This document shows, piece by piece, positions 1-64,000 of a DNA stretch of 64,000 nucleotides. Position 1 is the stretch's first letter. Each line of letters begins with the position of its first letter. Made by a program: the position numbers and the translations under genes. Source of the DNA: Streptomyces kanamyceticus. Its GTDB lineage: Bacteria > Actinomycetota > Actinomycetes > Streptomycetales > Streptomycetaceae. The DNA is taken from positions 6,572,001-6,636,000 of the forward strand of contig NZ_CP023699.1 in assembly GCF_008704495.1 (NCBI RefSeq). The letters are read 5' to 3'. The notes under the pieces were generated by a model. The model was not told where the DNA came from. It was given only the letters and a program-made list of their open reading frames with translations, and did no database searches.

Positions 1-739
1 GCAGCCCGGCGTGCCAGCGCCTCTGCTGCGGGGCGGGTCCTGGGGCGAGTTCCGTGACGGGGGCGGCGATGACGGAGTCGTACGCCCAGTAGCCGCCCGA
101 GGGGCGCACGGGCTCGACGATGCCGGTGATCCGGACGGTGACGCGCGGGCCGTAGGTGGTCGGCAGGTGGACGGACGTGCCGACGCGCAGCTTCATCACG
201 CGCGCGGTGTCCGCGGTCACGGCCGCTTCGACGCGGCGGCTGTTCGACGTGACGCCCTCGCCCCGGGGCAGCCGCCCCTCCCGCACGCGCGCGTGCCGGT
301 CGAGTCCGGCCTGGGCGGCCAGCGTGAACTGCGGCGGGAGCGCGTCGAGCCGGGGCAGCCAACGGTCCAGGCCGCTCGGCGACCTGACGGTCCGCGCGCC
401 GTACGTCGACTGGTCCCGGTCCACCCGGATCGGCGCGGGCACGGCCTTGAGCGTCTTCGCGTACCGCTCGCCCAGCGGACCGGGGTTCAGCGCCTCCTCG
501 CGGTCGCGCCGGTCGGCCTCCAGACCCGGTGCGGGGGCGGTGAGTTCGATGCCGGTACGGGCGGCCCCCGCGTCGGCGACGGCGGTGCGGAGCGCGTCGT
601 TCTCGTACGTCTCGACGGCGCGCGGGAAGAGCGCGGCGAGGAAGGCGGTCACGGCCACCAGCGCGGCGAGCGCGACCGCGGCGCCGGGAGCGGCGCGCAG
701 CCGGGTGCGGACCCAGGGGGCAACGGCGGGTACGGGCAC
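1..739 (-). CDS. FtsX-like ABC transporter permease, 3' part outside the window
   Basis: This is the N-terminal part of a membrane permease of the MacB/FtsX type, running off the left edge. The GTG at 739 is the first start after an in-frame stop at 761-763, and about 246 residues are visible. An N-terminal membrane segment (roughly residues 19-38, rich in A, V and L) is followed by a soluble extracytoplasmic region with a beta-rich stretch near its end, as in MacB periplasmic domains. The gene lies 50 bases after the end of another FtsX permease on the same strand, so the two probably form the permease pair of one ABC exporter. The ATPase is not in the window. Substrate unknown. Confidence 0.8.
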   Translation of the reverse strand, partial: MPVPAVAPWVRTRLRAAPGAAVALAALVAVTAFLAALFPRAVETYENDALRTAVADAGAARTGIELTAPAPGLEADRRDREEALNPGPLGERYAKTLKAVPAPIRVDRDQSTYGARTVRSPSGLDRWLPRLDALPPQFTLAAQAGLDRHARVREGRLPRGEGVTSNSRRVEAAVTADTARVMKLRVGTSVHLPTTYGPRVTVRITGIVEPVRPSGGYWAYDSVIAAPVTELAPGPAPQQRRWHAGL

Positions 740-789
740 GTCAGTAGCCTTCTCGGGCGGTCAGGGGGCAGAGGGTGGGCGTCCGCATG

Positions 790-3546
790 TCAGTGGCCCC
801 CTTCGTGGCGCAGGGACACCTTCGGGTCGCCGCGGCGCAGCGAGAGCGCCGCGATGATCAGGAGCGGCACCGCGGCGGTCGCGGCGAGCAGCAGGGCGAC
901 GCGGCCCAGGGGGAGTTCCACCAGGACCGGTGGCACCGGCTGGGCCGCCTCGCCGGTGAGGACGATCAGGGGGATCACGGCGCGGGTCAGGACCGCGCCG
1001 AGGCCGAGGCCGACCAGGAGCGCGAGCCCGAGCAGGAAGCCCTGCTCGGCGGCGATGAGCCGGGCCAGTTGACGCCGTGGCGCGCCGAGCCCGCGCAGCA
1101 CCGCGAACTCCGCGGAGCGCTCGCGCAGCGACCCCGCCGCGCTCACCGCGAAGCCGACGGCGGCCAGCGCCGCGGCGGCCGCGGCCACCGCGAGCAGCGC
1201 GGCCTGCGGTCCCGCGCCGAGCGGGTCGTCGCGCAGCTGGGCGGCGATCTCGTCGCGCACCAGGACCTGTTCGGGGTCGATGTCGGGGCGGGAGCGCAGC
1301 GCGGCGGCCGCCTGCGCCGCCTCGCCGTCGCCGGTGGTGAGCCACCACTCCGAAGGGGCCAGCGGCTTGGCGCCGTCCTTGGCGAGGCGGGCGTCGAGGG
1401 TCGGCAGGTCGAGCAGGATGCCGCCCCCACCGGGTCCCGAGGCGCCCTCGGGCGCGCCCGCCGTGGGCAGTTCGGGCACCGCGTCGGAGATGCGCACCGG
1501 GACCTTCCTGCTCCCCGCGGGCACCTCGATCCGGTCCCCGACCCGGGAGCCGCTCGCGTCGAGGAAGGCGTCGGTGACCACGGCGCGCGGCTCCGCGGCC
1601 GCCTTCGTCGGCTCCCGGTCAGGTGCGAGCGCCGCGGTGATCGTGGCGCCGTTCCCGAGGTCGTCGCGGGTCAGCAGGCCGGGCACGGCCTTCGCGGTGT
1701 CCAGGGCGAGCACCGTCGCCTGCCGGTCGTCCGACAGGCTCATCGTGTCGCGGACGGCGGGCGCGGCCGCGCGCACCCCGGGCAACGCGCCGAACACCCC
1801 GGCCTGTTCGCCGTCGGCCACCCGGCTGCCGAGCACCCGGATCTGGGCGCCCGCGCGGAAGTCCGCCTGGTCCTCCTGCGACCGGTCCCAGGACGCGCCC
1901 TGGCCGACCGCCAGCATGCCCATCGCCACGGAGAGCACCAGGAGCAGCACGGGTCCCGCGCCGCGCAGCGGCCGCCTGCTGAGCTGCCACCCCGCGAGCG
2001 CGCCGGGCAGGCCGCGGCCGCGGGCCGCGCGGCGCTCGGCGAGCCGTGCCGCGGGCGGCAGAAGGCGCAGGGTCACGACGGTGCCCGCGAGGAGGGCGAG
2101 GGCGGGTGCGGCGACGAGCAGCGGGTCGATGCCGAGCTGTCCGCCGCGGTCGTCGCTGAGCGCGCCGGAGCCCGAAGTGCGGCTGTCCAGCTGCCAGTAG
2201 GCGACCCCGGCGATGACAAGGAGGCCCACGTCCGCGCCCGCCCGCAGCGGCGCGGGCAGTGCGGGTACGCGGACGGAGCGGCGCCCGCCCGAAGCGGCCG
2301 AGAGGGCGGGCGCGACGACCGCGAGCGCGCAGCCGAGCGCGGTGACCAGACCGGCGAGCCACACCCCGGTGCCCGCCGACACCTCAAGGCGGAGTCCGGT
2401 GCGCGAGAGGGCGCCCTGTCCGGCGAGCAGCCGGGTCAACGGGGCCGCGAGCAACGGTGCGATGACGGCGGCGGGCAGCGCGAGGAGCAGTGCCTCGACG
2501 GCGGCGAGCCAGGTGATCCGGCCACGCGAGCCGCCCCGGGCGAGCAGGAGTTCGGTCTCGCCGCCGCGCTCGGTGCTGAGCAGCCTGGCCACGAGCAGCA
2601 GCGCGTACCCGGCGAGCATGATGAGCTGGAGGGCGACGATCAGCAGGGTGGAGCGGGAGACGAGCAGGGCGCGCTCGGCCCGGTCCAGGACCTTGGGCAG
2701 CGCGGTGTCGGCGCTCGGATTGCCGCCCAGGGCACGGTTCTTGGTGAGCGCGGCCGGTCCTTCGGTGGCGGCGTCGCGCAGCGCGTCGACGCGCCGCGTG
2801 GTCATGGCCGCGAAGTCAGCGGTGGCCAGCCACTGCGTGCCCTCCGTCGAGACGCGCGACCCGGTGAGCACCGAAGGGGCCACGAGCAGCGGCCCGTACG
2901 TCATGAAGACGCCCTTGCGCACGCCGCGTCCACCGAGTTCGTCGAGCTGCCAGTACGGGTCGGTGGCGTCGGTGGGACGGTAGACGCCGGTGACGCGCAC
3001 GGTGACTTTGGGGCCCGTGAGGCGGTCGGTGAGGGTGAGGGGGGCCGCGCCGGGGCCGAGCTTCAGCTTGGCCGCCGCGGTCTCGGGCAGGGCCACCTCG
3101 ACCGTGCCGCCCGAACCTGTCGTGCCTGTTGTGCCGGTCGGCCAAGCGCCCTTGACCAGCTTGATCCTGGACCGGTCGAGCGCCGCGAAGCGGGTCAGGT
3201 CGGGCTGGCCGCCCCGCCCCGCGCGTTCCTTCTCCGGCAGGGCGTACGTCCCCGAGCGGGCCAGGGAGCGCAACCGCACGGGAAGGCCGTCGAAGGTGCG
3301 CCGGGCGCCCTCCTCGACCTCCTCGCGCGCCGCGTCGTCCTTGCCCGGCGGGACTTGGGTCCGTACGACGAGCGCGGCCTGGGGCGCCGAGCGGGTGCGC
3401 AGGCTCTGGCGCAGGGCCGCGTCGCCGATCGCGCCGGAGAACGCGGTGAGCGTGGCGAGGACCGCCGTCGTCAGCAGGACGGCGAGGAGGGCCGCGGCCA
3501 GTAGCAGACGGTGCGCGCGTACGCGCAGAAAGATGAACCCCGTCAC
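790..3546 (-). CDS. FtsX-like ABC transporter permease (918 aa)
   Basis: A large two-FtsX-domain permease, the common actinobacterial length for this family. One membrane helix lies at about residues 12-37, then an extracytoplasmic region to about 290. A first group of helices follows at about 298-420, further helices in the middle, and a C-terminal FtsX block at about 780-905 ending in a short basic cytoplasmic tail. The GTG start at 3546 has a G-rich ribosome site a few bases upstream. A perfect palindrome sits 33 bases upstream of the start, so transcription is probably controlled there. It likely works with the permease that follows on the same strand. These systems move lipids, peptides or drugs or act mechanically; nothing here tells which. 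Confidence 0.88.
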   Translation of the reverse strand: MTGFIFLRVRAHRLLLAAALLAVLLTTAVLATLTAFSGAIGDAALRQSLRTRSAPQAALVVRTQVPPGKDDAAREEVEEGARRTFDGLPVRLRSLARSGTYALPEKERAGRGGQPDLTRFAALDRSRIKLVKGAWPTGTTGTTGSGGTVEVALPETAAAKLKLGPGAAPLTLTDRLTGPKVTVRVTGVYRPTDATDPYWQLDELGGRGVRKGVFMTYGPLLVAPSVLTGSRVSTEGTQWLATADFAAMTTRRVDALRDAATEGPAALTKNRALGGNPSADTALPKVLDRAERALLVSRSTLLIVALQLIMLAGYALLLVARLLSTERGGETELLLARGGSRGRITWLAAVEALLLALPAAVIAPLLAAPLTRLLAGQGALSRTGLRLEVSAGTGVWLAGLVTALGCALAVVAPALSAASGGRRSVRVPALPAPLRAGADVGLLVIAGVAYWQLDSRTSGSGALSDDRGGQLGIDPLLVAAPALALLAGTVVTLRLLPPAARLAERRAARGRGLPGALAGWQLSRRPLRGAGPVLLLVLSVAMGMLAVGQGASWDRSQEDQADFRAGAQIRVLGSRVADGEQAGVFGALPGVRAAAPAVRDTMSLSDDRQATVLALDTAKAVPGLLTRDDLGNGATITAALAPDREPTKAAAEPRAVVTDAFLDASGSRVGDRIEVPAGSRKVPVRISDAVPELPTAGAPEGASGPGGGGILLDLPTLDARLAKDGAKPLAPSEWWLTTGDGEAAQAAAALRSRPDIDPEQVLVRDEIAAQLRDDPLGAGPQAALLAVAAAAAALAAVGFAVSAAGSLRERSAEFAVLRGLGAPRRQLARLIAAEQGFLLGLALLVGLGLGAVLTRAVIPLIVLTGEAAQPVPPVLVELPLGRVALLLAATAAVPLLIIAALSLRRGDPKVSLRHEGGH

Positions 3547-3578
3547 CCTGGTGCCCCCCGTGCCCGTGCTGTGCGCCT

Positions 3579-3608
3579 ACGCAGGCGTGCATGTATGCAC
3601 GCCTGCGT
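3579..3608. promoter_or_regulatory. Perfect 14-bp-arm palindrome, probable repressor operator of the FtsX permease operon
   Basis: Arms 3579-3592 and 3595-3608 are exact reverse complements separated by two bases. A further copy of the half-site core GCCTGCGT occurs at about 3635-3642. The site lies 33-62 bases before the GTG at 3546, where a promoter would be, and is not followed by a T-run. An operator is therefore more likely than a terminator. PadR- and TetR-type repressors often control such transporters, but no regulator gene is adjacent in this window. Confidence 0.6.
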
Positions 3609-3739
3609 GCTTCGCGTACGCGGGCATGACTAATTGCCTGCGTATCGCCCCCCAGCGGTCTTTCCGGATGTTTTCAGAGGGCAGGCATTTGGGGAAGGGG
3701 GTGAGGTGTCAGGAGGAGGTTTGGGTATTACCGGGATCG

Positions 3740-3792
3740 CCCCTCGGAGTTCGTCTGTTACCCCTCGGAGTCGACCTATCACCCCTCGGAGT
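3740..3792. repeat. Three 21-bp direct repeats at the 3' end of the globin gene
   Basis: The 11-mer CCCCTCGGAGT starts at 3740, 3761 and 3782, an exact 21-base period. On the minus strand the unit is seven codons long and encodes the last residues of the globin (NSEG, then stop). The two downstream copies would read DSEG-stop and NSEG in the same frame. The array therefore looks like an in-frame duplication of the gene's end, leaving redundant stop codons. Confidence 0.8.
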
Positions 3793-4192
3793 TCACCATG
3801 GACGCCGCCGCGTACGTCAGGTAGTTCCACAGCGTCCGCTCGTGCTCCTCGGAGAGCCCGAGCTCGTCGACCGCGGCGCGCATGTGCTTGAGCCACGCGT
3901 CGTGCGCGGCCCTGTCGACCGTGAACGGCGCGTGCCGCATGCGCAGGCGGGGGTGGCCGCGGTGGTCGCTGTAGGTGCGGGGGCCGCCCCAGTACTGCAT
4001 CAGGAACAGCGCGAGCCGCTCCTCGGCGGGCCCGAGGTCCTCCTCCGGGTACATGGGCCGCAGCAGGGGATCCTCCGCGATCCCCTGGTAGAAGAGGTGG
4101 ACCAGGCGCCGGAAGGTCTCCTCGCCGCCGACCTGCTCGTAGAAGGTCTGCTCCTGAAGCGCGCCGCGTGGGATCTCGTTCACACCGTCCAT
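3779..4192 (-). CDS. glbO: Group II truncated hemoglobin (137 aa)
   Basis: A small haem globin of the trHbO class, proposed to handle oxygen, peroxide or nitric oxide near the respiratory membrane. Support: TFYEQVGGEETFRRLVHLFY is the family N-terminus, YPEEDLGPAEERLALFLMQY the middle, and WGGP followed by H-P-R-L-R-M-R-H-A-P-F contains the proximal histidine region typical of trHbO. Length is normal. The ATG at 4192 is chosen because it gives the usual N-terminus; a longer open frame upstream would overlap the methyltransferase on the other strand. The gene is divergent from the methyltransferase with about 100 bases between them. Its last codons are repeated downstream (21-bp repeats). Confidence 0.92.
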   Translation of the reverse strand: MDGVNEIPRGALQEQTFYEQVGGEETFRRLVHLFYQGIAEDPLLRPMYPEEDLGPAEERLALFLMQYWGGPRTYSDHRGHPRLRMRHAPFTVDRAAHDAWLKHMRAAVDELGLSEEHERTLWNYLTYAAASMVNSEG

Positions 4193-4294
4193 GGTCTCAG
4201 ACGGGGCGGCCGAGTACGGAAGACTTAGGACCTCCCGGGGACCGGGCCCCGCCCGCCACTCGCATCGCGGGCGGCGGCGCAGCACAGTGGACTC

Positions 4295-5260
4295 ATGGAA
4301 CCCGAACCCGATGCCGCACTCGCCGCAGCGGCGCGGGCCGCTCTCGTGCGGGAGATCGACGCGACCGGAGTCTGGCGGGGCGACCCCGGGCTGCGGGCCG
4401 CGTTCGAGTCCGTGCCGCGGCACGTGTTCGTGCCGTACTACTACGTCAACGCGGGCGGCGGCCACGAGCGGCTGTGGGGCGAGGACCCGGACGCGGCGAG
4501 ACGGGCGCGCTGGCTGCGCGGGGCGTACGCGGACGCGCCCCTGGCCACCCGCCTGCGCGACGGTGATCTGCTGTCGTCGAGCAGCCAGCCGTCCCTGATG
4601 GCGATGATGCTCGCCGAGCTCGACGTGCGCGCGGGGGACCGGGTCCTGGAGATCGGCGCGGGCACCGGCTACAACGCGGCGCTGCTCGCCCACCGGCTCG
4701 GCGACGAGCACGTCACCACCGTCGACCTCGACCCGGAGATCACCGAGTCCGCGCGCCGGCACCTGGCGGCCGCCGGATACCGTCCGGCCGTGGTGACCGG
4801 CGACGGGGCGGCGGGCTGCGCCGAGCGCGCGCCCTACGACAGGATCATCGCCACCTGCACGCTTGGCTCGGTGCCCAGGGCCTGGCTCGCCCAGTGCCGT
4901 CCGGGGGCCCGGATCCTCGCGCCGCTGGCCACCGGCCTGATCACGCTGACGGTGCGCGACGCGGAGTACGCGGAGGGCCGCTTCCTGCACACGCCCGCCT
5001 ACTTCGTACCGCTGCGCGGCGGCAGCCGAAGGGCCCCGCACGAGCAGCACATCGGGGGGCTGCCGCGCAGGGCCCTGCAGAACGAACTCTTCCGTTTCCT
5101 TCTCGAGCTGACCGCGGGCAGCCTCGATCCCCATGAGGCGCTCGCGCTGTGGCAGCGCGAGGAGCGGCCGGTGCGCGAGCGCTTCGGGATCACCGTGAGC
5201 GGCCCCTACGAATGGGCCTGGCTCGACGACCCCGAAGGGCCGTACGTCTGGCCGCTGTGA
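4295..5260 (+). CDS. PCMT-like SAM-dependent methyltransferase (321 aa)
   Basis: A class I methyltransferase related to protein-L-isoaspartate O-methyltransferase. The SAM-binding motif I reads VLEIGAGTGYNAALLA (about residues 114-129) and is preceded by SSSSQPSLMAMML, the PCMT-type substrate loop. TVDLDPE forms the acidic motif II. The C-terminal 100 residues are an extra domain not found in canonical PCMT (about 220 aa). Such long PCMT-like proteins are common in Streptomyces, some tied to peptide maturation, but no precursor or ATP-grasp gene lies beside this one. Substrate is therefore open. There is no clear Shine-Dalgarno and a weak TANNNT-like element ends six bases before the ATG, so it may be leaderless. 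Confidence 0.8.
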   Translation: MEPEPDAALAAAARAALVREIDATGVWRGDPGLRAAFESVPRHVFVPYYYVNAGGGHERLWGEDPDAARRARWLRGAYADAPLATRLRDGDLLSSSSQPSLMAMMLAELDVRAGDRVLEIGAGTGYNAALLAHRLGDEHVTTVDLDPEITESARRHLAAAGYRPAVVTGDGAAGCAERAPYDRIIATCTLGSVPRAWLAQCRPGARILAPLATGLITLTVRDAEYAEGRFLHTPAYFVPLRGGSRRAPHEQHIGGLPRRALQNELFRFLLELTAGSLDPHEALALWQREERPVRERFGITVSGPYEWAWLDDPEGPYVWPL

Positions 5261-5277
5261 GGACCGCCCCGCGGGTG

Positions 5278-6627
5278 TCAGTCGCGGCGGATCGTGATCG
5301 TCGTCCAGGCGCCCACGTGCACCCGGTCGCCGTCCTGGAGCGGGATCGGGACGAACGGCTGGATGGGCTCCTCGCCGTTGTTGACCGTGGTGCCGTTCGT
5401 GGAGTTCTGGTCGACGACCGCCCAGCTGCTGTCCGGCTGCTGGACCAGGACCGCGTGCTGGTGCGATACGCCGGGGTCCTCCGGCGGCACCGACAGGTCG
5501 ATGTCCGGGGTGTCGCCCGTGGAGTGGCGGCGACGGCCGATGGTGATCTGGTTGCCGACCAGCGGACGCTGCTGCTCCGGCGAGTACGCGGGCAGGTTCA
5601 GGCCCGACGCCTCGGGACCGCTGCGCTGCATCATCGCCATGAAGTACTCACGGTCGGGACCGATCGTCGCCGTCCAGGTACCGGGGCCCTGCTGCGGCGG
5701 GGGCCCCTGCTGGAAGGGGTCCTGCTGCGGCGGCGGGCCCTGCTGGAACGGGTCCTGGGGCTGCGGGGGACCTTGCTGGAACGGGTCCTGCCGGGCGGGG
5801 GCCGAGGGCGGTGAGATCACCCAGTCGTCGCCTCCGCCGCCGAAGGACGGGCCGCCGGGACCGGGCTGACCAGGACCGGGCTGACCCGGACCGGGACCAG
5901 GACCCGGACCCGCGGGACCGGGTCCCTGCGGACCTGGCGGCGGCGGGGGCGGACCCTGCGGACCGCCGGTCTCCTGCGGGGCCTGCGGGAAGGCGGGCGG
6001 CGGGGGCGGACCCGGCTGCTGGAACGCCTGCGGGGCGCCGGGCGGCGTCTGGCCGGGGCCGGGCTGGCCGGGACCCGGCTGGCCGAAGCCGTTTCCGGGG
6101 CCGCCGCCGTTGCCACCGCCGTGGGCGCCGCCGTTGCCGAACGGCGGGATCGGCTCGGCGGGCCGGTTCATCTGCGAGGGGCGCGAGCCCTGGTAGTCGT
6201 AGCCCGGTCCCGGCGGCGGCTGGAACTGCTGCGCGGGGTTCGGCCCGGGCGGCTGCATGCCGGGTCCCGGACCGCCGTGCGTGCCCGGCAGCGGCGGGTT
6301 CGGCGCGGCCGGGGTGTACGAGGTGGCCGTGTTCGTCAGGAAGTTCCAGCGGCACTCCTCGCAGAACGGCGCGTTCGCCTCGCGGGGCGTGCGGCACTGC
6401 GGGCAGAGCTCGCCCTCGGGCGCCGGGTCGGGCACGGCGGCCAGGTGCGGGCGCGGCGGCGCGGGCTGCGGGAAGCCCGGGTCCTGACCGGGCGGCGGCG
6501 GGGGATAGCCGTACCCGGCCGCGGGCGGCGGCGGGGGCGGCGGAGGTACGGCACCGGCCATGCGGTGACCGCAGACCTCGCACCAGTCGTCGGAACCCGA
6601 CTGGTGTCCGTTCGGGCAGGTCGGCAT
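5278..6627 (-). CDS. FHA-domain protein with two N-terminal Cys-pair modules (449 aa)
   Basis: Last gene of the PknG-type operon. Two metal-binding-like modules occupy the N-terminus: C4, H8, C16, C19 and C75, C78, C89, C92. A disordered region (about 100-335) follows, rich in Pro, Gly and Gln, with three tandem QDPFQQGPP units near 285-325. The C-terminal FHA domain (about 345-449) has GRRR, SHQHA and NSTNGT in the right order for phosphothreonine binding. FHA proteins read kinase output, so this is a likely PknG target or scaffold, as FHA proteins GarA/OdhI are in mycobacteria and corynebacteria. It is much longer than those. It converges with the methyltransferase gene, only 17 bases apart. 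Confidence 0.9.
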   Translation of the reverse strand: MPTCPNGHQSGSDDWCEVCGHRMAGAVPPPPPPPPAAGYGYPPPPPGQDPGFPQPAPPRPHLAAVPDPAPEGELCPQCRTPREANAPFCEECRWNFLTNTATSYTPAAPNPPLPGTHGGPGPGMQPPGPNPAQQFQPPPGPGYDYQGSRPSQMNRPAEPIPPFGNGGAHGGGNGGGPGNGFGQPGPGQPGPGQTPPGAPQAFQQPGPPPPPAFPQAPQETGGPQGPPPPPPGPQGPGPAGPGPGPGPGQPGPGQPGPGGPSFGGGGDDWVISPPSAPARQDPFQQGPPQPQDPFQQGPPPQQDPFQQGPPPQQGPGTWTATIGPDREYFMAMMQRSGPEASGLNLPAYSPEQQRPLVGNQITIGRRRHSTGDTPDIDLSVPPEDPGVSHQHAVLVQQPDSSWAVVDQNSTNGTTVNNGEEPIQPFVPIPLQDGDRVHVGAWTTITIRRD

Positions 6628-6763
6628 GTCGGCGCTTCCCCCTCTCCTTCTCCGGCCCGAGGGCCGTGTACTGCGCTTTTTCTTACGGATTGCTGGTGGA
6701 GCGCTTCGCGTGCGGCAGCCGCACGTGCTGCCGCCTCCGCTACCGCTTCGGCGACTGCTTCCG

Positions 6764-8119
6764 CTACTGCTTCTTCACGCGAACAGTTTTCGTCGAGCGC
6801 GTCTCGAGTGTCATCTCGTCGGCCTCGGCGACCTTCGCCTTCAATCGAACAGTACCTGCCGCGGCATCGACGACGTCCACCACCTTCGAAAGGAGTTTCG
6901 CCGTATCCGCGTTGCCCGAGGCGCTGGCGAGCTGGACCGCGCGGCCGAGCTTCGCCGTCGCCCCGTCGACATCTCCCGATTTACGCGCATCGAGCCCCTG
7001 CTGGATGACTTGGGCCAGTTCCGCCTGGCCCGTGTAGTGCGCGACCTGCGGATTGATCGACGTGGAGGCCGCCATGTCGTCCGTCCACACCGCACGCACC
7101 AAACCCTGCGACAGCGTCTGTACGCCGCCGTCGCCCCCCGGCACGATCAGTGAGACCCGGGCCGCCAGCATCTCCTGGCCGAGCTCGGCATCGGGCACCC
7201 GCACACAGATGTGGTAGTCGCGGGACTCGTCGCCCCAGGATCCCGTGGGGTAGTCCCCGGCGCGCGGCCCCGCCTCCGTGCGACGGTCCGTCAACTCCTC
7301 GACGGTGGGCGCCACTTGCTTGACGAACTTGATCTCCGAGCCGAGCGGCGTCCACAGCCGCAGACTGACGTCGGCGACCTCCTTGCCCATCGCCGTCTCC
7401 ATCATCCGCGTGAAGTCGGCGGCCAGGCCCGCGGGGTCGGCGACGATGTCGGCGGTGCCGAGGAGGGCGGAGGCGATCGCCGTGACCTCCTTCACCTCCC
7501 AGTCCGTGCCGACGCCACGGGCGTCGCAGGTGAAGCGGCCCGCGCAGGAGTCCAGCGCGGCCTTGAGGTCCTCGGGTGACTCGTGTTCATTGCGGCCGTC
7601 GGTGAGCAGGATCCCGTGCCGTACGGCGGAGGGGGCGACGTCGGCGGCGGCGAGCAGCCGGTCGGCCAGGCGCAGCCAGGTGCCGATGGCCGTGCCGCCG
7701 CCCGCGCTGAGCTTGCGCAGGGCCTGCTTGGCCTGCTCCCTGGTCCGCGGCTCTGCCACCGCGAGGCGGCCGTTGCCCGGGTAGACCTCCTTGGCGATGT
7801 GGGTGCCGCCGATCACCGCGAAGTGCACGCCGTCGCGGACGGCGTCGATCGCGGCGGCCGTGGCGTCCCGAGCGCCCCGCATCTTCGTCGGCGGGTAGTC
7901 CATGGAGCCCGAGCAGTCGACCATGATCGCGACGGCGGCGTCGGGGCTCTGCCCGGCCGGGTAGAAGTGGGGCGCACCGACCGCGGAGCCGATGGTTCCG
8001 CCGCCGGTGGAGGTCACCGTGGCGATGGCGTTGACCTCCCTGCCGCCCTCCGGCAGGAACTCGTTCTGATAGACGTCGACCGAGAACTGCGGCACGTTCG
8101 ACTTCGAGAAATTGGCCAT
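6764..8119 (-). CDS. von Willebrand factor A domain protein (451 aa)
   Basis: A cytoplasmic vWA protein with no signal peptide. The metal-ion-dependent adhesion site is intact: DCSGS at about residues 68-72, then a conserved Thr in the GGGTAIG loop and LLTDGRNE around residue 170. The C-terminal half (about 230-451) is a beta-rich domain followed by helical repeats. The ATG at 8119 starts the family sequence MANFSKSNVPQF. It lies between the PP2C and FHA genes in the same direction, so it probably serves as an interaction platform in the same signalling pathway. There is a 136-base gap to the FHA gene with no obvious promoter. Confidence 0.88.
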   Translation of the reverse strand: MANFSKSNVPQFSVDVYQNEFLPEGGREVNAIATVTSTGGGTIGSAVGAPHFYPAGQSPDAAVAIMVDCSGSMDYPPTKMRGARDATAAAIDAVRDGVHFAVIGGTHIAKEVYPGNGRLAVAEPRTREQAKQALRKLSAGGGTAIGTWLRLADRLLAAADVAPSAVRHGILLTDGRNEHESPEDLKAALDSCAGRFTCDARGVGTDWEVKEVTAIASALLGTADIVADPAGLAADFTRMMETAMGKEVADVSLRLWTPLGSEIKFVKQVAPTVEELTDRRTEAGPRAGDYPTGSWGDESRDYHICVRVPDAELGQEMLAARVSLIVPGGDGGVQTLSQGLVRAVWTDDMAASTSINPQVAHYTGQAELAQVIQQGLDARKSGDVDGATAKLGRAVQLASASGNADTAKLLSKVVDVVDAAAGTVRLKAKVAEADEMTLETRSTKTVRVKKQ

Positions 8120-8207
8120 GGATGCTGCTCCCCCTCAGACCCTCGGACATCCGTCCCCCGGCTTCCCCCAAGTCGGCCGGGTGACGCGTGTGTTGGCGCG
8201 CGCATCG

Positions 8208-8232
8208 GCTCCCGCGCGTTTACGGCGGGAGC
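8208..8232 (-). other. Hairpin between the PP2C and vWA genes
   Basis: Arms 8208-8215 and 8225-8232 (GCTCCCGC and GCGGGAGC) with a 9-base loop lie just after the PP2C stop codon. No T-run follows on the minus strand, so it is more likely a processing or attenuation structure inside the operon than a full terminator. Confidence 0.4.
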
Positions 8233-8239
8233 GTCCGCT

Positions 8240-9607
8240 CTAGGCCGATCCTGCCCCTTGCGGCACGAACGGGAACGGGACGACCGCCACTGTTACGTTG
8301 TCGTGGCCCCCGCCGTCCAGGGCGTGACCGACCAGGACCTGCGCGCTGTGCAGCGGCCGCCGGGCCGCGTCGGCGGGCACGGCGCCCGCCATCTCCTCGA
8401 CGGCCTCCGCGTAGTTCCACAGCCCGTCCGTGCACACCACCACTACACCGGCACGGTCGGGCTTGAAGGAAGCGGTGTGCGGCTCCAGTTCGTACGCGTC
8501 GGCGCCGAGCCAGCCGGTGATGGCGTGCGCGCGCTCGTCCGCGTACGCCTCGGCCTCGTTCATCAGCCCCGCGGCCACCATCTGCGCGGCCCACGAGTCG
8601 TCCTCGGTGAGGCGGACGGTGGGGCCCGAGCGGTCGTCGGGGACCCAGTAGGCGCGGCTGTCGCCGACCCAGCCGACGACGAGCAGGCCGCCGGCGACGA
8701 TCGAGCCGACCAGGGTGCAGGCGGGCGCGTTCTGGTGGGGGCCCTGGTCGCGGGCGGTCGCGGGCTCGGCGGCCAGCGCGTTGACCGCGTCGGCCGCGGC
8801 GATGATCGCGTCGTGCATGGCCTGCTGGGGGTGCGTGCCGCGCGGCAGCGCGCCCTGCAGCGACTCGTTGGCGGCCAGGGAGGCGGCGAGCGAGGCCTCG
8901 TCGGGCCTGGTCGCCGACGAGACGCCGTCGCAGACGATCGCGACGACGGCGGGTGAGCCGTCGGGCAGCGCGGCCGCCGAGATCGCGAACGCGTCCTCGT
9001 TGCGGTGGTGGCGGAGCCCTCGGTCGCTGACCGCGGCGACCGCGTCCAGCTCCTGCTCCATGTGGTCGCGCTCGCGGGGCTGGGCGTGCCCGCAGTTCTC
9101 GCAGTACCCGTCCGGGTCGACGCGGCCCGAACGGCAGGCCACGCAGAGCTTGGTGCCCGCGGGGGGCGTCGGCTCGGGGGGCGCTGCCCGGGGGTCGGCG
9201 CCCTCGCCGGGCGCTGCCGCCGGGTTCGTACCCGCCGCGTCCGGGGCGTCAGGCGCCGCGGCCGCACCGGCGGTGCCCGGCGCGGGCAGCGGGTACTCGT
9301 CGGGCTCGGTGCCCGCGGGCCCGGGACCCGCGGGTCCCGGATCCGGCTGCGCGAGGTCCGTGCCCCCGGAGTCCGTGCCGGGTACGTCGTGGGGCCGGTG
9401 CGTCGGCACCGGCACGTCCGAGCTGTCCACCTCGGGGGCCGGTGGCCACTGTGCGGCGGCGGCCTTGGCGGCCGACCCGTTGGGTGAGGCGTCCGGCCGC
9501 GCCGGGACGACCGAAAGGTCGAACCCGCACGCACCACAGAACAGGTCACCCGACTCCAGCGGCTCCTCACAGCTGGGGCAGGCAGACAGTTGGGGCATCT
9601 GCGACAT
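8240..9607 (-). CDS. PP2C-type Ser/Thr protein phosphatase with two Cys-pair modules (455 aa)
   Basis: Metal-dependent protein phosphatase expected to oppose the neighbouring PknG kinase. Two CxxC-pair modules precede the catalytic domain: CPSC...CGAC near the N-terminus and CVAC...CENCGH at about 155-178, joined by a Pro/Ala/Gly-rich linker. The catalytic domain (about 185-455) has the PP2C aspartates in order: RNEDAF, VCDGVSS, GDSRAYW, CTDGLW and GGHDN. The ATG at 9607 lies three bases after the pknG stop; a GTG at 9619 would overlap pknG by ten bases and is less likely. No transmembrane segment, so it acts in the cytoplasm. Confidence 0.93.
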   Translation of the reverse strand: MSQMPQLSACPSCEEPLESGDLFCGACGFDLSVVPARPDASPNGSAAKAAAAQWPPAPEVDSSDVPVPTHRPHDVPGTDSGGTDLAQPDPGPAGPGPAGTEPDEYPLPAPGTAGAAAAPDAPDAAGTNPAAAPGEGADPRAAPPEPTPPAGTKLCVACRSGRVDPDGYCENCGHAQPRERDHMEQELDAVAAVSDRGLRHHRNEDAFAISAAALPDGSPAVVAIVCDGVSSATRPDEASLAASLAANESLQGALPRGTHPQQAMHDAIIAAADAVNALAAEPATARDQGPHQNAPACTLVGSIVAGGLLVVGWVGDSRAYWVPDDRSGPTVRLTEDDSWAAQMVAAGLMNEAEAYADERAHAITGWLGADAYELEPHTASFKPDRAGVVVVCTDGLWNYAEAVEEMAGAVPADAARRPLHSAQVLVGHALDGGGHDNVTVAVVPFPFVPQGAGSA

Positions 9608-9609
9608 AC

Positions 9610-12144
9610 TCACACCCACGTCCGGGGGCGGAAACGGTTGGCCCGTTCCACCAGTTCGATCCTCTCCTGGCCACCCTGTGCGAGCCGGGCCAGTGTCCGG
9701 TACGAACGCTCCAGACCGAACCGGAGACCACGCTCGTCCAGGTCGCTGCCGAGCAGTACGGCCCGCGCCCCGGTGGTGGCCGGTGGTGCGGAAGCGTGAC
9801 CAGAGTGCCTACCGGAGAGTACCCAGTCGAGCGCCGTCCCCAGAACCTCGGTCGACAGGCGCTCCCTGCGCACCGCGTCGAGACCGAAGCCCGCCAGGGC
9901 CTCGACCTGCCCCGCGGCGGCCGTCAGGTCGTCGAGGAAGCCCGCTCCGGGCGCCGCCGCCGTGTCCGACGTCATACGCCGACGCAGCCGCGCCCGCACC
10001 GCCGCGACCCGGGCCGCGGTGTAGTGGATGGAGGACTCCGGCACCGACTCCAGGGTGCGCACGGCGCCGCCGCGGTCGTCCGCGGCCAGCTGCACACGGG
10101 CCAGGCCGAACGCGGAACTCACGTAGCTCGGGTCGGTGGTCCACACCAGGCGGTAGTACTCGGCGGCGTTGTCCAGCTGGCCGAGCACCTCCGCGCAGAC
10201 GGCGAGCGCCAGCTTCGGCGCGGGCTCACCGGGGAACGCGTCGTAGACGGCGTCGAAGGAGAGCGCCGCGCTCTCGAAGTCCCCGGTCGCCAGGGCCGAG
10301 ATGCCTCGGTACCAGACCACCCGCCAGTCGTCGGGGTGGCGGCGCTCCAGATCGGCGAGGGCCTCGGCGGCGGGCGTCAGCTCGCCCATCGCGAGGCGGG
10401 CGCGCAGGCCGCGCAGTTGCAGCTCGATCGAGTCGCCGGGCGCGGCGTCGAGGGCGCTGATCAACTCGGCGGGCGCGGAGGCCAGCAGCCCGGCGAGGAA
10501 CCCGGCGTTCGGGTCGTTCGGGTCGACGCGGGGCACCGGCAGGGCCAGGGCGGTCACGGCGGCGTCCAGCGGGCGCACGATCGTGGTGGCCTCCGTGGTC
10601 GTGCCGGGCAGCGCGGGCGGGCCGCCGTTGCCCGAGGGGGCGAGCGAGCGCACCCCGAGACGCGACTCGTCGCCCGAGAGCTCGGCGAACAACTCGGTGT
10701 CAGTGACCTTCACTTCGGGCCCGAAGAGGGTGGAGAGCGCCGGACGCGGCTTGCCCGTCTGGAGCGCCACGACCTCCCGCAGGACGCCGGTGAGCTGCTC
10801 GGCCATCTCCTGCGCGGAGGCGAAGCGGCGGGCCGGGTCCGGGTCCGTGGCGCGCACCAGGAGCCGGTAGAACGACTCGTACGTCCGGAAGACCTCGATG
10901 TTGTCGGGGTCGGGCAGGGAGTCCACGAAGACGTTCGTATAGCCCTGGAAGTCGAAGGTGAGGACGGCGAGCGTGCGCGCGACGGTGTAGAGGTCGGAGG
11001 CGACCGAGGGGCCCACCTCGGCGACCTCGGGCGCCTGGTAGCCGACGGTGCCGTAGATCGCGGACTCGTCGTCGTCCATCCTGCGGACCGCGCCCATGTC
11101 GATGACCTTGAGCTGGCCCTCGGTCTGGATGGCGTTGTCGACCTTGAAGTCGCAGTACAGGACGTTGCGGCTGTGCAGGTGTCCGAGGGCTTCGAGCGCC
11201 TCGATGCCGTACGCGCAGGCCTGCTCGACCGGCAGCGGATCGCGCTTGCCCTCGGCGGTGCGGCGGCCGTTGGCGATCTCCTTGAGGGACTTGCCGCCGA
11301 CGTACTCCATGACGATGTAGCCGTCCATGGAGCCGGTGCGCTGGTCGAGGTGCTCGACGAAGTTGTAGATCCGCACGATGTTGGCGTGCTCGATCTCGGC
11401 GAGGAAGCGGCGCTCGGAGATCGCCGCGGCCATCGCGTCCTGGTCGCCGGTGTCGAGCAGGCCCTTGAGGACCACCCAGCGGTCGGAGACCGCGCGGTCG
11501 ATGGCGAGGTAGACCCAGCCGAGGCCGCCGTGCGCCAGACAGCCCACGACCTCGTACTGGCCGTGCACGATGTCGCCGTCGTTCAGCTTCGGTACGAAGG
11601 AGTAGGGGTGCCCGCACTTGGTGCAGAAACCCTCGGTGCGGCCCGGGCGTTCGCCGCGTGCGCGGCCCACCGGGGCGCCGCAGTCCGAGCGCGAGCAGAA
11701 TCGCTTCCGCTCGGGCACCTCGGGGTTCTTCTGCACCGCCCCGCGCGGGTCGGGGCGCGGCACGTCCGGCACCGCGACCAGGCCGACGCCGAGCCGCCCG
11801 CGCGCCGACGAGGCCGCCGACGAGCCCGAACTGCGCACCGAGACCGAGCGCGAGGTCGAACGCCCCGAAAGCGCGCGGGAAAGCCGCCCCGACACCGACC
11901 TGCGCGAGGACTGGGAGCGCGACGAGCGTGACGAGCGCGTGGACCGCGACGACGAGCGGGAGCTCGAACTGCCCGAGCCCCGCGAGCCCTTGCCGCCGAC
12001 GGTGAGCCCGGTCGGCGGCGAACCCACCATCCCGTTGGGCGCGACGACCGGGGCGAGGCCGCAGGTGTCGCAGTACAGCTCGCCGCCGCCGACGTCCTCG
12101 TACGACCCTGTGCAGCCGGGCCGCTGACACTGCTGCTGGCTCAC
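9610..12144 (-). CDS. pknG: PknG-type soluble Ser/Thr protein kinase (844 aa)
   Basis: Cytoplasmic kinase of the PknG class. Domains in order: a Cys-pair module (C6, C11, C25, C28), a Ser/Arg low-complexity segment (about 55-118), a rubredoxin-like metal site (C150, C155, C174, C177), a kinase domain with LAHGGLGWVYLA as glycine loop (203-214), Lys227, YCDFK with catalytic Asp332 and DMG at 349-351, then a TPR-like helical tail (about 560-844). The rubredoxin-kinase-TPR order is diagnostic. In mycobacteria PknG senses amino acids through GlnH/GlnX and phosphorylates an FHA protein that controls 2-oxoglutarate metabolism. The start is GTG at 12144 behind GGAGGGAGG and overlaps the previous stop (GTGA), so translation is coupled. 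The N-terminal module and Ser/Arg region are additions to the mycobacterial form. Confidence 0.93.
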   Translation of the reverse strand: MSQQQCQRPGCTGSYEDVGGGELYCDTCGLAPVVAPNGMVGSPPTGLTVGGKGSRGSGSSSSRSSSRSTRSSRSSRSQSSRRSVSGRLSRALSGRSTSRSVSVRSSGSSAASSARGRLGVGLVAVPDVPRPDPRGAVQKNPEVPERKRFCSRSDCGAPVGRARGERPGRTEGFCTKCGHPYSFVPKLNDGDIVHGQYEVVGCLAHGGLGWVYLAIDRAVSDRWVVLKGLLDTGDQDAMAAAISERRFLAEIEHANIVRIYNFVEHLDQRTGSMDGYIVMEYVGGKSLKEIANGRRTAEGKRDPLPVEQACAYGIEALEALGHLHSRNVLYCDFKVDNAIQTEGQLKVIDMGAVRRMDDDESAIYGTVGYQAPEVAEVGPSVASDLYTVARTLAVLTFDFQGYTNVFVDSLPDPDNIEVFRTYESFYRLLVRATDPDPARRFASAQEMAEQLTGVLREVVALQTGKPRPALSTLFGPEVKVTDTELFAELSGDESRLGVRSLAPSGNGGPPALPGTTTEATTIVRPLDAAVTALALPVPRVDPNDPNAGFLAGLLASAPAELISALDAAPGDSIELQLRGLRARLAMGELTPAAEALADLERRHPDDWRVVWYRGISALATGDFESAALSFDAVYDAFPGEPAPKLALAVCAEVLGQLDNAAEYYRLVWTTDPSYVSSAFGLARVQLAADDRGGAVRTLESVPESSIHYTAARVAAVRARLRRRMTSDTAAAPGAGFLDDLTAAAGQVEALAGFGLDAVRRERLSTEVLGTALDWVLSGRHSGHASAPPATTGARAVLLGSDLDERGLRFGLERSYRTLARLAQGGQERIELVERANRFRPRTWV

Positions 12145-13460
12145 GATTCCTCCCTCCGGTCGGTGGGCCCGCCCTGCTGGGGGACCCTCGGCGCGAGCGC
12201 GTCGGCCGCGGCCTGCTGATAGCGCAGCACCGCCTGCTCGGCCACGCGCAGGTCGCAGGGCGCGCTCCACAGCATCCGGCGGGCCGCGTCGTACCGCTCG
12301 ATCAGGAGCGGGTCCTCGGCGTGGCCGAGCCGGGCGACCTTCGCCTTGTACGCGTCCAGGCGGCCGCGCAGCTCGGCGCGGACCGCGAGGGGCGCGGTGA
12401 CGGCCGTCAACGACTCACGCGCGCGCAGGAGTTCGTCGTCGGCCTTCTGCTCAAGCGATTCCAGGAGCGGCGAGAGCCGGTGCCACTGGGCGTTCCTGCG
12501 GTAGTCGGCGGCCGTCGCCAGCTGCTCCTGGAGCGCGGTCGGCGGGCCGCTGACCGCGGGCACCTCGGACGCGGCGATCTTCGCGAGGACCTCGCCGCGG
12601 GCGCTGCGCGCCTCCGCGAGGGTGCGGTCCGCGCGGGAGAGCACGTCGCGCAGCCTGCCCAGGCGCGCCTCGGCGTCCTGGCGGACGGTGAGCACCGCGT
12701 CGATCTCGCGGCGCACCTCCTCCAGGGCGCGTGCCTCGCGGTCGTAGCGCTCGGTGCCGGGGCGGCCGCCGCCGGGCGCCGAACTGCCCTGCGCGCGCTG
12801 CCAGAAGGCGAGCGGATCGGAGACCACCTGCTCGCGCAGGGCGGTCAGGGCGCGGGTGATGCGCTCCAGGTCGTCGCCCGAGGGGTGCTCACCCGGACGT
12901 ACGCCCACGGAGTGCGCGAGCTGGCGGGTGCGGGACAGCTCGGCGGCGAGCAGGTCGATGCGGGCGGGCAGCGCCGACCAGACGGCGTCGGCGGCGACGA
13001 CCATGTCGAGCGAGTGCGCGTACAGGTCGTTCATCCGGGACACCAGCTGCTCGAGCGTGAAGCGCTCGGTGAGCTTGGCGGGCCCGGTGACCGAGGGCGA
13101 TGTGCCGCTCGTCGAGCCGCCCGAGACGGTCACGGACTCGCCGCGCAGCAGTTCCGTGAGCTCCACGAGGTCCTCGCGGCTCGGCCAGCGGCGGCGCTCG
13201 CGCAGCTCGTGCGCGGTGCGCAGGGCGGCCGCGTACGCGTCGAAGTACGCCCAGAGCAGCGTGATACGGCCCTCGGCGTCGGCCCAGCGCTCCTCGGTGA
13301 CGCCGGTCAGCGCGGCGCCCTCCAGGAGGCGGCGGCCCGCGTGGTCCTGGAGGGCGAGGAGCGAGGTCTCGATCGCCTCGTGCTCGGCGTCGAGGCGCGC
13401 CAGCGCACGGTCCACCTCGTCCCGGTCCAGTACCGGACCGGGGGGTCCCGTGACGCTCAT
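12141..13460 (-). CDS. Uncharacterised alpha-helical protein of the pknG operon (439 aa)
   Basis: Not recognised as a named family. The sequence is almost entirely helix-forming, rich in Ala, Leu, Arg and Glu, with heptad-like stretches around 10-110 and 225-400. A Ser/Gly/Thr linker lies near 110-125. There is no signal peptide, membrane segment or metal-binding motif. It lies between glnH and pknG and overlaps pknG by four bases, so the two are translationally coupled. A stoichiometric adaptor joining the membrane sensor to the kinase is a reasonable inference, but nothing in the sequence proves it. The mycobacterial locus has no gene at this position as far as I recall. Confidence 0.8.
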   Translation of the reverse strand: MSVTGPPGPVLDRDEVDRALARLDAEHEAIETSLLALQDHAGRRLLEGAALTGVTEERWADAEGRITLLWAYFDAYAAALRTAHELRERRRWPSREDLVELTELLRGESVTVSGGSTSGTSPSVTGPAKLTERFTLEQLVSRMNDLYAHSLDMVVAADAVWSALPARIDLLAAELSRTRQLAHSVGVRPGEHPSGDDLERITRALTALREQVVSDPLAFWQRAQGSSAPGGGRPGTERYDREARALEEVRREIDAVLTVRQDAEARLGRLRDVLSRADRTLAEARSARGEVLAKIAASEVPAVSGPPTALQEQLATAADYRRNAQWHRLSPLLESLEQKADDELLRARESLTAVTAPLAVRAELRGRLDAYKAKVARLGHAEDPLLIERYDAARRMLWSAPCDLRVAEQAVLRYQQAAADALAPRVPQQGGPTDRREES

Positions 13461-13533
13461 CGATCACTCTCCGCTCTGCGTGTGCCGCGCTGCGTGTGCC
13501 GCAACTCTTCAGTGGTACCAGGTCGGTTGGCGA

Positions 13534-14529
13534 TCAGTCGCGGTACTCCGGAGCGGGCGGGGTCACCTTGCCGTTGAGGCCGCCCGCGAGCCACTTGTCG
13601 TAGGACTTCTGCCAGCCGCCGTCCTCGCGGTAGTCCTCGAGGACCTTGTTGACCCGGCGCACCAGGTCGTCCGAGCCCTTCTTCATCGCCACTCCGTAGT
13701 GCTCGGTGGTGAACGGCTCCTTGCCCTTGAGCTCGACCGTCGGGTCCTGTGCGGCCTGTCCCGCGGCGAGCGCGCTGTCGGTCACCACGGCGTCGACCTC
13801 GCCGAGCTGGAGCCGCACCAGGCAGTCGAGCTGGTTGGGCACGGTGGTGGAGATGTCGGCGCCGAAGGACTTCTTCTTGAGCTCCTCCTCCGCGATGGAA
13901 CCGGCCGCCGAGCAGACCTTCTTGCCCTTCAGCGTGTCGTTGTAGCCCGTGATGTCGGACTTCTTGGGGGCGAGCACCTGCTGGCCCGTCTCGAAGTACC
14001 CGGTGGAGAAGTCGACGTCGTCCAGGCGGGCGCAGTTGATCGTCATGGTGCGGACGACCATGTCGACCTGGCCGCTCTGGATCGCCGGGATGCGCTGGTT
14101 GGTGGGGATGGCCCGGAACTTGACGGCGTTGCGGTTGCCGAAGATCTCCTCGGCGATCTTGTGCGCGAGATCGATGTCGAAGCCCTCCAGCTCACCGCCC
14201 TTCTTGTTCGGGTCGCGGTAGCCCCACTGGTAGCTGTTCTGGTCCACGCCGACGACGAGCTTCTTGACCTCGCGGTTCTTGATGGCCTCGATCGTCGGGC
14301 CGTCCTTGGGCGAGGGGCGCAGGCTCCGGTCGTTGCAGTCGTCGGCGTCGGCGCGCGCGGGCGCCGCGACCGTGACACCGGGGCCGCCGCGGCCCACGCC
14401 GTCGTCCCCGCCGCCCCCGTCACCGGGCGGCAGCGCCAGCACGAGCGTCCCCGCGAGCGCGCAGGCGGCGCCCATCGCCCCCACGCCGCCCCAGCCGCGC
14501 AGCCTGACCGTGCCACGTCGTGTACGCAT
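13534..14529 (-). CDS. glnH: Amino-acid-binding protein, GlnH type (331 aa)
   Basis: Extracytoplasmic solute-binding protein of the glutamate/glutamine family (PBP2 fold). After a Tat/Sec-like basic N-terminus and hydrophobic segment (about 10-35), the binding domain starts around 75 with VKKLVVGVDQNSYQWGYRDP. ELEGFDIDLAHKIAEEIFG is the family signature and VDMVVRTMTI another. The segment lacks a lipobox cysteine, so anchoring is through the signal or helix rather than a lipid, unlike mycobacterial GlnH. The start at ATG 14529 has GAGGAGG upstream. No amino-acid permease or ATPase is nearby; its partner is the membrane protein encoded next to it, pointing to sensing rather than uptake. Confidence 0.87.
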   Translation of the reverse strand: MRTRRGTVRLRGWGGVGAMGAACALAGTLVLALPPGDGGGGDDGVGRGGPGVTVAAPARADADDCNDRSLRPSPKDGPTIEAIKNREVKKLVVGVDQNSYQWGYRDPNKKGGELEGFDIDLAHKIAEEIFGNRNAVKFRAIPTNQRIPAIQSGQVDMVVRTMTINCARLDDVDFSTGYFETGQQVLAPKKSDITGYNDTLKGKKVCSAAGSIAEEELKKKSFGADISTTVPNQLDCLVRLQLGEVDAVVTDSALAAGQAAQDPTVELKGKEPFTTEHYGVAMKKGSDDLVRRVNKVLEDYREDGGWQKSYDKWLAGGLNGKVTPPAPEYRD

Positions 14530-14561
14530 CGTCTGCGCGCCTCCTCTCACCTCTGGCCCCG

Positions 14562-16070
14562 TCACCGGTACTCCGAAAGCCTGCGGCCGATGCCGAGCAC
14601 GGCGCCCGCCGCGCCGAGGACCGCGAGGACGGCGGCGCCGACGGGCAGGCCGCTCATGGCGCCCCTGCCGTCCTCGGCCGCCTGCTTGAACTCGCCCTGC
14701 TCGTGCGCCAGTGCCTGCTCGAGAGCGGCGTCCACGTTGTCGAAGCACTCTCCGGTCGGCGCGTCGGCCTTGGTGCCGATGACCTTGTCAAGGGCGTCCT
14801 GGTACTCGCCGGAGTCGTCGCTGGCACGCGCCTCCTTGTGCCGCAGCTTCCACACGCCCACGTTCTTCACGGCGGCGGCGACCGGGTTCCTGCCGTCCTG
14901 GTCGTCGGCGAGGGCGGCGGCCTTCCCGAGCAGTCCGTTGTCCGAGTCGCCCAGGCGCTTCATCAGCGTGCGGTAGGAGACGTCGAACTTGTCCTGCACC
15001 TTGCCGCCCACCTCGATGGTCTCCGCGCCCCTGCTGACCAGGGTCAGGTTCTCGTTGCCGCGGGCCTTCAGGGAGCTGATGCGGGCGTCGTTGAGGACGT
15101 TCAGGGACTGCACCCCGTTGTCGTAGGAGTCGTTGAGGCCCGACCTGGCGAAGGTGTGGCCGACCACCAGCCAGAGCATGACGACCGTCGCGGTGGCGGT
15201 GGCGGCGAGCAGGCCGTGGTTGAACACCCGGTTCGTACGCCGGTAGTTGCGGCGCTGGGCCCAGACGAGGGCGGCGAGCGCGAGGAGGCCGAGGGCGATG
15301 GCGAACCACGGGTACGGCTTCGCCTTGCCGTAGTCGGAGTCGAGGCGGCTGTTCTCCGCCTTGTAGAGCTTCTCGGCGGCCGGGAGCATCTGCGTCTGCA
15401 TCTTGTCGTTCGCGTAGCGCAGATAGGCGCCGCCGAGCGGCAGGCCCTGGCGGTTGTTGGCGCGGGCCCGCTCGATCAGGCCCGTGTACTGGGGAAGGAG
15501 CTTGTTCAGCTTGGCCACGGCGGCGGCCGACGACGAGTCCGCGCCCGCGTTCGACGCGGCCTTCGCGAGCTTCTCCGAGGCCCGCTCAATGTCGCTCTCG
15601 TAGCGGGAGCGCGCCGCGGCGGGCTCCTGGCCGCCCGCGAGGAAGCCGCTGGACGCCGCGGTGTTGGCGTCGGCGAGCGAGCGGTAGATGGCCGCGGCGT
15701 CGGCGCTCAGCGGCTGGCTGCGGTGCAGCACGTCGTCCGCGGCGGCCGAACGGTCCGTCATCTGCCAGGTGGTGACCGCGCCGAAGGCGACGACGAGCAG
15801 GGCGAGGAAGGCGCCGATGATCCGCAGCCTGCCCGGCTCGGTGGTGGCCGCGGCGCGCAGCCGGTCCGTCCCCTCGGCCCAGGCCGTGCGGCGCGCGGCG
15901 GCGGGCGGCGCGGACCGCGGCGGCTGCGCGGGCGACGGGCCCGGTGCCTGCGGCGGAACCGCGGGCGGCGCGGGCGCGGGTACGGCGGGCGGCTGCCCGG
16001 GCGGGCCCGGCGGCACGGCGCTGCCGTTCGGCGGATGTGTCACCTTGACCTCGACCTCCCCCTTGGTCAT
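14562..16070 (-). CDS. glnX: GlnX-like four-helix membrane sensor (502 aa)
   Basis: First gene of the operon. A Pro/Ala-rich cytoplasmic N-terminus (1-80) is followed by four membrane segments, at about 84-105, 248-268, 283-305 and 475-495. Two long helical extracytoplasmic loops (about 106-247 and 306-474) resemble the four-helix-bundle sensor domains of chemoreceptors, the layout described for mycobacterial GlnX. Together with GlnH it should report extracellular amino acids to PknG. The stop lies 32 bases before the glnH start. The ATG at 16070 has a G-rich but imperfect ribosome site. The 190-base stretch upstream must carry the operon promoter, but no convincing -35/-10 pair was seen. Confidence 0.82.
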   Translation of the reverse strand: MTKGEVEVKVTHPPNGSAVPPGPPGQPPAVPAPAPPAVPPQAPGPSPAQPPRSAPPAAARRTAWAEGTDRLRAAATTEPGRLRIIGAFLALLVVAFGAVTTWQMTDRSAAADDVLHRSQPLSADAAAIYRSLADANTAASSGFLAGGQEPAAARSRYESDIERASEKLAKAASNAGADSSSAAAVAKLNKLLPQYTGLIERARANNRQGLPLGGAYLRYANDKMQTQMLPAAEKLYKAENSRLDSDYGKAKPYPWFAIALGLLALAALVWAQRRNYRRTNRVFNHGLLAATATATVVMLWLVVGHTFARSGLNDSYDNGVQSLNVLNDARISSLKARGNENLTLVSRGAETIEVGGKVQDKFDVSYRTLMKRLGDSDNGLLGKAAALADDQDGRNPVAAAVKNVGVWKLRHKEARASDDSGEYQDALDKVIGTKADAPTGECFDNVDAALEQALAHEQGEFKQAAEDGRGAMSGLPVGAAVLAVLGAAGAVLGIGRRLSEYR

Positions 16071-16264
16071 CGGACGGTCCCGCCCCGCCCCGCGCGGTCA
16101 GCGTGGGAAGCAGGGCACGGCCGCAAGTATTGCCGCAGGGACTGACATCCGCACAGGCCTTGTCTCGATCTTGTTCGGATCCCTGCCCTTGAACACGAGA
16201 TTCACCGGTGTTCGGTTCCCTGCGGGCGCCATTGAGGGGGCGCGGAGCGTCCGGATTCCGGGGG

Positions 16265-16303
16265 CGCGGTGCGTCCGGGCCGACGGGGCCCGGACGCACC
16301 GCG
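16265..16303 (-). terminator. Strong hairpin after the sugar kinase gene
   Basis: Perfect 17-bp arms 16265-16281 and 16287-16303 with a 5-base loop start three bases after the kinase stop codon. This is the expected end of the csn-like operon and insulates it from the glnX promoter region to the left. Confidence 0.85.
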
Positions 16304-16305
16304 GT

Positions 16306-17295
16306 TCAGGAGGCCGCGGCCTCGTAATGCGCCCGCACGCGCGCGTGCACCTCGGTCGGCGCCCCGACCTGGTCGAGGCCGAGGAGCGCGGCGCCCAGCA
16401 CGGGCCGCTCCGCCACCACCCGGGGCACCGCCTTCGGCGCCCGCTCGTCCAGCAACGCCCTGATCCGGTCGTCCAGTTGAGGATGGCGCGCGGCCAGGAC
16501 GCTGCCGCCGAGCAGCACCGGCGCCGCCTCGTCGAGCAGGTCGAGGCGGTCGAGGGCGACGGTCGACATGGCCACCACCTCGTCGGCCATCCGGTCCACC
16601 ACGGAGCGCGCCACGGCGTCGCCCGCCGCCGCGGCCGCGAAGAGCACCGGCGTCAACTCGTGCCGCCGCACAGGGGCGATGCGGCCCAGGTGCAGCGCCT
16701 CGATCAGCGCGTACATGGACTCCAGGCCGAAGTGCGCGGGCAGCATCTCGCGCAGCGCGGTCGCCTCGCCGCGGCCGTCCTCGGCGCGCGCCGCGAACCA
16801 GAGCGCCTCCTCGGCGAGGCCGCCGCCCCCGCCCCAGTCGCCGGAGATCCGGCCGATGGCGGGGAAGCGGGCGGTGCGCCCGTCGGGCAGCATGCCCACG
16901 CAGTTGATGCCCGCGCCGCACACCACGGCGACGCCGCGCGGTTCGGCGTCCTCCAGGAGCCCGGCGCGCAGGATGGCGAAGGTGTCGTTGCGTACGTCGA
17001 CCGACGCGCCCCACGCGCGCCGCCGCAGGGCCTCGGCCAACTCCCTTTCCTCGACGGGCAGATCGGCGTTGGCGAGGCAGGCCGAGACATGGCCCACGGA
17101 GGCCACGCCCGCCTCGGTGAACGCCCGTGTCACCGCGTCCGCGAGGATGTCCACCGCCGGTTCGACGCCGATCTGCGGCGGCTGGAACCCGCCGCCGCGG
17201 GCCGCGCCGACGACGGTGCCGTCGGTCGCCACCACCGCGACGTCGGTCTTGCTGTTGCCCGCGTCGATCGCGAGCACGCTCGTGCCTACGCCCAC
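16306..17295 (-). CDS. csnK: BadF/BcrA-type ATPase, probable N-acetylglucosamine or glucosamine kinase (329 aa)
   Basis: ASKHA-fold sugar kinase. LAIDAGNSKTDVAVV is the phosphate-1 loop, GVAVVCGAGINCVG and GRISGDWGGGGGLAEEALW the phosphate-2/BadF signature, and APVLLGGSVLAARH the adenosine loop. It closes a six-gene operon and would phosphorylate the monosaccharide freed from imported oligosaccharides. In the csnR-K operon of S. coelicolor the last gene is a sugar kinase at this position. The GTG at 17295 overlaps the previous gene by ten bases and has GGGAG upstream. An alternative GTG five codons later is possible. A strong terminator follows. Confidence 0.8.
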   Translation of the reverse strand: MGVGTSVLAIDAGNSKTDVAVVATDGTVVGAARGGGFQPPQIGVEPAVDILADAVTRAFTEAGVASVGHVSACLANADLPVEERELAEALRRRAWGASVDVRNDTFAILRAGLLEDAEPRGVAVVCGAGINCVGMLPDGRTARFPAIGRISGDWGGGGGLAEEALWFAARAEDGRGEATALREMLPAHFGLESMYALIEALHLGRIAPVRRHELTPVLFAAAAAGDAVARSVVDRMADEVVAMSTVALDRLDLLDEAAPVLLGGSVLAARHPQLDDRIRALLDERAPKAVPRVVAERPVLGAALLGLDQVGAPTEVHARVRAHYEAAAS

Positions 17296-18551
17296 GCCAG
17301 GTGCTCCCGGTTGTGCGCGATGAGGCTGTCCGTGAGCTGCTCGGCGTACGCGTACTGGCCGACCAGCGGATGGGCGAGCAGCGCCTTGAAGACGCGCTCG
17401 CGGCCGCCGTGCAGCGCGGCCTGGAGCGCCAGGTCCTCGTATCCGGTGACGTTCGCGATGAGCCCGGCGTACAGCGGGTCGAGCTTCGGCACGGCGAGTG
17501 GCTTGGCGCCCTTGCCGTCGACCGTGGCCTGCACCTCGATGACCGCGTCGTCGGGCAGGAAGGGCAGCGTGCCGTTGTTGACGGTGTTGATCACCTGGTA
17601 CGGGCTGCCCCCGTTGCCGAGCAGCGAGGCCGCGAGGTCCACGGCCGCCTCCGAGTAGAAGGCGCCGCCGCGCTTGGCGAGCAGTTCGGGCTTCTCGTCG
17701 AGCGTGGGGTCGCCGTACATCTCCAGCAACGTACGCTCCATCGCGGCCACTTCGGAGGCCCGCGACGGCTTGGTCCGCAGCTCCTCGACCACGGCGTCGT
17801 GCTGGTAGAAGTAGCGCAGGTAGTACGAGGGCACGACACCGAGCCGGTCGACGATCGCGCGCGGCATGCGCAGGTCCTCGGCGACCGCGTCCCCGTGCTC
17901 CGCGAGGAGCTTGGGGAGGATGTCGTCGCCGCCCGGGCCGCCGAGGCGTACGCCCGTCTCCCAGGTGAGGTGGTTGAGCCCCACGTGATCCAGGTGGACC
18001 TCGCCCGGCGCGACGTCGAGGAGCTTGGCGAACTTGCGCTGGAAGCCGATCGCCACGTTGCACAGGCCGACGGCCTTGTGTCCGGCCTGCAGCAGCGCGC
18101 GGGTGACGATGCCGACCGGGTTGGTGAAGTCGATGATCCAGGCGTTCGGGTTGGCCCGCCGGACGCGCTCGGCGATGTCGAGCACCACGGGCACCGTGCG
18201 CAGCGCCTTGGCGAGGCCGCCCGCGCCGGTGGTCTCCTGGCCGACGCAGCCGCACTCCAGGGGCCACGTCTCGTCCTGGTCGCGGGCCGCCTGCCCGCCG
18301 ACGCGCAGCTGCAGGAGCACGGCGTCGGCGTCCGCGACGCCCGCGTCCACGTCGGAGGTGGTGACGATGCGGCCGGGGTGGCCCTGCTTGGCGAAGATGC
18401 GCCGCGCGAGGCCGCCCACCAGCTCCAGGCGGTCGGCCGCCGGATCGACGAGGACGAGTTCCTCGATCGGCAGGGTGTCCCTCAACCGCGCGAATCCATC
18501 GATGAGTTCGGGGGTGTAGGTCGAGCCTCCGCCGACCACTGCGAGCTTCAT
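17286..18551 (-). CDS. csnH: Family 4 glycoside hydrolase, 6-phospho-glycosidase type (421 aa)
   Basis: NAD- and metal-dependent glycosidase of family GH4, which cleaves glycosidic bonds by redox elimination. MKLAVVGGGSTYTPELIDGF is the dinucleotide-binding start. Metal ligands are C164 in GLCNVAIGFQ and H194 in GLNHLTW; NPVGIVTRALL and FTNP are family signatures. Length is typical. In this operon it should split short imported amino-sugar chains, possibly as 6-phosphates. The ATG at 18551 lies eight bases after the permease stop, and its end overlaps the kinase gene. Confidence 0.88.
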   Translation of the reverse strand: MKLAVVGGGSTYTPELIDGFARLRDTLPIEELVLVDPAADRLELVGGLARRIFAKQGHPGRIVTTSDVDAGVADADAVLLQLRVGGQAARDQDETWPLECGCVGQETTGAGGLAKALRTVPVVLDIAERVRRANPNAWIIDFTNPVGIVTRALLQAGHKAVGLCNVAIGFQRKFAKLLDVAPGEVHLDHVGLNHLTWETGVRLGGPGGDDILPKLLAEHGDAVAEDLRMPRAIVDRLGVVPSYYLRYFYQHDAVVEELRTKPSRASEVAAMERTLLEMYGDPTLDEKPELLAKRGGAFYSEAAVDLAASLLGNGGSPYQVINTVNNGTLPFLPDDAVIEVQATVDGKGAKPLAVPKLDPLYAGLIANVTGYEDLALQAALHGGRERVFKALLAHPLVGQYAYAEQLTDSLIAHNREHLAWA

Positions 18552-18559
18552 ATCGGTTC

Positions 18560-19465
18560 TCAGCCCTTTACTCCGGTGAGGGTGACGCCTTCGACGAAGG
18601 CCTTCTGTGCGAAGAAGAAGATGATGATCACGGGAGCCATGACCAGCAGCGTCGCCGCCATGGTCATGTTCCAGTTGACGCTGTGCGCGCTCTTGAACGA
18701 CTCCAGGCCGTAACTGAGCGTCCAGGCGCCGGGGTTCTGGGCCGCGTAGATCTGCGGCCCGAAGTAGTCGTTCCAGCAGTAGAAGAACTGGAAGAGCGCG
18801 ATGGCGGCGATGCCGGGCTTGGCCATCGGCACCACGATCTTGACCATGGTGCGGAACTCGCCGCAGCCGTCGACCTTCGCCGACTCGATGTACTCCTTGG
18901 GGATGGTGAGGAGGAACTGACGAAGCAGGAAGATCGAGTAGGCGTCGCCGAACGCCATCGGGATGATCAGCGGCCAGAGCGTGCCCGAGAGGTGGAACTG
19001 CTGGGCCCACACCAGGTACATCGGGATCACGATGACCTGCGGCGGCAGCATCATCGTGGAGATGACGAGCAGCATCGCGGTGCGCCGCCCGCGGAAGCGG
19101 AACTTGGCGAGCGCGTACGCCACGGGGATCGCCGAGCAGACGGTGAAGAGGGTCCCGAGACCGGCGTACATCAGCGAGTTGCGCCACCAGTCGAGGAAGC
19201 CCGGCGTCTCGAAGACCTCCTTGTAGTTCGACCAGTGCCAGGAGTTGGGCCACAGGTCGCCGCTCATCGCCTGCGAGTCGCTCATCACCGACGTCAGGAA
19301 GACGAAGACGAACGGCAGGACGAAGAGCAGCGCGACGGCTATCGCGACGCTGTGCACGGCGATCCAGTGCAGGATGCGCTTGCGGCGGGCGCGGGCGGCG
19401 GCGGGGCCCCGGGTCGGGGCGGTCCGTTCGGGTGTCGTCGGCGCGGTGAGAGTCGTAGTCGTCAT
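18560..19465 (-). CDS. csnG: ABC sugar transporter permease, MalG type (301 aa)
   Basis: Inner-membrane subunit of a CUT1 carbohydrate importer. Six membrane helices are visible starting at about 33-55. The EAA loop, which contacts the ATPase, reads YIESAKVDGCGEFRTMVKIV near residue 205. The N-terminal 30 residues are Thr/Pro-rich. It is six bases from the partner permease gene. No ATPase gene lies in the operon, so the shared ATPase MsiK probably energises the transporter, as for other Streptomyces oligosaccharide importers. Confidence 0.9.
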   Translation of the reverse strand: MTTTTLTAPTTPERTAPTRGPAAARARRKRILHWIAVHSVAIAVALLFVLPFVFVFLTSVMSDSQAMSGDLWPNSWHWSNYKEVFETPGFLDWWRNSLMYAGLGTLFTVCSAIPVAYALAKFRFRGRRTAMLLVISTMMLPPQVIVIPMYLVWAQQFHLSGTLWPLIIPMAFGDAYSIFLLRQFLLTIPKEYIESAKVDGCGEFRTMVKIVVPMAKPGIAAIALFQFFYCWNDYFGPQIYAAQNPGAWTLSYGLESFKSAHSVNWNMTMAATLLVMAPVIIIFFFAQKAFVEGVTLTGVKG

Positions 19466-19471
19466 GAGTCC

Positions 19472-20407
19472 TCAGTCCTCCGCCGCGAGCAGTCCGGAGC
19501 GCTTGCGCATCAGGAGCATCGTCACGGCCATGGCGATGGCGAAGAGCACGAGCGAGAGAACGCACGCCGCACCGGTGTTGAAGTTCTGGAAGCCCATCTG
19601 GTAGACGAGCTGGGGGACCGTGAGGGTCGAGTGGTCCGGGTAGCCGGGCTGGATCACCGAGCCGGGCCCGATGTTGACGCCGGAGGCGACCTTCCCCGCG
19701 ACCAGGGCCTGCGTGTAGTACTGCATGGTCTGCACGACGCCCGTGACCACCGCGAACATCACGATCGGGGTGATCGCGGGCCAGGTCACGTAGCGGAACT
19801 TCGCGAAGGGCCCCGCGCCGTCCAGGTCCGCCGCCTCGTACTGCTCCTTCGGTACGTCGAGCAGCGCGGCCATGAAGATCACCATCAGGTCGCCGATGCC
19901 CCACAGGGAGAGCAGCACGAGCGAGGGCTTGGCGGTGTCCGGGTCGTTGAACCAGTTGGGCCCGGTGATCCCGATCGAGCTCAGGATCTCGTTGACCGGG
20001 CCCGTGCCCGGGTTGAGCAGGAAGACGAAGGCGACCGTGGCGGCCACCGGCGGGGCGAGGTAGGGAAGGTAGAAGGCGGTGCGGAAGAACCCGGCGCCCG
20101 TCTTGATCTTCGTGATGAGCAGCCCGAGCGAGAGCCCGAAGACCACCCGGAGCGCCACCATGATCACGACCAGCCACAGGGTGTTCCACAGGGCCGGGCC
20201 GAACAGCGGCATCTGCTCGAACACGTACCGCCAGTTCCTGAGGCCCACGAAGGTGGGCTCCTTGATCTGGTTGTAGTGCATGAACGAGAAGTAGACGGTG
20301 GCGATCAGCGGGTACGCGAAGAAGACGCTGAAGCCGACCAGCCAGGGGGACAGGAAGCCGAGCGTGCGCAGCCTGCGGCGCGCCGGGTTGGAGAGTTGCA
20401 GTGCCAT
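19472..20407 (-). CDS. csnF: ABC sugar transporter permease, MalF type (311 aa)
   Basis: Second membrane subunit of the CUT1 importer. Helices start at about residues 17-40 (FLSPWLVGFSVFFAYPLIA). The EAA loop reads EQYEAADLDGAGPFAKFRYV near 220. The region around 290 ends in a basic cytoplasmic tail. It lies 11 bases after the binding-protein gene and six before the second permease, which fits one polycistronic message. Confidence 0.9.
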   Translation of the reverse strand: MALQLSNPARRRLRTLGFLSPWLVGFSVFFAYPLIATVYFSFMHYNQIKEPTFVGLRNWRYVFEQMPLFGPALWNTLWLVVIMVALRVVFGLSLGLLITKIKTGAGFFRTAFYLPYLAPPVAATVAFVFLLNPGTGPVNEILSSIGITGPNWFNDPDTAKPSLVLLSLWGIGDLMVIFMAALLDVPKEQYEAADLDGAGPFAKFRYVTWPAITPIVMFAVVTGVVQTMQYYTQALVAGKVASGVNIGPGSVIQPGYPDHSTLTVPQLVYQMGFQNFNTGAACVLSLVLFAIAMAVTMLLMRKRSGLLAAED

Positions 20408-20418
20408 GGCTTCGGTCC

Positions 20419-21759
20419 TCAGCTCTTCGACTGGAGGGTGTCGGCGTCGATCTGGTCGTCGAGCTTCTTCAGCCCCTTGCGCAGATCACCCACGCGTCCG
20501 GCCTCGACGGAGTACGAGAAGTCCTGCAGCGAGACCACGTAGGCGCCGCCGTTGACGGAGGGCGGCAGGGCCTTGCTGTGCTTGTTCCGCAGGATGTCGA
20601 AGAAGGTCCGGAAGGTCGGATCGGCGTCCAGCTTGGGCGACTTGAGGGCGGCGAACGTGGAGGGCACGTTGTGGATGGCGTTCGCGAACTTCACCACCTG
20701 GTCGGTGTCCGCGGTCAGGAACCGCACCAGCTCCCAGGCGGCGTTCTGGTGCTTGCTGCTGTGCGCGATCCCCGCGACGGTGCCGGTGATGAAGCCGCGT
20801 CCGTACGTGTCGGCCTGGTCGTCGGGGACGGGCAGCGGCGCCACGCCCCAGTCGAACTTCGCCTTCGCGTCGTCCAGCATCAGGCCGCGCCACTCGCCGT
20901 CCAGGTGCATGGCGACCTTGCCGGTCAGGAAGGCGTTCTGGCTGGACATCTCGTCGCCGAAGGTCAGCCGGAACCTCTCCAGGTCGTCGTACCCGCCCTG
21001 TGCGTCGGCGAGTTGGTCGGCCGTCTTGAAGAACTTGTACGTCTTGGGCTCATCGGCGAGCCGCGCGTCGCCCTTGGCGTCGAAGTACTGGGGACCCCAC
21101 TGCGCGAAGAGCCGGTCCGGACTGTTCTGGTAGAAGCGGAAGTTGGGCATGAACCCGACCCGCTTGTACGAGTCCTTGCCGCTGCGCACGGTGAGCTTCT
21201 CGGCGACCTTCTTGAACTCGGACATCGTGCGCGGCGGGCGCTCGATGCCCGCCTCCTTGTAGGCGTCCTTGTTGTAGTACATGCCGTAGGCGTCGGCGAG
21301 CAGCGGAAGGGCGCACTGGCTGCCGCGGTAACTCGTGTAGTCCAGAAGCGTCTTGGGGAAGGTCTTCTTCTTGTCCAGGCCGGTCTTCTTCATGAACGGA
21401 TCGAGGTTCGCCCACATCCCCGAGTCGCAGTACTGGCCGACGTTGTTGGTGGTGAAGGAGGACACCACGTCCGGGGCCTTGTCGCCGCCCGCCCGCAGGG
21501 CCTGGTTGATGGTCTCGTCGGAGACGTTCCCGGTGGCCTTCACCTTGATGTTCGGGTGCAGCTTCTCGAACCGGTCGATGCTGTCGTTGACGGCCTTGAC
21601 CTCGCCGGGCGTCGCCCAGCCGTGCCAGAACTTCAGGGTGACCGGCTTGGTCGGGTCGTCGTTCGCGCTGCCGACGCTCGGGTTGGCACAGCCGGAGAGC
21701 AACAGACCGGCTGCGGCGAGCGCCGCGGACGCGCAGGTGGGTATGCGCCATCGCGGCAT
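20419..21759 (-). CDS. csnE: Carbohydrate-binding lipoprotein of an ABC importer (446 aa)
   Basis: Extracellular sugar-binding protein. The signal ends in the lipobox LLSGC (Cys at about 24), so it is lipid-anchored. VTLKFWHGWATPGEVKAVND starts the type I sugar-binding fold. GMYYNKDAYKEAGIERPP, GKVAMHLDGEWRG and the AAWELVRFLT region are family landmarks. The gene order regulator, binding protein, two permeases, glycosidase, kinase matches the S. coelicolor csn operon, where the ligand is chitosan oligosaccharide. That ligand is inferred from gene order, not from binding residues. The start has AGGAAG at the right distance. Confidence 0.88.
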   Translation of the reverse strand: MPRWRIPTCASAALAAAGLLLSGCANPSVGSANDDPTKPVTLKFWHGWATPGEVKAVNDSIDRFEKLHPNIKVKATGNVSDETINQALRAGGDKAPDVVSSFTTNNVGQYCDSGMWANLDPFMKKTGLDKKKTFPKTLLDYTSYRGSQCALPLLADAYGMYYNKDAYKEAGIERPPRTMSEFKKVAEKLTVRSGKDSYKRVGFMPNFRFYQNSPDRLFAQWGPQYFDAKGDARLADEPKTYKFFKTADQLADAQGGYDDLERFRLTFGDEMSSQNAFLTGKVAMHLDGEWRGLMLDDAKAKFDWGVAPLPVPDDQADTYGRGFITGTVAGIAHSSKHQNAAWELVRFLTADTDQVVKFANAIHNVPSTFAALKSPKLDADPTFRTFFDILRNKHSKALPPSVNGGAYVVSLQDFSYSVEAGRVGDLRKGLKKLDDQIDADTLQSKS

Positions 21760-21826
21760 GGCGGACTTCCTTTACGGGGGAGGAGAGGTGCGGTGAGTGG
21801 CTGGAGAAGTGGGCGGTCGGGCGAGG

Positions 21827-23026
21827 TCAGGCCGTGTCGAAGACCTGGTCGCGGGCCTGGGTGAGGGCCGAGCGCAGGGCGCCGGTGAGGATCGGGTCGC
21901 CGTCGAGCTCGCTGATGCGGATCTGCGGGCGGGGCAGCGCGAGCCCGGTGAGCTCCTCCTCGACGCGTACGCGGAGTTTGTCCCCACCCGCTTGGGCCAC
22001 CGAGCCGGAGAGCACGACGAGTTCGGGGTCGACGACGGCGACGACGGCGGCGATGCCGGTGGCGATGCGCCGGGCGACCTCGCCGAGTGCGGCGTCGTCG
22101 GCCATGACCTCGGTCAACGTCGCGCCGCCGCCGCTGAGTTCGCGGACGACGTACGCCGAGACGAGGCTCTCGAACCCGCCGTCACCGCCGCCGTCCGGCG
22201 AGCCGCTGCCCGCCGAGCCGCCACGCACCAGCGGGGCGCCGGGCAGCGGCATGTACCCGATCTCGCCCGCGCCGCCCGTGGCGCCGCGCAGCAGGGTGCC
22301 GCCGAGCACGATGGCGGCGCCGACGCCCTCGTCGAGCCAGGTCAGCACGTAGTTGTCGAAGTCCTGTGCGGCGCCCTCGTACTGCTCGGCGACGGCGGCG
22401 AGGTTCACGTCGTTCTCGATGGCGACGGGGGTGCCGAGGACGGCGGCGAGATCGTCGCGCAGCGTCCGGGAGTGCCAGCCCGGCAGGTGCGGGGCGTAGC
22501 GCAGCTGGCCGGTGTGCGGGTCGATGGCGCCGGGGGTGCCGATCACCGCGGCCCGCAGGTCGTCGTGGCCGAGCCCGGCCTGCCGCAGCGCGCCGTCGAC
22601 GGCCTCCGCGACCAGCTGGGCGGTGCGGTGGCGCACGTCCTCGGCGACGGCGTCGGCCTCGACGCGGGCCTGCCCGATGACGGTGCCGGTGATGTCGGCG
22701 ACCAGGGCGGTGATGCCGGTCGGATCGGCGGACAGCGCGGCGACGTGCCCGGCGCCCGGATCGATCTCGTACAGCAGGGCGTTGGGCCCGGGGCGCCCGC
22801 TGAGGCTGCCGGTGGTGTGCACGAGCCCGGCGGCTTCGAGGCGGCCGAGCAGCTGCGAGGTGGTGGGCTTGGAGAGACCGGTCAGCTCGCCGATGCGGGT
22901 ACGGGTGAGGGGGCCGTGCAGGACCAGGAGGTCGAGTACGGCGCGGTCGTTCATGGCGCGCAGGACGCGCGGGGTGCCCGGGGTCCCCGGGGTCCCGGGT
23001 GTGCTGCCCGTGCCCGCTGCTGCCAT
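21827..23026 (-). CDS. csnR: ROK-family transcriptional regulator (399 aa)
   Basis: First gene of the sugar operon and its likely repressor. A winged helix (about 10-75) contains TRTRIGELTGLSKPTTSQLL as the DNA-binding helices. A ROK sugar-kinase-like domain follows, with VAIENDVNLAAVAE (about 208-221) and GEIGYMPL. The zinc-binding Cys cluster of active ROK kinases is absent, as expected for a regulator. A short GTPGTPGTP repeat lies near the N-terminus. ATG 23026 with GGAAGGCAGG upstream is preferred over a longer open frame. A GGAAACTTTCC palindrome lies about 65 bases before the start, suggesting autoregulation. Confidence 0.88.
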   Translation of the reverse strand: MAAAGTGSTPGTPGTPGTPRVLRAMNDRAVLDLLVLHGPLTRTRIGELTGLSKPTTSQLLGRLEAAGLVHTTGSLSGRPGPNALLYEIDPGAGHVAALSADPTGITALVADITGTVIGQARVEADAVAEDVRHRTAQLVAEAVDGALRQAGLGHDDLRAAVIGTPGAIDPHTGQLRYAPHLPGWHSRTLRDDLAAVLGTPVAIENDVNLAAVAEQYEGAAQDFDNYVLTWLDEGVGAAIVLGGTLLRGATGGAGEIGYMPLPGAPLVRGGSAGSGSPDGGGDGGFESLVSAYVVRELSGGGATLTEVMADDAALGEVARRIATGIAAVVAVVDPELVVLSGSVAQAGGDKLRVRVEEELTGLALPRPQIRISELDGDPILTGALRSALTQARDQVFDTA

Positions 23027-23087
23027 GACGGCACCTGCCTTCCGCCCGCCGTTGGGTTGATCGCCGACCCCTGGCCGATCAGGACTG

Positions 23088-23103
23088 TTAGGAAACTTTC
23101 CAA
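23088..23103. promoter_or_regulatory. CsnR-box-like palindrome upstream of the ROK regulator
   Basis: TTAGGAAACTTTCCAA is a near-perfect palindrome centred on 23096 with one mismatch in the outer bases. Related AGGAAA-N-TTTCCT sites are bound by ROK regulators, including CsnR, in Streptomyces. It lies in the divergent region between the regulator operon and the kinase gene, so it may affect both. Confidence 0.65.
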
Positions 23104-23423
23104 TTGGTGAGGACCGTACGGCTGGCGTGAATGAGGCGTCAATAGCGGGCGCCCGCCCGGCAACCAAGTCGTTACCTGTGGGGGCGGGGCGTTGCAAGGG
23201 GTGCACTTGGGTCGGGTTCGTGGGGGTGGGCCGTTCGGGGCGTGCTCTCGGCCGTCCCGCACTGTGCGTTTTCGGCCATCCCATAACTCCGGTCCCTTAC
23301 TCCCCAGTTGGGCAGAACCGTCCCTGCCCTCCCGCACGTCCCGAGCTTCCGGGGAGTGATCGGCAGCACTTATCCTCACGTCTGTTCGACTGACCAGCGG
23401 GACGACCGGGGGACCAGACCACC
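23104..23423. other. Intergenic region between csnR operon and membrane kinase gene
   Basis: About 320 bases without a gene. TATCCT at 23371-23376 could be a -10 element for the kinase gene, but no good -35 was found. Apart from the palindrome just to the left, nothing structured stands out. Confidence 0.5.
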
Positions 23424-25439
23424 ATGACCAGTGAGACCGACGGGGTCCACGAAGGCGACGGAGTCGGCGGGGACGGCGGGGACGGCGGAGGCGGCGCGGA
23501 CGAGAGCCTCGACGGGGGCATCAAGCCGCTGATCGCGGCGGATCCCGCCCGGTTCGGGCCCTATCTGCTGCTCGGCAGGCTCGGCGCGGGCGGCATGGGG
23601 CGGGTCTACCTCGCCCGCTCCGAGAGCGGCCGCACCGTCGCGGTGAAGGTCGTCCACGAGGAACACGTCTCGGACGCCCAGTTCAGGGCCCGTTTCCGGC
23701 GCGAGATCGACGCCGCGCGGCGTGTCGGTGAGCGCTACACCGCACCCGTGCTCGACGCGGACCCGGACGCCGACCTGCCCTGGGTCGCCACGGGGTACGT
23801 CCCCGGGCTCTCCCTCGAACAAGTCGTACGTGGCCACGGCCCGCTGCCCGCGAAGTCCGTCCTCGCGCTCGCCGACGGACTCCTGCACGCGCTCAAGGAC
23901 ATCCACTCGGCGGGGATCGTCCACCGCGACCTCAAGCCGTCGAACGTGATGCTGACCGTCGAGGGCCCGCGCGTCATCGACTTCGGCATCGCCCGCGCGA
24001 TGCAGACCTCCGTGGAGTCGCTCCTCACCAGCACCGGCATGGTCATCGGTTCGCCCGGTTTCATGGCGCCCGAGCAGATCCAGGGCCAGAGCGCGGGTCC
24101 CAAGAGCGATGTGTTCACGCTCGGCTGCGTCCTGACGTACGCCGCGACGGGCGCGCTGCCCTTCGGACGCGGGGCCAGCAACCAGCACGCGGTCATGTAC
24201 CAGATCGTCGAGGCAGAGCCCGACCTCGACGCGGTGGCCGACGACGGCCTGCGGGCGCTCATCGCCCGCTGCCTCGCCAAGGACGTGGACGAACGCGCGG
24301 ACCTGGACGAGCTGTTGGAGGCTGCCGAGGGGACACGCCCGCCGGCGGCCCAGGCGTCGTGGCTGCCCGCCGACGTCGTCACGCGCCTCGCGCAGCAGGC
24401 GGCGCGACTCCTGGACGCGGAGGCTTCCGCGCCGGTACGGGAGGTGGCGCCGGTCGTCGCCGAGGGGGTGGACGCGTCCTCAGGGGCCGAGGTGGTGGAC
24501 CGGGAGACGGCGCGGCTGCGTGCGGGGGCAGGGGCCGGGGCTGGGGATGGGGATAGGGCTGAGGCGGGAGCCGCCGAGGTGGCGGCGGTGACGGGTAGGG
24601 CAGGTGGGGTCGGTGGGAGTGCTCCCGCCGGGGAGGGGAAGCGGCGTCGCCGTCCCCTGGTGATCGCGCTCCCGGTCGTGGCCGTACTCTCCGTCGGCGG
24701 TGGCACGGTCGCGGTGCTGCAGCCGTTCGGCGGTGACAGCGACGACGGCGCGTCGCCGCCGTCCAGCAGCGCGCCGGTGACGCCGGGCCCCAACTCGTCG
24801 CCGTCGCCCGAGGGTTCACCGTCCAAGGGCGGCAAGTCCAAGGACAAGGACGGCGACAACGACGGGGACGAGGGGAAGAAGGACAAGAAGGGCGACGGCG
24901 GCAAGGACGGCGCGGACGGGGCGGACGGCGCTGACGGGAAGGACGGCGGCGGAGGCAAGGACTCCGGTGACTCGGACGGCTCCAAGGGCAGCGGCTCCGG
25001 CTCGTCCGCGGGTGACGGCACGTCGCCAGGGGGCTCGTCCGACGGCGACTCCGGTTCCGGTTCCGGTTCCGGTTCGGGATCCGGCTCGGGGAACGGGGGC
25101 GGCGGTGGGGGCGGTGGCCTCGTGCCCACGTTCTTCGCGGGGGCCTGGAAGTTCAGCGGCGACTTCAACCTCGGGCAGCCCGACTCGGTGACGATCTCCC
25201 GCAGCGGAGCCGTCCGGCTGACCATGGAGAAGCAGGCCGCGTGTACGTACGCGGCGAAGGTGACGTCGTCCGGGAGTCAGGGGAGCCGGATCAACATCGG
25301 CACGGCGACGTTCGTGGGCAGCCGTCCGCCCACCTGCTACCCGACGATGGACCCCTCGTACTTCACCATCAACGGCAGCGGCATCCAGCACAACGTGGGT
25401 CCTTCGCACGGGGACGGCTACTACTACGCCCGCGACTGA
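23424..25439 (+). CDS. Transmembrane Ser/Thr protein kinase, PknB-like (671 aa)
   Basis: Receptor-type kinase. The cytoplasmic kinase domain (about 44-305) has the glycine loop GRLGAGGMGRVYLA, Lys75, HRDLKPSN with Asp169, DFG at 186-188 and MAPEQ. A basic stretch KRRRRP precedes a single membrane helix at about 410-432. The outside part begins with a long Ser/Gly/Asp/Lys-rich segment including GSGSGSGSG, and ends in a compact domain of about 105 residues with Cys pairs (around 605 and 640) that could bind a ligand. No PASTA repeats, so this is not a classic PknB. The Asp/Gly-rich N-terminus is low complexity. Confidence 0.92.
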   Translation: MTSETDGVHEGDGVGGDGGDGGGGADESLDGGIKPLIAADPARFGPYLLLGRLGAGGMGRVYLARSESGRTVAVKVVHEEHVSDAQFRARFRREIDAARRVGERYTAPVLDADPDADLPWVATGYVPGLSLEQVVRGHGPLPAKSVLALADGLLHALKDIHSAGIVHRDLKPSNVMLTVEGPRVIDFGIARAMQTSVESLLTSTGMVIGSPGFMAPEQIQGQSAGPKSDVFTLGCVLTYAATGALPFGRGASNQHAVMYQIVEAEPDLDAVADDGLRALIARCLAKDVDERADLDELLEAAEGTRPPAAQASWLPADVVTRLAQQAARLLDAEASAPVREVAPVVAEGVDASSGAEVVDRETARLRAGAGAGAGDGDRAEAGAAEVAAVTGRAGGVGGSAPAGEGKRRRRPLVIALPVVAVLSVGGGTVAVLQPFGGDSDDGASPPSSSAPVTPGPNSSPSPEGSPSKGGKSKDKDGDNDGDEGKKDKKGDGGKDGADGADGADGKDGGGGKDSGDSDGSKGSGSGSSAGDGTSPGGSSDGDSGSGSGSGSGSGSGNGGGGGGGGLVPTFFAGAWKFSGDFNLGQPDSVTISRSGAVRLTMEKQAACTYAAKVTSSGSQGSRINIGTATFVGSRPPTCYPTMDPSYFTINGSGIQHNVGPSHGDGYYYARD

Positions 25440-25515
25440 CCGGGGCCGGTTGGGGCCGGGCGGTCAGTCGCGGGCGCAGGGGTGGGTGCGGGGGCGGGTG
25501 TGCGGGTGTGGGTTG

Positions 25516-26190
25516 TTACTGCGCGCCGCCCTGGCCCGCGCTGCCGATCGCGAAGACCTTGACCGGGGAGCCGGAGCCGTCGGTGACGGGCAGGGTGCCG
25601 GAGCCCGGCCACTCCACGGAGAACGACTTCGTCTCGCCGGGCGGGGTCACGACGAGGCTGGTGACGCGGACGCCGGAGCCGCCCGAGTCGTTGACCGGGT
25701 AGCCGACGCTGAAGGACACCGACTTGCCGCTCTTGAGGGTCATCGGGCTGGCGCCCTGGCCCGTGCGCGTGGCGGAGAGGTCGCCCTCGCTGGTCTTCAG
25801 GTCGACGCCCGCGAAGCCGGACAGGGTGCAGTCCGCGCCGCCGTTCTCGAACGTCACCGCGACGGAGCCGTCGGTGTCGCCGTCGATGGTGCTGTCCGAC
25901 GCGGTGATGTTCAGGTCGTCGGTGCGGCACTTGCCGCCCGTGCCGCTCTGGCCGGAGCCGGAGCCCGAGCCCGATCCCGCGGAGTCCTTGCCCGCCGGGG
26001 CGGGCTTCTCGCCGCCGGAGTCCTTGCCCGCGGTGTCGTTCGAGCCGCCCTGGTCCGAACCGCCGCCCGAGGACGAGGAGGAGGCGGAGGACGAGTCGCC
26101 GCTCGCGACGTCGTCGCCGTTGCAGGCCGTGAGCGAGAGGCTCGCGGCGACGGCCAGGGCGGCGAAGGTGGTGAGCTTGCGAACGCGCAT
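25516..26190 (-). CDS. DUF4232 lipoprotein (224 aa)
   Basis: Cell-surface lipoprotein of unknown function. The signal peptide ends in the lipobox LTAC (Cys at about 23). A Ser/Gly/Asp linker (about 25-90) leads to a DUF4232 domain (about 92-220) with the characteristic start KCRTDDLNI and a second Cys in DCTLSGFAGVDL, probably disulfide-bonded to the first. The domain is common in actinobacterial surface proteins, often beside kinases. Here it converges with the membrane kinase gene, 76 bases apart. Confidence 0.85.
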   Translation of the reverse strand: MRVRKLTTFAALAVAASLSLTACNGDDVASGDSSSASSSSSGGGSDQGGSNDTAGKDSGGEKPAPAGKDSAGSGSGSGSGQSGTGGKCRTDDLNITASDSTIDGDTDGSVAVTFENGGADCTLSGFAGVDLKTSEGDLSATRTGQGASPMTLKSGKSVSFSVGYPVNDSGGSGVRVTSLVVTPPGETKSFSVEWPGSGTLPVTDGSGSPVKVFAIGSAGQGGAQ

Positions 26191-26669
26191 CGTCTTTTCC
26201 CTCAGTGTCGGTTGGTGGTGCCGGGCTGCTCGGCACCGGGCGGTACGAGCGAGCGTTACTGACCACCAGGACAGCCCGGGACCGGCGAACCGTTCCGCTC
26301 AACTTCCGCCTAAGACACTCCTGTTACAGGCGCGGTGAGGATGACGTGCGCGGTTGGCGGGTGGGGGCGGTCTGTGCGCGGTCCTGTGCGGTGCCCCTTC
26401 CGCGTCCCTTCCGCATCCCTCTTCTGCGCCGTCCGGCGCGGAAACTGGGGGTCGAACGTGGGTTCGCCGTGTCGCGCGGGGGTGGTTGGCCGGTGGGTCG
26501 GGGTGGTGGTTCCGGTCGCCGGTCGGCACGTGTTCTCTGTCACCGGGCGCTGGGACAGTTCCGTGACTCGGCAGATCTTGACCCCGAGAGGTGGCATGCA
26601 CTCGTCGACACGTGGGTCTCGTGCGACCGGCCCCACGGAGGCGTTTCCCTCACGGGGCCGACCCGGCCC

Positions 26670-27225
26670 GTTTCCCTCGGCGTGGCCGTGCCGGTGTCTC
26701 GTCCCGCCCGCCCGCCCCCTCCGTGTGTGGCCGTCTGCCTCTGGCCAGGGGAGGCCCACCGGGGCTGGTCCGGATGCGGGCCTGAGGCGAGGCTGCCACC
26801 CCCTCTCGTCTCGCCGCGTTGATCCCCGTTCCTTTCGGTGCTGTTGTGTCGGACTTGGTTTCGCAGCCTGGCTGCTCTGCTGGGTCGAGCCGCGCCCTGT
26901 TTCCCTCGGCGTGGTCGTGCCGGTGCCTCGTCCCGCCCGCCCGCCCCCTCCGCGTGTGGCCGTCTGCCTCTGGCCGGGGGAGGCCCACCGGGGCTGGTCC
27001 GGATGCGGGCCTGAGGCGAGGCTGCCACCCCCTCTCGTCTCGCCGCGTTGATCCCCGTCCCTTTCGGCGCTGTTGTGCCGGACTTGGTTCCGCAGCCTCG
27101 CTGCTCTGCTGGGTCGAGCCGCGCCCTGTTTCCCTCGGCGTGGTCGTGCCGGTGCCTCGTCCCGCCCGCCCGCCCCCTCCGCGTGTGGCCGCTTGCCTCT
27201 GGCCGGGGGAGGCCCGCCGGGGCTG
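26670..27225. repeat. 229-bp tandem repeats, two full copies and one partial
   Basis: The sequence GTTTCCCTCGGCGTGG starts at 26670 (one base different), 26899 and 27128, an exact 229-base period. Copies one and two agree over almost their whole length with scattered point differences. The third diverges after about 95 bases. Because 229 is not a multiple of three, any reading frame shifts from copy to copy, which argues against coding. Confidence 0.9.
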
Positions 27226-27470
27226 CTCCGGGTCCGGGTCCCAGGCAAGGGCCGCCTCTCTCCCCCCGGGTGGGGCGCCGCGTCGATGCCCGTCCGAGTA
27301 GGGGTGGTGCCGAGTTGGGCCTGCGCCTCGCCCCGCATGCTCGCCCCTCTCGGCTCGGCCTCATGCCGTCGGCCAGTGGGGTGGTAGTCCGGTGTGGGAC
27401 AAGGGAGTTGGAGTTGGTCGGGAGGTTGGGTCGATGGGGGCCGCCCGGTTTCTCGGAGCGTGGCGGTTCC

Positions 27471-27547
27471 GGGACGGGAGTAAAGGGCGCTCCTGCGTCG
27501 CGTCGGCTGCGCCGATTGCGCTGCGCTCCACCCTTGACTCCCGTCCC
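27471..27547. repeat. Imperfect 17-bp inverted repeat enclosing 43 bases
   Basis: GGGACGGGAGTAAAGGG at 27471-27487 pairs with CCCTTGACTCCCGTCCC at 27531-27547 with one mismatch. The enclosed 43 bases are rich in GCG/CGC alternations and could form further stems. It separates the two tandem arrays. It could be a structured RNA, a terminator or a repeat-element end. Confidence 0.6.
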
Positions 27548-27596
27548 TGCACCGCAGGTTGAAGCCGACCGGGCCGCCCAGGGGTGAGGCGGCGGG

Positions 27597-28260
27597 CTTC
27601 GCTGCTCGGGCCATTCCGTCGTTGCCGGGTGCGGGCCGGCTCACCGTGTGCCGCTGCTACGGGCGTGGGCTTGGCCCGCCGGTTCGGCTTTGCTGCGTGG
27701 GGCATTGCGTTGTGTCGCCGGGTGCGGGCCGGTTCACCGTGTGGCGCTGCTGCGGGCGTGGGCTTGGCCTGCCGGTTCGGCTTTGCTGTGTGGGGCATTG
27801 CGTTGCGTTGCCGTGTGCGGGCCGGTTCATCGTGGGTCGTTGGCACGGGCGTGGGCTTGGTCCACGGGTTCGGCTTTGCTGTGTGGGGCATTGCGTTGTG
27901 TCGCCGTGTGCGGGCCGGTCCACCGTGGGTCGTTGGCACGGGCGTGGGCTTGGTCCACGGGTTCGGCTTTGCTGTGTGGGGCATTGCGTTGCGTTGCCGG
28001 GTGCGGGCCGGTCCACCGTGTGGCGCTGCTGCGGGCGTGGGCTTGGCCCGCCGGTTCGGGTTCGTTGCTGGGGGCATCCCCTCGCATTGTCGGGTGCGGG
28101 GCGGCGCCATCGTGATGGTGGGCGGGCTGCTTCCTCGCGGGGATGTCGCTTTGCCGGGTGCGGGCCGGTTCGTCGTGCGTGGCTGTCTCGGGCAGGGATC
28201 GGTCCGTTGCCCGGCCTCGTCGTTCGGGGCGTCGCCCTTCGTTGCCGAGTGCGGGGCGGA
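27597..28260. repeat. 93-bp tandem repeats, five clear units plus decayed ends
   Basis: GTGCGGGCCGG begins at 27629, 27722, 27815, 27908 and 28001, an exact 93-base period. Weaker matches follow at 28094, 28158 and 28249, and a partial unit at the left end. Units three and four share a variant block (GTGGGTCGTTGGCACG) where the others have GTGTGGCGCTGCTGCG. This suggests duplication of a two-type pattern. All six frames stay open through the array. GC3 in the frames inspected is only about 75%, unlike the real genes here, so coding is unlikely. Confidence 0.85.
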
Positions 28261-28515
28261 TCGTCGCGGGCACGTGACGCGGTCGTGTGGGGTGGGCGGC
28301 ACCCCCGTCGACAGCGCATCCGCGATGTTGGCCCAGCCCCGCCGGGCGGCCGCCAGGTCGCCGGGTGGTCAGGTGGTCAGGTGGTCAGTCGGGTGATGCA
28401 ACGCCCCAACCCCCCGCGGGGCGACCGCCATCCGACGCCCACCACGAACCGGCACCAGTCCCGGGACCTCGCGGATGACGTCGGGAACCCGCCAGCTCCT
28501 CCCGCGTCAGCGGCC

Positions 28516-28521
28516 TAGCGT
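28516..28521 (+). promoter_or_regulatory. -10 element (TAGCGT) for a leaderless transcript
   Basis: TAGCGT ends seven bases before the ATG at 28529 and there is no Shine-Dalgarno, the usual arrangement for leaderless Streptomyces genes. No clear -35 was found. Confidence 0.55.
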
Positions 28522-28528
28522 CGCGGGC

Positions 28529-28954
28529 ATGTCAGAGCAGAGCCGCACCATCGTCGAGAACGCGTGGAAGGCGTTCGCCAGTCACGACGGCGAGCGGATC
28601 TCCGCCGTCTTCACCGAGGACGCCGAGTGGCTGGCGCCCCCGGGGAACGCCACTGCCGTCGCGCTGGAGGGCCCTAGCCATCTGGTCGGCAGGAAGGCGA
28701 TCGTGCAGTTCCTCGCCAGTGACTTTCCCCGCCTCTTCGTACGCGACGTCACCGTCACCTTTCACGGGTTCTACGCCGACGGCAATCGGGTCATCGTGGA
28801 AGAGACCATGACGGCGACCTTGGCCAACGGCAACCACTACGCCAACGACTACTGCTTCGTGTTCGAGCTCCGGGACGGGCTCATCCACCGGGTCCGCGAG
28901 TACATGGACACGGCCCGCGCGCACCGCATGGTCTTCGGCGAGGCTCCGCGGTAG
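28529..28954 (+). CDS. SnoaL-like / NTF2-fold protein (141 aa)
   Basis: Small soluble protein of the NTF2 fold, a family that includes polyketide cyclases, isomerases and many binding proteins. Signs: VENAWKAFASHDGERISAVF (N-terminal helices), FTEDAEWLAPP, VGRKAIVQFL, and the C-terminal strand pair ending RVREYMDTARAHRMVFG. The catalytic role cannot be read from the sequence. It stands alone: repeats lie upstream and a terminator downstream. The leaderless start is set by the TAGCGT box. Confidence 0.8.
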   Translation: MSEQSRTIVENAWKAFASHDGERISAVFTEDAEWLAPPGNATAVALEGPSHLVGRKAIVQFLASDFPRLFVRDVTVTFHGFYADGNRVIVEETMTATLANGNHYANDYCFVFELRDGLIHRVREYMDTARAHRMVFGEAPR

Positions 28955-28969
28955 GCCGTCCGACGCCTG

Positions 28970-28998
28970 CTGCCCCCGGCGCGATGCGCCAGGGGCAG
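28970..28998 (+). terminator. Hairpin terminator after the SnoaL-like gene
   Basis: A 12-bp stem with one mismatch and loop GAT lies 15 bases after the stop codon and is followed by a T-rich stretch (TGGTTTGTGGTTCTTC). Confidence 0.7.
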
Positions 28999-29032
28999 TG
29001 GTTTGTGGTTCTTCTCAGTGCGACGTCAGTCG

Positions 29033-29281
29033 TCAGCGGTAAAAAATGGGCATGATGTGCTTGCTGTCGTCGCACCACACCTCGTTGTACCCGGCGTCGT
29101 GAGCCAACGGAAGCTCCGACGCCTCGCACGCCGCCTTCGAGGGGTAGGCCTCGGCGCCGATGGGGACCCAGCCCGCGCCGGGCGGGTCGGCGGCGAAGGC
29201 GGTGGTGCTGGTCAGTGGAATGGCGATTGCCGCCGCGCCGACAGCGAGACTGACACCGATACGAGTACGCCACGACTTCAT
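29033..29281 (-). CDS. Small secreted protein with two cysteines (82 aa)
   Basis: Not a recognised family. A clear signal peptide (MKSWRTRIG, hydrophobic core, cleavage after about residue 30 at AFA-ADPP) leaves a mature chain of about 52 residues. Its two Cys (in KAACEAS and EVWCDDS) could form one disulfide. GWVPIGAEAYPSKAACEA looks like the short secreted proteins common in Streptomyces. The ATG has GGGAGAA upstream. G+C is slightly lower than in neighbouring housekeeping genes. Confidence 0.75.
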   Translation of the reverse strand: MKSWRTRIGVSLAVGAAAIAIPLTSTTAFAADPPGAGWVPIGAEAYPSKAACEASELPLAHDAGYNEVWCDDSKHIMPIFYR

Positions 29282-29453
29282 GGTTTTCTCCCTGCTTGTC
29301 CTGCATGTTCTGAGCTGGTCATACTCAGAGGTGTGGCTGAGCCACGGGAGTCATCCTGGGGTGTGGGGTCCGCGTCCCTCCAGGGACCCGGGGGCAACTC
29401 TGCGGCCGCGTGGCGCTGTCCTGGCGTGCGCCCGGCGCCGCCCGAACCGGCCT

Positions 29454-29633
29454 TCAGCGCAGTGACCCCGTGAAGCGGGTCCAGGCCGCCGGGGCCAGGC
29501 GGAGTATCGGGGCGTCGGGGGCAGGGTCCTTGGAATCGCGGACGGCGACAGTTCCGGGGACGTTGCAGGCGACTTCGACGCATTCGTGTGTGTCTGTGCT
29601 GTAGCTGGACTTGGCGAAGTCGAAATCGGTCAC
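29454..29633 (-). CDS. DUF397 protein, partner of the XRE regulator (59 aa)
   Basis: Complete short gene: GTG at 29633, TGA at 29454-29456. The protein begins VTDFDFAKSSYSTDTHECVE and contains VRDSKDP and the Trp-containing end AAWTRFTGSL, the DUF397 pattern. It follows the XRE/DUF5753 gene by three bases. XRE-DUF397 pairs (Scr1/Scr2 and WhiJ-type clusters) control development and antibiotic production in Streptomyces, the small protein binding and modulating the regulator. Confidence 0.88.
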   Translation of the reverse strand: MTDFDFAKSSYSTDTHECVEVACNVPGTVAVRDSKDPAPDAPILRLAPAAWTRFTGSLR

Positions 29634-29636
29634 GGT

Positions 29637-30518
29637 TCACATTCCTTTACGGATGCTGTCGATAAGCGTGATGGAGTCGCGTGGGGCCAGGCTAAGCCGG
29701 GATGTCCGGTCGAACAGGACGCTGAATGTGTTGCTTTCCACCTCGTCCTCCACCCAGGCCATCCCCGTGATGGTGTCGCTCTGGACTACATCGAGGGCCT
29801 CGTCCTCCGCGAAGGAGATGATGCTGAACGGCCCCGCGATGCATGGGTGCGCGCCAGCACGGAACGGGAGCACTTGCAGGCGTACGTTCGGCAGTTCAAC
29901 GAGTTCCAGAAGGCGTTCCAACTGGGCTTGCATGACAGTGGGCCCGCCGACCTGTTGGCGCAGGGCGGCCTCCCAGATGACCGCGTACAACTGGAGAGGT
30001 CTCTCGCCCAACAGCCGTTCCTGGCGCCTCTGTTTGACGACGGCCCGGCGTTCGATGTCGTCTGGATCGACCCAGGAGCCCTCGCTGACGCAGAGCGCGC
30101 GGGTGTACTCGGGGATCTGGAGCAGGCCGGGAACCAACGATGACTGCCAGCTGCGGACGCGGCTGGCGACGTCTTCCATCGCGATGTATTCCGCCATGAC
30201 GTCGGTGTCTGGCGAGATGGTTCGCCACCAGCCCTTCGCCTTCCGGCGCTCTCGATCGAGCTTCGCCAATTCCAGGAGTCGGGCTACGGACTTGGGTTCC
30301 TCCAACCCGTAGAACTCGCACAGCACGCGGATGTCCGGGTCCCGCATTGGTACCCAGCCTCGCTCCATCTTCACGATCTTCGTGCCGGTCGCGTTGATGG
30401 ACTCAGCGGCCTGCTGCTGGGTCTTTCCTGCGGCATCGCGCAGTCGAAGCAGTTCTCCACCGAGCCTGCGGGCCAGGACAGTTGAGACCTGTCCCTGTCG
30501 GGGCCGAGTTGATCGCAT
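29637..30518 (-). CDS. XRE-family regulator with DUF5753 domain (293 aa)
   Basis: DNA-binding regulator. The helix-turn-helix is in the first 80 residues (GGELLRLRDAAGKTQQQAAE then INATGTKIVKMERG). The C-terminal DUF5753 domain (about 105-290) includes SSLVPGLLQIPEYTRAL and QLQVLPF-like text (VRLQVLPFRAGAH). The ATG at 30518 gives the family N-terminus; an in-frame GTG at 30566 with its own purine-rich upstream is an alternative. It forms a pair with the DUF397 gene downstream and is divergent from a broken ATPase gene, the WhiJ/Scr1 cluster layout. Confidence 0.88.
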   Translation of the reverse strand: MRSTRPRQGQVSTVLARRLGGELLRLRDAAGKTQQQAAESINATGTKIVKMERGWVPMRDPDIRVLCEFYGLEEPKSVARLLELAKLDRERRKAKGWWRTISPDTDVMAEYIAMEDVASRVRSWQSSLVPGLLQIPEYTRALCVSEGSWVDPDDIERRAVVKQRRQERLLGERPLQLYAVIWEAALRQQVGGPTVMQAQLERLLELVELPNVRLQVLPFRAGAHPCIAGPFSIISFAEDEALDVVQSDTITGMAWVEDEVESNTFSVLFDRTSRLSLAPRDSITLIDSIRKGM

Positions 30519-30569
30519 CACGGTCACAGTGTGTCCCACTGCCTTCGATACGACGACGAGTTTCACTCT

Positions 30570-30589
30570 TTCAGGAAGAACTTCCTGAA
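30570..30589. promoter_or_regulatory. Perfect 9-bp-arm palindrome between the XRE gene and the divergent ATPase
   Basis: TTCAGGAAG and CTTCCTGAA separated by AA form a perfect palindrome. It lies between the divergent genes and touches the alternative GTG start of the XRE gene, so autoregulation by the XRE protein is the simplest reading. Confidence 0.6.
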
Positions 30590-30682
30590 GTTGATTGCTC
30601 TCGGAGTTTCACGGCGGCTACGTTCAGCGCTCAACCGCTAACCCAGCGGAGCGACTTGCCGCACAAGGAGGTGCGCGTCACC

Positions 30683-31169
30683 ATGGCCGAACCAGCCCGC
30701 TCGGACCCGGTGCCCCAACCAGCCGTACTCCGGGAGGACCGTCTCGACTACACCCCGCAGGCCCGCAGCGTCGGCCTCGCCCGCCGCAGGGCCGCCCGCC
30801 TCGTCACGGAGTGGGGGGCACCCCGCCCTCGCCGGTGACGCCGCCCTCGTCGTATCCGAGCTGATGACCAACGCCCTCCTCCGCGAGCGCCTGATCCGCG
30901 TACGGATCGCCCTCACCGCCGACGCCCTCCGCGTCGAGGTCACCGACCCGCGCGGCGAGCGTCTGCCGGAGCCGCGTGCGGCGGAGGGCGGGGATCAGTT
31001 CGGGCGCGGGCTGCTGCTGGTGGGGGCGCTGGCCGACCGGTGGTGGTGCGAGCTGTGCGACGTTGGGAAAACGGTGTGCGCGGAGTGGCGCGTCCCGGCC
31101 CGCCGTGCGGCGCGTGGCGTGGTGTGCCATCTGGCGATGGACACGAAGGGGCGACTGGAATGGCGCTAG
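30683..31169 (+). pseudogene. Anti-sigma-factor-like HATPase, frameshifted
   Basis: The start (ATG 30683 behind AAGGAGGT) and first 44 residues belong to an RsbW/SpoIIAB-type ATP-binding protein (LTPQARSVGLARRRAARLV-like text). After a run of six G at 30813-30818 the frame runs into TGA. If one G is dropped, translation continues as HPALAGDAALVVSELMTNAL, the conserved N box with the Mg-binding Asn, and on through GRGLLLVGALADRW to 31169. The full product would be about 161 aa. One inserted G is therefore the whole defect: a recent mutation, a phase-variable tract or a sequencing error. ATPases of this type are usual third members of WhiJ-like clusters. Confidence 0.85.
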
Positions 31170-31219
31170 CGTGGCCATGTGCCGCACCGGTGCTGGAAGA
31201 GCAGAAGGGACGGTCACCG

Positions 31220-31573
31220 ATGACCATGCCGCATGTGGACGGGGACAGCCCGATCATCCCCGCGCCCGAGCTGACACTGCCCGCCCTACGACAGGCCGTC
31301 GCGACAGTTGCTCCTGCCCGGCTCCCTGAGTTCTTCGAAGACCTTCAGAAGGCGTTCGTACGCGCTGGGGACGAGGACAGTGTCGTACCCATCCGGATGT
31401 TCTATCGGCAGTGGGCTGTCGTGGTCGAGATCGAGCGGTACCCCGATACGGCCAGGCGCCTGCACGCCGCCGAGCGGGCACTGAGCAGCCCCGACTCAGC
31501 AGAGCGCGACCGGGCGGTACGCGAAGCCGGTGACATCGTGCGCGCCGCACATCGCGAGGTCGAGGGTGGCTGA
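31220..31573 (+). CDS. DUF6247-like small protein, possible antitoxin (117 aa)
   Basis: Small acidic cytoplasmic protein. The pattern PALRQAVATVAPARLPEFFE followed by a central helix and WAVVVEIERYPDTARRL resembles the DUF6247 family, widespread in actinobacteria and often next to small toxin-like genes. The ATG at 31220 has AAGGGA upstream. A TAGCGT element at 31167-31172, overlapping the stop of the broken ATPase gene, may be its -10 box. Its end overlaps the next gene by eight bases, so both are translated together. Family assignment is from memory of the pattern. Confidence 0.7.
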   Translation: MTMPHVDGDSPIIPAPELTLPALRQAVATVAPARLPEFFEDLQKAFVRAGDEDSVVPIRMFYRQWAVVVEIERYPDTARRLHAAERALSSPDSAERDRAVREAGDIVRAAHREVEGG

Positions 31574-31817
31574 ATGGAGTTGGGAGTACTACCAGGACGA
31601 CCTGATGGACGGGCTGCCGGACATCGCACGCGGTGAGGCCGAGCGGCTGGCCAACGAGATCGCCATCCGCGAATCCATGGTCTTCCTGGAGGGGGCCGCG
31701 TACACCGGGCCCGGCCCGGGCCTGCGTACCGAAGCGCGAGGCAAGCTCATGCTCAACTACCTGACCGATGTACGGGGAGAGCGGATCGTGGTGGTTCAGG
31801 TGAGCTGGTTCGGATGA
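31566..31817 (+). CDS. Small RelE/ParE-like protein, possible toxin (83 aa)
   Basis: GTG at 31566 starts inside the previous gene. The product has an N-terminal helical pair (DDLMDGLPDIARGEAERLAN) and a C-terminal run of strands (GKLMLNYLTDVRGERIVVVQ) like the RelE/ParE toxin fold. The usual catalytic His/Arg/Tyr set is not obvious. Size, overlap and position after a DUF6247-like gene suggest a type II toxin-antitoxin pair. A strong bidirectional terminator follows 19 bases after the stop. Confidence 0.65.
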   Translation: MAEWSWEYYQDDLMDGLPDIARGEAERLANEIAIRESMVFLEGAAYTGPGPGLRTEARGKLMLNYLTDVRGERIVVVQVSWFG

Positions 31818-31835
31818 CAGGGCGATGACAGACAT

Positions 31836-31882
31836 ACGTGAAGGGGGCGCCCGGAGGATTTCTCCGGGCGCCCCCTTCACGT
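31836..31882. terminator. Bidirectional terminator with perfect 21-bp arms
   Basis: Arms 31836-31856 and 31862-31882 pair perfectly around the loop GATTT. It separates the plus-strand gene pair from the minus-strand MscS gene and serves both. Confidence 0.92.
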
Positions 31883-31902
31883 AGAGGGGAGAGGCCCCCT
31901 TG

Positions 31903-32979
31903 TTACTTCGCCAGGTTCGGCGGCGGTATCGGCGCCGATGCCAGGGACTGGGGAGACGTCGCCGAGGCGTACGCGGAGGGGGCCGACATGCCTGCCGTGG
32001 GGTCGGTCGGCGCCTCCTCCGTGGGGAGCGGGAGGCCGCCTACGATGCGGATGCCCGCCTCGTCGAAGGCGTGCTTGATGCGCCAGCGCAGTTCGCGTTC
32101 GACGCCCAGGGACTTGCCCGGCATCGTCTTGGCGGAGACGCGTACGACCATGGAGTCCAGCAGGACGCTGTCCAGGCCGAGGATCTCGATCGGGCCCCAC
32201 AGGCGCTCGTTCCACGGCTCGTCCTTGGCCATGGTCTCGCCGACCGACGTGAGGGTCTCCTTGACCTTGTCCAGGTCCTCGTCGGGGCGGACCGTGACGT
32301 CGACGCCCGCCGTGGACCAGCCCTGGGAGAGGTTGCCGATGCGCTTGACCTCGCCGTTGCGGACGTACCAGATCTCGCCGTTGTCGCCGCGCAGCTTCGT
32401 GACGCGCAGGCCGACCTCTATGACCTCGCCGGACGCCACACCCGCGTCGATGGAGTCGCCCACGCCGTACTGGTCCTCGAGGATCATGAAGACGCCGGAG
32501 AGGAAGTCCGTGACGAGGTTGCGCGCGCCGAAGCCGATCGCGACGCCCGCCACACCGGCGGAGGCGAGCAGCGGCGCCAGGTTGATCTCGAACGTGCCGA
32601 GGATCATCAGCGCGGCGGTGCCCAGGATCAGGAAGGACGCCACCGAACGCAGGACCGAACCGATGGCGTGGGAGCGCTGGCGGCGGCGCTCCACGTTGAC
32701 CAGGAGGCCGCCGAGCGCGGTGCCGTCCACGGCCTGCGCCGTGCGGTTCATGCGGTCTATCAGCTTGGTGATGGCGCGGCGGACGATGACGCGCAGGACG
32801 ATCGCTATCGCGACGATCAGCACGATGCGCAGGCCGATGCCGAGCCAGGTGGACCAGTTCTGCTCCACCCAGCTGGCCGCGTTCGTGGCGCTTTCCTGGG
32901 CGTCCTCGAACGTGGGCGGCTTCGACGTCGACTTGTCGTCCGGGTCCGTTCCGGCAGCCGACAGGACGGACAAGAGCAC
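31903..32979 (-). CDS. MscS-family mechanosensitive channel (358 aa)
   Basis: Membrane channel that opens on membrane tension to relieve osmotic shock. An N-terminal extracellular segment is followed by helices at about 48-70, 105-125 and 135-160. The pore helix carries the Gly/Ala pattern LLASAGVAGVAIGFGARNLV, then FLSGVFMILEDQYGVGDSID begins the beta domain. The C-terminus is Pro/Ser/Ala-rich and disordered. The GTG at 32979 has GGAGG at nine bases; the longer open frame (from 33039) has no ribosome site. Confidence 0.93.
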   Translation of the reverse strand: MLLSVLSAAGTDPDDKSTSKPPTFEDAQESATNAASWVEQNWSTWLGIGLRIVLIVAIAIVLRVIVRRAITKLIDRMNRTAQAVDGTALGGLLVNVERRRQRSHAIGSVLRSVASFLILGTAALMILGTFEINLAPLLASAGVAGVAIGFGARNLVTDFLSGVFMILEDQYGVGDSIDAGVASGEVIEVGLRVTKLRGDNGEIWYVRNGEVKRIGNLSQGWSTAGVDVTVRPDEDLDKVKETLTSVGETMAKDEPWNERLWGPIEILGLDSVLLDSMVVRVSAKTMPGKSLGVERELRWRIKHAFDEAGIRIVGGLPLPTEEAPTDPTAGMSAPSAYASATSPQSLASAPIPPPNLAK

Positions 32980-33261
32980 GGCTGGTACCTCCAGGTATCG
33001 CGGCCTGCCCAGAAGATGCCCCGGGCAGAAGCACCACACTAACGGGGCATTGTGTGTGGATCGTTGTGATGTTCGAGGGAGAGACGGTGCTCACCTGGGG
33101 AAGAACCGGGTGACGTCCTGCCGCCCGTCGCCGCTGTGGTCGAAAACACTTCAAGGCCGTTACCGGCACATGGTGGCGCCACGACCAGGCATGAGGGGAG
33201 ACTGGCAACAGATCGTCCCGGCGCGAGCCACGCGCCGCCGGCGTACAAGGAGGCATCCGCC

Positions 33262-33798
33262 GTGCCGCATGTCTTGGTCCTCAACGCGTCGTACGAGCCA
33301 CTCGGCGTCGTACCGCTCCGCCGCGCGCTCGTCCTCGTCCTGGAGAACAAGGCTCTCTGCCTCGAGGAATCCGGCGCCTTCATGCACAGCGCAACGCGCA
33401 CCGTCCCCGCACCCAGCGTGGTCCGCCTCAAGCGGTTCGTGCGGGTCCCCTACCGGGGGCCCGTTCCTCTGACCAGGCGGGCACTGTTCGCCCGCGACGG
33501 CGGTCGGTGCATGTACTGCGGTGGCGTCGCAACCAGCGTCGACCACGTCATTCCGAAGAGCCGGGGCGGCCAGCACGCCTGGGACAACGTGGTGGCTTCC
33601 TGCCGCCGCTGCAACCACGTCAAGGCCGACCGGCACCTGTTGGAGCTGGGCTGGCGGCTGCGGCACAAGCCCGCGCCGCCCTCGGGCCTCGCGTGGCGCA
33701 TCATCGGGACCGGACATAGGGATCCGCGCTGGCTGCCGTATTTGCAGCCGTTCGGCGCGGAGGACGCGATGGCCCGGATCGATGGCATTTCTGCCTAG
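33262..33798 (+). CDS. HNH endonuclease family protein (178 aa)
   Basis: A conserved actinobacterial HNH protein. The N-terminal part starts VPHVLVLNASYEPLGVVPLR, the core has CMYCGG, the catalytic DHVIPKSRGG and CRRCNHVKADR: two CxxC pairs binding a structural zinc and the HNH metal site with the Asp-His. It is chromosomal and stands alone, so it is not obviously a restriction or homing enzyme. A role in DNA repair has been suggested for such proteins but is not proven. Start GTG at 33262 behind AAGGAGG. Confidence 0.9.
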   Translation: MPHVLVLNASYEPLGVVPLRRALVLVLENKALCLEESGAFMHSATRTVPAPSVVRLKRFVRVPYRGPVPLTRRALFARDGGRCMYCGGVATSVDHVIPKSRGGQHAWDNVVASCRRCNHVKADRHLLELGWRLRHKPAPPSGLAWRIIGTGHRDPRWLPYLQPFGAEDAMARIDGISA

Positions 33799-33812
33799 AA
33801 CTCGATCCGGGC
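33772..33812 (+). terminator. Terminator overlapping the HNH gene end
   Basis: GCCCGGATCGA (33772-33782) pairs with TCGATCCGGGC (33802-33812) around a 19-base loop that contains the stop codon, followed by CTTTGTCGTTCT. The hairpin is thus partly encoded in the last codons. Confidence 0.7.
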
Positions 33813-33905
33813 CTTTGTCGTTCTGAGAGGAGTGAGCGACGCAGCGGGCGCACGGTTGCACGTGGGGGCGTGCGGCTCTGCGAGGCGTGCGGGAGTGCGC
33901 GGTCG

Positions 33906-36866
33906 TCAGTCTTCCGCGACCGCGTACGCCTCCACGGACCAGAGCGAGTAGCCGAAACGCGTAGCCCGCTCGTCGCCCTGCACCCGGAGGTAGCGGGCGC
34001 CACGCGCGTCCATGCGGACCGCCTCACGGCCGCCCCTGCCGTCCCGCACCGTCGCGGCCGTCCGCCAGGTCCTGCCGTCGGCCGACGTCTGCACGCGATA
34101 GCCCGCCGCGTACGCCTCCTGCCAGCGCAGCACCACCTGCCCGACGCGGACCGGGCGGCCGAGGTCGACCTGCCACCACGCGCCGTCCTTCGCGGGGGAC
34201 GACCAGCGGGTCTTCGGATCGCCGTCGGTGGCGGCGGAGGCCGGGAAGTCCGCCGTCTCGTCCCCCGACGAGGTGGCCTTCGCGCCGCGCGCCAGATCGG
34301 GCCCCGCCGTGCGCGGATAGGCCCGGACCGACAGCACCGTGCGGCTCTCGTCGCCGAAGCGCACCGGGATGTCGTACGTCCCCGCGCGCGTGCCCGCCGG
34401 GACGGTGATGTCGAGCGGCACGTGGACCTCCGTGCCGCGCGGCAGCGTCGACGCCCCCGGCGCGCGCACCTCGATGCCTCCCGGCGCCTTCGCCGTGAGC
34501 TCGCCGCGTACGTCGCCGGGGCGCAGCGAAAGGAGCTTCGCCGTGACCCGCCGCGGCGCGCCGCCGATCTCCGCGTCGGCCTCGGTGCGGGCCAGCGTCA
34601 GCCGGGCCGCGGGGGAGTCGGCGTACCAGGGCACGAGGTGGCGGACGGTGCCCGTGGTGGGGCGGGCGCGGACCGCGTCGGCGCGCACGTCCGCGAGGGC
34701 GACCTCGGTGAAGCCGCTCCTGGACAGGGCGCCGATGCTCCGCCAGCCCTCGCCCGGCACGTGCGCCTGGAGCTCGCCCCGGGTGCCGGGGTCGGTGAGG
34801 GCCGTGACGGCGGAGAGGGTGCGGGTGCGCGGCAGCTTCGCCGTCGCGTGGTCCGACGCCTGCTCGGCGTCGAGGCCCGCCCACTTGTCGTACGACGCCC
34901 GGGCCCGGGCCAGGAACGGGTCGAGCACGCCCTTGCCGACGGTGGCGGGGCTCGCCCGCAGCTCCTCGCGGAGCCAGGACAGGGTGCGCGCGGCCCGCCA
35001 GGCGGCCGCGCCGTCGCCGTCGGACTGCGCGCGCAGCATGTCCACGGCGGTCTCGCCCGCCGCGCCGTACCGCGCCAACTGCTCGATCCAGGGCCGCACT
35101 TCGTCGCCGAGGGCGCTGTCGGCGAGCCGCTCGGGGGCCCGGCGCATGACGCCGAAGGCCGCGCGCAGCCGCCGCGCCGACTCATCGGTGCGGGCGCGGT
35201 CCGGCGTGGTGAGGGACGGCGTGCCGCGGGCCCGCCAGAAATCGCTCATGAGAGGGCGCAGGTACGCCGATTCGTCGGCGCCGAGCACCGAGGACGCGTC
35301 ATTGCCCGCCAGGGCCCGCAGCGCGCCCCTGGCGGGCGCGCCGGGGCCCGCCAGGTCGTCGATCGCGGCCAGCCAGGACTCGTGGGGGCGGTAGGCGCGC
35401 GGGTTCCAGGCGTAGTCGGCGGCGGTGAAGAGGGGGATGCGGGAGGCGGACGGCTGCTCCATGGCGTTGCCGAGGAGCGCGGCCGAACCTGCGGCCACGG
35501 CGGGCTCGCGGCCGGTGTAGGGGCCGAGGAAGACGCGGTCCTGCGCGAAGTCGTTGACGGGGTAGTTGTCCATCGTGACCAGCGGATGCGGTCCGAACGC
35601 CGCGCGGGCGCCCGTGAGGTCCCGCCCGGTGATGGTCCTGGGGACCACGCCCACGCCCGTCCAGGCCACCTCGACGCGGCGGTCGAGGCCGGTCGAGAGC
35701 GCCGCGCGGTACTCGGTCGAGCCGTCCTGGAAGTACTCGGTCGGCATCAGGGAGAGCGGCCCCGCGTCCGGGTGGCGCTCGGCGAGGTGGGCCGCGACCG
35801 CGTTCGCCACCTCGGCCTGCGCCCGCGCGGCGGCCCTCGGCCCCGAACCGAACGTCTCCGCGTCCTGCCCGCAGTGCCACTCGCTGTAGCTGACGTCCTG
35901 GAACTGCAGCTGGAAGGCGCGCACGCCGAGCGCCCACATCGCGTCGATCTTGCGGTTGAGGTCCCTGACGTCCTTCTCCGACGACATGCACATCGCCTGG
36001 CCGGGGGCGACCGCCCAGGCCAGCGTGACGTGGTTGGCCTTCGCGCGCGCGGCCAGGGCGCGGAAGTCGGCGCGCTGGTCCGCGGGGTAGGGCTCGCGCC
36101 AGCGGGCCTGGCGGTAGAGGTCGTCGCCGGGGGCGTACAGATAGCGGTTCTGCTTCGTGCGCCCCATGAAGTCGACCTGTTCCAGGCGCTGTTCGCGGGT
36201 CCAGGGGGTGCCGTAGAAGCCCTCGGTCAGGCCGCGCACGGCCGTGCCCGGCCAGTCGCGGATCCGCACGCCGGGGATGGTGCGGGTCTTCGGACCGCCC
36301 GTCCCCGTCCCCGCCAGCTGCCGCAGGGTCTGTACGGCGTGGAACAGCCCGTCCGCGCCGACGCCCGCCAGAGCGACGGTGTCCCGCCCCGCGACCTGCC
36401 CGACGGCCAGCCGGTATCCGCCCGCGGGCAGGTCCCCACGCGCGCGTGCGCCTAGGGAACGCAGCGCCCGGTCGGCGCCCGCGCCGTCCGCGTGGACGAC
36501 GAGGGAGCGGCCCGCGGGCGGCGGGGCGCCGTCGCGGACCTCCGTGATCCGGCGGGCGCCCGCGTCGCGCAGGAGGGTGCGCAGGGCGTCCAGGGCGTAC
36601 GGGTCCGTGTCCGCGTCCGCGATGACGGTGACGTCGTCGCCGATCGTGACGGCGGTGCCCGCGGCGATCGTCGACTGCGGGCGCGGCCAGACCGGCACAA
36701 GCCCGTCGTTCGCGCGGTCGTCGTCCGGGGAGGTGGCGGGCGTGCCGGGGGCGGGCGGGGCCGCGAGGGCGCCGGGGGCGCCGCCGAGCGCGCCCGCGAT
36801 GACGGCGACGGCGACGGCGGCCGCGCCTTTCCCGCGCCGGAACTGCCGCGACTGCCGCAACTGCAC
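33906..36866 (-). CDS. Secreted GH84-type beta-N-acetylglucosaminidase with discoidin domain (986 aa)
   Basis: Large exported glycosidase related to bacterial hyaluronidase/O-GlcNAcase (GH84). A signal peptide (1-35) is followed by an N-terminal alpha/beta domain (about 55-200). The catalytic barrel (about 205-500) contains GLTEGFYGTPWTREQRLEQV and YAPGDDLYRQARWREPYP. Helical and beta regions follow, ending in an F5/8 type C (discoidin) carbohydrate-binding module at about 850-985 (FPASAATDGDPKTRWSSP, WWQVDLGRP). The usual catalytic Asp-Asp pair reads Q323-D324 here (FQLQFQDVSYS), so the mechanism or substrate may differ. GTG at 36866 has GAGGGG upstream. It could feed amino sugars to the csn-like importer. 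Confidence 0.88.
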   Translation of the reverse strand: MQLRQSRQFRRGKGAAAVAVAVIAGALGGAPGALAAPPAPGTPATSPDDDRANDGLVPVWPRPQSTIAAGTAVTIGDDVTVIADADTDPYALDALRTLLRDAGARRITEVRDGAPPPAGRSLVVHADGAGADRALRSLGARARGDLPAGGYRLAVGQVAGRDTVALAGVGADGLFHAVQTLRQLAGTGTGGPKTRTIPGVRIRDWPGTAVRGLTEGFYGTPWTREQRLEQVDFMGRTKQNRYLYAPGDDLYRQARWREPYPADQRADFRALAARAKANHVTLAWAVAPGQAMCMSSEKDVRDLNRKIDAMWALGVRAFQLQFQDVSYSEWHCGQDAETFGSGPRAAARAQAEVANAVAAHLAERHPDAGPLSLMPTEYFQDGSTEYRAALSTGLDRRVEVAWTGVGVVPRTITGRDLTGARAAFGPHPLVTMDNYPVNDFAQDRVFLGPYTGREPAVAAGSAALLGNAMEQPSASRIPLFTAADYAWNPRAYRPHESWLAAIDDLAGPGAPARGALRALAGNDASSVLGADESAYLRPLMSDFWRARGTPSLTTPDRARTDESARRLRAAFGVMRRAPERLADSALGDEVRPWIEQLARYGAAGETAVDMLRAQSDGDGAAAWRAARTLSWLREELRASPATVGKGVLDPFLARARASYDKWAGLDAEQASDHATAKLPRTRTLSAVTALTDPGTRGELQAHVPGEGWRSIGALSRSGFTEVALADVRADAVRARPTTGTVRHLVPWYADSPAARLTLARTEADAEIGGAPRRVTAKLLSLRPGDVRGELTAKAPGGIEVRAPGASTLPRGTEVHVPLDITVPAGTRAGTYDIPVRFGDESRTVLSVRAYPRTAGPDLARGAKATSSGDETADFPASAATDGDPKTRWSSPAKDGAWWQVDLGRPVRVGQVVLRWQEAYAAGYRVQTSADGRTWRTAATVRDGRGGREAVRMDARGARYLRVQGDERATRFGYSLWSVEAYAVAED

Positions 36867-37185
36867 GGCCCGCCCCTCTCGTCGTGCCAGGGGTTCCTGA
36901 CGCCGCGTGTGCGTGTGTGCACGTGTGGTGATGAGCCCACCACTGTGGCAGTCGGGGTGTCAACGGGGTCGGCAGGGGGCGGCCGGGGGATTTCGGGGGA
37001 GTGGACATCTTCCCGGGGTGCGGGGGCTTGGGCGGCCGATCTTCCGGGAGGGAAGTGGGTGTGTGGGAACAACTCCCGTACCGGGAACCAAATGTGACCA
37101 CCGTCACGTTGGGCCACCGTATACGTCTGCGGCCTTGCGCACTGGGTAGGGCTGCCGTGACCTGCCCCCTGACAAGGAGCTCCAC
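36867..37185. other. Divergent intergenic region between the GH84 gene and the small gene before malQ
   Basis: About 319 bases with no gene. A TTGACA on the minus strand (36958-36963) could be a -35 for the GH84 gene but lacks a good -10. GTGAC-CACC-GTCAC at 37094-37107 is a short inverted repeat upstream of the plus-strand operon and could be an operator. Confidence 0.45.
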
Positions 37186-37422
37186 GTGGCCGCTTCTGCG
37201 AACCTTCTGCTCTCCGCCCTCTCCAAACAGGTCTCCGGTCCGGACTCGGGCCTCGACGGCTCCTGCTCCTGCGGCTGCCTGGAGCCGCCGCTCACCAGCG
37301 AGCCCCCGCTCGCCGACGCCGCGCCGCTGACCAGCGAGCCGCCCCTCGCCGACGCGGCGCCGCTGACCAGCGAGCCGACCGCCACCGGCATGGCTTCGGG
37401 CCTGGACTACATGGGGGTCTGA
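37186..37422 (+). CDS. Small repeat protein coupled to malQ (78 aa)
   Basis: Not recognised. GTG at 37186 with AAGGAG ten bases upstream; the stop overlaps the malQ ATG (TGATG), so translation is coupled. The protein has a helical leader (ASANLLLSALSKQVSG), a cysteine cluster SCSCGC at 27-32, then about two and a half copies of a 12-residue unit (PLTSEPPLADAA), and ends GMASGLDYMGV. A leader, a Cys/Ser-rich core and tandem repeats are reminiscent of modified-peptide precursors, but no modification enzyme is adjacent. A metal- or protein-binding regulator of malQ is an alternative. Real coding is supported by the ribosome site, coupling and repeats in whole codons. Confidence 0.75.
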   Translation: MAASANLLLSALSKQVSGPDSGLDGSCSCGCLEPPLTSEPPLADAAPLTSEPPLADAAPLTSEPTATGMASGLDYMGV

Positions 37423-39605
37423 TGACCCTTTCCCGGCTGGCCGCCGCCCATGGTGTCGCCACCTCCTACTCCCCGTCCCCGGGGCGCACCGTCCCGGCCT
37501 CCGAAGCCGCGGTGATCGCGGCGCTCGCCGCCCTGGGCGTGGACGCGAGCACTCCGGAGGCGACCCGCGCGGCCCTCGCCGCGCGCGAGGCCCACCTGTC
37601 CGGGAGCCTCCTCCCGCCGACGGTGGTGGTCTGGACCGACGCCCCGGTGCCCGAGGCCCCGGCCTTCGCGCGGCTGGCGCCGGGGACGCGAGTGCGGGTG
37701 GAGCTGGAGAACGGCGGGACGGCCACCTGGGAGACGCCGCCGGGGTCTGATGCGACCGTCGCGTCACCGCCAGGGGCGCTGCGGTTACCGCCGGGCGTGC
37801 ACCGGCTCGTCGCCCTCGGTCCCGACGGGCGGACCGCGCAGGCGCACCTCGTCGCCGCGCCCCGCCGGATCAAGGCGCCGCCAGGACGTACGCACGGGTT
37901 CCTGGTGCAGTTGTACTCGCTGTTGTCCCGGCACTCCTGGGGCATGGGCGACCTCGGTGACCTGACCGAGTTCGCCGCCTGGTCGGGGTACTCCCTGGAC
38001 GCGGGCTTCGTCCAGGTCAACCCGCTGCACGCGGCCGTGCCGAGCCCGCCGGGCGGTCCCGGCGGCGACCCTTCTCCGTACCGGCCCTCCTCGCGCCGCT
38101 TCCCCGACCCCGTCCACCTCCGCGTCGAGGACGTCCCCGAGTACGTCAGGCTGCGGGGAGCCGCCCGCGAGCGCGCCGAGGAGCTGCGCGGCGCGGCCGG
38201 GCGATTACGCGCGTCCGTGCTGCGCGAGGGCGAGCTGATCGACCGGGACGCGGTCTGGGCCCTCAAGCGCGAAGCCCTCGAACTGCTCCACGACGTCCCC
38301 CTCGGGCCAGGCCGCCGCGCCGCCTACAGCGCGTTCCTCGCCGAGCAGGGCACCGCCCTGGAGGACCACGCCACCTGGTACGCGCTCGCCGAGGCGTACG
38401 GCCCCGACTGGCACTCCTGGCCCGCCGCGCTGCGCGACCCCGCCTCGCCCGAAACCGCCCGCGCGCGCCGCGAGTTGATGGACCGCGTCGACTTCCACAG
38501 CCGCCTCGCCTGGCTCACCGACGCCCAGCTGGCCACCGCCCAGCGCACCGCGCGCGAGGCGGGCATGGCCATCGGCCTGGTGCACGACCTCGCGGTCGGC
38601 GTGCACCCGGGCGGCGCCGACGCCTGGGCGCAGCAGCGGCACTTCGCCCCGGGCATGAGCGTCGGCGCCCCGCCGGACGCCTTCAACGCGCGCGGGCAGG
38701 ACTGGGGCCTGCCGCCCTGGCGCCCCGACCGCCTCGCCGAGTCCGGCTACGCGCCGTTCCGCGCGCTCCTGCGCGGCCTGCTGCGGCACGCGGGCGCGCT
38801 CCGCGTCGACCACGTCATGGGCCTGTTCCGGCTCTGGTGGATCCCCGAGGGCCGCGACCCCACCGAGGGCACCTACGTGCACTACGACGCCGAGGCGATG
38901 CTCGCCGTCCTCGCCCTGGAGGCGCACCGCGCGGACGCCCTCGTCATCGGCGAGGACCTCGGCACTGTCGAGCCGGGCGTGCGCGAGACCCTGCGCGAGC
39001 ACGGCGTGCTCGGCACCTCGGTGCTCTGGTTCGAACGGGACTGGGCAGGCGCGGACGGGGCCGAGGGCACGGGCCGCCCGCTGCCCGCCGACGCCTGGCG
39101 CGCGGACTGCGTGGCCACGGCCACCACCCACGACCTGCCCCCGACGGCCGCGCGGCTCAGCGGTGAGCACGTCCGACTCCGGTACGACCTGGGCCTGTTG
39201 ACCCGCGATCTCGCGGTGGAGCGGGCCGAGGCGGCGGCGGACGTGCACGAATGGCTCGCCCTGCTCGGCAGGCTCGGCATGCTGCCGGGCGGCATGGGCT
39301 GCGAGGAGGACGAGATCCGCGCCGTGCACCGCTTCCTGCTCGCCACCCCCGCCAGGATGGTCGGCATCTGGCTGCCGGACACGGTCGGCGACCGCCGCCC
39401 GCAGAACCTGCCGGGCACCCGGGACCAGTATCCGAACTGGCGCCTGCCGATCGCCGACGCCGCCGGACGCCCCCTCACCCTGGAGGAACTCGCCGCCTCG
39501 CCGCGCCTGCACGCGTTCATGACGGTCTTCAGGCCGGGCGCGGTGACGGCCGTCGGAAGTGCCGAGACGACCCGTACGGCACCCCCGGGCGCGCACCCGG
39601 TTTAG
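37422..39605 (+). CDS. malQ: 4-alpha-glucanotransferase (727 aa)
   Basis: Cytoplasmic amylomaltase that transfers glucan chains between maltodextrins, a GH77 enzyme of glycogen and maltose metabolism. Catalytic residues are visible: nucleophile Asp463 in RVDHVMGLF, acid Glu511 in IGEDLG and Asp571 in TTHDLPPTA. The N-terminal extension of about 150 residues is usual in actinobacterial MalQ. GDLGDLTEF and YSLLSRHSWGMGDLG mark the start of the catalytic barrel. The start ATG overlaps the stop of the small repeat protein. The stop is about 20 bases before the next gene. Confidence 0.95.
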   Translation: MTLSRLAAAHGVATSYSPSPGRTVPASEAAVIAALAALGVDASTPEATRAALAAREAHLSGSLLPPTVVVWTDAPVPEAPAFARLAPGTRVRVELENGGTATWETPPGSDATVASPPGALRLPPGVHRLVALGPDGRTAQAHLVAAPRRIKAPPGRTHGFLVQLYSLLSRHSWGMGDLGDLTEFAAWSGYSLDAGFVQVNPLHAAVPSPPGGPGGDPSPYRPSSRRFPDPVHLRVEDVPEYVRLRGAARERAEELRGAAGRLRASVLREGELIDRDAVWALKREALELLHDVPLGPGRRAAYSAFLAEQGTALEDHATWYALAEAYGPDWHSWPAALRDPASPETARARRELMDRVDFHSRLAWLTDAQLATAQRTAREAGMAIGLVHDLAVGVHPGGADAWAQQRHFAPGMSVGAPPDAFNARGQDWGLPPWRPDRLAESGYAPFRALLRGLLRHAGALRVDHVMGLFRLWWIPEGRDPTEGTYVHYDAEAMLAVLALEAHRADALVIGEDLGTVEPGVRETLREHGVLGTSVLWFERDWAGADGAEGTGRPLPADAWRADCVATATTHDLPPTAARLSGEHVRLRYDLGLLTRDLAVERAEAAADVHEWLALLGRLGMLPGGMGCEEDEIRAVHRFLLATPARMVGIWLPDTVGDRRPQNLPGTRDQYPNWRLPIADAAGRPLTLEELAASPRLHAFMTVFRPGAVTAVGSAETTRTAPPGAHPV

Positions 39606-39613
39606 GAGTTCGC

Positions 39614-39619
39614 TACGTT
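39614..39619 (+). promoter_or_regulatory. -10 element (TACGTT) for a leaderless transcript
   Basis: TACGTT ends six bases before the GTG at 39626, right after the malQ stop. No Shine-Dalgarno precedes the start, so a separate leaderless transcript is likely. Confidence 0.5.
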
Positions 39620-39625
39620 TGCACC

Positions 39626-39865
39626 GTGGACAAGAAGAACGCTCTGCGCGCCGGCGCCCTGGCCTCCGGCACGACGCTGATGATGCTGCTGATGTCGTCC
39701 CCCGCGAGCGCGCTCGTGCGCGACGACGGCGACGACCCGGGTCCGGGCCTGAGTGTCATCGACACGCTCGGCCTCTATGTCGTGGCGCCCATCGTGCTGT
39801 TCCTGGTGATCGCGGGCCTCGTGATGGTCGGCGACAAGTCCCGCAAGCAGCAGAAGCAGGGCTGA
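39626..39865 (+). CDS. Small membrane protein with signal peptide (79 aa)
   Basis: Unknown function. MDKKNALRAGALASG-type basic start, hydrophobic stretch to a cleavage site at about SASA-LVRDD, a short Asp/Gly/Pro linker, one membrane helix (about 45-67, LYVVAPIVLFLVIAGLVMV) and a basic tail DKSRKQQKQG. It would be a surface-exposed peptide anchored by one helix. Similar small proteins are conserved in Streptomyces. Start GTG set by the promoter box. Confidence 0.75.
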   Translation: MDKKNALRAGALASGTTLMMLLMSSPASALVRDDGDDPGPGLSVIDTLGLYVVAPIVLFLVIAGLVMVGDKSRKQQKQG

Positions 39866-39906
39866 CAGGACCGATCCGGGGGCTCACGCCACCCTTTCGT
39901 ACGCTC

Positions 39907-39956
39907 CGTCGAGGGCGCGCTTCACCAGGAACTTCTGGTGAAGCGCGCCCTCGACG
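39907..39956. terminator. Bidirectional terminator with perfect 22-bp arms
   Basis: Arms 39907-39928 and 39935-39956 pair exactly around a 6-base loop, between the plus-strand small membrane protein and the minus-strand TetR gene. Confidence 0.93.
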
Positions 39957-39983
39957 TGCTTGCGCCCACCCGCCGGACAGGCC

Positions 39984-40550
39984 CTAGGCCCGCTCGGCCG
40001 TCAGATAGCGCTGGACCGTCGGCGCGAGCCAGTCGGTGATCTCCTCCCGGCTCAGCGCGGCCGAAGGGGCGAACCGCAGGACGTACCGGGTCAGCGCGAG
40101 CCCGAGCACCTGCGCCGCGCAGAGCGCGGCCCGCGTCGGGGCCTGCGCCGGGTCGGGGCAGACCGCGCGCGCCACCGGCAGCAGCTGTCGCGTGAAGATG
40201 TCCCGCATGCGCTCGGCGCCCGCCGGGTTGGTGATGCCCACGCGGAGCAGCGCGGTGAGCGTCCCGCCGCCCTCCCACAGGTCGAGGAAGTGGGAGACGA
40301 GCACCCGGCCGACGTCCTCGCGCGGCACCCGCGTGAAGTCGGGCAGCAGCAGATCCGCCGAGGTGGCCGCGGCGAAGAGGCCCTCCTTGTTGCCGTAGTA
40401 GCGCATCACCATGGACGGGTCGATCCTGGCGTCCTTGGCGATGGCGCGGATCGTCGCCCGTTCGTAGCCGTCGGTGGCGAACCGCTCGCGGGCCGCGGTG
40501 AGGATGGCGGCCCGGGTGGCGTCGGAGCGGCGTGCGCCCGTTTCAGTCAT
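39984..40550 (-). CDS. TetR-family repressor (188 aa)
   Basis: Helix-turn-helix at residues 10-55 (SDATRAAILTAARERFATDG, then TIRAIAKDARIDPSMVMRYY), a close match to the TetR consensus, followed by a ligand domain with the C-terminal TetR_C-type helices. It is divergent from the FAD monooxygenase, with three palindromic sites between them, so it most likely represses both genes and releases on binding a substrate of the monooxygenase. ATG at 40550. Confidence 0.92.
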   Translation of the reverse strand: MTETGARRSDATRAAILTAARERFATDGYERATIRAIAKDARIDPSMVMRYYGNKEGLFAAATSADLLLPDFTRVPREDVGRVLVSHFLDLWEGGGTLTALLRVGITNPAGAERMRDIFTRQLLPVARAVCPDPAQAPTRAALCAAQVLGLALTRYVLRFAPSAALSREEITDWLAPTVQRYLTAERA

Positions 40551-40566
40551 GCCAACAAACGTAGGC

Positions 40567-40634
40567 CAACAGCTGTTGACAGTCCATAGCGGCGGTTCTA
40601 CGTTGGTCAACAAGCGTTGACCAACAGTTGTTGG
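40567..40634. promoter_or_regulatory. Three palindromic operator sites between TetR and monooxygenase genes
   Basis: CAACAGCTGTTG at 40567-40578, GGTCAAC-AAGC-GTTGACC at 40605-40622 and CCAACA-GT-TGTTGG at 40621-40634. The last two overlap by two bases. All share the half-site CCAAC/GTTGG, which marks the TetR protein's binding sequence. One site lies near each promoter, suggesting control of both directions. Confidence 0.75.
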
Positions 40635-40697
40635 CATCGGGGCATCAGGCCAGCGGGTCACCAGGTCAGCGGGTAACCAGGGCCTCAGGAGGCAGCC

Positions 40698-42101
40698 ATG
40701 AACGGCACCACCACCGGAACCATGGGCACCACCGATCGCGTCACCGGCCGCGGCGTAGTCGTCGTGGGCGCGGGCCCCACCGGACTCCTCCTCGCGGGCG
40801 ACCTCGCCGTCGCGGGCGTCCCCGTCACCCTCGTGGAGAAGCGCCCGCGGGGCATCAGCGACCTCTCCCGCGCGCTGGTGGTGCACGCCCGCACCCTGGA
40901 GCAGTTCGACGCCCGAGGCATCGCCGACGAGCTGGTGGCCAAGGGGGAACCCCTCGACAGGCTCCGCCTCTTCGACCGCCTCTCCCTCGACCTCACGAAC
41001 CTGCCGTCCCGCTTCCGGTGCGTCCTCGTCCTGCCGCAGTACGAGGTCGAACGGGTCCTGGAGCGGCGCGCGGTCGACGCCGGGGTCCGGTTCGCGTACG
41101 AGACGGAGGTCGTCGGCCTCAGCCAGGACGCCGACGGGGTGACGCTCGAAGTCCGGGGCCCGGGAGGCGAGTCGAGCACCCTCGGCGCGGCCTACGCGGT
41201 CGGCGCCGACGGCCTGCGCAGCGGTGTGCGCGAGGCGGTCGGGCTGCCCTTCCCCGGCAGGTCCGTCATCCGCTCCCTCGTCCTCGCCGACGTCAAGCTG
41301 GCCCGGCCGCCGGAGACGCTGCTCGCCGTCAACGGCGTCGGTGACGCCTTCGCCTTCATCGCGCCCTTCGCCGACGGCTACCACCGCGTCATCGGCTGGA
41401 ACCGCGCCCGCGACGTCCCCGACAGCGAGCCGCTCGACCTCGCCGAGGTCAAGGAGATCGTCCGGGCGGCGCTCGGCGAGGACTTCGGGATGCACGACGC
41501 CCGCTGGATGTCCCGCTTCCACAGCGACGAACGGCAGGCGCCCGCCTACCGCGTGGGCCGGGTCTTCCTCGCCGGGGACGCCGCGCACGTCCACTCACCG
41601 GCGGGCGGCCAGGGCATGAACACCGGCCTCCAGGACGCCGCGAACCTCAGCTGGAAACTGATCGCCGCCGTCAACGGGCGTGCTTCGCAAGGGCTGTTGG
41701 ACAGCTACCAGAGCGAGCGGCACCCGGTGGGCAAGACGGTCCTGCGCACCAGCGGCGGACTCGTCAGGCTCGCGATGGCCAAGCGCCCCTGGACGCTGGC
41801 CGCCCGCGCCGCGGTCGCCACCGCTGTCGGGCACCTGCGCCCGGTGCGCGCGCGGGCCGTCGGCCAGATCACCGGCATCGGCGTCGCCTACCGGGCGCCG
41901 AGGGGCGCCCACCGGCTGACCGGGCGCCGGGTGCCGGACGTCGAGCTCAAGGAGGGCCGCCTCCACGAAGTCCTGCGCGAGGGTCGGTTCGTGCTCATCG
42001 CGCCGGAGGGCGTGGACCACGGGGGAGCGGGCCGGGCGGTGGCGGCGCACTGGACGACGGCCGGGCGCCGCACCACGGTCCTCGTCCGCCCCGACGGGTA
42101 A
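40698..42101 (+). CDS. FAD-dependent aromatic monooxygenase, C-terminus cut by a nonsense codon (467 aa)
   Basis: Flavin hydroxylase of the PheA/TfdB type, acting on an aromatic or polyketide substrate with NAD(P)H. VVVVGAGPTGLLLAGDLA (about 19-36) binds FAD, and GDAAHVHSPAGGQGMNTG is the second FAD motif. The C-terminal domain normally ends in RPDGYVAW. Here it reads RPDG-TAA at 42099-42101, after which the frame continues open with VAWAAEDADAG to a TGA at 42180-42182. A single base change (TAC or TAT to TAA) therefore removed the last 27 residues. Activity may survive since FAD sites are intact. Start ATG behind AGGAGG, under TetR control. Confidence 0.87.
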   Translation: MNGTTTGTMGTTDRVTGRGVVVVGAGPTGLLLAGDLAVAGVPVTLVEKRPRGISDLSRALVVHARTLEQFDARGIADELVAKGEPLDRLRLFDRLSLDLTNLPSRFRCVLVLPQYEVERVLERRAVDAGVRFAYETEVVGLSQDADGVTLEVRGPGGESSTLGAAYAVGADGLRSGVREAVGLPFPGRSVIRSLVLADVKLARPPETLLAVNGVGDAFAFIAPFADGYHRVIGWNRARDVPDSEPLDLAEVKEIVRAALGEDFGMHDARWMSRFHSDERQAPAYRVGRVFLAGDAAHVHSPAGGQGMNTGLQDAANLSWKLIAAVNGRASQGLLDSYQSERHPVGKTVLRTSGGLVRLAMAKRPWTLAARAAVATAVGHLRPVRARAVGQITGIGVAYRAPRGAHRLTGRRVPDVELKEGRLHEVLREGRFVLIAPEGVDHGGAGRAVAAHWTTAGRRTTVLVRPDG

Positions 42102-42272
42102 GTGGCCTGGGCGGCGGAGGACGCGGACGCGGGGGCGGTGGCGGCGGCGCTGGGGAAGTGGGGGATCGGAACGAAGGGCTGAACGTTCAGTACTGCTTCA
42201 AGTTAACCTCGTAAAGTTTCGATGGACCTGATGGGTCTGGGAGTGTCACGGTAGTCCCGCAACGCACCGAGA

Positions 42273-42290
42273 TCCCCGCCGAGGCGGGGA
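42273..42290 (+). other. 5' leader hairpin before the EamA gene
   Basis: TCCCCGCC and GGCGGGGA pair in the leader, about 20 bases before the start codon, next to the purine-rich ribosome site. It could influence translation. No riboswitch class is recognised. Confidence 0.4.
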
Positions 42291-42309
42291 GAGAGGCAAG
42301 GGATACCAA

Positions 42310-43287
42310 GTGACCGTCCTGGACCGGACCCCCGTCAACACCGCGAAGAGCGGCAGCGAGGCCGCCGACGCCCGCCCTGTAGGTGTCGGCCGCCCCCTCG
42401 GCGTGGGCCTCGCGCTCGCCGCCCTCGCCACCGTCGTCTGGTCGGGCAGCTTCGTCACATCGCGCGCCCTGCACGACACCGTGCCGCCCGTCCAGCACGC
42501 GTTCTGGCGCTGGATCATCGCGATCGCGGCGGTGGCGCCGTTCGCGGTGTGGGAGACCTGGCGGCAGCGGGCGCTGCTGCGGCGGCACATCCGGTTCCTG
42601 CTGCTCGCCTCCCTGTTGGGCGTCACGGTCTACAACACCCTCGTGAACCAGGCGGGCATGACGACCACCGCGGGCAACATGGGCATGATCATGGCCGCGT
42701 CGCCCGTCCTGATGGCCGTCTACGAACGTGTCGGCGGCACCAGGCTCGGCGCCCGCCGCGTCACCGGCATGCTGGTCGCCTGCGCCGGGGTGCTGCTCCT
42801 GGTCAGCGAGGGCTCCCTCGACATGGACTTCGCGGTCGGCGATCTGTGGGTGATCGCGGGCGCGTTCTCCTTCGGTTCCTACAGCGCGCTCCTCAAGCGC
42901 AGGCCCGCGGAGATCGGCGGACTGCCCTTCCTCTTCTCGACGTTCGTGCTCGGCGCGCTGATGCTGCTTCCGGTGTTCGTCGCCAGCTATGTGCTGCAGG
43001 GCGGCTTCGAGCCGACGGTCGGTACGGTGTCGCCGCTCCTGTACGTCGGGGTGGTCTCCTCGGCGATCGCCTTCTTCGCCTGGAACAAGGCCATCTCGAT
43101 CATCGGCGCGGCCCGCGCCGGAGTCGTCTACTACCTCCAGCCGGTCTGCGTCGCCCTGCTCTCCTTCGCGCTCCTCGGCGAGGCGATGGGCTGGCTGCAG
43201 GTGCTGTGCATGGGGCTGATCCTGGGCGGCGTCGTCCTCGGCTCGGCCGCGGGGTCCCACTCCGTACGCGTCCGGGACCGCGGCTGA
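42310..43287 (+). CDS. EamA/DMT-family transporter (325 aa)
   Basis: Ten-helix drug/metabolite exporter with two EamA repeats. Helices start at about residue 33 (LALAALATVVWSGSFVTSRAL) and the last ends near 312. Typical RhaT/EamA landmarks are NTLVNQAGMTTTAGNMGMIM and YYLQPVCVALLSFALLGEA. Substrate unknown; members export amino acids or metabolites. The GTG at 42310 has a purine-rich site upstream. The neighbouring LysR gene, 34 bases downstream and in the same direction, may control it. Confidence 0.9.
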   Translation: MTVLDRTPVNTAKSGSEAADARPVGVGRPLGVGLALAALATVVWSGSFVTSRALHDTVPPVQHAFWRWIIAIAAVAPFAVWETWRQRALLRRHIRFLLLASLLGVTVYNTLVNQAGMTTTAGNMGMIMAASPVLMAVYERVGGTRLGARRVTGMLVACAGVLLLVSEGSLDMDFAVGDLWVIAGAFSFGSYSALLKRRPAEIGGLPFLFSTFVLGALMLLPVFVASYVLQGGFEPTVGTVSPLLYVGVVSSAIAFFAWNKAISIIGAARAGVVYYLQPVCVALLSFALLGEAMGWLQVLCMGLILGGVVLGSAAGSHSVRVRDRG

Positions 43288-43321
43288 CATGGCGGGCGTG
43301 GGGGGTCTGTACGTTGACTCC

Positions 43322-44233
43322 ATGAGCGAGTGGGACATCAAGAAGCTGCAGATCCTGCGGACGTTGAGCGAGCGGGGCACGGTCACGGCGACCGCGGGCG
43401 CCCTCCAGATGACGCCGTCGGCCGTGTCCCAGCAGCTGTCCAACCTCGCCAAGCAGCTCGGCGTACCGCTCCTGGAGGCGCACGGGCGCCGCGTCAGGCT
43501 CACCGACGCGGCGCATCTCGTGCTGCGGCACGCGGAGGCGGTCTTCGCCCAACTGGAGCGGGCCGACGCGGAGTTGGCGGCGTATGTGCACGGGGAGGCG
43601 GGGGAGGTGCGGGTCGGGGCGTTCTCCACCGCGGTGCCCGCGCTCGTCGTCCCCGCGGTGCGGGCCCTGCGGGAGGCCGCGCCGGGGATTTCCGTACGGG
43701 TACGGGAGACGGAGGCGGCGGAGGCGTACGAGCTGCTCGCGGCGGGTGAGGTGGACATCGCGCTCTCCCTCGCGGCGCAGGCGCCCGCCGCGGGCGACGC
43801 GGACACGCGCTTCACCCGGGAGTCGCTCCTCGCCGACCCGCTGGACGTGGCGCTTCCCGGGGAGCATCCGCTGGCGTCGTCCGCCGCGCCCCGGCTCGCC
43901 GATCTCGCGGGCGAGCCGTGGATCTTCGGCGGGAGCGGGCCCTGGTCGGAGATCACCAGGGCGGCGTGCGAGGGCGCGGGCTTCACGCCGGAGCAGGCGC
44001 ATTCCGCCTCCGGCTGGACGGCGATCCTCGCGATGGTGGAGGCGGGGATGGGGGTCGCGCTCGTGCCGCGCATGGCAGCGGTGAGCCGGGACGGTGTCGT
44101 GATGCGGGACCTCGGTGCCGATCGGCCTCGCCGCCATGTGATCGCGGCGGTGCGTCGCGGGGCGGCGGGTGGGGCGGCGGTCTCCCGCGTCCTGACCTCC
44201 CTCCGGGAGGCGGTTCCCACGCGGGTGGGGTAG
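43322..44233 (+). CDS. LysR-family transcriptional regulator (303 aa)
   Basis: N-terminal winged helix (KKLQILRTLSERGTVTATAG, then MTPSAVSQQLSNLAKQLGVP) and a C-terminal substrate-binding domain of the type 2 periplasmic fold. The start is ATG 43322; TACGTT at 43310-43315 ends six bases before it, so it is probably leaderless and has its own promoter. It may regulate the EamA exporter just upstream, though LysR genes are more often divergent from their targets. Confidence 0.9.
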   Translation: MSEWDIKKLQILRTLSERGTVTATAGALQMTPSAVSQQLSNLAKQLGVPLLEAHGRRVRLTDAAHLVLRHAEAVFAQLERADAELAAYVHGEAGEVRVGAFSTAVPALVVPAVRALREAAPGISVRVRETEAAEAYELLAAGEVDIALSLAAQAPAAGDADTRFTRESLLADPLDVALPGEHPLASSAAPRLADLAGEPWIFGGSGPWSEITRAACEGAGFTPEQAHSASGWTAILAMVEAGMGVALVPRMAAVSRDGVVMRDLGADRPRRHVIAAVRRGAAGGAAVSRVLTSLREAVPTRVG

Positions 44234-44239
44234 CTACTC

Positions 44240-44511
44240 GTCGCTTGGCCGCGGGCCCGTCGTGGCTGGCCGCGCTTGGCCGCGGGCCCGTCGTGGCTGG
44301 TCGCGCAGTTCCCCGCGCCCCTTAAGAGCCCGTCGCTTGGCCGCGGGCTCGTTGTGGTTGATCGCGCAGTTCCCCGCGCCCCTTAAAGGGCCGTCGCTCG
44401 GCTGCGGGCGCATTGTGGCTGATCGCGCAGTTTCCCGCGCCCCTGACGGGGCGCCCCGCTAGGGGCGCGGGGAACTGCGCGACAAGCCACGATGCGCCCG
44501 CAGCCGAGCGA
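44240..44511. repeat. Cluster of interspersed GC-rich repeats ending in a long inverted repeat
   Basis: Three direct copies of a unit of about 70 bases (core GTCGCGCAGTTCCCCGCGCC) start at about 44273, 44333 and 44396, after a shortened first one. The last copy (44396-44455) is followed by its own inverted copy (44456-44511), giving an imperfect inverted repeat with arms of more than 50 bases. It lies between convergent genes (LysR and pepN), so it works as a bidirectional terminator at least in structure. The same element, shortened, occurs at 58829-58880 and 59763-59785. Confidence 0.88.
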
Positions 44512-44568
44512 AAACCCAAACCCCGCCCGGGCAGGGGAAGTTGTCCCCCGCCCGGCCGGAGGGTGGGG

Positions 44569-47136
44569 CTAAACGTCCGCGGAGCGAGCCCGCAGCGCCC
44601 GCTCGACGCCCGCACGGGACTCCGTGACAAGACGCCGCAGCGCCGCCGACGGCTCCGCCGAGGCGAGCCACGCGTCCGTCGCGGAAAGCGTCTCCTGGGA
44701 CACCTGGATCGAGGGGTACAGGCCCACGGCGATCTGCTGGGCCATCTCGTGGGAGCGGGAGTCCCACGCGGACTTGACCGAGGAGAAGAACTTCTCCGCG
44801 TAGGGCGCGAGGAGTTCGCGCTGGTCGGTCTGGACGAAGCCGCCGATCACCGCTTCCTGGATGGCGTTGGGGAGGGAGTCGGACTCCACGACGGAGGCCC
44901 AGGCCGCGGCCTTCGCCTCCTCGGTGGGCCGCGCCGCCCGCGCGTACGCCGCGTGCCGCTCGCCCGCCGCCGTCTTGTCCCGCTCCAGCTCCGCCGCGAT
45001 GCCGGCCTCGTCGAGGCGTCCCGTCGCCGCGAGCCGCGCCACGAAGCCCCAGCGCAGCTCCGTGTCGACGGCGAGGCCCTCCACCGACTCCGAGCCGTCC
45101 AACAGGGCTTCCAGGAGGGCCAGTTCCGCGTCCGTGCGGGCCGTCGCCGCGAAGGCGCGGGCCCAGGCCAGCTGGTGGTCGCTGCCCGGCTCCGCGGCCC
45201 GCAGGTGCTCCAGCGTGGCCTCGGTCCAGCGGGTCAGCGCCGCGTCCCGGCCCGCCGGGGCCGCGTACAGGTCGAGCGCCAGCTTCACCTGGCGGTGCAG
45301 CGACTGCACGACGCCGATGTCGGACTCCTTGGCGATGCCGGAGAGGACCAGCGAAAGGTACGCACTCGTCGGGAGCTCCGCGTCGCGCGTCATGTCCCAC
45401 GCCGACGCCCAGGACAGGGCCCTGGGCAGCGACGCCTCGAAGTCGCCGATGTGGTCCGTGACGAAGGCCAGGGACTCGGAGTCCAGGCGGACCTTCGCGT
45501 ACGAAAGGTCGTCGTCGTTCAACAGGATCACCGCCGGGCGGTGCTTGCCCACCAGCGCGTCCACCGCCGTCAGTTCGCCGTCGACGTCCAGCTCCACGCG
45601 GTCCGTGCGCAGCAGCTTGCCGGACTCGTCGTCGAGGTCGTAGAGGCCGATCGCGATGCGGTGCGGGCGCAGCGTCGGCTCGCCCTTCGCGCCCTCGGGC
45701 AGCGCGGGCGCCTCCTGCTTGACGGCGAAGGACGTGATGACGCCCTGCGTGTCGACGTCCACGACCGGGCGCAGGACGTTGATGCCCGCTGTCTCCAGCC
45801 ACTTCTTCGACCAGGTCTTCAGGTCGCGGCCGCTGGTCTCCTCCAGCGCGCCGAGCAGGTCGGACAGGCGCGTGTTGCCGAACGCGTGGCGCTTGAAGTA
45901 CGCCTGCACGCCCTGGAAGAACTCGTCCTCGCCGACGTACGCGACGAGCTGCTTCAGGACGGATGCGCCCTTGGCGTACGTGATGCCGTCGAAGTTGACC
46001 AGGACGTCGTCCAGGTCACGGATGTCGGCCATGATCGGGTGCGTGGAGGGCAGCTGGTCCTGGCGGTACGCCCACGTCTTCATGGAGTTGGCGAAGGTGG
46101 TCCAGGAGTGCGGCCACTTCGAGCCGGGGGCGTACGCCTGGCAGGCGGCCTCCGCGTAGGTGGCGAACGACTCGTTCAGCCACAGGTCGTTCCACCACTC
46201 CATGGTGACCAGGTCGCCGAACCACATGTGGGCCAGCTCGTGCAGGATCGTCGCGGCCCGCACCTCGTACGCCGCGTCCGTCACCTTCGAACGGAACACG
46301 TACTGGTCGCGGATCGTCACCGCGCCCGCGTTCTCCATCGCGCCCGCGTTGAACTCGGGGACGAAGAGCTGGTCGTACTTGGGGAAGGGGTAGGCGTAGT
46401 CGAACTTCTCCTGGAACCAGTCGAAGCCCTGCCGGGTGACCTCGAAGATCGCGTCCGAGTCGAGGAACTCGGCGAGCGAGGGACGGCAGTAGATGCCGAG
46501 CGGCACCGACTGCCCGTTCGGGCCCTCGTACGAGGAGTGCACCGAGTGGTACGGGCCGACGATCAGGGCCGTGACGTACGTCGACATGCGCTGCGTCGGC
46601 TCGAAGTGCCAGACGTCGTCCTTGGGCTCCGGCGTCGGCGAGTTGGAGATCACCGTCCAGCCGCTCGGCGCCTTCACGGTGAACTCGAAGGTGGCCTTCA
46701 GGTCCGGCTGTTCGAAGGAGGCGAAGACGCGGCGCGCGTCCGGTACCTCGAACTGCGTGTACAGGTAGGCCTGCTGGTCGACCGGGTCGACGAAGCGGTG
46801 CAGGCCCTCACCGGTGTTGGTGTAGTCGCAGTCGGCGACGACCTTCAGCTCGTTGGGGCCCGCCTCCAGGTGCCTCAGCGCGATGCGCGAGTCACGGAAG
46901 ACCGCAGCCACGTCCAGCGCGTGGCCGTTCAGGACGGCCTCGTGGACCGCGGGGGCCACCAGGTCGATGAAGGTCTCGGCGTTCGCCTCCGCGGAGTCGA
47001 AGCGCACCGTGGTCACGGACCGGTAGGTGCCGCCCTCCTGCGCGCCGGTGAGGTCGAGTTCGATCTCGTACGAGTCAACGGTGAGCAGCTTCGCCCGCTG
47101 CTGCGCCTCTTCGCGGGTCAGATTGGTGCCGGGCAC
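44569..47136 (-). CDS. pepN: Aminopeptidase N, family M1 (855 aa)
   Basis: Zinc aminopeptidase that releases N-terminal residues from peptides in the cytoplasm. Motifs: GAMEN at 265-269 (substrate N-terminus binding), HELAH at 299-303 with Glu322 completing HExxH-x18-E, and a catalytic Tyr in ITYAKGASV near 400. The C-terminal half is the helical ERAP1-like domain. GTG at 47136 with GAGGAG upstream gives the family start PGTNLTREEAQQRAKLLTVD. A longer frame would add an Arg/Thr repeat stretch from an unrelated GC-rich tract and is rejected. Confidence 0.96.
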   Translation of the reverse strand: MPGTNLTREEAQQRAKLLTVDSYEIELDLTGAQEGGTYRSVTTVRFDSAEANAETFIDLVAPAVHEAVLNGHALDVAAVFRDSRIALRHLEAGPNELKVVADCDYTNTGEGLHRFVDPVDQQAYLYTQFEVPDARRVFASFEQPDLKATFEFTVKAPSGWTVISNSPTPEPKDDVWHFEPTQRMSTYVTALIVGPYHSVHSSYEGPNGQSVPLGIYCRPSLAEFLDSDAIFEVTRQGFDWFQEKFDYAYPFPKYDQLFVPEFNAGAMENAGAVTIRDQYVFRSKVTDAAYEVRAATILHELAHMWFGDLVTMEWWNDLWLNESFATYAEAACQAYAPGSKWPHSWTTFANSMKTWAYRQDQLPSTHPIMADIRDLDDVLVNFDGITYAKGASVLKQLVAYVGEDEFFQGVQAYFKRHAFGNTRLSDLLGALEETSGRDLKTWSKKWLETAGINVLRPVVDVDTQGVITSFAVKQEAPALPEGAKGEPTLRPHRIAIGLYDLDDESGKLLRTDRVELDVDGELTAVDALVGKHRPAVILLNDDDLSYAKVRLDSESLAFVTDHIGDFEASLPRALSWASAWDMTRDAELPTSAYLSLVLSGIAKESDIGVVQSLHRQVKLALDLYAAPAGRDAALTRWTEATLEHLRAAEPGSDHQLAWARAFAATARTDAELALLEALLDGSESVEGLAVDTELRWGFVARLAATGRLDEAGIAAELERDKTAAGERHAAYARAARPTEEAKAAAWASVVESDSLPNAIQEAVIGGFVQTDQRELLAPYAEKFFSSVKSAWDSRSHEMAQQIAVGLYPSIQVSQETLSATDAWLASAEPSAALRRLVTESRAGVERALRARSADV

Positions 47137-47433
47137 GCGGTCATCTCCTCGGGTACGACGTGTCGTGCGCCGCGTCGTACGCCGGGTGGTTCGGCGGGTA
47201 CGACTTGTGGCGTTTCCGGCCATCCTTCCATGCGCGTTCGTACGGCCGCCCGGGCCATTGTCCTCCCGCTGTCGTCCGGTTACGCTCCGCGCGTCGACTG
47301 ATGCCCCACGATCGCCGCGATTGACCGCGCGGCGGCCGTGCCGACGCCCGGGGGGAACCGGAATGCCGGGGACGAACAGACCGCTTCACAGCCGGTCCGG
47401 GGGCCGCTCCCGGGACCGGACGGTACGGCGGCC

Positions 47434-48711
47434 GTGACCGACGTACTGGTGGCCGGAGCCGGCATCGGCGGGCTCACGACCGCCCTCAGCCTGCACGCGG
47501 CGGGCATCGGCGTCCGCGTGGTCGACGCCGTCGAGGAGCTGCGCCCGGTCGGCGTGGGCATCAACCTCCTGCCGTACGCGGTGCGGGAACTGACCGAGCT
47601 GGGGCTCGGCGCCGAACTCGCCGCGACCGCCGTCCCGCCCGACCAGATGGTCCACTTCGACCGGCACGGCAACCGCATCTGGAGCGAGCCGCGCGGCCTC
47701 GCCCTCGGCTACCACTGGCCGCAGTACTCGGTGCACCGCGGCGCCCTCCAGCTGCTGCTGCTCGACGCGGTGCGCGACAGGCTCGGCGAGCGCGCGGTGC
47801 ACACCGGCACCGCGTTCGTGCGCATGGCCGAACGGGAGGGGTCCGCGCTGCGGGTCGTCCTGCGGGACAAGGGGCGGGCCAGGGAGTACTCGGTACGGGT
47901 GGGTGCGCTGGTCGGGGCCGACGGGCTGCACTCGGCGGTGCGGGCCCAGCTGCACCCCGGGGAGCGGCCGCCGCTGTGGAACGGCATCCGGATGTGGCGC
48001 GGCACCGCCGACTGGCACCCCGTGCTCGGCGGGCGGACCGTCGCGGTGGCCGGATCCAACGCCACCGCGAAACTCGTCGTCTACCCGATCTCGCGGTACG
48101 CCGAGGAGCACGGCAGGGCGCTGCTCAACTGGGTGGCGGAGGTGCGGTTCCCCGTCGAGCACCACCTCGGGCTCGCCGGGCCCGCCGACTGGAACCGCTC
48201 GGGGCGCCTCTCGGACGTCCTGCCGCACTACGCGGGCTGGCGCATCGGCGACCTCGACGTTCCGGCGCTGCTCGCCGCCACCCGGCACATCCTGGAGTAC
48301 CCCATGGTCGACAGGGACCCGCTGCCGTTCTGGGGCCGGGGCCCGGTGACGCTGCTCGGCGACGCCGCCCACCCGATGTACCCGGTGGGGTCCAACGGCG
48401 GCTCCCAGGCGATCCTGGACGCCCGGGTCCTGGCCCGCTGCCTCGCGCTCGCCGCGCCCGACAGGGAAGCGGGACTGCGGGCGTACGAATCGGTGCGCCG
48501 AGAGGCGGTGAACGCGGTGGTGCTCGCCAACCGCGACATGCCGGCCGACCGCGTCCTGCAGACCGTCGCGGAACGGGCCCCCGACGGATTCACCCACGTC
48601 GAGGACGTCCTGACCCCGGCCGAACTCGGCTCGATCAACGAGGCGTACCGCAGCACGACGGGCGTGGACGTGGCCGAGCTGAACGCGCGGGGGTCGTGGG
48701 GGGTGGGGTGA
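47434..48711 (+). CDS. FAD-dependent monooxygenase, aromatic hydroxylase type (425 aa)
   Basis: Flavoprotein hydroxylase of the PHBH fold. TDVLVAGAGIGGLTTALSLH is the FAD-binding motif, VGADGLHSAVRAQL the middle motif (DG), and GPVTLLGDAAHPMYPVGSNG the second FAD motif. Its sequence resembles the flavin-dependent oxidoreductases acting on hydroxylated phenazine- or salicylate-like rings. GTG at 47434 places the FAD motif at the N-terminus as usual. An in-frame GTG at 47338 would add 32 residues of low-complexity sequence; neither start has a strong ribosome site. Divergent from pepN. Confidence 0.87.
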   Translation: MTDVLVAGAGIGGLTTALSLHAAGIGVRVVDAVEELRPVGVGINLLPYAVRELTELGLGAELAATAVPPDQMVHFDRHGNRIWSEPRGLALGYHWPQYSVHRGALQLLLLDAVRDRLGERAVHTGTAFVRMAEREGSALRVVLRDKGRAREYSVRVGALVGADGLHSAVRAQLHPGERPPLWNGIRMWRGTADWHPVLGGRTVAVAGSNATAKLVVYPISRYAEEHGRALLNWVAEVRFPVEHHLGLAGPADWNRSGRLSDVLPHYAGWRIGDLDVPALLAATRHILEYPMVDRDPLPFWGRGPVTLLGDAAHPMYPVGSNGGSQAILDARVLARCLALAAPDREAGLRAYESVRREAVNAVVLANRDMPADRVLQTVAERAPDGFTHVEDVLTPAELGSINEAYRSTTGVDVAELNARGSWGVG

Positions 48712-48792
48712 ACGCGTGGGTCGTACGGGTGGGGTGAACTCCCCGTCCGAATCCCGCCAGCCAACGCCTCGCCCGCGCGCGAGGCTCGACCC

Positions 48793-49320
48793 ATGAACAC
48801 GGACACCACGCACACGGACACCACGTACACGCCCCGCCCCATCGCCCCCGACGCGCTCAAGCAGCTCCGCGACACCGACGACGCGGGCCGCCCCTGCGTC
48901 CCGTACGTCGACGCGGAAGGCGGCGACCCGCTGCGCTGCTGTCTGCGGCCCATCGCCCCCGGCGAGCGCGTCGCCCTCGTCTCGTACGCGCCGCTGCGCC
49001 GCTGGGCGCGGGAGACCGGCGCGGCGCCCGGTGCCTACGACGAGCAGGGCCCGGTCTTCATCCACGCCGACCCCTGCGAGGGGCCGGAGGGCGGGCGGTC
49101 CGGTTACCCGTTCTCGCGGGCCGGGGCGCTGCGCACGGTCCGGCGCTACGACGGACAGGGGCACATCGTCGGCGGGCGCCTCATGGAGATCCCCGAGGAC
49201 GCGGAGCGGGGCTTCGACGGCGTGTTCGCCGAGGCGTTCGCCGATCCGGAGGTCGCCCTCGTGCACGTCCGCGCGGTCGAGTACGGCTGCTTCCTCTTCG
49301 AGGTGCGCGGGGAGGTCTGA
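48793..49320 (+). CDS. DUF1203 family protein (175 aa)
   Basis: Cytoplasmic protein of unknown function. PCVPYVDAEGGDPLRCCLRP, ERVALVSYAPL and the GPVFIHADPCEG motif are the DUF1203 hallmarks; the Cys and His in the last could be functional. After a Thr/Asp-rich N-terminus of about 15 residues it follows the family. It ends one base before the LysR gene end on the other strand (convergent, no terminator). Length is normal. Confidence 0.85.
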   Translation: MNTDTTHTDTTYTPRPIAPDALKQLRDTDDAGRPCVPYVDAEGGDPLRCCLRPIAPGERVALVSYAPLRRWARETGAAPGAYDEQGPVFIHADPCEGPEGGRSGYPFSRAGALRTVRRYDGQGHIVGGRLMEIPEDAERGFDGVFAEAFADPEVALVHVRAVEYGCFLFEVRGEV

Positions 49321-50217
49321 TCACGCGGCGATGGCGGTGGCGGCGGTGGCGGCGACCGTGCGTGCGAACTCCCGTACCCGTGCCGTCTCCCCGTCCCGGC
49401 GCCACACCATGCCGAGTACCGAGTCCGGCAGCCCGTCGACCGGCACGAAGACCACGTCGTCGCGGTGGTGGTACTCCGCCGTAGGGCGGCACAGCAGCAT
49501 CGCGCCCCGGTCCGCCGCGACCATCGTCAGGCCCTCCTGGAGCGTGCGGACCTCGGCGGCCGGGGCGGTGGAGGGGGCGGTGCGGGGGGCTTGTGCCTCG
49601 CGCCAGTACGCGGGGGCGGGCGGCCTCGCCGCGATCAGTGAGGTCCCGGCCAGCTCCGCCGCGCCCAGCGAGGCCCGCCCGGCGAAGGCGTGCCGCACCG
49701 AGACGGCCAGGGTCTGCGGGTCGCTGGCGAAGACGGGACCGAGCACCAGATCCGGCTCGGCGACCGGGAGCAGCACGATCGCCGCGTCCACGTCGCCGTC
49801 CCGCACCGCGCCGAAGGGGTCGGCGAAGGGGATCTCCACGACGTCCGTCACAGAGGCCGGATGACGCTCTTGGAAGGCGGCGATCGCCCGCATGAGCCGG
49901 GCGTCCGCGGTGCCCTGGAAGCCGAGCCTGAACGTGCCGTCGACGCCCCGCGCGGCCGCCCTGGCCCGCTGCACGGTCGCCGCCAACTCGTTGTATGAAG
50001 GCCTCAGTTCGGACAGGAAGCGTTCGCCGAGCGTGGTCAGCCGCACCCGGCGGCTGGTACGTTCCACGAGCCGGGCGCCGATGCGCTGTTCCAGGGCGGC
50101 GAGCAGCTGGCTGACACGGCTCTGCGAGATGTAGAGCCGCTCACCCGCCCGCCCGAAGTGCAGCTCCTCGGCGAGCACGAGGAAGCACTCCAGCTCCCGG
50201 ATCTCCAGTCCGCTCAT
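49321..50217 (-). CDS. LysR-family regulator divergent from an MFS exporter (298 aa)
   Basis: Helix-turn-helix at residues 5-65 (IRELECFLVLAEELHFGRAG, SQSRVSQLLAALEQRIGARL) and an effector-binding domain from about 90. It is divergent from an arabinose-efflux-type MFS gene, with a LysR-type dyad between, so it most likely activates or represses that transporter in response to its substrate. ATG at 50217. Confidence 0.92.
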   Translation of the reverse strand: MSGLEIRELECFLVLAEELHFGRAGERLYISQSRVSQLLAALEQRIGARLVERTSRRVRLTTLGERFLSELRPSYNELAATVQRARAAARGVDGTFRLGFQGTADARLMRAIAAFQERHPASVTDVVEIPFADPFGAVRDGDVDAAIVLLPVAEPDLVLGPVFASDPQTLAVSVRHAFAGRASLGAAELAGTSLIAARPPAPAYWREAQAPRTAPSTAPAAEVRTLQEGLTMVAADRGAMLLCRPTAEYHHRDDVVFVPVDGLPDSVLGMVWRRDGETARVREFARTVAATAATAIAA

Positions 50218-50255
50218 GGTGCGCCGTCCCCTCTCCCCTGCATCGATCAGTCCAG

Positions 50256-50271
50256 CTCATACAAGGATGAG
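50256..50271. promoter_or_regulatory. LysR-type dyad upstream of the MFS gene
   Basis: CTCAT-ACAAGG-ATGAG is an interrupted dyad in the form T-N11-A expected for LysR regulators, between the two divergent starts. Confidence 0.5.
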
Positions 50272-50317
50272 ATCTTCCATGTTGTTCCCCGCAAGTGGGC
50301 GGCGGAGGGTGGATGTC

Positions 50318-51580
50318 ATGTCACAGACCACCCAGAGCATCCAACTTCCCGCTGTTCAGGGCGGGTTGAAGAAACCTGGCGGCCGCGTCGCCGTCCTCGC
50401 GGTCGCCGCCGCCACCTTCTCCGTCGTCACCACGGAGATGCTCCCCGTCGGACTCCTCACCTCGATCGGCTCCGGCCTGCACGTCTCGGACGGCACCGCG
50501 GGCCTCACCGTCACCCTGCCGGGACTCGTCGCCGCCCTCGCCGCGCTGCTGCTGCCCGTCGCCGTGCGCACGGCCGACCGGCGCACCGTCCTGTGCACGC
50601 TGATGCTGCTCCTCGCCGCCGCCAACCTGGCTTCCGCGCTCGCCCCCTCCTTCACCGTCCTGCTCGTCGCGCGCGTCCTGGTGGGTGTGTGCATCGGCGG
50701 CGTCTGGGCCATCGCGGCGGGCCTCGGCGTACGCCTGGTCACCGCGGAGGCCGCGGGCCGGGCCACCGCCGTGATCTTCAGCGGCATCGCGGTGGCCTCC
50801 GTGCTCGGTGTGCCCGCGGGCACGCTCCTGGGCGAACTGACGGGCTGGCGCTGGGGGTTCGCGGCGCTCGCGGCGCTCGCCGTCGGCGTCGCCGCGCTGC
50901 TGCGCACGGCCCTGCCCAGGCTCCCCGCCCACGAGGGCGTCAGCCTCGGCGCCTTCCCGGGACTGCTGCGGATCGGGCGGCTGCGCACAGGCCTGCTCGC
51001 CGTCACCCTCCTGGTCACCGGGCACTTCGCCGCGTACACCTACATCCGCCCCGTCCTCGAACGGGTGCCCGGCATCGGCGCGGGCCTGATCAGCACCCTG
51101 CTCCTCGCCTACGGCGTCGCGGGCATCGTCGGCAACTTCGTGGGCGGCGCCGTCGCGGCCCGCGACCCGCGCAAGGCGCTGCTCGCGATCAGCGCGGGGC
51201 TCGCCGCCGTCGTGCTCCTGATGGTGCCCGCGGGCGCCGCGCTCGCCGCGTCGGTGGCGCTGCTCGTGGCCTGGGGCCTGGCGTACGGCGGGGTCTCGGT
51301 CTCCGCCCAGAACTGGGTGATGAACGCGGCGCCGCACGCCCGGGAGGCGGCGTCGGCGCTCTTCGCGGGCGTGTTCAACGTGGCGATAGCGCTCGGCGCC
51401 TTCGTCGGCGGCCGGGTCGCGGACGGCCGAGGGGCGGGCGGCGTGCTCTGGCTCGGCGGCGGGCTCGCGGTGCTCTCGATGGCCGTCGTGGCGTGCGCGC
51501 GGTCCGCGGGGCACGCGAACGGGCACGGGACGGAGCACGAGCGGGCGCACGCGAAAGGGACGGCCACCGCCGAGCGGTGA
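50318..51580 (+). CDS. MFS transporter, sugar/drug efflux type (420 aa)
   Basis: Twelve-helix major facilitator. LPVGLLTSIGSGLHVSDGTA and LVARVLVGVCIGGVWAIAAG (motif C-like) are hallmarks of the AraJ/YdhP-type subfamily. The central loop is short, and the C-terminus is His/Glu/Ala-rich and disordered. Regulated by the divergent LysR. The ATG at 50318 has GGAGGG upstream; the ATG five bases earlier is out of frame. A hairpin overlaps the stop codon. Confidence 0.9.
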   Translation: MSQTTQSIQLPAVQGGLKKPGGRVAVLAVAAATFSVVTTEMLPVGLLTSIGSGLHVSDGTAGLTVTLPGLVAALAALLLPVAVRTADRRTVLCTLMLLLAAANLASALAPSFTVLLVARVLVGVCIGGVWAIAAGLGVRLVTAEAAGRATAVIFSGIAVASVLGVPAGTLLGELTGWRWGFAALAALAVGVAALLRTALPRLPAHEGVSLGAFPGLLRIGRLRTGLLAVTLLVTGHFAAYTYIRPVLERVPGIGAGLISTLLLAYGVAGIVGNFVGGAVAARDPRKALLAISAGLAAVVLLMVPAGAALAASVALLVAWGLAYGGVSVSAQNWVMNAAPHAREAASALFAGVFNVAIALGAFVGGRVADGRGAGGVLWLGGGLAVLSMAVVACARSAGHANGHGTEHERAHAKGTATAER

Positions 51581-51588
51581 CCGTCCCT
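51556..51588. terminator. Hairpin at the end of the MFS gene, shared with asd
   Basis: A stem of 14 bp with one mismatch and a three-base loop spans the MFS stop codon, between convergent genes. Part of it encodes the last MFS residues. Confidence 0.65.
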
Positions 51589-51609
51589 CCCGGACGTACG
51601 GCCGGTGCG

Positions 51610-53345
<1,736 letters not shown>

Positions 53346-53346
53346 C

Positions 53347-54162
<816 letters not shown>

Positions 54163-54170
54163 GGACACTG

Positions 54171-57100
54171 TTACGACGTGACCTTCGCGACCTTCACACT
54201 GCCGCTGCCCGCGACCGTGCCACCGGCGTTCAGCAGGGACACCTCGCCGAACAGCTCACGGCCCGCGGCAGCCGGGGCCTTTGCCTCGACCTTGGCATCG
54301 ACGCCCGCCGTGGCGCCGTTGCCGAGCTTGATCTGCTTCGACTCGTCGACGGTGACCTTGCCGAGCGCGTCGGAGAAGAACACGTCGCGGTAGTCGTACG
54401 CGGTCGACCCCGACGGCACCGAGTAGCCCGCCACCTCGATCGTGTACGTACCGGCGGCGGGCTTGGTCAGGCTGACCGACTCCTCCGAGTCGCCCTCCGC
54501 CGACGAACCGACGACGACGCCGTCCTTCTTGACGGCCAGGTCGAGGTCGGCGGCGACATCGGCGGTGGAGCCGATGGCGACGTCGAGACGCTCCGCGCCC
54601 GCGGGCACGACGACCTCGGTGACCTGCGTGTCACCCTGCTTGATGGTGGGCCGCGCCGACTTGGAGGAGCCGAGCGAGCCACCCTTCAGCTTGCCGTCGA
54701 CCGCCGCGAAGTCGTTCGTGGCCTTCCACGAGACGGGGGCCGGGGTGCCGACCTTCGCCTCGGGCAGCGTCTGCACGGCCGGGTCGAAGGCGACACCGAG
54801 CGCGGCGACGTTCAGCTTGTACGGGTTGTCGAGCAGCGGCGACGTACGGCGCGACTCGACCTCGATCTCCCAGACACCGGCCTGCGGGTCCGCGTACGAA
54901 CGCAGGTCCGGGCGGCAGGTGTTGGCGGGGTTCTCGTAGTTCGGGTAGCAGACGATCGACGAGGTGGAGTCGAGCGGGACGCCGTACGGGTGCACCGCGA
55001 TGAAGCGCGTCTGGCTCTTGTCCTTCAGACCGCCGAGCGAGACCTCCAGGGACTTGGCGCCCTTGGGGACCGTCACGAAGTACGACGTGGTGCTGTTGCG
55101 CTGCGTGGCGCCGGACGCGGAGAACGTGTACGACGGCTTGGCGAGCGGCGCCGAGACGACGACCGTCGACATGATCTGCTGGTCGATGCCCTCGGTGCGC
55201 TCGTCGTCCACGGTCAGGATCGCGCTGTGTAGCCCGGCGGACTTGGCCTTCGCCTGGACCTTGACGGTGACCGGCTTGTTCAGCGGCAGCGTCACGTCGC
55301 CCTTGCCGAGCAGCTTGAACGTGTTCTCGTGGTTGTTGACCAGGTCAAGCTCGTGGTGGACGCCGCGGTCCGGGCCCGAGGTGCGGGTGATCGTCACGTC
55401 GTACGTCCGCTTCTGGCCGGTCCTCAGGCCGCCCTCACGGTCGTAGATGCCGGTGCCCGGCTTCTTCAGCTCCTGCTCCAGGGCGGTGTCGACCGGGGCC
55501 TTCACCGTGTACGTGTGCGCCTTGGCGTTGTCCTCGATGGAGTCCCAGGCGTCCACGATGTCGATCAGGCCGGTGCCCTGCGCGTACGCCTGCTCGCCGC
55601 GGATGTGGCTCGCGGTCGAGGTCAGCGCGGTGCGCAGCTTCGCGGGGGTGAGCTTGATGTGCTCGCGCTTGGCCGCGGAGAGCAGCAGCGCGGAGGCGCC
55701 CGCGGCCTGCGGGGACGCCATCGAGGTGCCCTGCAGCATCGAGTAACCGGCGGGCAGCTGGTAGCCCGCCTCGGCGACCGGGGAGCCCGGCAGCCAGGTC
55801 TGCGTGGTGTTGATGGCCGATCCTGGCGCGGAGATGATCGGCGCGAAGCCGCCGTCCTCGCGCGGGCCGCGCGAGGAGAACGGCATCATCGCGTACTTCT
55901 TCTCCACCTGGGAGCCGTAGTTGGCGGCCCAGGTCTCCTTGGAGATGGCGGCGCCGACCGAGATGACCTTGTCGGCGAGGCCGGGGTCGCCGATGGTGTT
56001 CGCGCCGGGGCCGCTGTTGCCCGCGGAGATCACCAGCTGGACGCCGTACTCGTCGATGAGGCGCTTGTAGAGCTCGGCGCGCGCGTTGTTGCCGTCGTTC
56101 AGCGCCGGGAGGCCGCCGATCGACATGTTCACGATGTCGACGCCGCGCTTGGTGACGAGGTCGATCATGCCTTCGGTGAGCGCGACGTTGGTGCAGCCGC
56201 CGGTCCAGGTGCAGGCGCGCGAGGAGACCAGCTTGGCGCCGGGCGCCGCGCCGTTCATCTTGCCGCCGAACAGGCCGTTGGCCGCGGTGATGCCCGCGAC
56301 GTGCGTGCCGTGCTCGGACTCGATGACGCCGATGTTGACGAAGTCGGCCTTCTTGCCGACCCAGTCGCCGCCGTACGGGTCCGTCGGCACGTCCTTGCGG
56401 ATCTCGACGACGAACGGGACGCGCTCGACGACGTCGGTCGCCGGGTCGTCCTTGCCGAAGTAGGCGACCTGGTGGTCCTCCTTGTACGGCTTGAGGACCT
56501 CGTCGTCGGTGAAGTCGTTGTTGTCGTTCAGGTCGACGCGGACCGTCCCGGCCGCCGGGTCGTACAGGACGCCCCAGCTGTCGGTGGTGTCGCCGTCGCG
56601 GTTGATGTCGCCCTTGGCGTCGCCGCCCGTGGTGGCCGACTCACGGAAGCGGTTGACCTGGAAGGAGCCCGCCGGGGCCTTCCACGTCTCGCTGTCCCAG
56701 GTGAAGACGGGTCCGGTGACCGGGTTGGTCATGCGGCGCCAGGTGCCGTCCGCGTCCACGATCGGGTCGGTCGCCGTCACCCAGTCGGTGATCTTGCGCT
56801 CGCCGGTGGAGGTCTTCTTCAGCGCGGGGTGGCCCAGGTCGATGCCGGAGTCCAGGATGCCGATGGTGATGCCGCGGCCGTCGGCCTTCGGGTGCTTCTT
56901 CACGAAGTCGACGGCGCCGGTCTCGGCGGACGGGTTGTACGGGTTCTTCGCCGGGGTGCTCTTGCCGGGGCCCGCGTACGTGCCCTTGGCGGCGGGCTTC
57001 GCGCCCTTCGCGCGGTCCGCGGCCGGGGTCGGGTCGTCGAGCTCGATCTCGTGCCGCAGGTCGATGCCGTGCACGGACGACAGCTTGGCGGCCGACTTGA

Positions 57101-57455
57101 TCGCGGCGTCGGCCTTGGCCGTCGGCACGGTCGCGCGGACGTAGCCGAGCTTGTCGTAGGTGCGGCCGACCGAGCCGCCCTTGACGGCGTCGAGCTGGTC
57201 CGCGACCTGCTCGGTGGCGCCGGGCGCGGTGGCCACCATCATCGTGACGGTCTTCTCGCCGTCCGCCTTGGCGTCGGCGAGCAGTTCGGCGTCGGCCGAA
57301 CCGAGTTTGTCACCGGTGGACTTGGGGGCGGGGACGGGCGCGCTGTCCGCGGCGAAGGCCATGGGGGCGGCCCCGGTCGCGCAGAGCGCGGCGGTGAGAC
57401 CGACGGCTATCGCGAGACGGGGCGCGCGTCTGGCGCTGGAACTGGATCTGGGCAT
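54171..57455 (-). CDS. Secreted subtilisin-family serine protease (1094 aa)
   Basis: Large exported S8 peptidase. Signal peptide (1-36), a propeptide-like region (about 60-140), and the catalytic triad: Asp at about 202 in ILDSGIDLGH, His at about 382 in EHGTHVAG, Ser at about 578 in GTSMASP, with the oxyanion Asn in ISAGNSGPG near 480. A long insertion (about 218-345) between Asp and His carries DLNDNNDFTDDE, which looks Ca-binding. Several beta-sandwich domains make up the last 450 residues and probably bind the cell surface or substrate. Start ATG at 57455 is preferred over ATG 57461 for its AGGGA spacing. Confidence 0.93.
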   Translation of the reverse strand: MPRSSSSARRAPRLAIAVGLTAALCATGAAPMAFAADSAPVPAPKSTGDKLGSADAELLADAKADGEKTVTMMVATAPGATEQVADQLDAVKGGSVGRTYDKLGYVRATVPTAKADAAIKSAAKLSSVHGIDLRHEIELDDPTPAADRAKGAKPAAKGTYAGPGKSTPAKNPYNPSAETGAVDFVKKHPKADGRGITIGILDSGIDLGHPALKKTSTGERKITDWVTATDPIVDADGTWRRMTNPVTGPVFTWDSETWKAPAGSFQVNRFRESATTGGDAKGDINRDGDTTDSWGVLYDPAAGTVRVDLNDNNDFTDDEVLKPYKEDHQVAYFGKDDPATDVVERVPFVVEIRKDVPTDPYGGDWVGKKADFVNIGVIESEHGTHVAGITAANGLFGGKMNGAAPGAKLVSSRACTWTGGCTNVALTEGMIDLVTKRGVDIVNMSIGGLPALNDGNNARAELYKRLIDEYGVQLVISAGNSGPGANTIGDPGLADKVISVGAAISKETWAANYGSQVEKKYAMMPFSSRGPREDGGFAPIISAPGSAINTTQTWLPGSPVAEAGYQLPAGYSMLQGTSMASPQAAGASALLLSAAKREHIKLTPAKLRTALTSTASHIRGEQAYAQGTGLIDIVDAWDSIEDNAKAHTYTVKAPVDTALEQELKKPGTGIYDREGGLRTGQKRTYDVTITRTSGPDRGVHHELDLVNNHENTFKLLGKGDVTLPLNKPVTVKVQAKAKSAGLHSAILTVDDERTEGIDQQIMSTVVVSAPLAKPSYTFSASGATQRNSTTSYFVTVPKGAKSLEVSLGGLKDKSQTRFIAVHPYGVPLDSTSSIVCYPNYENPANTCRPDLRSYADPQAGVWEIEVESRRTSPLLDNPYKLNVAALGVAFDPAVQTLPEAKVGTPAPVSWKATNDFAAVDGKLKGGSLGSSKSARPTIKQGDTQVTEVVVPAGAERLDVAIGSTADVAADLDLAVKKDGVVVGSSAEGDSEESVSLTKPAAGTYTIEVAGYSVPSGSTAYDYRDVFFSDALGKVTVDESKQIKLGNGATAGVDAKVEAKAPAAAGRELFGEVSLLNAGGTVAGSGSVKVAKVTS

Positions 57456-57496
57456 CGGCATCCCTGTGCGTGAAGGTCGGGAAGGAGGGTCGATTC

Positions 57497-57532
57497 GGCC
57501 CCGGATCCCGTGACGTTCCGGAATCCGGGGCC
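57497..57532 (-). other. Hairpin in the 5' leader of the subtilase gene
   Basis: GGCCCCGGAT (57497-57506) and ATCCGGGGCC (57523-57532) pair perfectly around a 16-base loop, about 40 bases before the start. Could stabilise the message or be a regulatory element; not a T-run terminator. Confidence 0.5.
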
Positions 57533-57678
57533 GGATGACCGCTCAGCCTTACGCAAGTGACAGCTGTTTGGGGAGAGTTGTCCGAGCTGTGATCGAGCCA
57601 TGACGCAATTCCGCCATGCGCCATGGCGGACAAGGCGGTGTATAGGGGGACTTGGGCAGGGAACTGTTCACGTCCCCG

Positions 57679-58236
57679 TCACGTCTCGCGCGAGCGCGCG
57701 TAGTGCCGCGACGCCTTCGCGCGGTTGCCGCAGGCGGCCATCGAGCACCAGCGGCGGGTGCCGTTGCGCGAGGTGTCGAAGAAGTGCAGCACGCACGCCT
57801 CGTGGGCGCAGCCGCGGATCCGGTCGGGCGCGGTGGCGAGCAGGCGCAGATAGTCGCGCGCGGCGAGCCAGGCCGCGCCCCACGCCGGATCCGCGAACTC
57901 GGGCTCCTCGCCGGGACCTTCACCGGTGAGGCGCGCGCGGATGCGGCCGTGCGCGAGGACCTCGTCGACGAGGGCGGCGCCCGCCGGGTCGCCGGGGGAG
58001 TCCACGGCACGGGCGAGCGCGTCGCGGGCGCGCAGGACGTGCTCCAGGGTCGGGCCGTCGGCGGCGAAGCGGTCACCGAGCCCGTTCGCCGCGAGCCAGA
58101 CCGCGAGCCCCTCGGTGTCCGTGAGCAGGTCCTGGCGCTCGCCGTCACGCATCCAGACGGTGTTGAGCAGATCGAGGGAGAGCGGCTCGCCGACGAGCGG
58201 GCGGGGGTCGTGCGGGGCCTTGGCGGCGGCGGACAT
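57679..58236 (-). CDS. CGNR zinc-finger regulator (185 aa)
   Basis: DNA-binding regulator of the ABATE/CGNR type. The N-terminal ABATE domain (LSLDLLNTVWMRDGERQDLL) may sense a ligand; the C-terminal zinc finger has C-x-H-E-A-C (GCAHEACVLHFFD), then CSMAACGNRAKASRHYAR with the name-giving CGNR. Such regulators commonly control the divergent gene; here that is a VOC enzyme. TAACC half-sites fill the region between. ATG at 58236 with AAGGGAG upstream. Confidence 0.92.
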   Translation of the reverse strand: MSAAAKAPHDPRPLVGEPLSLDLLNTVWMRDGERQDLLTDTEGLAVWLAANGLGDRFAADGPTLEHVLRARDALARAVDSPGDPAGAALVDEVLAHGRIRARLTGEGPGEEPEFADPAWGAAWLAARDYLRLLATAPDRIRGCAHEACVLHFFDTSRNGTRRWCSMAACGNRAKASRHYARSRET

Positions 58237-58253
58237 GGGGGCTCCCTTCGGAA

Positions 58254-58325
58254 CTAACCGGTCAAGGGTACGTGACTGGTTGACGCACTCCATCTCTAAC
58301 CCTTAATCTCACTTTCAAAGGTTAG
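58254..58325. promoter_or_regulatory. Cluster of TAACC/GGTTA half-sites, probable CGNR operator
   Basis: CTAACC at 58254-58259, GGTT within 58275-58282, CTAACCCTT at 58296-58304 and AAAGGTTAG at 58317-58325. The last two form an inverted pair with one mismatch. The region carries both divergent promoters. Confidence 0.6.
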
Positions 58326-58350
58326 TGCCAGTCGGCCTCAGGGGAGAGTC

Positions 58351-58812
58351 ATGACTAAGTCCACCGCTCCGCGCACCGGCCACATCGGCCTCAACGTCAC
58401 CGACCTGGAGCGCTCACTCGCGTTCTACCGGGACGTACTCGGCTACGGCGTCGTACTCGGCGAGGGCAAGGAGGAAGGCCGCCGCTTCGCCTTCCTGGGG
58501 GAGGAGGGCGGCCGCCCCGTGCTCACGCTCTGGCAGCAGGCCGACGCCGCCTACGCCAAGGGCAACGCGGGCCTGCACCACCTGGCGATCGAGGTCGACA
58601 CGGTCGAACGGGTCAGGGAGTACGAGAGCGCACTGCGGGCGTACGGCGTGGAGTTCGCGTACGAGGGGGTCGTACCGCACGGCGAGGGCGCGACGTCCGG
58701 CGGAATCTTCTTCCACGACCCGGACGGCACGCGCTTGGAGATCTACGCCCCGTCGGGCGCGGAGTCGCGGACGACACCGGTGGAGTCGGCCCCTACCTGC
58801 GGCTTCTTCTAG
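58351..58812 (+). CDS. VOC-family (glyoxalase-like) protein (153 aa)
   Basis: Metal-dependent enzyme or binding protein of the vicinal-oxygen-chelate fold. HIGLNVTDLERSLAFYRDVL (first metal His and helix), GLHHLAIEVDT (second His) and FFHDPDGTRLEIYAP (metal Glu) are all present. Members detoxify glyoxal, fosfomycin or act as dioxygenases; substrate unknown. Controlled by the divergent CGNR regulator and followed by a flavin-oxidase gene in the same direction. Confidence 0.9.
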   Translation: MTKSTAPRTGHIGLNVTDLERSLAFYRDVLGYGVVLGEGKEEGRRFAFLGEEGGRPVLTLWQQADAAYAKGNAGLHHLAIEVDTVERVREYESALRAYGVEFAYEGVVPHGEGATSGGIFFHDPDGTRLEIYAPSGAESRTTPVESAPTCGFF

Positions 58813-58828
58813 GCGTCCCGCAGGGGGG

Positions 58829-58880
58829 GCGCCCCATAAGGGGCGCGGGGAACTGCGCGCCCAGCCACAACGCACCCGCG
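58829..58880. repeat. Interspersed GC-rich repeat between VOC and oxidase genes
   Basis: GCGCCCC-ATAA-GGGGCGC hairpin (58829-58846) followed by GGGGAACTGCGCGCCCAGCC. It is the same element as the inverted copy at 44456-44511. It may cause partial termination within the operon. Confidence 0.75.
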
Positions 58881-58895
58881 GATAGGAGCTCACAG

Positions 58896-59771
58896 ATGAC
58901 GCCGCACGCCGAAGTGCAGACCCCCTACCACCAGGGCTCCCGCACCGTGCAGGACAAGGCAGGCGTAAGGACCCAGGCCGACCACGTGGGCCGCTCAATA
59001 GGCCAGGGCATCCGCCCCGTAGCCGCCGCGTTCCTGGAGATCCAGCCGATGCTGGTGCTCGGCGGCGCGGACGGGGCGGGCGCCGTCCACGCCTCGCTCC
59101 TGACCGGCGCCCCCGGCTTCGTACGGGCCACGGGGCCCCGCCAGATCTCGGTGGCGGACGGGGTGCCCGCGACCGACCCCCTCGCCGAGACGCTCGCCCG
59201 CGACGGTGCGCCCGTCGGCACCATCGCCCTGGATCCCCGCACCCGGCGCCGCATGCGCCTGAACGGCCGGGCCAGGCCCACGCCCCGCGGCCTCGCGATC
59301 GAGGCCGACAAGGTGTTCTCCAACTGCCCGAAGTACATCGTGAAGCGGGAGCTGTACGAGGGGAGGCGGCCGGAAGGTCCCGGCGAGCCCCGGCGCGGCA
59401 CGGGGCTCACGGACGAGCAGCGCGCGTTCGTCGCCGCCGCGGACACCTTCTTCCTCGCCACGGTCCACGCGCACGGCGCCGACGCCAGCCACCGCGGCGG
59501 CGACCCCGGCTTCGTCCGCGTCACCTCGCCGTACGCACTGGAATGGGACGACTTCCCGGGCAACGCCATGTTCCTGTCCCTGGGCAACCTCACACAGAAC
59601 CCCCGGGCGGGCCTCCTCTTCCTCGACTGGACGACGGGCACCACCCTCCAACTCACGGGCACGGCCGAGACCGCCTACGCCCCCGACGACACCCGCACGG
59701 TCCGCTTCACCCTCACAGAGACGACCGAGACCCCGCACGCAAGCCCCTGGCGCTGGTCCGGGCCCCGTTAG
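58896..59771 (+). CDS. Pyridoxamine 5'-phosphate oxidase-like flavoprotein (291 aa)
   Basis: Split-barrel FMN-binding protein with two copies of the fold, of the type annotated as PNPOx-like. FLEIQPMLVLGGADGAGAVH (first barrel) and AADTFFLATVHAHGADASHR (second barrel), then GNAMFLSLGNLTQNPRAGLL for FMN phosphate. FSNCPKYIVKR with its Cys is typical of this subfamily. Likely a reductase or oxidase acting on the same compound as the VOC protein. ATG at 58896 has GGAGCT upstream. Confidence 0.87.
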   Translation: MTPHAEVQTPYHQGSRTVQDKAGVRTQADHVGRSIGQGIRPVAAAFLEIQPMLVLGGADGAGAVHASLLTGAPGFVRATGPRQISVADGVPATDPLAETLARDGAPVGTIALDPRTRRRMRLNGRARPTPRGLAIEADKVFSNCPKYIVKRELYEGRRPEGPGEPRRGTGLTDEQRAFVAAADTFFLATVHAHGADASHRGGDPGFVRVTSPYALEWDDFPGNAMFLSLGNLTQNPRAGLLFLDWTTGTTLQLTGTAETAYAPDDTRTVRFTLTETTETPHASPWRWSGPR

Positions 59772-59785
59772 GGGCGCGGGGCTGT
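59763..59785. repeat. Short copy of the interspersed repeat at the oxidase gene end
   Basis: CCCCGTTAGGGGCGCGGGG overlaps the oxidase stop codon and repeats the hairpin core of the element at 58829; the rest of the element is degraded. Confidence 0.55.
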
Positions 59786-59877
59786 GACATGTGCGGCTCC
59801 GCCGCGTGGGCGCGCCCAGCCGAGACGGACCCGCACGTTAACCCCCCAAACCCCAGCGGAGCGCCTAGCGTCAATCC

Positions 59878-60345
59878 GTGCAGAAAGAGCTCCGGGTGGC
59901 GGCCTACGCCGTATGCGTACGCGACGGGCAGGTGCTGCTGGCCCGCTGGGTCGCAGGCGACGGCAGCAAACGGTGGACGCTGCCCGGCGGCGGCATGGAC
60001 CACGGTGAGGATCCCTACGACACCGTGATCCGCGAGGCCGACGAGGAGACCGGCTACGTGGTCGAGCCGGTCGCCCTCCTCGGCATCGACTCGCTGCGTC
60101 GCCGCTACCCCCGCAGGCTCGGCGCCGTCGCCGACTTCCACGGCCTGCGCATCGTGTACGAGGGCCGGATCACCGGCGGCACCCTGCGCCACGAGACGGA
60201 CGGCTCCACCGACCTCGCCGCCTGGCACCCCCTGGAGTCCGTGCCGGACCTCGACCGCGTCGGACTCGTCGACATCGGCCTCGAACTGTGGCGCGCACGC
60301 CCCGCCGACGGCCACGGCGGCCACGCCGCGGAACCCGGCCGCTGA
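59878..60345 (+). CDS. Nudix hydrolase (155 aa)
   Basis: Mg-dependent pyrophosphohydrolase of nucleotide derivatives. The Nudix box runs GGGMDHGEDPYDTVIREADE then ETGY, matching G-x5-E-x7-REUXEEXGU with Glu/Ala variation at one position. Substrate unknown. GTG at 59878; TAGCGT at 59866-59871 ends six bases before it, so it is leaderless and has its own promoter. The C-terminus is Gly/His-rich. Confidence 0.92.
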   Translation: MQKELRVAAYAVCVRDGQVLLARWVAGDGSKRWTLPGGGMDHGEDPYDTVIREADEETGYVVEPVALLGIDSLRRRYPRRLGAVADFHGLRIVYEGRITGGTLRHETDGSTDLAAWHPLESVPDLDRVGLVDIGLELWRARPADGHGGHAAEPGR

Positions 60346-60396
60346 GCCCCCGATGAGCCTTCCCTTCCCCGAAAGATGAACGAGGAGTGACCGCCT

Positions 60397-60414
60397 CCTC
60401 TCCGGCCGGAGAGG
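60397..60414. other. 18-bp perfect palindrome between the Nudix and phosphoesterase genes
   Basis: CCTCTCCGGCCGGAGAGG has no loop. It could be a protein-binding site for the gene downstream or the foot of a terminator for the Nudix gene. Confidence 0.4.
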
Positions 60415-60602
60415 GCCTCGTGACCGCGCAGGGTGTCGGCTGATCCACGTACGGTGATCTGCGCCGCACGTTGCGGTCTCGTTCACGCGCAGGTCACCCC
60501 CGCTGCCAACGATCCAGTACGAGCGGGGAGTTCGCAGGCCGAAGCCAGGCCCGGGCCCCCCGCGACCACTGCCGACGCGTTCGCACTCGGGGAGACCGCG
60601 CC

Positions 60603-62432
60603 ATGCCGCGCACACGCTCTGTCGCCACCGCAACCGCCACGGCCGCCGCCCACGCCGCCACCGCCACGGCCCACGCCGCCCGCGCGACGGCCACGGCCGC
60701 CACGTCCCTCGACCGCCGCGCGTTCCTCGCCGTCACCGGAGCGGTCACCCTCTCCGCGGGCATCGGCTACGCGCTCGGCCCCGGCGCGGGCTCGGGCAAC
60801 GCCGCACCCGCCGGGCGCGCCACCGTACCGCGCTCCCGGCAGGCGCCCGCCGCACCCCTCGCGCCCTACCGGGGCGGCACCACCCTGCTCACCGCGGCCG
60901 CCGCGCGCGGCACCTCCGGCTACCGGCGGCTCGGTGAAGGGCCCGCCTGGGGGCGCGTGGTCCGCGGCGACCTGGCGGCCGCGAAGCCGGGGCGCGAGGG
61001 GCGCAGGACCGCGCTCGCCGCGTTCGTCCAGTTCACCGATCTGCACCTGGTCGACGTGCAACACCCGCTGCGCTACGAGTACTTGCGCGCGCAGACCGCG
61101 AGCGCCTGGCGCCCGCAGGAGTCCCTCTCGGTGGCCGGTGCCGTCGCCCTCGTCGAGCGCGTCAACTCGCTGCGCGGCGCGCCCGCCACCGGCGCGCCGC
61201 TGCACTGCGTCGTCACCACCGGCGACAACACCGACAACAACTCGCGCGGTGAACTGGACTGGTTCCTCAAGGTGATGAGCGGCGGCCGCATCACGCCCAA
61301 CACCGGTGACCCGCGCCATTACGAAGGCGTCCAGGACAGCGGACTCAAGCTCTACTGGCACCCGGACGACGTCCTGCGCGACGCCGACAAACGCCTCGGC
61401 TTCCCGCGCCTGCACGGCTTCCTCGACGCCGCGATCCGCGAGGTCAACAGCCCGGGACTCGGTCTGCCCTGGTACTCCACGGTCGGCAACCACGACGCGC
61501 TGCCCGGCGGCTGCTGGGCGCCCAAGGACCCCTACTTCACCGAATTCGCCGTCGGCGGGCGGAAGTTGATGGCGCTGGACGAGCAGCGCGGCGCCGCCCT
61601 GTGGAAGGCCGTCAAGAAGGGTCGCGACCCCAAGGGCGACCACTTCAAGGAGCTGCTCAAGAGCGAGTCGCGGCACATGCGGAACGTCACGCCGGACGAG
61701 TCGCGGGCGCCCTTCACCCCGGCCGAGTACATACGGGCGCACCTGGACCCGGTCCACAAGGGCCGGGGCCCCGTCGGCCACGGCTACACGCAGGAGAACC
61801 TCGCGGCCGCCACCCAGTACTACTCCTTCCGCATCAGTGACGACGTGCTCGGCATCAGCCTGGACACCACCGACCCGGGCGGCCACTACGAGGGCTCGCT
61901 CGGAACCGGCCAACTCCGCTGGCTGGAAAGGGAACTGGCCGCCAACGAACGACGTGCGGGCGGCCCGTCGTACGTCATCGTCCTCAGCCACCACACCAGC
62001 AAGACCATGCGGAACCTCCGGCACGACCCCGCCAGGCCCGGCGAGGCCCGGCACGGCGGCGACGAGATCCTCGCGCTGCTCGGCCGTCACCGATCAGTTC
62101 TGGCCTGGGTCAACGGCCACAGCCACAAGAACGCCATCACGCCGCACCGGACCCCGCACGGCTCCTTCTGGGAGGTCTCCACGGCGTCCCACATCGACTT
62201 TCCGCAGCTCGCGCGGGTGGTGGAGATCAGCGACAACCACGACGGCACGGTCTCCCTCTTCACCACGCTCATCGAATCCGCCGCCCCGCACCGCACGGAC
62301 TTCGCCGATCTCTCCCAGACGGGACTGGCCGCGCTGTATCGCGAGCTGTCCTTCAACGCCCCTGGCGCGAAGCCGACGTTGGGCGGCGAGGCGGGGGACA
62401 GGAACACGGAACTGATCCTCAAGAAGGGCTGA
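60603..62432 (+). CDS. Tat-exported metallophosphoesterase (609 aa)
   Basis: Secreted calcineurin-type phosphoesterase. SLDRRAFLAVTGAVTLSAGI (about 36-55) is a twin-arginine signal, preceded by an Ala/Thr-rich run. Metal-binding motifs: FTDLHLVDVQHP (D-x-H), TTGDNTDN (GD-x-x), VGNHDALPG (GNHD), VLSHHTSK and NGHSHKNA (GHxH). The last residues are basic. Similar enzymes (TIGR03767-like) are of unknown substrate; a role in phosphate or nucleotide scavenging is likely. ATG at 60603 has GGGGAG upstream. Confidence 0.92.
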   Translation: MPRTRSVATATATAAAHAATATAHAARATATAATSLDRRAFLAVTGAVTLSAGIGYALGPGAGSGNAAPAGRATVPRSRQAPAAPLAPYRGGTTLLTAAAARGTSGYRRLGEGPAWGRVVRGDLAAAKPGREGRRTALAAFVQFTDLHLVDVQHPLRYEYLRAQTASAWRPQESLSVAGAVALVERVNSLRGAPATGAPLHCVVTTGDNTDNNSRGELDWFLKVMSGGRITPNTGDPRHYEGVQDSGLKLYWHPDDVLRDADKRLGFPRLHGFLDAAIREVNSPGLGLPWYSTVGNHDALPGGCWAPKDPYFTEFAVGGRKLMALDEQRGAALWKAVKKGRDPKGDHFKELLKSESRHMRNVTPDESRAPFTPAEYIRAHLDPVHKGRGPVGHGYTQENLAAATQYYSFRISDDVLGISLDTTDPGGHYEGSLGTGQLRWLERELAANERRAGGPSYVIVLSHHTSKTMRNLRHDPARPGEARHGGDEILALLGRHRSVLAWVNGHSHKNAITPHRTPHGSFWEVSTASHIDFPQLARVVEISDNHDGTVSLFTTLIESAAPHRTDFADLSQTGLAALYRELSFNAPGAKPTLGGEAGDRNTELILKKG

Positions 62433-62560
62433 ACGCGCGGGAACATCGAGGTTCCCGGCGATCGGCCGAAACTCGCTCAACCCGCACACCGCTGTCAACC
62501 TCGGCACCGGGCGGCCCAGTCCCCTCTGGCGACCACGATCAACGGCGGAGGGGGCACCAA

Positions 62561-63724
62561 ATGGCAGTGCGAAGGAGCCGTGTGCTGGGGGCGGCGGCGA
62601 TGGTGACGACGGCGATGGCGCTGGCGGCGGGGGCACTCGCCGCCCCGGCCTCCGCCGCGGCGCAGGGGGACCGGCACGAGGCGACCCGACGGGCGCTGGA
62701 CGGCATCGTCGCGGAGGGCGTGCCGGGCGTGACCGCGCAGGTGCGCGACAAGTACGGCTCCTGGGACGCCGCTTCGGGCGTCGGGGACCTGAAGAGGGGC
62801 ACGCCGCGCGGCGAGCACGACCGCTTCCGCGTGGGCAGCATCACCAAGACGTTCGTGGCGACCGTGCTGCTGCAACTCCAGGCGGAGGGGCGGATCGATC
62901 TGGACGACGCGGTGGGCAAGTGGCTGCCGGGCGTCGTCGAGGGCCACGGGCACGACGGGGACCGGATCACGGTCCGCCAGCTCCTCAACCACACCAGCGG
63001 GATCTTCGACTACACCACCGACGAGGACTTCGCGAAGAAGGTGTTCAGCAAGGAGTTCTTCAAGCACCGCTACGACACCTGGACGCCCGAGCGGTTGGTG
63101 AAGCTCGCGATGCGCCACAAGCCGGACTTCGAGCCCGGCACGGAGTGGAAGTACTCCAACACCAACTACATCCTCGCCGGGATGATCATCAAGAAGGTGA
63201 CGGGGAACGCGTACGGCGACGAGATCAGGCGCCGCGTCATCAACCCCCTCCACCTGAACGCCACGACGGTCCCCGGCACCCGCGCCACCATGCCCCGGCC
63301 CAGCTCACGCGCCTACGGCAAGCTCCCCCTGGACCCCGAGGCCAAGGTGTACGACGTGACGGAGCTCAACCCGTCCATGGGGGGCTCCGCGGGCGAGATC
63401 ATCTCCGACTCCGCCGACCTGAACCGCTTCTACTCGGCGCTCCTCGGCGGCCGCCTGCTGCCCAAGGCGGAGCTCGCCGAGATGAAGACGGTGGTTCCCG
63501 TGGACGGGAGGGCCGGTGGCTACGGGCTCGGCATCTCCGAGGTCCAACTGCCCTGCGAGGGGATGCTCTGGGGCCACGACGGAGGCATTCACGGCTCGTC
63601 GTCCCTGGCGCTGACGACCCCGGACGGTCGCCACTCGATGGCGCTCAACATCAACGGCGACTGGGCGGGCGACGTAAGCCCCGCGGTGACGGCGGAGTTC
63701 TGTGGATCGGAGAAGAAGGCATGA
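62561..63724 (+). CDS. Secreted serine hydrolase, beta-lactamase / D-Ala-D-Ala carboxypeptidase type (387 aa)
   Basis: Exported class C beta-lactamase-like enzyme. Signal peptide (1-33, cleavage near ASA-AAQ), SITK (about 94-97) with the catalytic Ser and Lys, YSNTNY with the Tyr-x-Asn motif (about 197-202), and HDGG near 347 in place of KTG. HTSG and NHTSGIFDYTT also fit. Could act on cell-wall peptides or D-amino-acid peptides; resistance is not implied. The stop overlaps the ATG of the next paralogue (ATGATG). Confidence 0.92.
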   Translation: MAVRRSRVLGAAAMVTTAMALAAGALAAPASAAAQGDRHEATRRALDGIVAEGVPGVTAQVRDKYGSWDAASGVGDLKRGTPRGEHDRFRVGSITKTFVATVLLQLQAEGRIDLDDAVGKWLPGVVEGHGHDGDRITVRQLLNHTSGIFDYTTDEDFAKKVFSKEFFKHRYDTWTPERLVKLAMRHKPDFEPGTEWKYSNTNYILAGMIIKKVTGNAYGDEIRRRVINPLHLNATTVPGTRATMPRPSSRAYGKLPLDPEAKVYDVTELNPSMGGSAGEIISDSADLNRFYSALLGGRLLPKAELAEMKTVVPVDGRAGGYGLGISEVQLPCEGMLWGHDGGIHGSSSLALTTPDGRHSMALNINGDWAGDVSPAVTAEFCGSEKKA

Positions 63725-64000
63725 TGCCGCGCAGAGGCATGACGGGCGCCGCGGCGGCGCTGACCGTGACGCTGGCGGCGGGCGCGCTCGCGGCCCCCGC
63801 GTCGGCCGCGACGCCGCGGCCCGGGCACGGCGACCACCGGCACGAGGCGACCCAGGGGGCGCTGGACGGCATCGTCGCGGAGGGCGTGCCCGGCGTGACC
63901 GCGCAGGTGCGCGACAAGTACGGCTCCTGGAACGCCGCTTCGGGCGTCGGCGACCTGAGACGGGGCACGCCGCGCGGCAAGCACGACAGCTTCCGGGTCG
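63721..64000 (+). CDS. Second serine hydrolase paralogue, cut by the window edge
   Basis: About 93 residues are visible. ATG 63721 (overlapping the previous stop) or ATG 63724. A signal peptide is followed by HEATQGALDGIVAEGVPGVT, nearly identical in protein and DNA to residues 39-60 of the upstream gene; the leader and linker are more divergent. This is a tandem duplication. The catalytic Ser lies beyond the edge. Confidence 0.9.
   Translation, partial: MMPRRGMTGAAAALTVTLAAGALAAPASAATPRPGHGDHRHEATQGALDGIVAEGVPGVTAQVRDKYGSWNAASGVGDLRRGTPRGKHDSFRV

Follow-up and report, generated by a model that had tools for sequence, protein, structure and literature searches.

A seven-gene locus in Streptomyces kanamyceticus may represent the PknG signalling unit of actinobacteria in its complete form. 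Judging from its genes and domains, we give a probability of roughly 55% to the reading that it encodes an amino-acid-gated kinase/phosphatase switch, with the helical protein P3 in an adaptor role that we infer, and that mycobacteria carry a reduced form of the same unit.

Components of the locus

The locus occupies positions 16070 to 5278, on the minus strand, of the window (the whole 64,000-nucleotide stretch of DNA analysed). Its features are as follows.

glnX, 14562..16070, minus strand: four-TM membrane relay of the GlnX family (NF058618)
glnH, 13534..14529, minus strand: extracytoplasmic amino-acid-binding protein (SBP_bac_3)
P3, 12141..13460, minus strand: helical coiled protein, proposed adaptor, without a Pfam, NCBIfam or PADLOC family
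pknG, 9610..12144, minus strand: Ser/Thr kinase with rubredoxin-like and TPR domains
PknG extra N-terminal zinc ribbon, 12058..12129, minus strand: C-x4-C ... C-x2-CG
PP2C phosphatase, 8240..9607, minus strand: PP2C_2, with two N-terminal zinc ribbons
PP2C protein, first zinc ribbon, 9524..9580, minus strand
PP2C protein, second zinc ribbon, 9089..9145, minus strand
vWA protein, 6764..8119, minus strand: VWA_3 and VWA_3_C, complete MIDAS
FHA protein, 5278..6627, minus strand: two zinc ribbons, then a Pro/Gly-rich linker and an FHA domain at the C-terminus
FHA protein, first zinc ribbon (one His), 6568..6618, minus strand
FHA protein, second zinc ribbon, 6352..6405, minus strand

All seven genes named in the initial annotation are thus present at the limits it gave and run in one direction. 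From glnX to FHA the intergenic gaps are 32, 73, -4 (an overlap), 2, 120 and 136 bases, and we predict that these closely spaced same-strand genes form an operon. The upstream neighbour of glnX is 235 bases distant, and a convergent methyltransferase ORF closes the locus downstream, 17 bases away. A sigma-70 scan, which is a weak test in Streptomyces, returned 0 promoters against 0.2 expected; no terminator-like site was found on the minus strand, with 2 in all (both on the plus strand) against 2.4 expected.

The sensor and relay are homologous to known GlnH and GlnX proteins. GlnX reaches 510 bits against NF058618 (cut-off 250) and has four hydrophobic segments, fitting four TM helices; it stays below the cut-off of the PknG-activating equivalog NF041460 (188 of 780 bits). 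GlnH matches SBP_bac_3 with 108 bits, its best solved relative is the GlnH structure 6h1u (174 bits), and its gene probably starts at the ATG at 14529, which was picked by eye because a GGAGG-like ribosome-binding site precedes it. The Asp/Glu-type pocket of GlnH is formed by Arg147, Thr162 and Trp232 in M. tuberculosis numbering (PMC6069109). The window's protein retains the Arg and the Thr and has Gln at the Trp232 position, which is Trp in 30/30 proteins of f3 (presumed Mycobacteriaceae), Gln in 28/29 of f1 and Tyr in 20/20 of f84.

PknG is a single protein with a rubredoxin-like domain, a kinase domain and a TPR domain, all above cut-off (PknG_rubred PF16919, 103 bits; Pkinase PF00069, 91 bits; PknG_TPR PF16918, 288 bits), and it matches the solved structure 2pzi with 567 bits. 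Its GTG start at 12144 lies in a GTGA that overlaps the P3 stop. The catalytic Lys, HRD-type Asp and DFG-type Asp are present, and are kept in 120, 123 and 122 of 123 relatives, respectively, the exceptions all belonging to f85. S. coelicolor PkaF/SCO2110 was weighed as a pknG orthologue, and nothing supported it.

The functional residues of the kinase, phosphatase, vWA and FHA proteins are near-invariant. The phosphatase scores 44.5 bits against PP2C_2 (cut-off 24) and 98.8 bits against NF033484, below the latter's cut-off of 230; its metal-binding Asp residues are conserved among aligned relatives. The MIDAS of the vWA protein (D-x-S-x-S, T and D) is kept in 69/69 aligned relatives. In the FHA protein (FHA domain, 57.9 bits), the Arg, Ser and Asn of the phosphothreonine site are found in 71/71 aligned relatives and the His in 70/71.

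P3 has no family among Pfam and NCBIfam models at E 0.001, nor among those of PADLOC, and its AlphaFold (AF2) model is mostly helix with a mean pLDDT of 88.3, which bears out the earlier description of an unknown helical protein between sensor and kinase. It occurs in 100 of the 101 genomes of the genus, this one counted. The same genome also holds a paralogous cluster, lacking the GlnX-GlnH sensor, in which a PknG-like kinase and a vWA protein accompany a protein that joins a trypsin-like domain to a C-terminal region of the P3 type (E 2.7e-4; 58 bits in a second search). Thus, kinase, P3 domain and vWA protein recur together.

N-terminal zinc ribbons are borne by the kinase, the phosphatase and the FHA protein. 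The PknG ribbon is present in 80 of 87 loci outside f3 and in none of the 32 f3 loci (shuffle rate 0.0008). One genome, G485, retains glnX-glnH-pknG together with the PknG ribbon, and a genome search for P3, PP2C and vWA found none of them; the ribbon is therefore independent of those three. For the FHA protein, the ribbon expression misses the Streptomyces forms, which contain a His and lack the final Gly (1/26 detected there), and the window's ribbons were seen by eye.

The operon FHA protein and OdhI/GarA

By sequence, the operon FHA protein is not the known target of PknG, since an OdhI/GarA homologue with an ETTS motif is encoded about 2 Mb away (G000:C1:8550739-8551083). This distant homologue scores 191 bits against the OdhI/GarA model NF041660, just under the cut-off of 200, carries the motif SETTSTIS, and has GarA (163 bits) and OdhI (153 bits) as its best solved relatives. 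The operon protein, in contrast, scores 23.8 bits against the same model and comes last of eight matches in the genome. The [ED]xTS motif is absent from the window's protein and from all 66 operon FHA loci checked, and a stricter motif was found in 0/62. The annotators had proposed sensor, kinase, eraser and reader in one transcript. The domains are indeed encoded together; a kinase sharing a transcript with its known FHA target is not supported, given the 24 bits and missing motif of the operon protein and the location of OdhI elsewhere.

The distant OdhI/GarA homologue carries a ribbon of its own, as OdhI does in many lineages. Joint loss of this ribbon and the module was considered and failed on the ribbon-less OdhI proteins of Kutzneria, Actinophytocola and Smaragdicoccus, where six genes were found (Kutzneria), a short contig carries pknG through FHA (Actinophytocola) and all seven genes are present (Smaragdicoccus).

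Distribution, gene order and the mycobacterial unit

The gene order is strongly conserved. P3, pknG, PP2C, vWA and FHA keep one order and strand in 58/58 relatives in which all five were found, which indicates that the arrangement is not due to chance and answers the earlier call for a check of order across actinobacteria. All seven genes are present in 57 of 120 fetched loci; these came from the PknG matches listed, down to about 70 bits except in L088, L094 and L108, with two further G552 copies left out and some genomes represented by two loci. The HMMs for the locus maps were trained on matches from these same loci, and their weak scores are thus not independent. Among the named vWA loci, the best 80 of at least 586 relatives, 62 have all seven genes, and 17 of the other 18 are under 20 kb; in this set the module also occurs in a Solirubrobacteraceae MAG. 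The seven-gene form is the usual one in the Streptomyces loci examined, and within Actinomycetes the module spans several families, and outside it at least one further class (G189/L090). Against a single complete unit, genes can be missing one at a time: in f84, P3 alone is absent from 4/22 loci and vWA alone from 3/22; genome searches found P3 nowhere in G600 or G502 and no vWA in G459.

A less probable but serious alternative is that two separate units are linked here: a GlnX-GlnH-PknG sensor controlling OdhI, and an independent PP2C-vWA-FHA group serving other kinases and targets. The parts are separable, as glnX-glnH follow FHA in f84 (P3-pknG-PP2C-vWA-FHA-glnX-glnH) and are divergent in L090; the two widest gaps precede vWA and FHA, and the known output, OdhI, is encoded elsewhere. 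Against this, pknG stays with PP2C-vWA-FHA in all 58 loci that have the five genes. Furthermore, searches of 11 f3 genomes found no vWA homologue in any of them, and G050 alone gave a PP2C match exceeding 45 bits (119 bits; 41% identical to the window's protein over most of its length).

It is fairly unlikely that the locus is a branch of a zinc-ribbon kinase/PP2C/vWA triad of the conflict or envelope-stress type that acquired GlnX-GlnH, with complex assembly rather than central metabolism as its main output. Such a triad, with a standalone vWA protein, adjoins actinobacterial GAP1-N2 GTPase systems (PMC7159879), and the sensor-less paralogous cluster with its trypsin-P3 protein, kinase and vWA protein points the same way. 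However, an OdhI homologue is present in 30/30 other PknG-bearing genomes sampled, 26 of them with [ED]xTS by eye, and of the PADLOC models only kinase ones match. A defence role was rejected on the same PADLOC result.

The three-gene unit of mycobacteria has probably arisen from the seven-gene unit by reduction. In f3, 30 of 32 loci have only glnX-glnH-pknG, and in the PknG tree the f3 clade is nested among module-bearing lineages with starred SH-aLRT support; loss in f3 is therefore likelier than gain in Streptomyces. These are quick trees (three short pknG rows excluded, f1 and f3 rows thinned, five long-branch rows removed from the second), whose polarity depends on a root that is not independently fixed and at which the long branches of the first tree meet. 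Smaragdicoccus, of the mycobacterial order, was considered as a case of vertical retention and rejected: its PknG lies outside the f3 group, so that it is not counted as evidence for loss, and its module may have been acquired by transfer.

The word "expanded" in the initial annotation consequently probably does not fit a form that is usual in the Streptomyces loci examined, is found beyond them in several families and in one or more further classes, and surrounds the three-gene clade in the tree; recruitment of four genes by a mycobacterial three-gene operon is very improbable, even if that unit is the only one to appear in the available text of PMC6069109, PMC9769921 and PMC8546545.

Proposed mechanism and known systems

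If the locus is the complete form of the PknG unit, an amino acid bound by GlnH would cause a change in GlnX, and P3 would either connect GlnX with PknG's TPR region or hold the kinase complex together. PknG would then phosphorylate OdhI/GarA, encoded elsewhere with its motif kept, and so release 2-oxoglutarate dehydrogenase; members of its own complex are probably substrates as well. PP2C would reset the switch, the FHA protein would bind a partner's phosphothreonine, and the metal site of the vWA protein would serve assembly. Docking is the likely function of the ribbons on the kinase, phosphatase and FHA protein, and of the one that OdhI carries in many lineages. Of the full set, mycobacteria and their close relatives probably retained only the sensor, the relay and the kinase; P3, PP2C, vWA, FHA and the PknG ribbon would have been lost. 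More doubtful is a stronger version, in which P3 is the missing GlnX-PknG coupler, the ribbons of PknG, PP2C, FHA and OdhI form one docking code centred on P3, and mycobacterial PknG is a relic whose lost adaptors were replaced by its autophosphorylated N-terminus.

The mode of GlnX action on PknG is still described as elusive (PMC9769921). Should the seven-gene unit be the complete form, this coupling would be directly testable in harmless laboratory strains of Streptomyces, which would offer a candidate coupler, phosphatase and reader in one putative operon, and the mycobacterial unit should not be taken as the whole model. Expression of non-phosphorylatable GarA in Saccharopolyspora doubled the yield of erythromycin (PMC12321487), a result by which PknG/GarA signalling bears on antibiotic production.

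The kinase/PP2C/vWA triad with zinc ribbons is already published; for the seven-gene PknG form, or for PP2C, vWA or FHA genes beside pknG, no description was found in the text passages (figures aside) searched in the open-licence literature.

Several known systems share parts of this arrangement. The TerY-phosphorylation triad of Ter systems consists of vWA, PP2C and kinase and is defined by its Ter (TerD-type) neighbours. The same three enzyme/adaptor types are clustered here, and a Pfam scan of ORFs of the window found no Ter domain. The threonine phosphorylation pathway of type VI secretion, PpkA-PppA-Fha, likewise has kinase, PP2C and FHA protein at one locus, with a vWA domain on the kinase PpkA (PMC1262709). 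The kinase and sensor of our locus differ. The locus resembles the triad of PMC7159879 in that a kinase with a zinc ribbon, a PP2C and a standalone vWA protein are encoded side by side, but its kinase is a PknG with rubredoxin and TPR domains, and GlnX, GlnH, P3 and FHA are present as well. The GlnH-GlnX-PknG-OdhI/GarA cascade was elucidated in mycobacteria and corynebacteria (PMC6069109, PMC9769921, PMC8546545), and the locus resembles it in its homologous sensor, relay and kinase and in the OdhI/GarA homologue with a phosphorylation motif in the same genome. It differs from that cascade in its four additional genes, the N-terminal ribbon of PknG, the ribbon of OdhI and the Gln in place of Trp232 of GlnH.

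Layout of the pknG unit

The initial annotation described seven genes running in one direction from glnX. This layout is confirmed, with all seven genes on the minus strand and filling the span:

16070-5278, minus strand: glnX, glnH, P3, pknG, PP2C, vWA and FHA genes

The intergenic gaps, in order from glnX to the FHA gene, are 32, 73, -4, 2, 120 and 136 bases. For glnH and pknG, translation probably begins at ATG 14529 and at GTG 12144 (which overlaps the P3 stop), both internal to the ORFs as called by the ORF listing. Upstream, a BadF/NagK-type kinase gene lies 235 bases from glnX; downstream, a convergent PCMT-type methyltransferase ORF ends the unit 17 bases from the FHA gene. The upstream genes (16306-23284, minus strand) look like a sugar uptake unit adjoining the putative PknG operon: besides the BadF/NagK-type sugar kinase, they encode a ROK-type repressor and the binding protein and two permeases of a sugar ABC transporter. 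Another minus-strand ORF, at 3779-5134, matches globins only in its C-terminal third; its true start is therefore probably far inside.

The kinase catalytic, PP2C metal-binding, vWA MIDAS and FHA phosphothreonine-binding residues, which we take to be the functional ones in these families, are all present in the window proteins and nearly invariant among relatives (123, 78, 69 and 71 rows, respectively). The PP2C is distant from PstP (best match, 43 bits). Zinc ribbons are found in PknG (an N-terminal ribbon in addition to the rubredoxin-like domain), in the PP2C (two) and in the FHA protein (two).

P3, the helical protein encoded between glnH and pknG, has no match to a known family. Its structure is predicted to consist mainly of helices (mean pLDDT 88.3, pTM 0.69, 58 sequences), and a structural search with the model gave no telling match. 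Conservation is concentrated in the C-terminal part, and homologues from three other families (f7, f78 and f104) match only from approximately model position 172. The window's genome, a single contig of 10.13 Mb, carries a second, paralogous cluster (L098, G000:C1:5757000-5776900, at 6148-11713 on the minus strand). Its products are a vWA protein, a PknG-like kinase that has a TPR domain, and a protein joining a trypsin-like domain to a C-terminal region of the P3 type; within the 20 kb of this locus, no glnX, glnH, PP2C or FHA gene was found. Kinase, P3 domain and vWA thus occur together a second time, here with no sensor, in line with a role for P3 as an adaptor.

Spread and conservation of gene order

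Of 101 genomes from the genus, the window's own included, 100 have a P3 match; two of these matches are fragments, and the sole genome without one is 79% complete. In one Streptomyces genome (G023, locus L155), P3 is split across two frames, either through an error in sequencing or because the gene is broken. Identity is 82-95% for the other 119 P3 proteins among the matches listed; where a source name is given, it is nearly always Streptomyces. The PknG rubredoxin domain scores above cut-off in 117 of 345 genomes of a class sample, and the TPR domain above its own in 20 of 296 genomes of a phylum-wide sample.

HMMs from the window genes were run against 120 stretches, each surrounding a gene for PknG or for a PknG-like protein. 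The complete seven-gene set occurs in 57 of these loci, some of the remainder being truncated by contig ends. By family, it is found in 26/30 loci of the window's own family (f1, the 30 including the paralogous locus of the window's genome), 11/22 of f84, 10/24 of f85, 7/7 of f7, and 1/1 each of f104, f78 and f41, the last belonging to another class. The initial annotation proposed checking the order across actinobacteria: P3, pknG, PP2C, vWA and FHA genes keep the same order on one strand in 58/58 loci that have all five, across several families. Such conservation argues strongly that the genes share a function. The position of glnX-glnH relative to this five-gene module varies: before it in f1, f85 and f7, after it in f84, and divergent in one locus (L090).

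Named loci found via the vWA protein hold all seven genes in 62 cases among the best 80 of 586; of the other 18, 17 are under 20 kb with fewer genes, and in the remaining locus (Kutzneria) glnH was not detected. Complete loci include those of Streptomyces, Actinacidiphila, Streptacidiphilus, a Solirubrobacteraceae MAG and Smaragdicoccus niigatensis, while Actinophytocola and two Streptosporangiaceae MAGs show a partial module on short contigs. S. niigatensis (L285) is a Mycobacteriales genome with the full module, and its PknG falls outside the PknG group of f3; transfer is possible.

The three-gene form and gene loss

Family f3 is presumably Mycobacteriaceae, judging from its OdhI sequences (ETTSVF) and top PknG scores. 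HMMs from the window genes found no P3, PP2C, vWA or FHA gene in any of its 32 loci; 30 carry glnX-glnH-pknG and two pknG alone, the genomes concerned having a three-gene locus as well. Genome-wide searches of 11 f3 genomes returned no vWA homologue and a single marginal P3 match (E 7e-4) in one genome. For PP2C, six genomes gave no relative, four gave weak ones (35-43 bits) and G050 gave a clear one (119 bits). The G050 protein, encoded away from the pknG loci (L237, G050:C88), shares 41% identity with the window's PP2C along most of its length. The PknG ribbon, counted either intact or with a substitution of its last Cys, is found in 80/87 non-f3 loci versus 0/32 f3 loci (window genome's paralogue not counted; shuffle rate, 0.0008).

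In PknG trees (SH-aLRT, quick method), the f3 clade sits among module-bearing lineages. Gene loss in f3 is the simpler reading than gain, with the tree root not independently fixed, and the direction of change implied by an "expanded" operon is probably reversed. Among f84 loci missing one gene, P3 alone is absent in four and vWA alone in three; genome-wide searches found no other copy of P3 in two of the P3-less genomes, or of vWA in one vWA-less genome. Losses are not all-or-none. G485 (f84) has the three-gene form while its near relatives in the PknG tree have the module, suggesting that it was reduced independently.

FHA readers, GlnH ligands and known systems

PknG is known to target OdhI/GarA, an FHA protein. 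The one encoded in the operon is a different protein: it ranks last of eight matches to the OdhI model (24 bits), and the [ED]xTS motif is absent from it and from all 66 operon FHA loci. An OdhI homologue is encoded elsewhere in the genome (G000:C1:8550739-8551083; 191 bits, cut-off 200), with SETTSTIS present and GarA and OdhI as best solved matches. Homologues occur in 30/30 other PknG-bearing genomes sampled (E < 1e-25), 26 of them with [ED]xTS by eye and variants in f7, f104 and G189. The operon FHA protein would thus be an additional reader. Sensor, kinase, eraser and reader genes do lie together, as first proposed, but this reader is separate from the known substrate. In Streptomyces and a number of further families, the OdhI homologue bears an N-terminal zinc ribbon, which was not seen in the three f3 genomes examined, G519 (f108), Kutzneria, Actinophytocola or Smaragdicoccus (loci compared: L002 1330-1860, L198-L227, L328-L332); this ribbon therefore tracks lineage rather than module.

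The window's GlnH retains Arg147, Thr162, Arg169 and Asp250 of the M. tuberculosis pocket. Trp232, which touches the ligand side chain there (pocket roles from PMC6069109), is Gln in the window (product of 13534-14529) and in 28/29 f1 relatives, Tyr in 20/20 f84 and Trp in 30/30 f3 sequences. Because Trp232 is replaced by Gln, the ligand may differ from that in M. tuberculosis; the lineage-specific residue at this position hints at different GlnH ligands.

Mechanistic steps beyond the gene identities are what we infer. The open-licence literature searched, with its incomplete coverage, contained no description of a seven-gene PknG unit; the unit described there, as far as the accessible text goes, is glnX-glnH-pknG. 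PMC9769921 describes how GlnX and PknG interact as still elusive, and states that OdhI of C. glutamicum is dephosphorylated by Ppp. A zinc-ribbon kinase, PP2C and vWA are neighbours in actinobacterial GAP1-N2 systems (PMC7159879, section 29).
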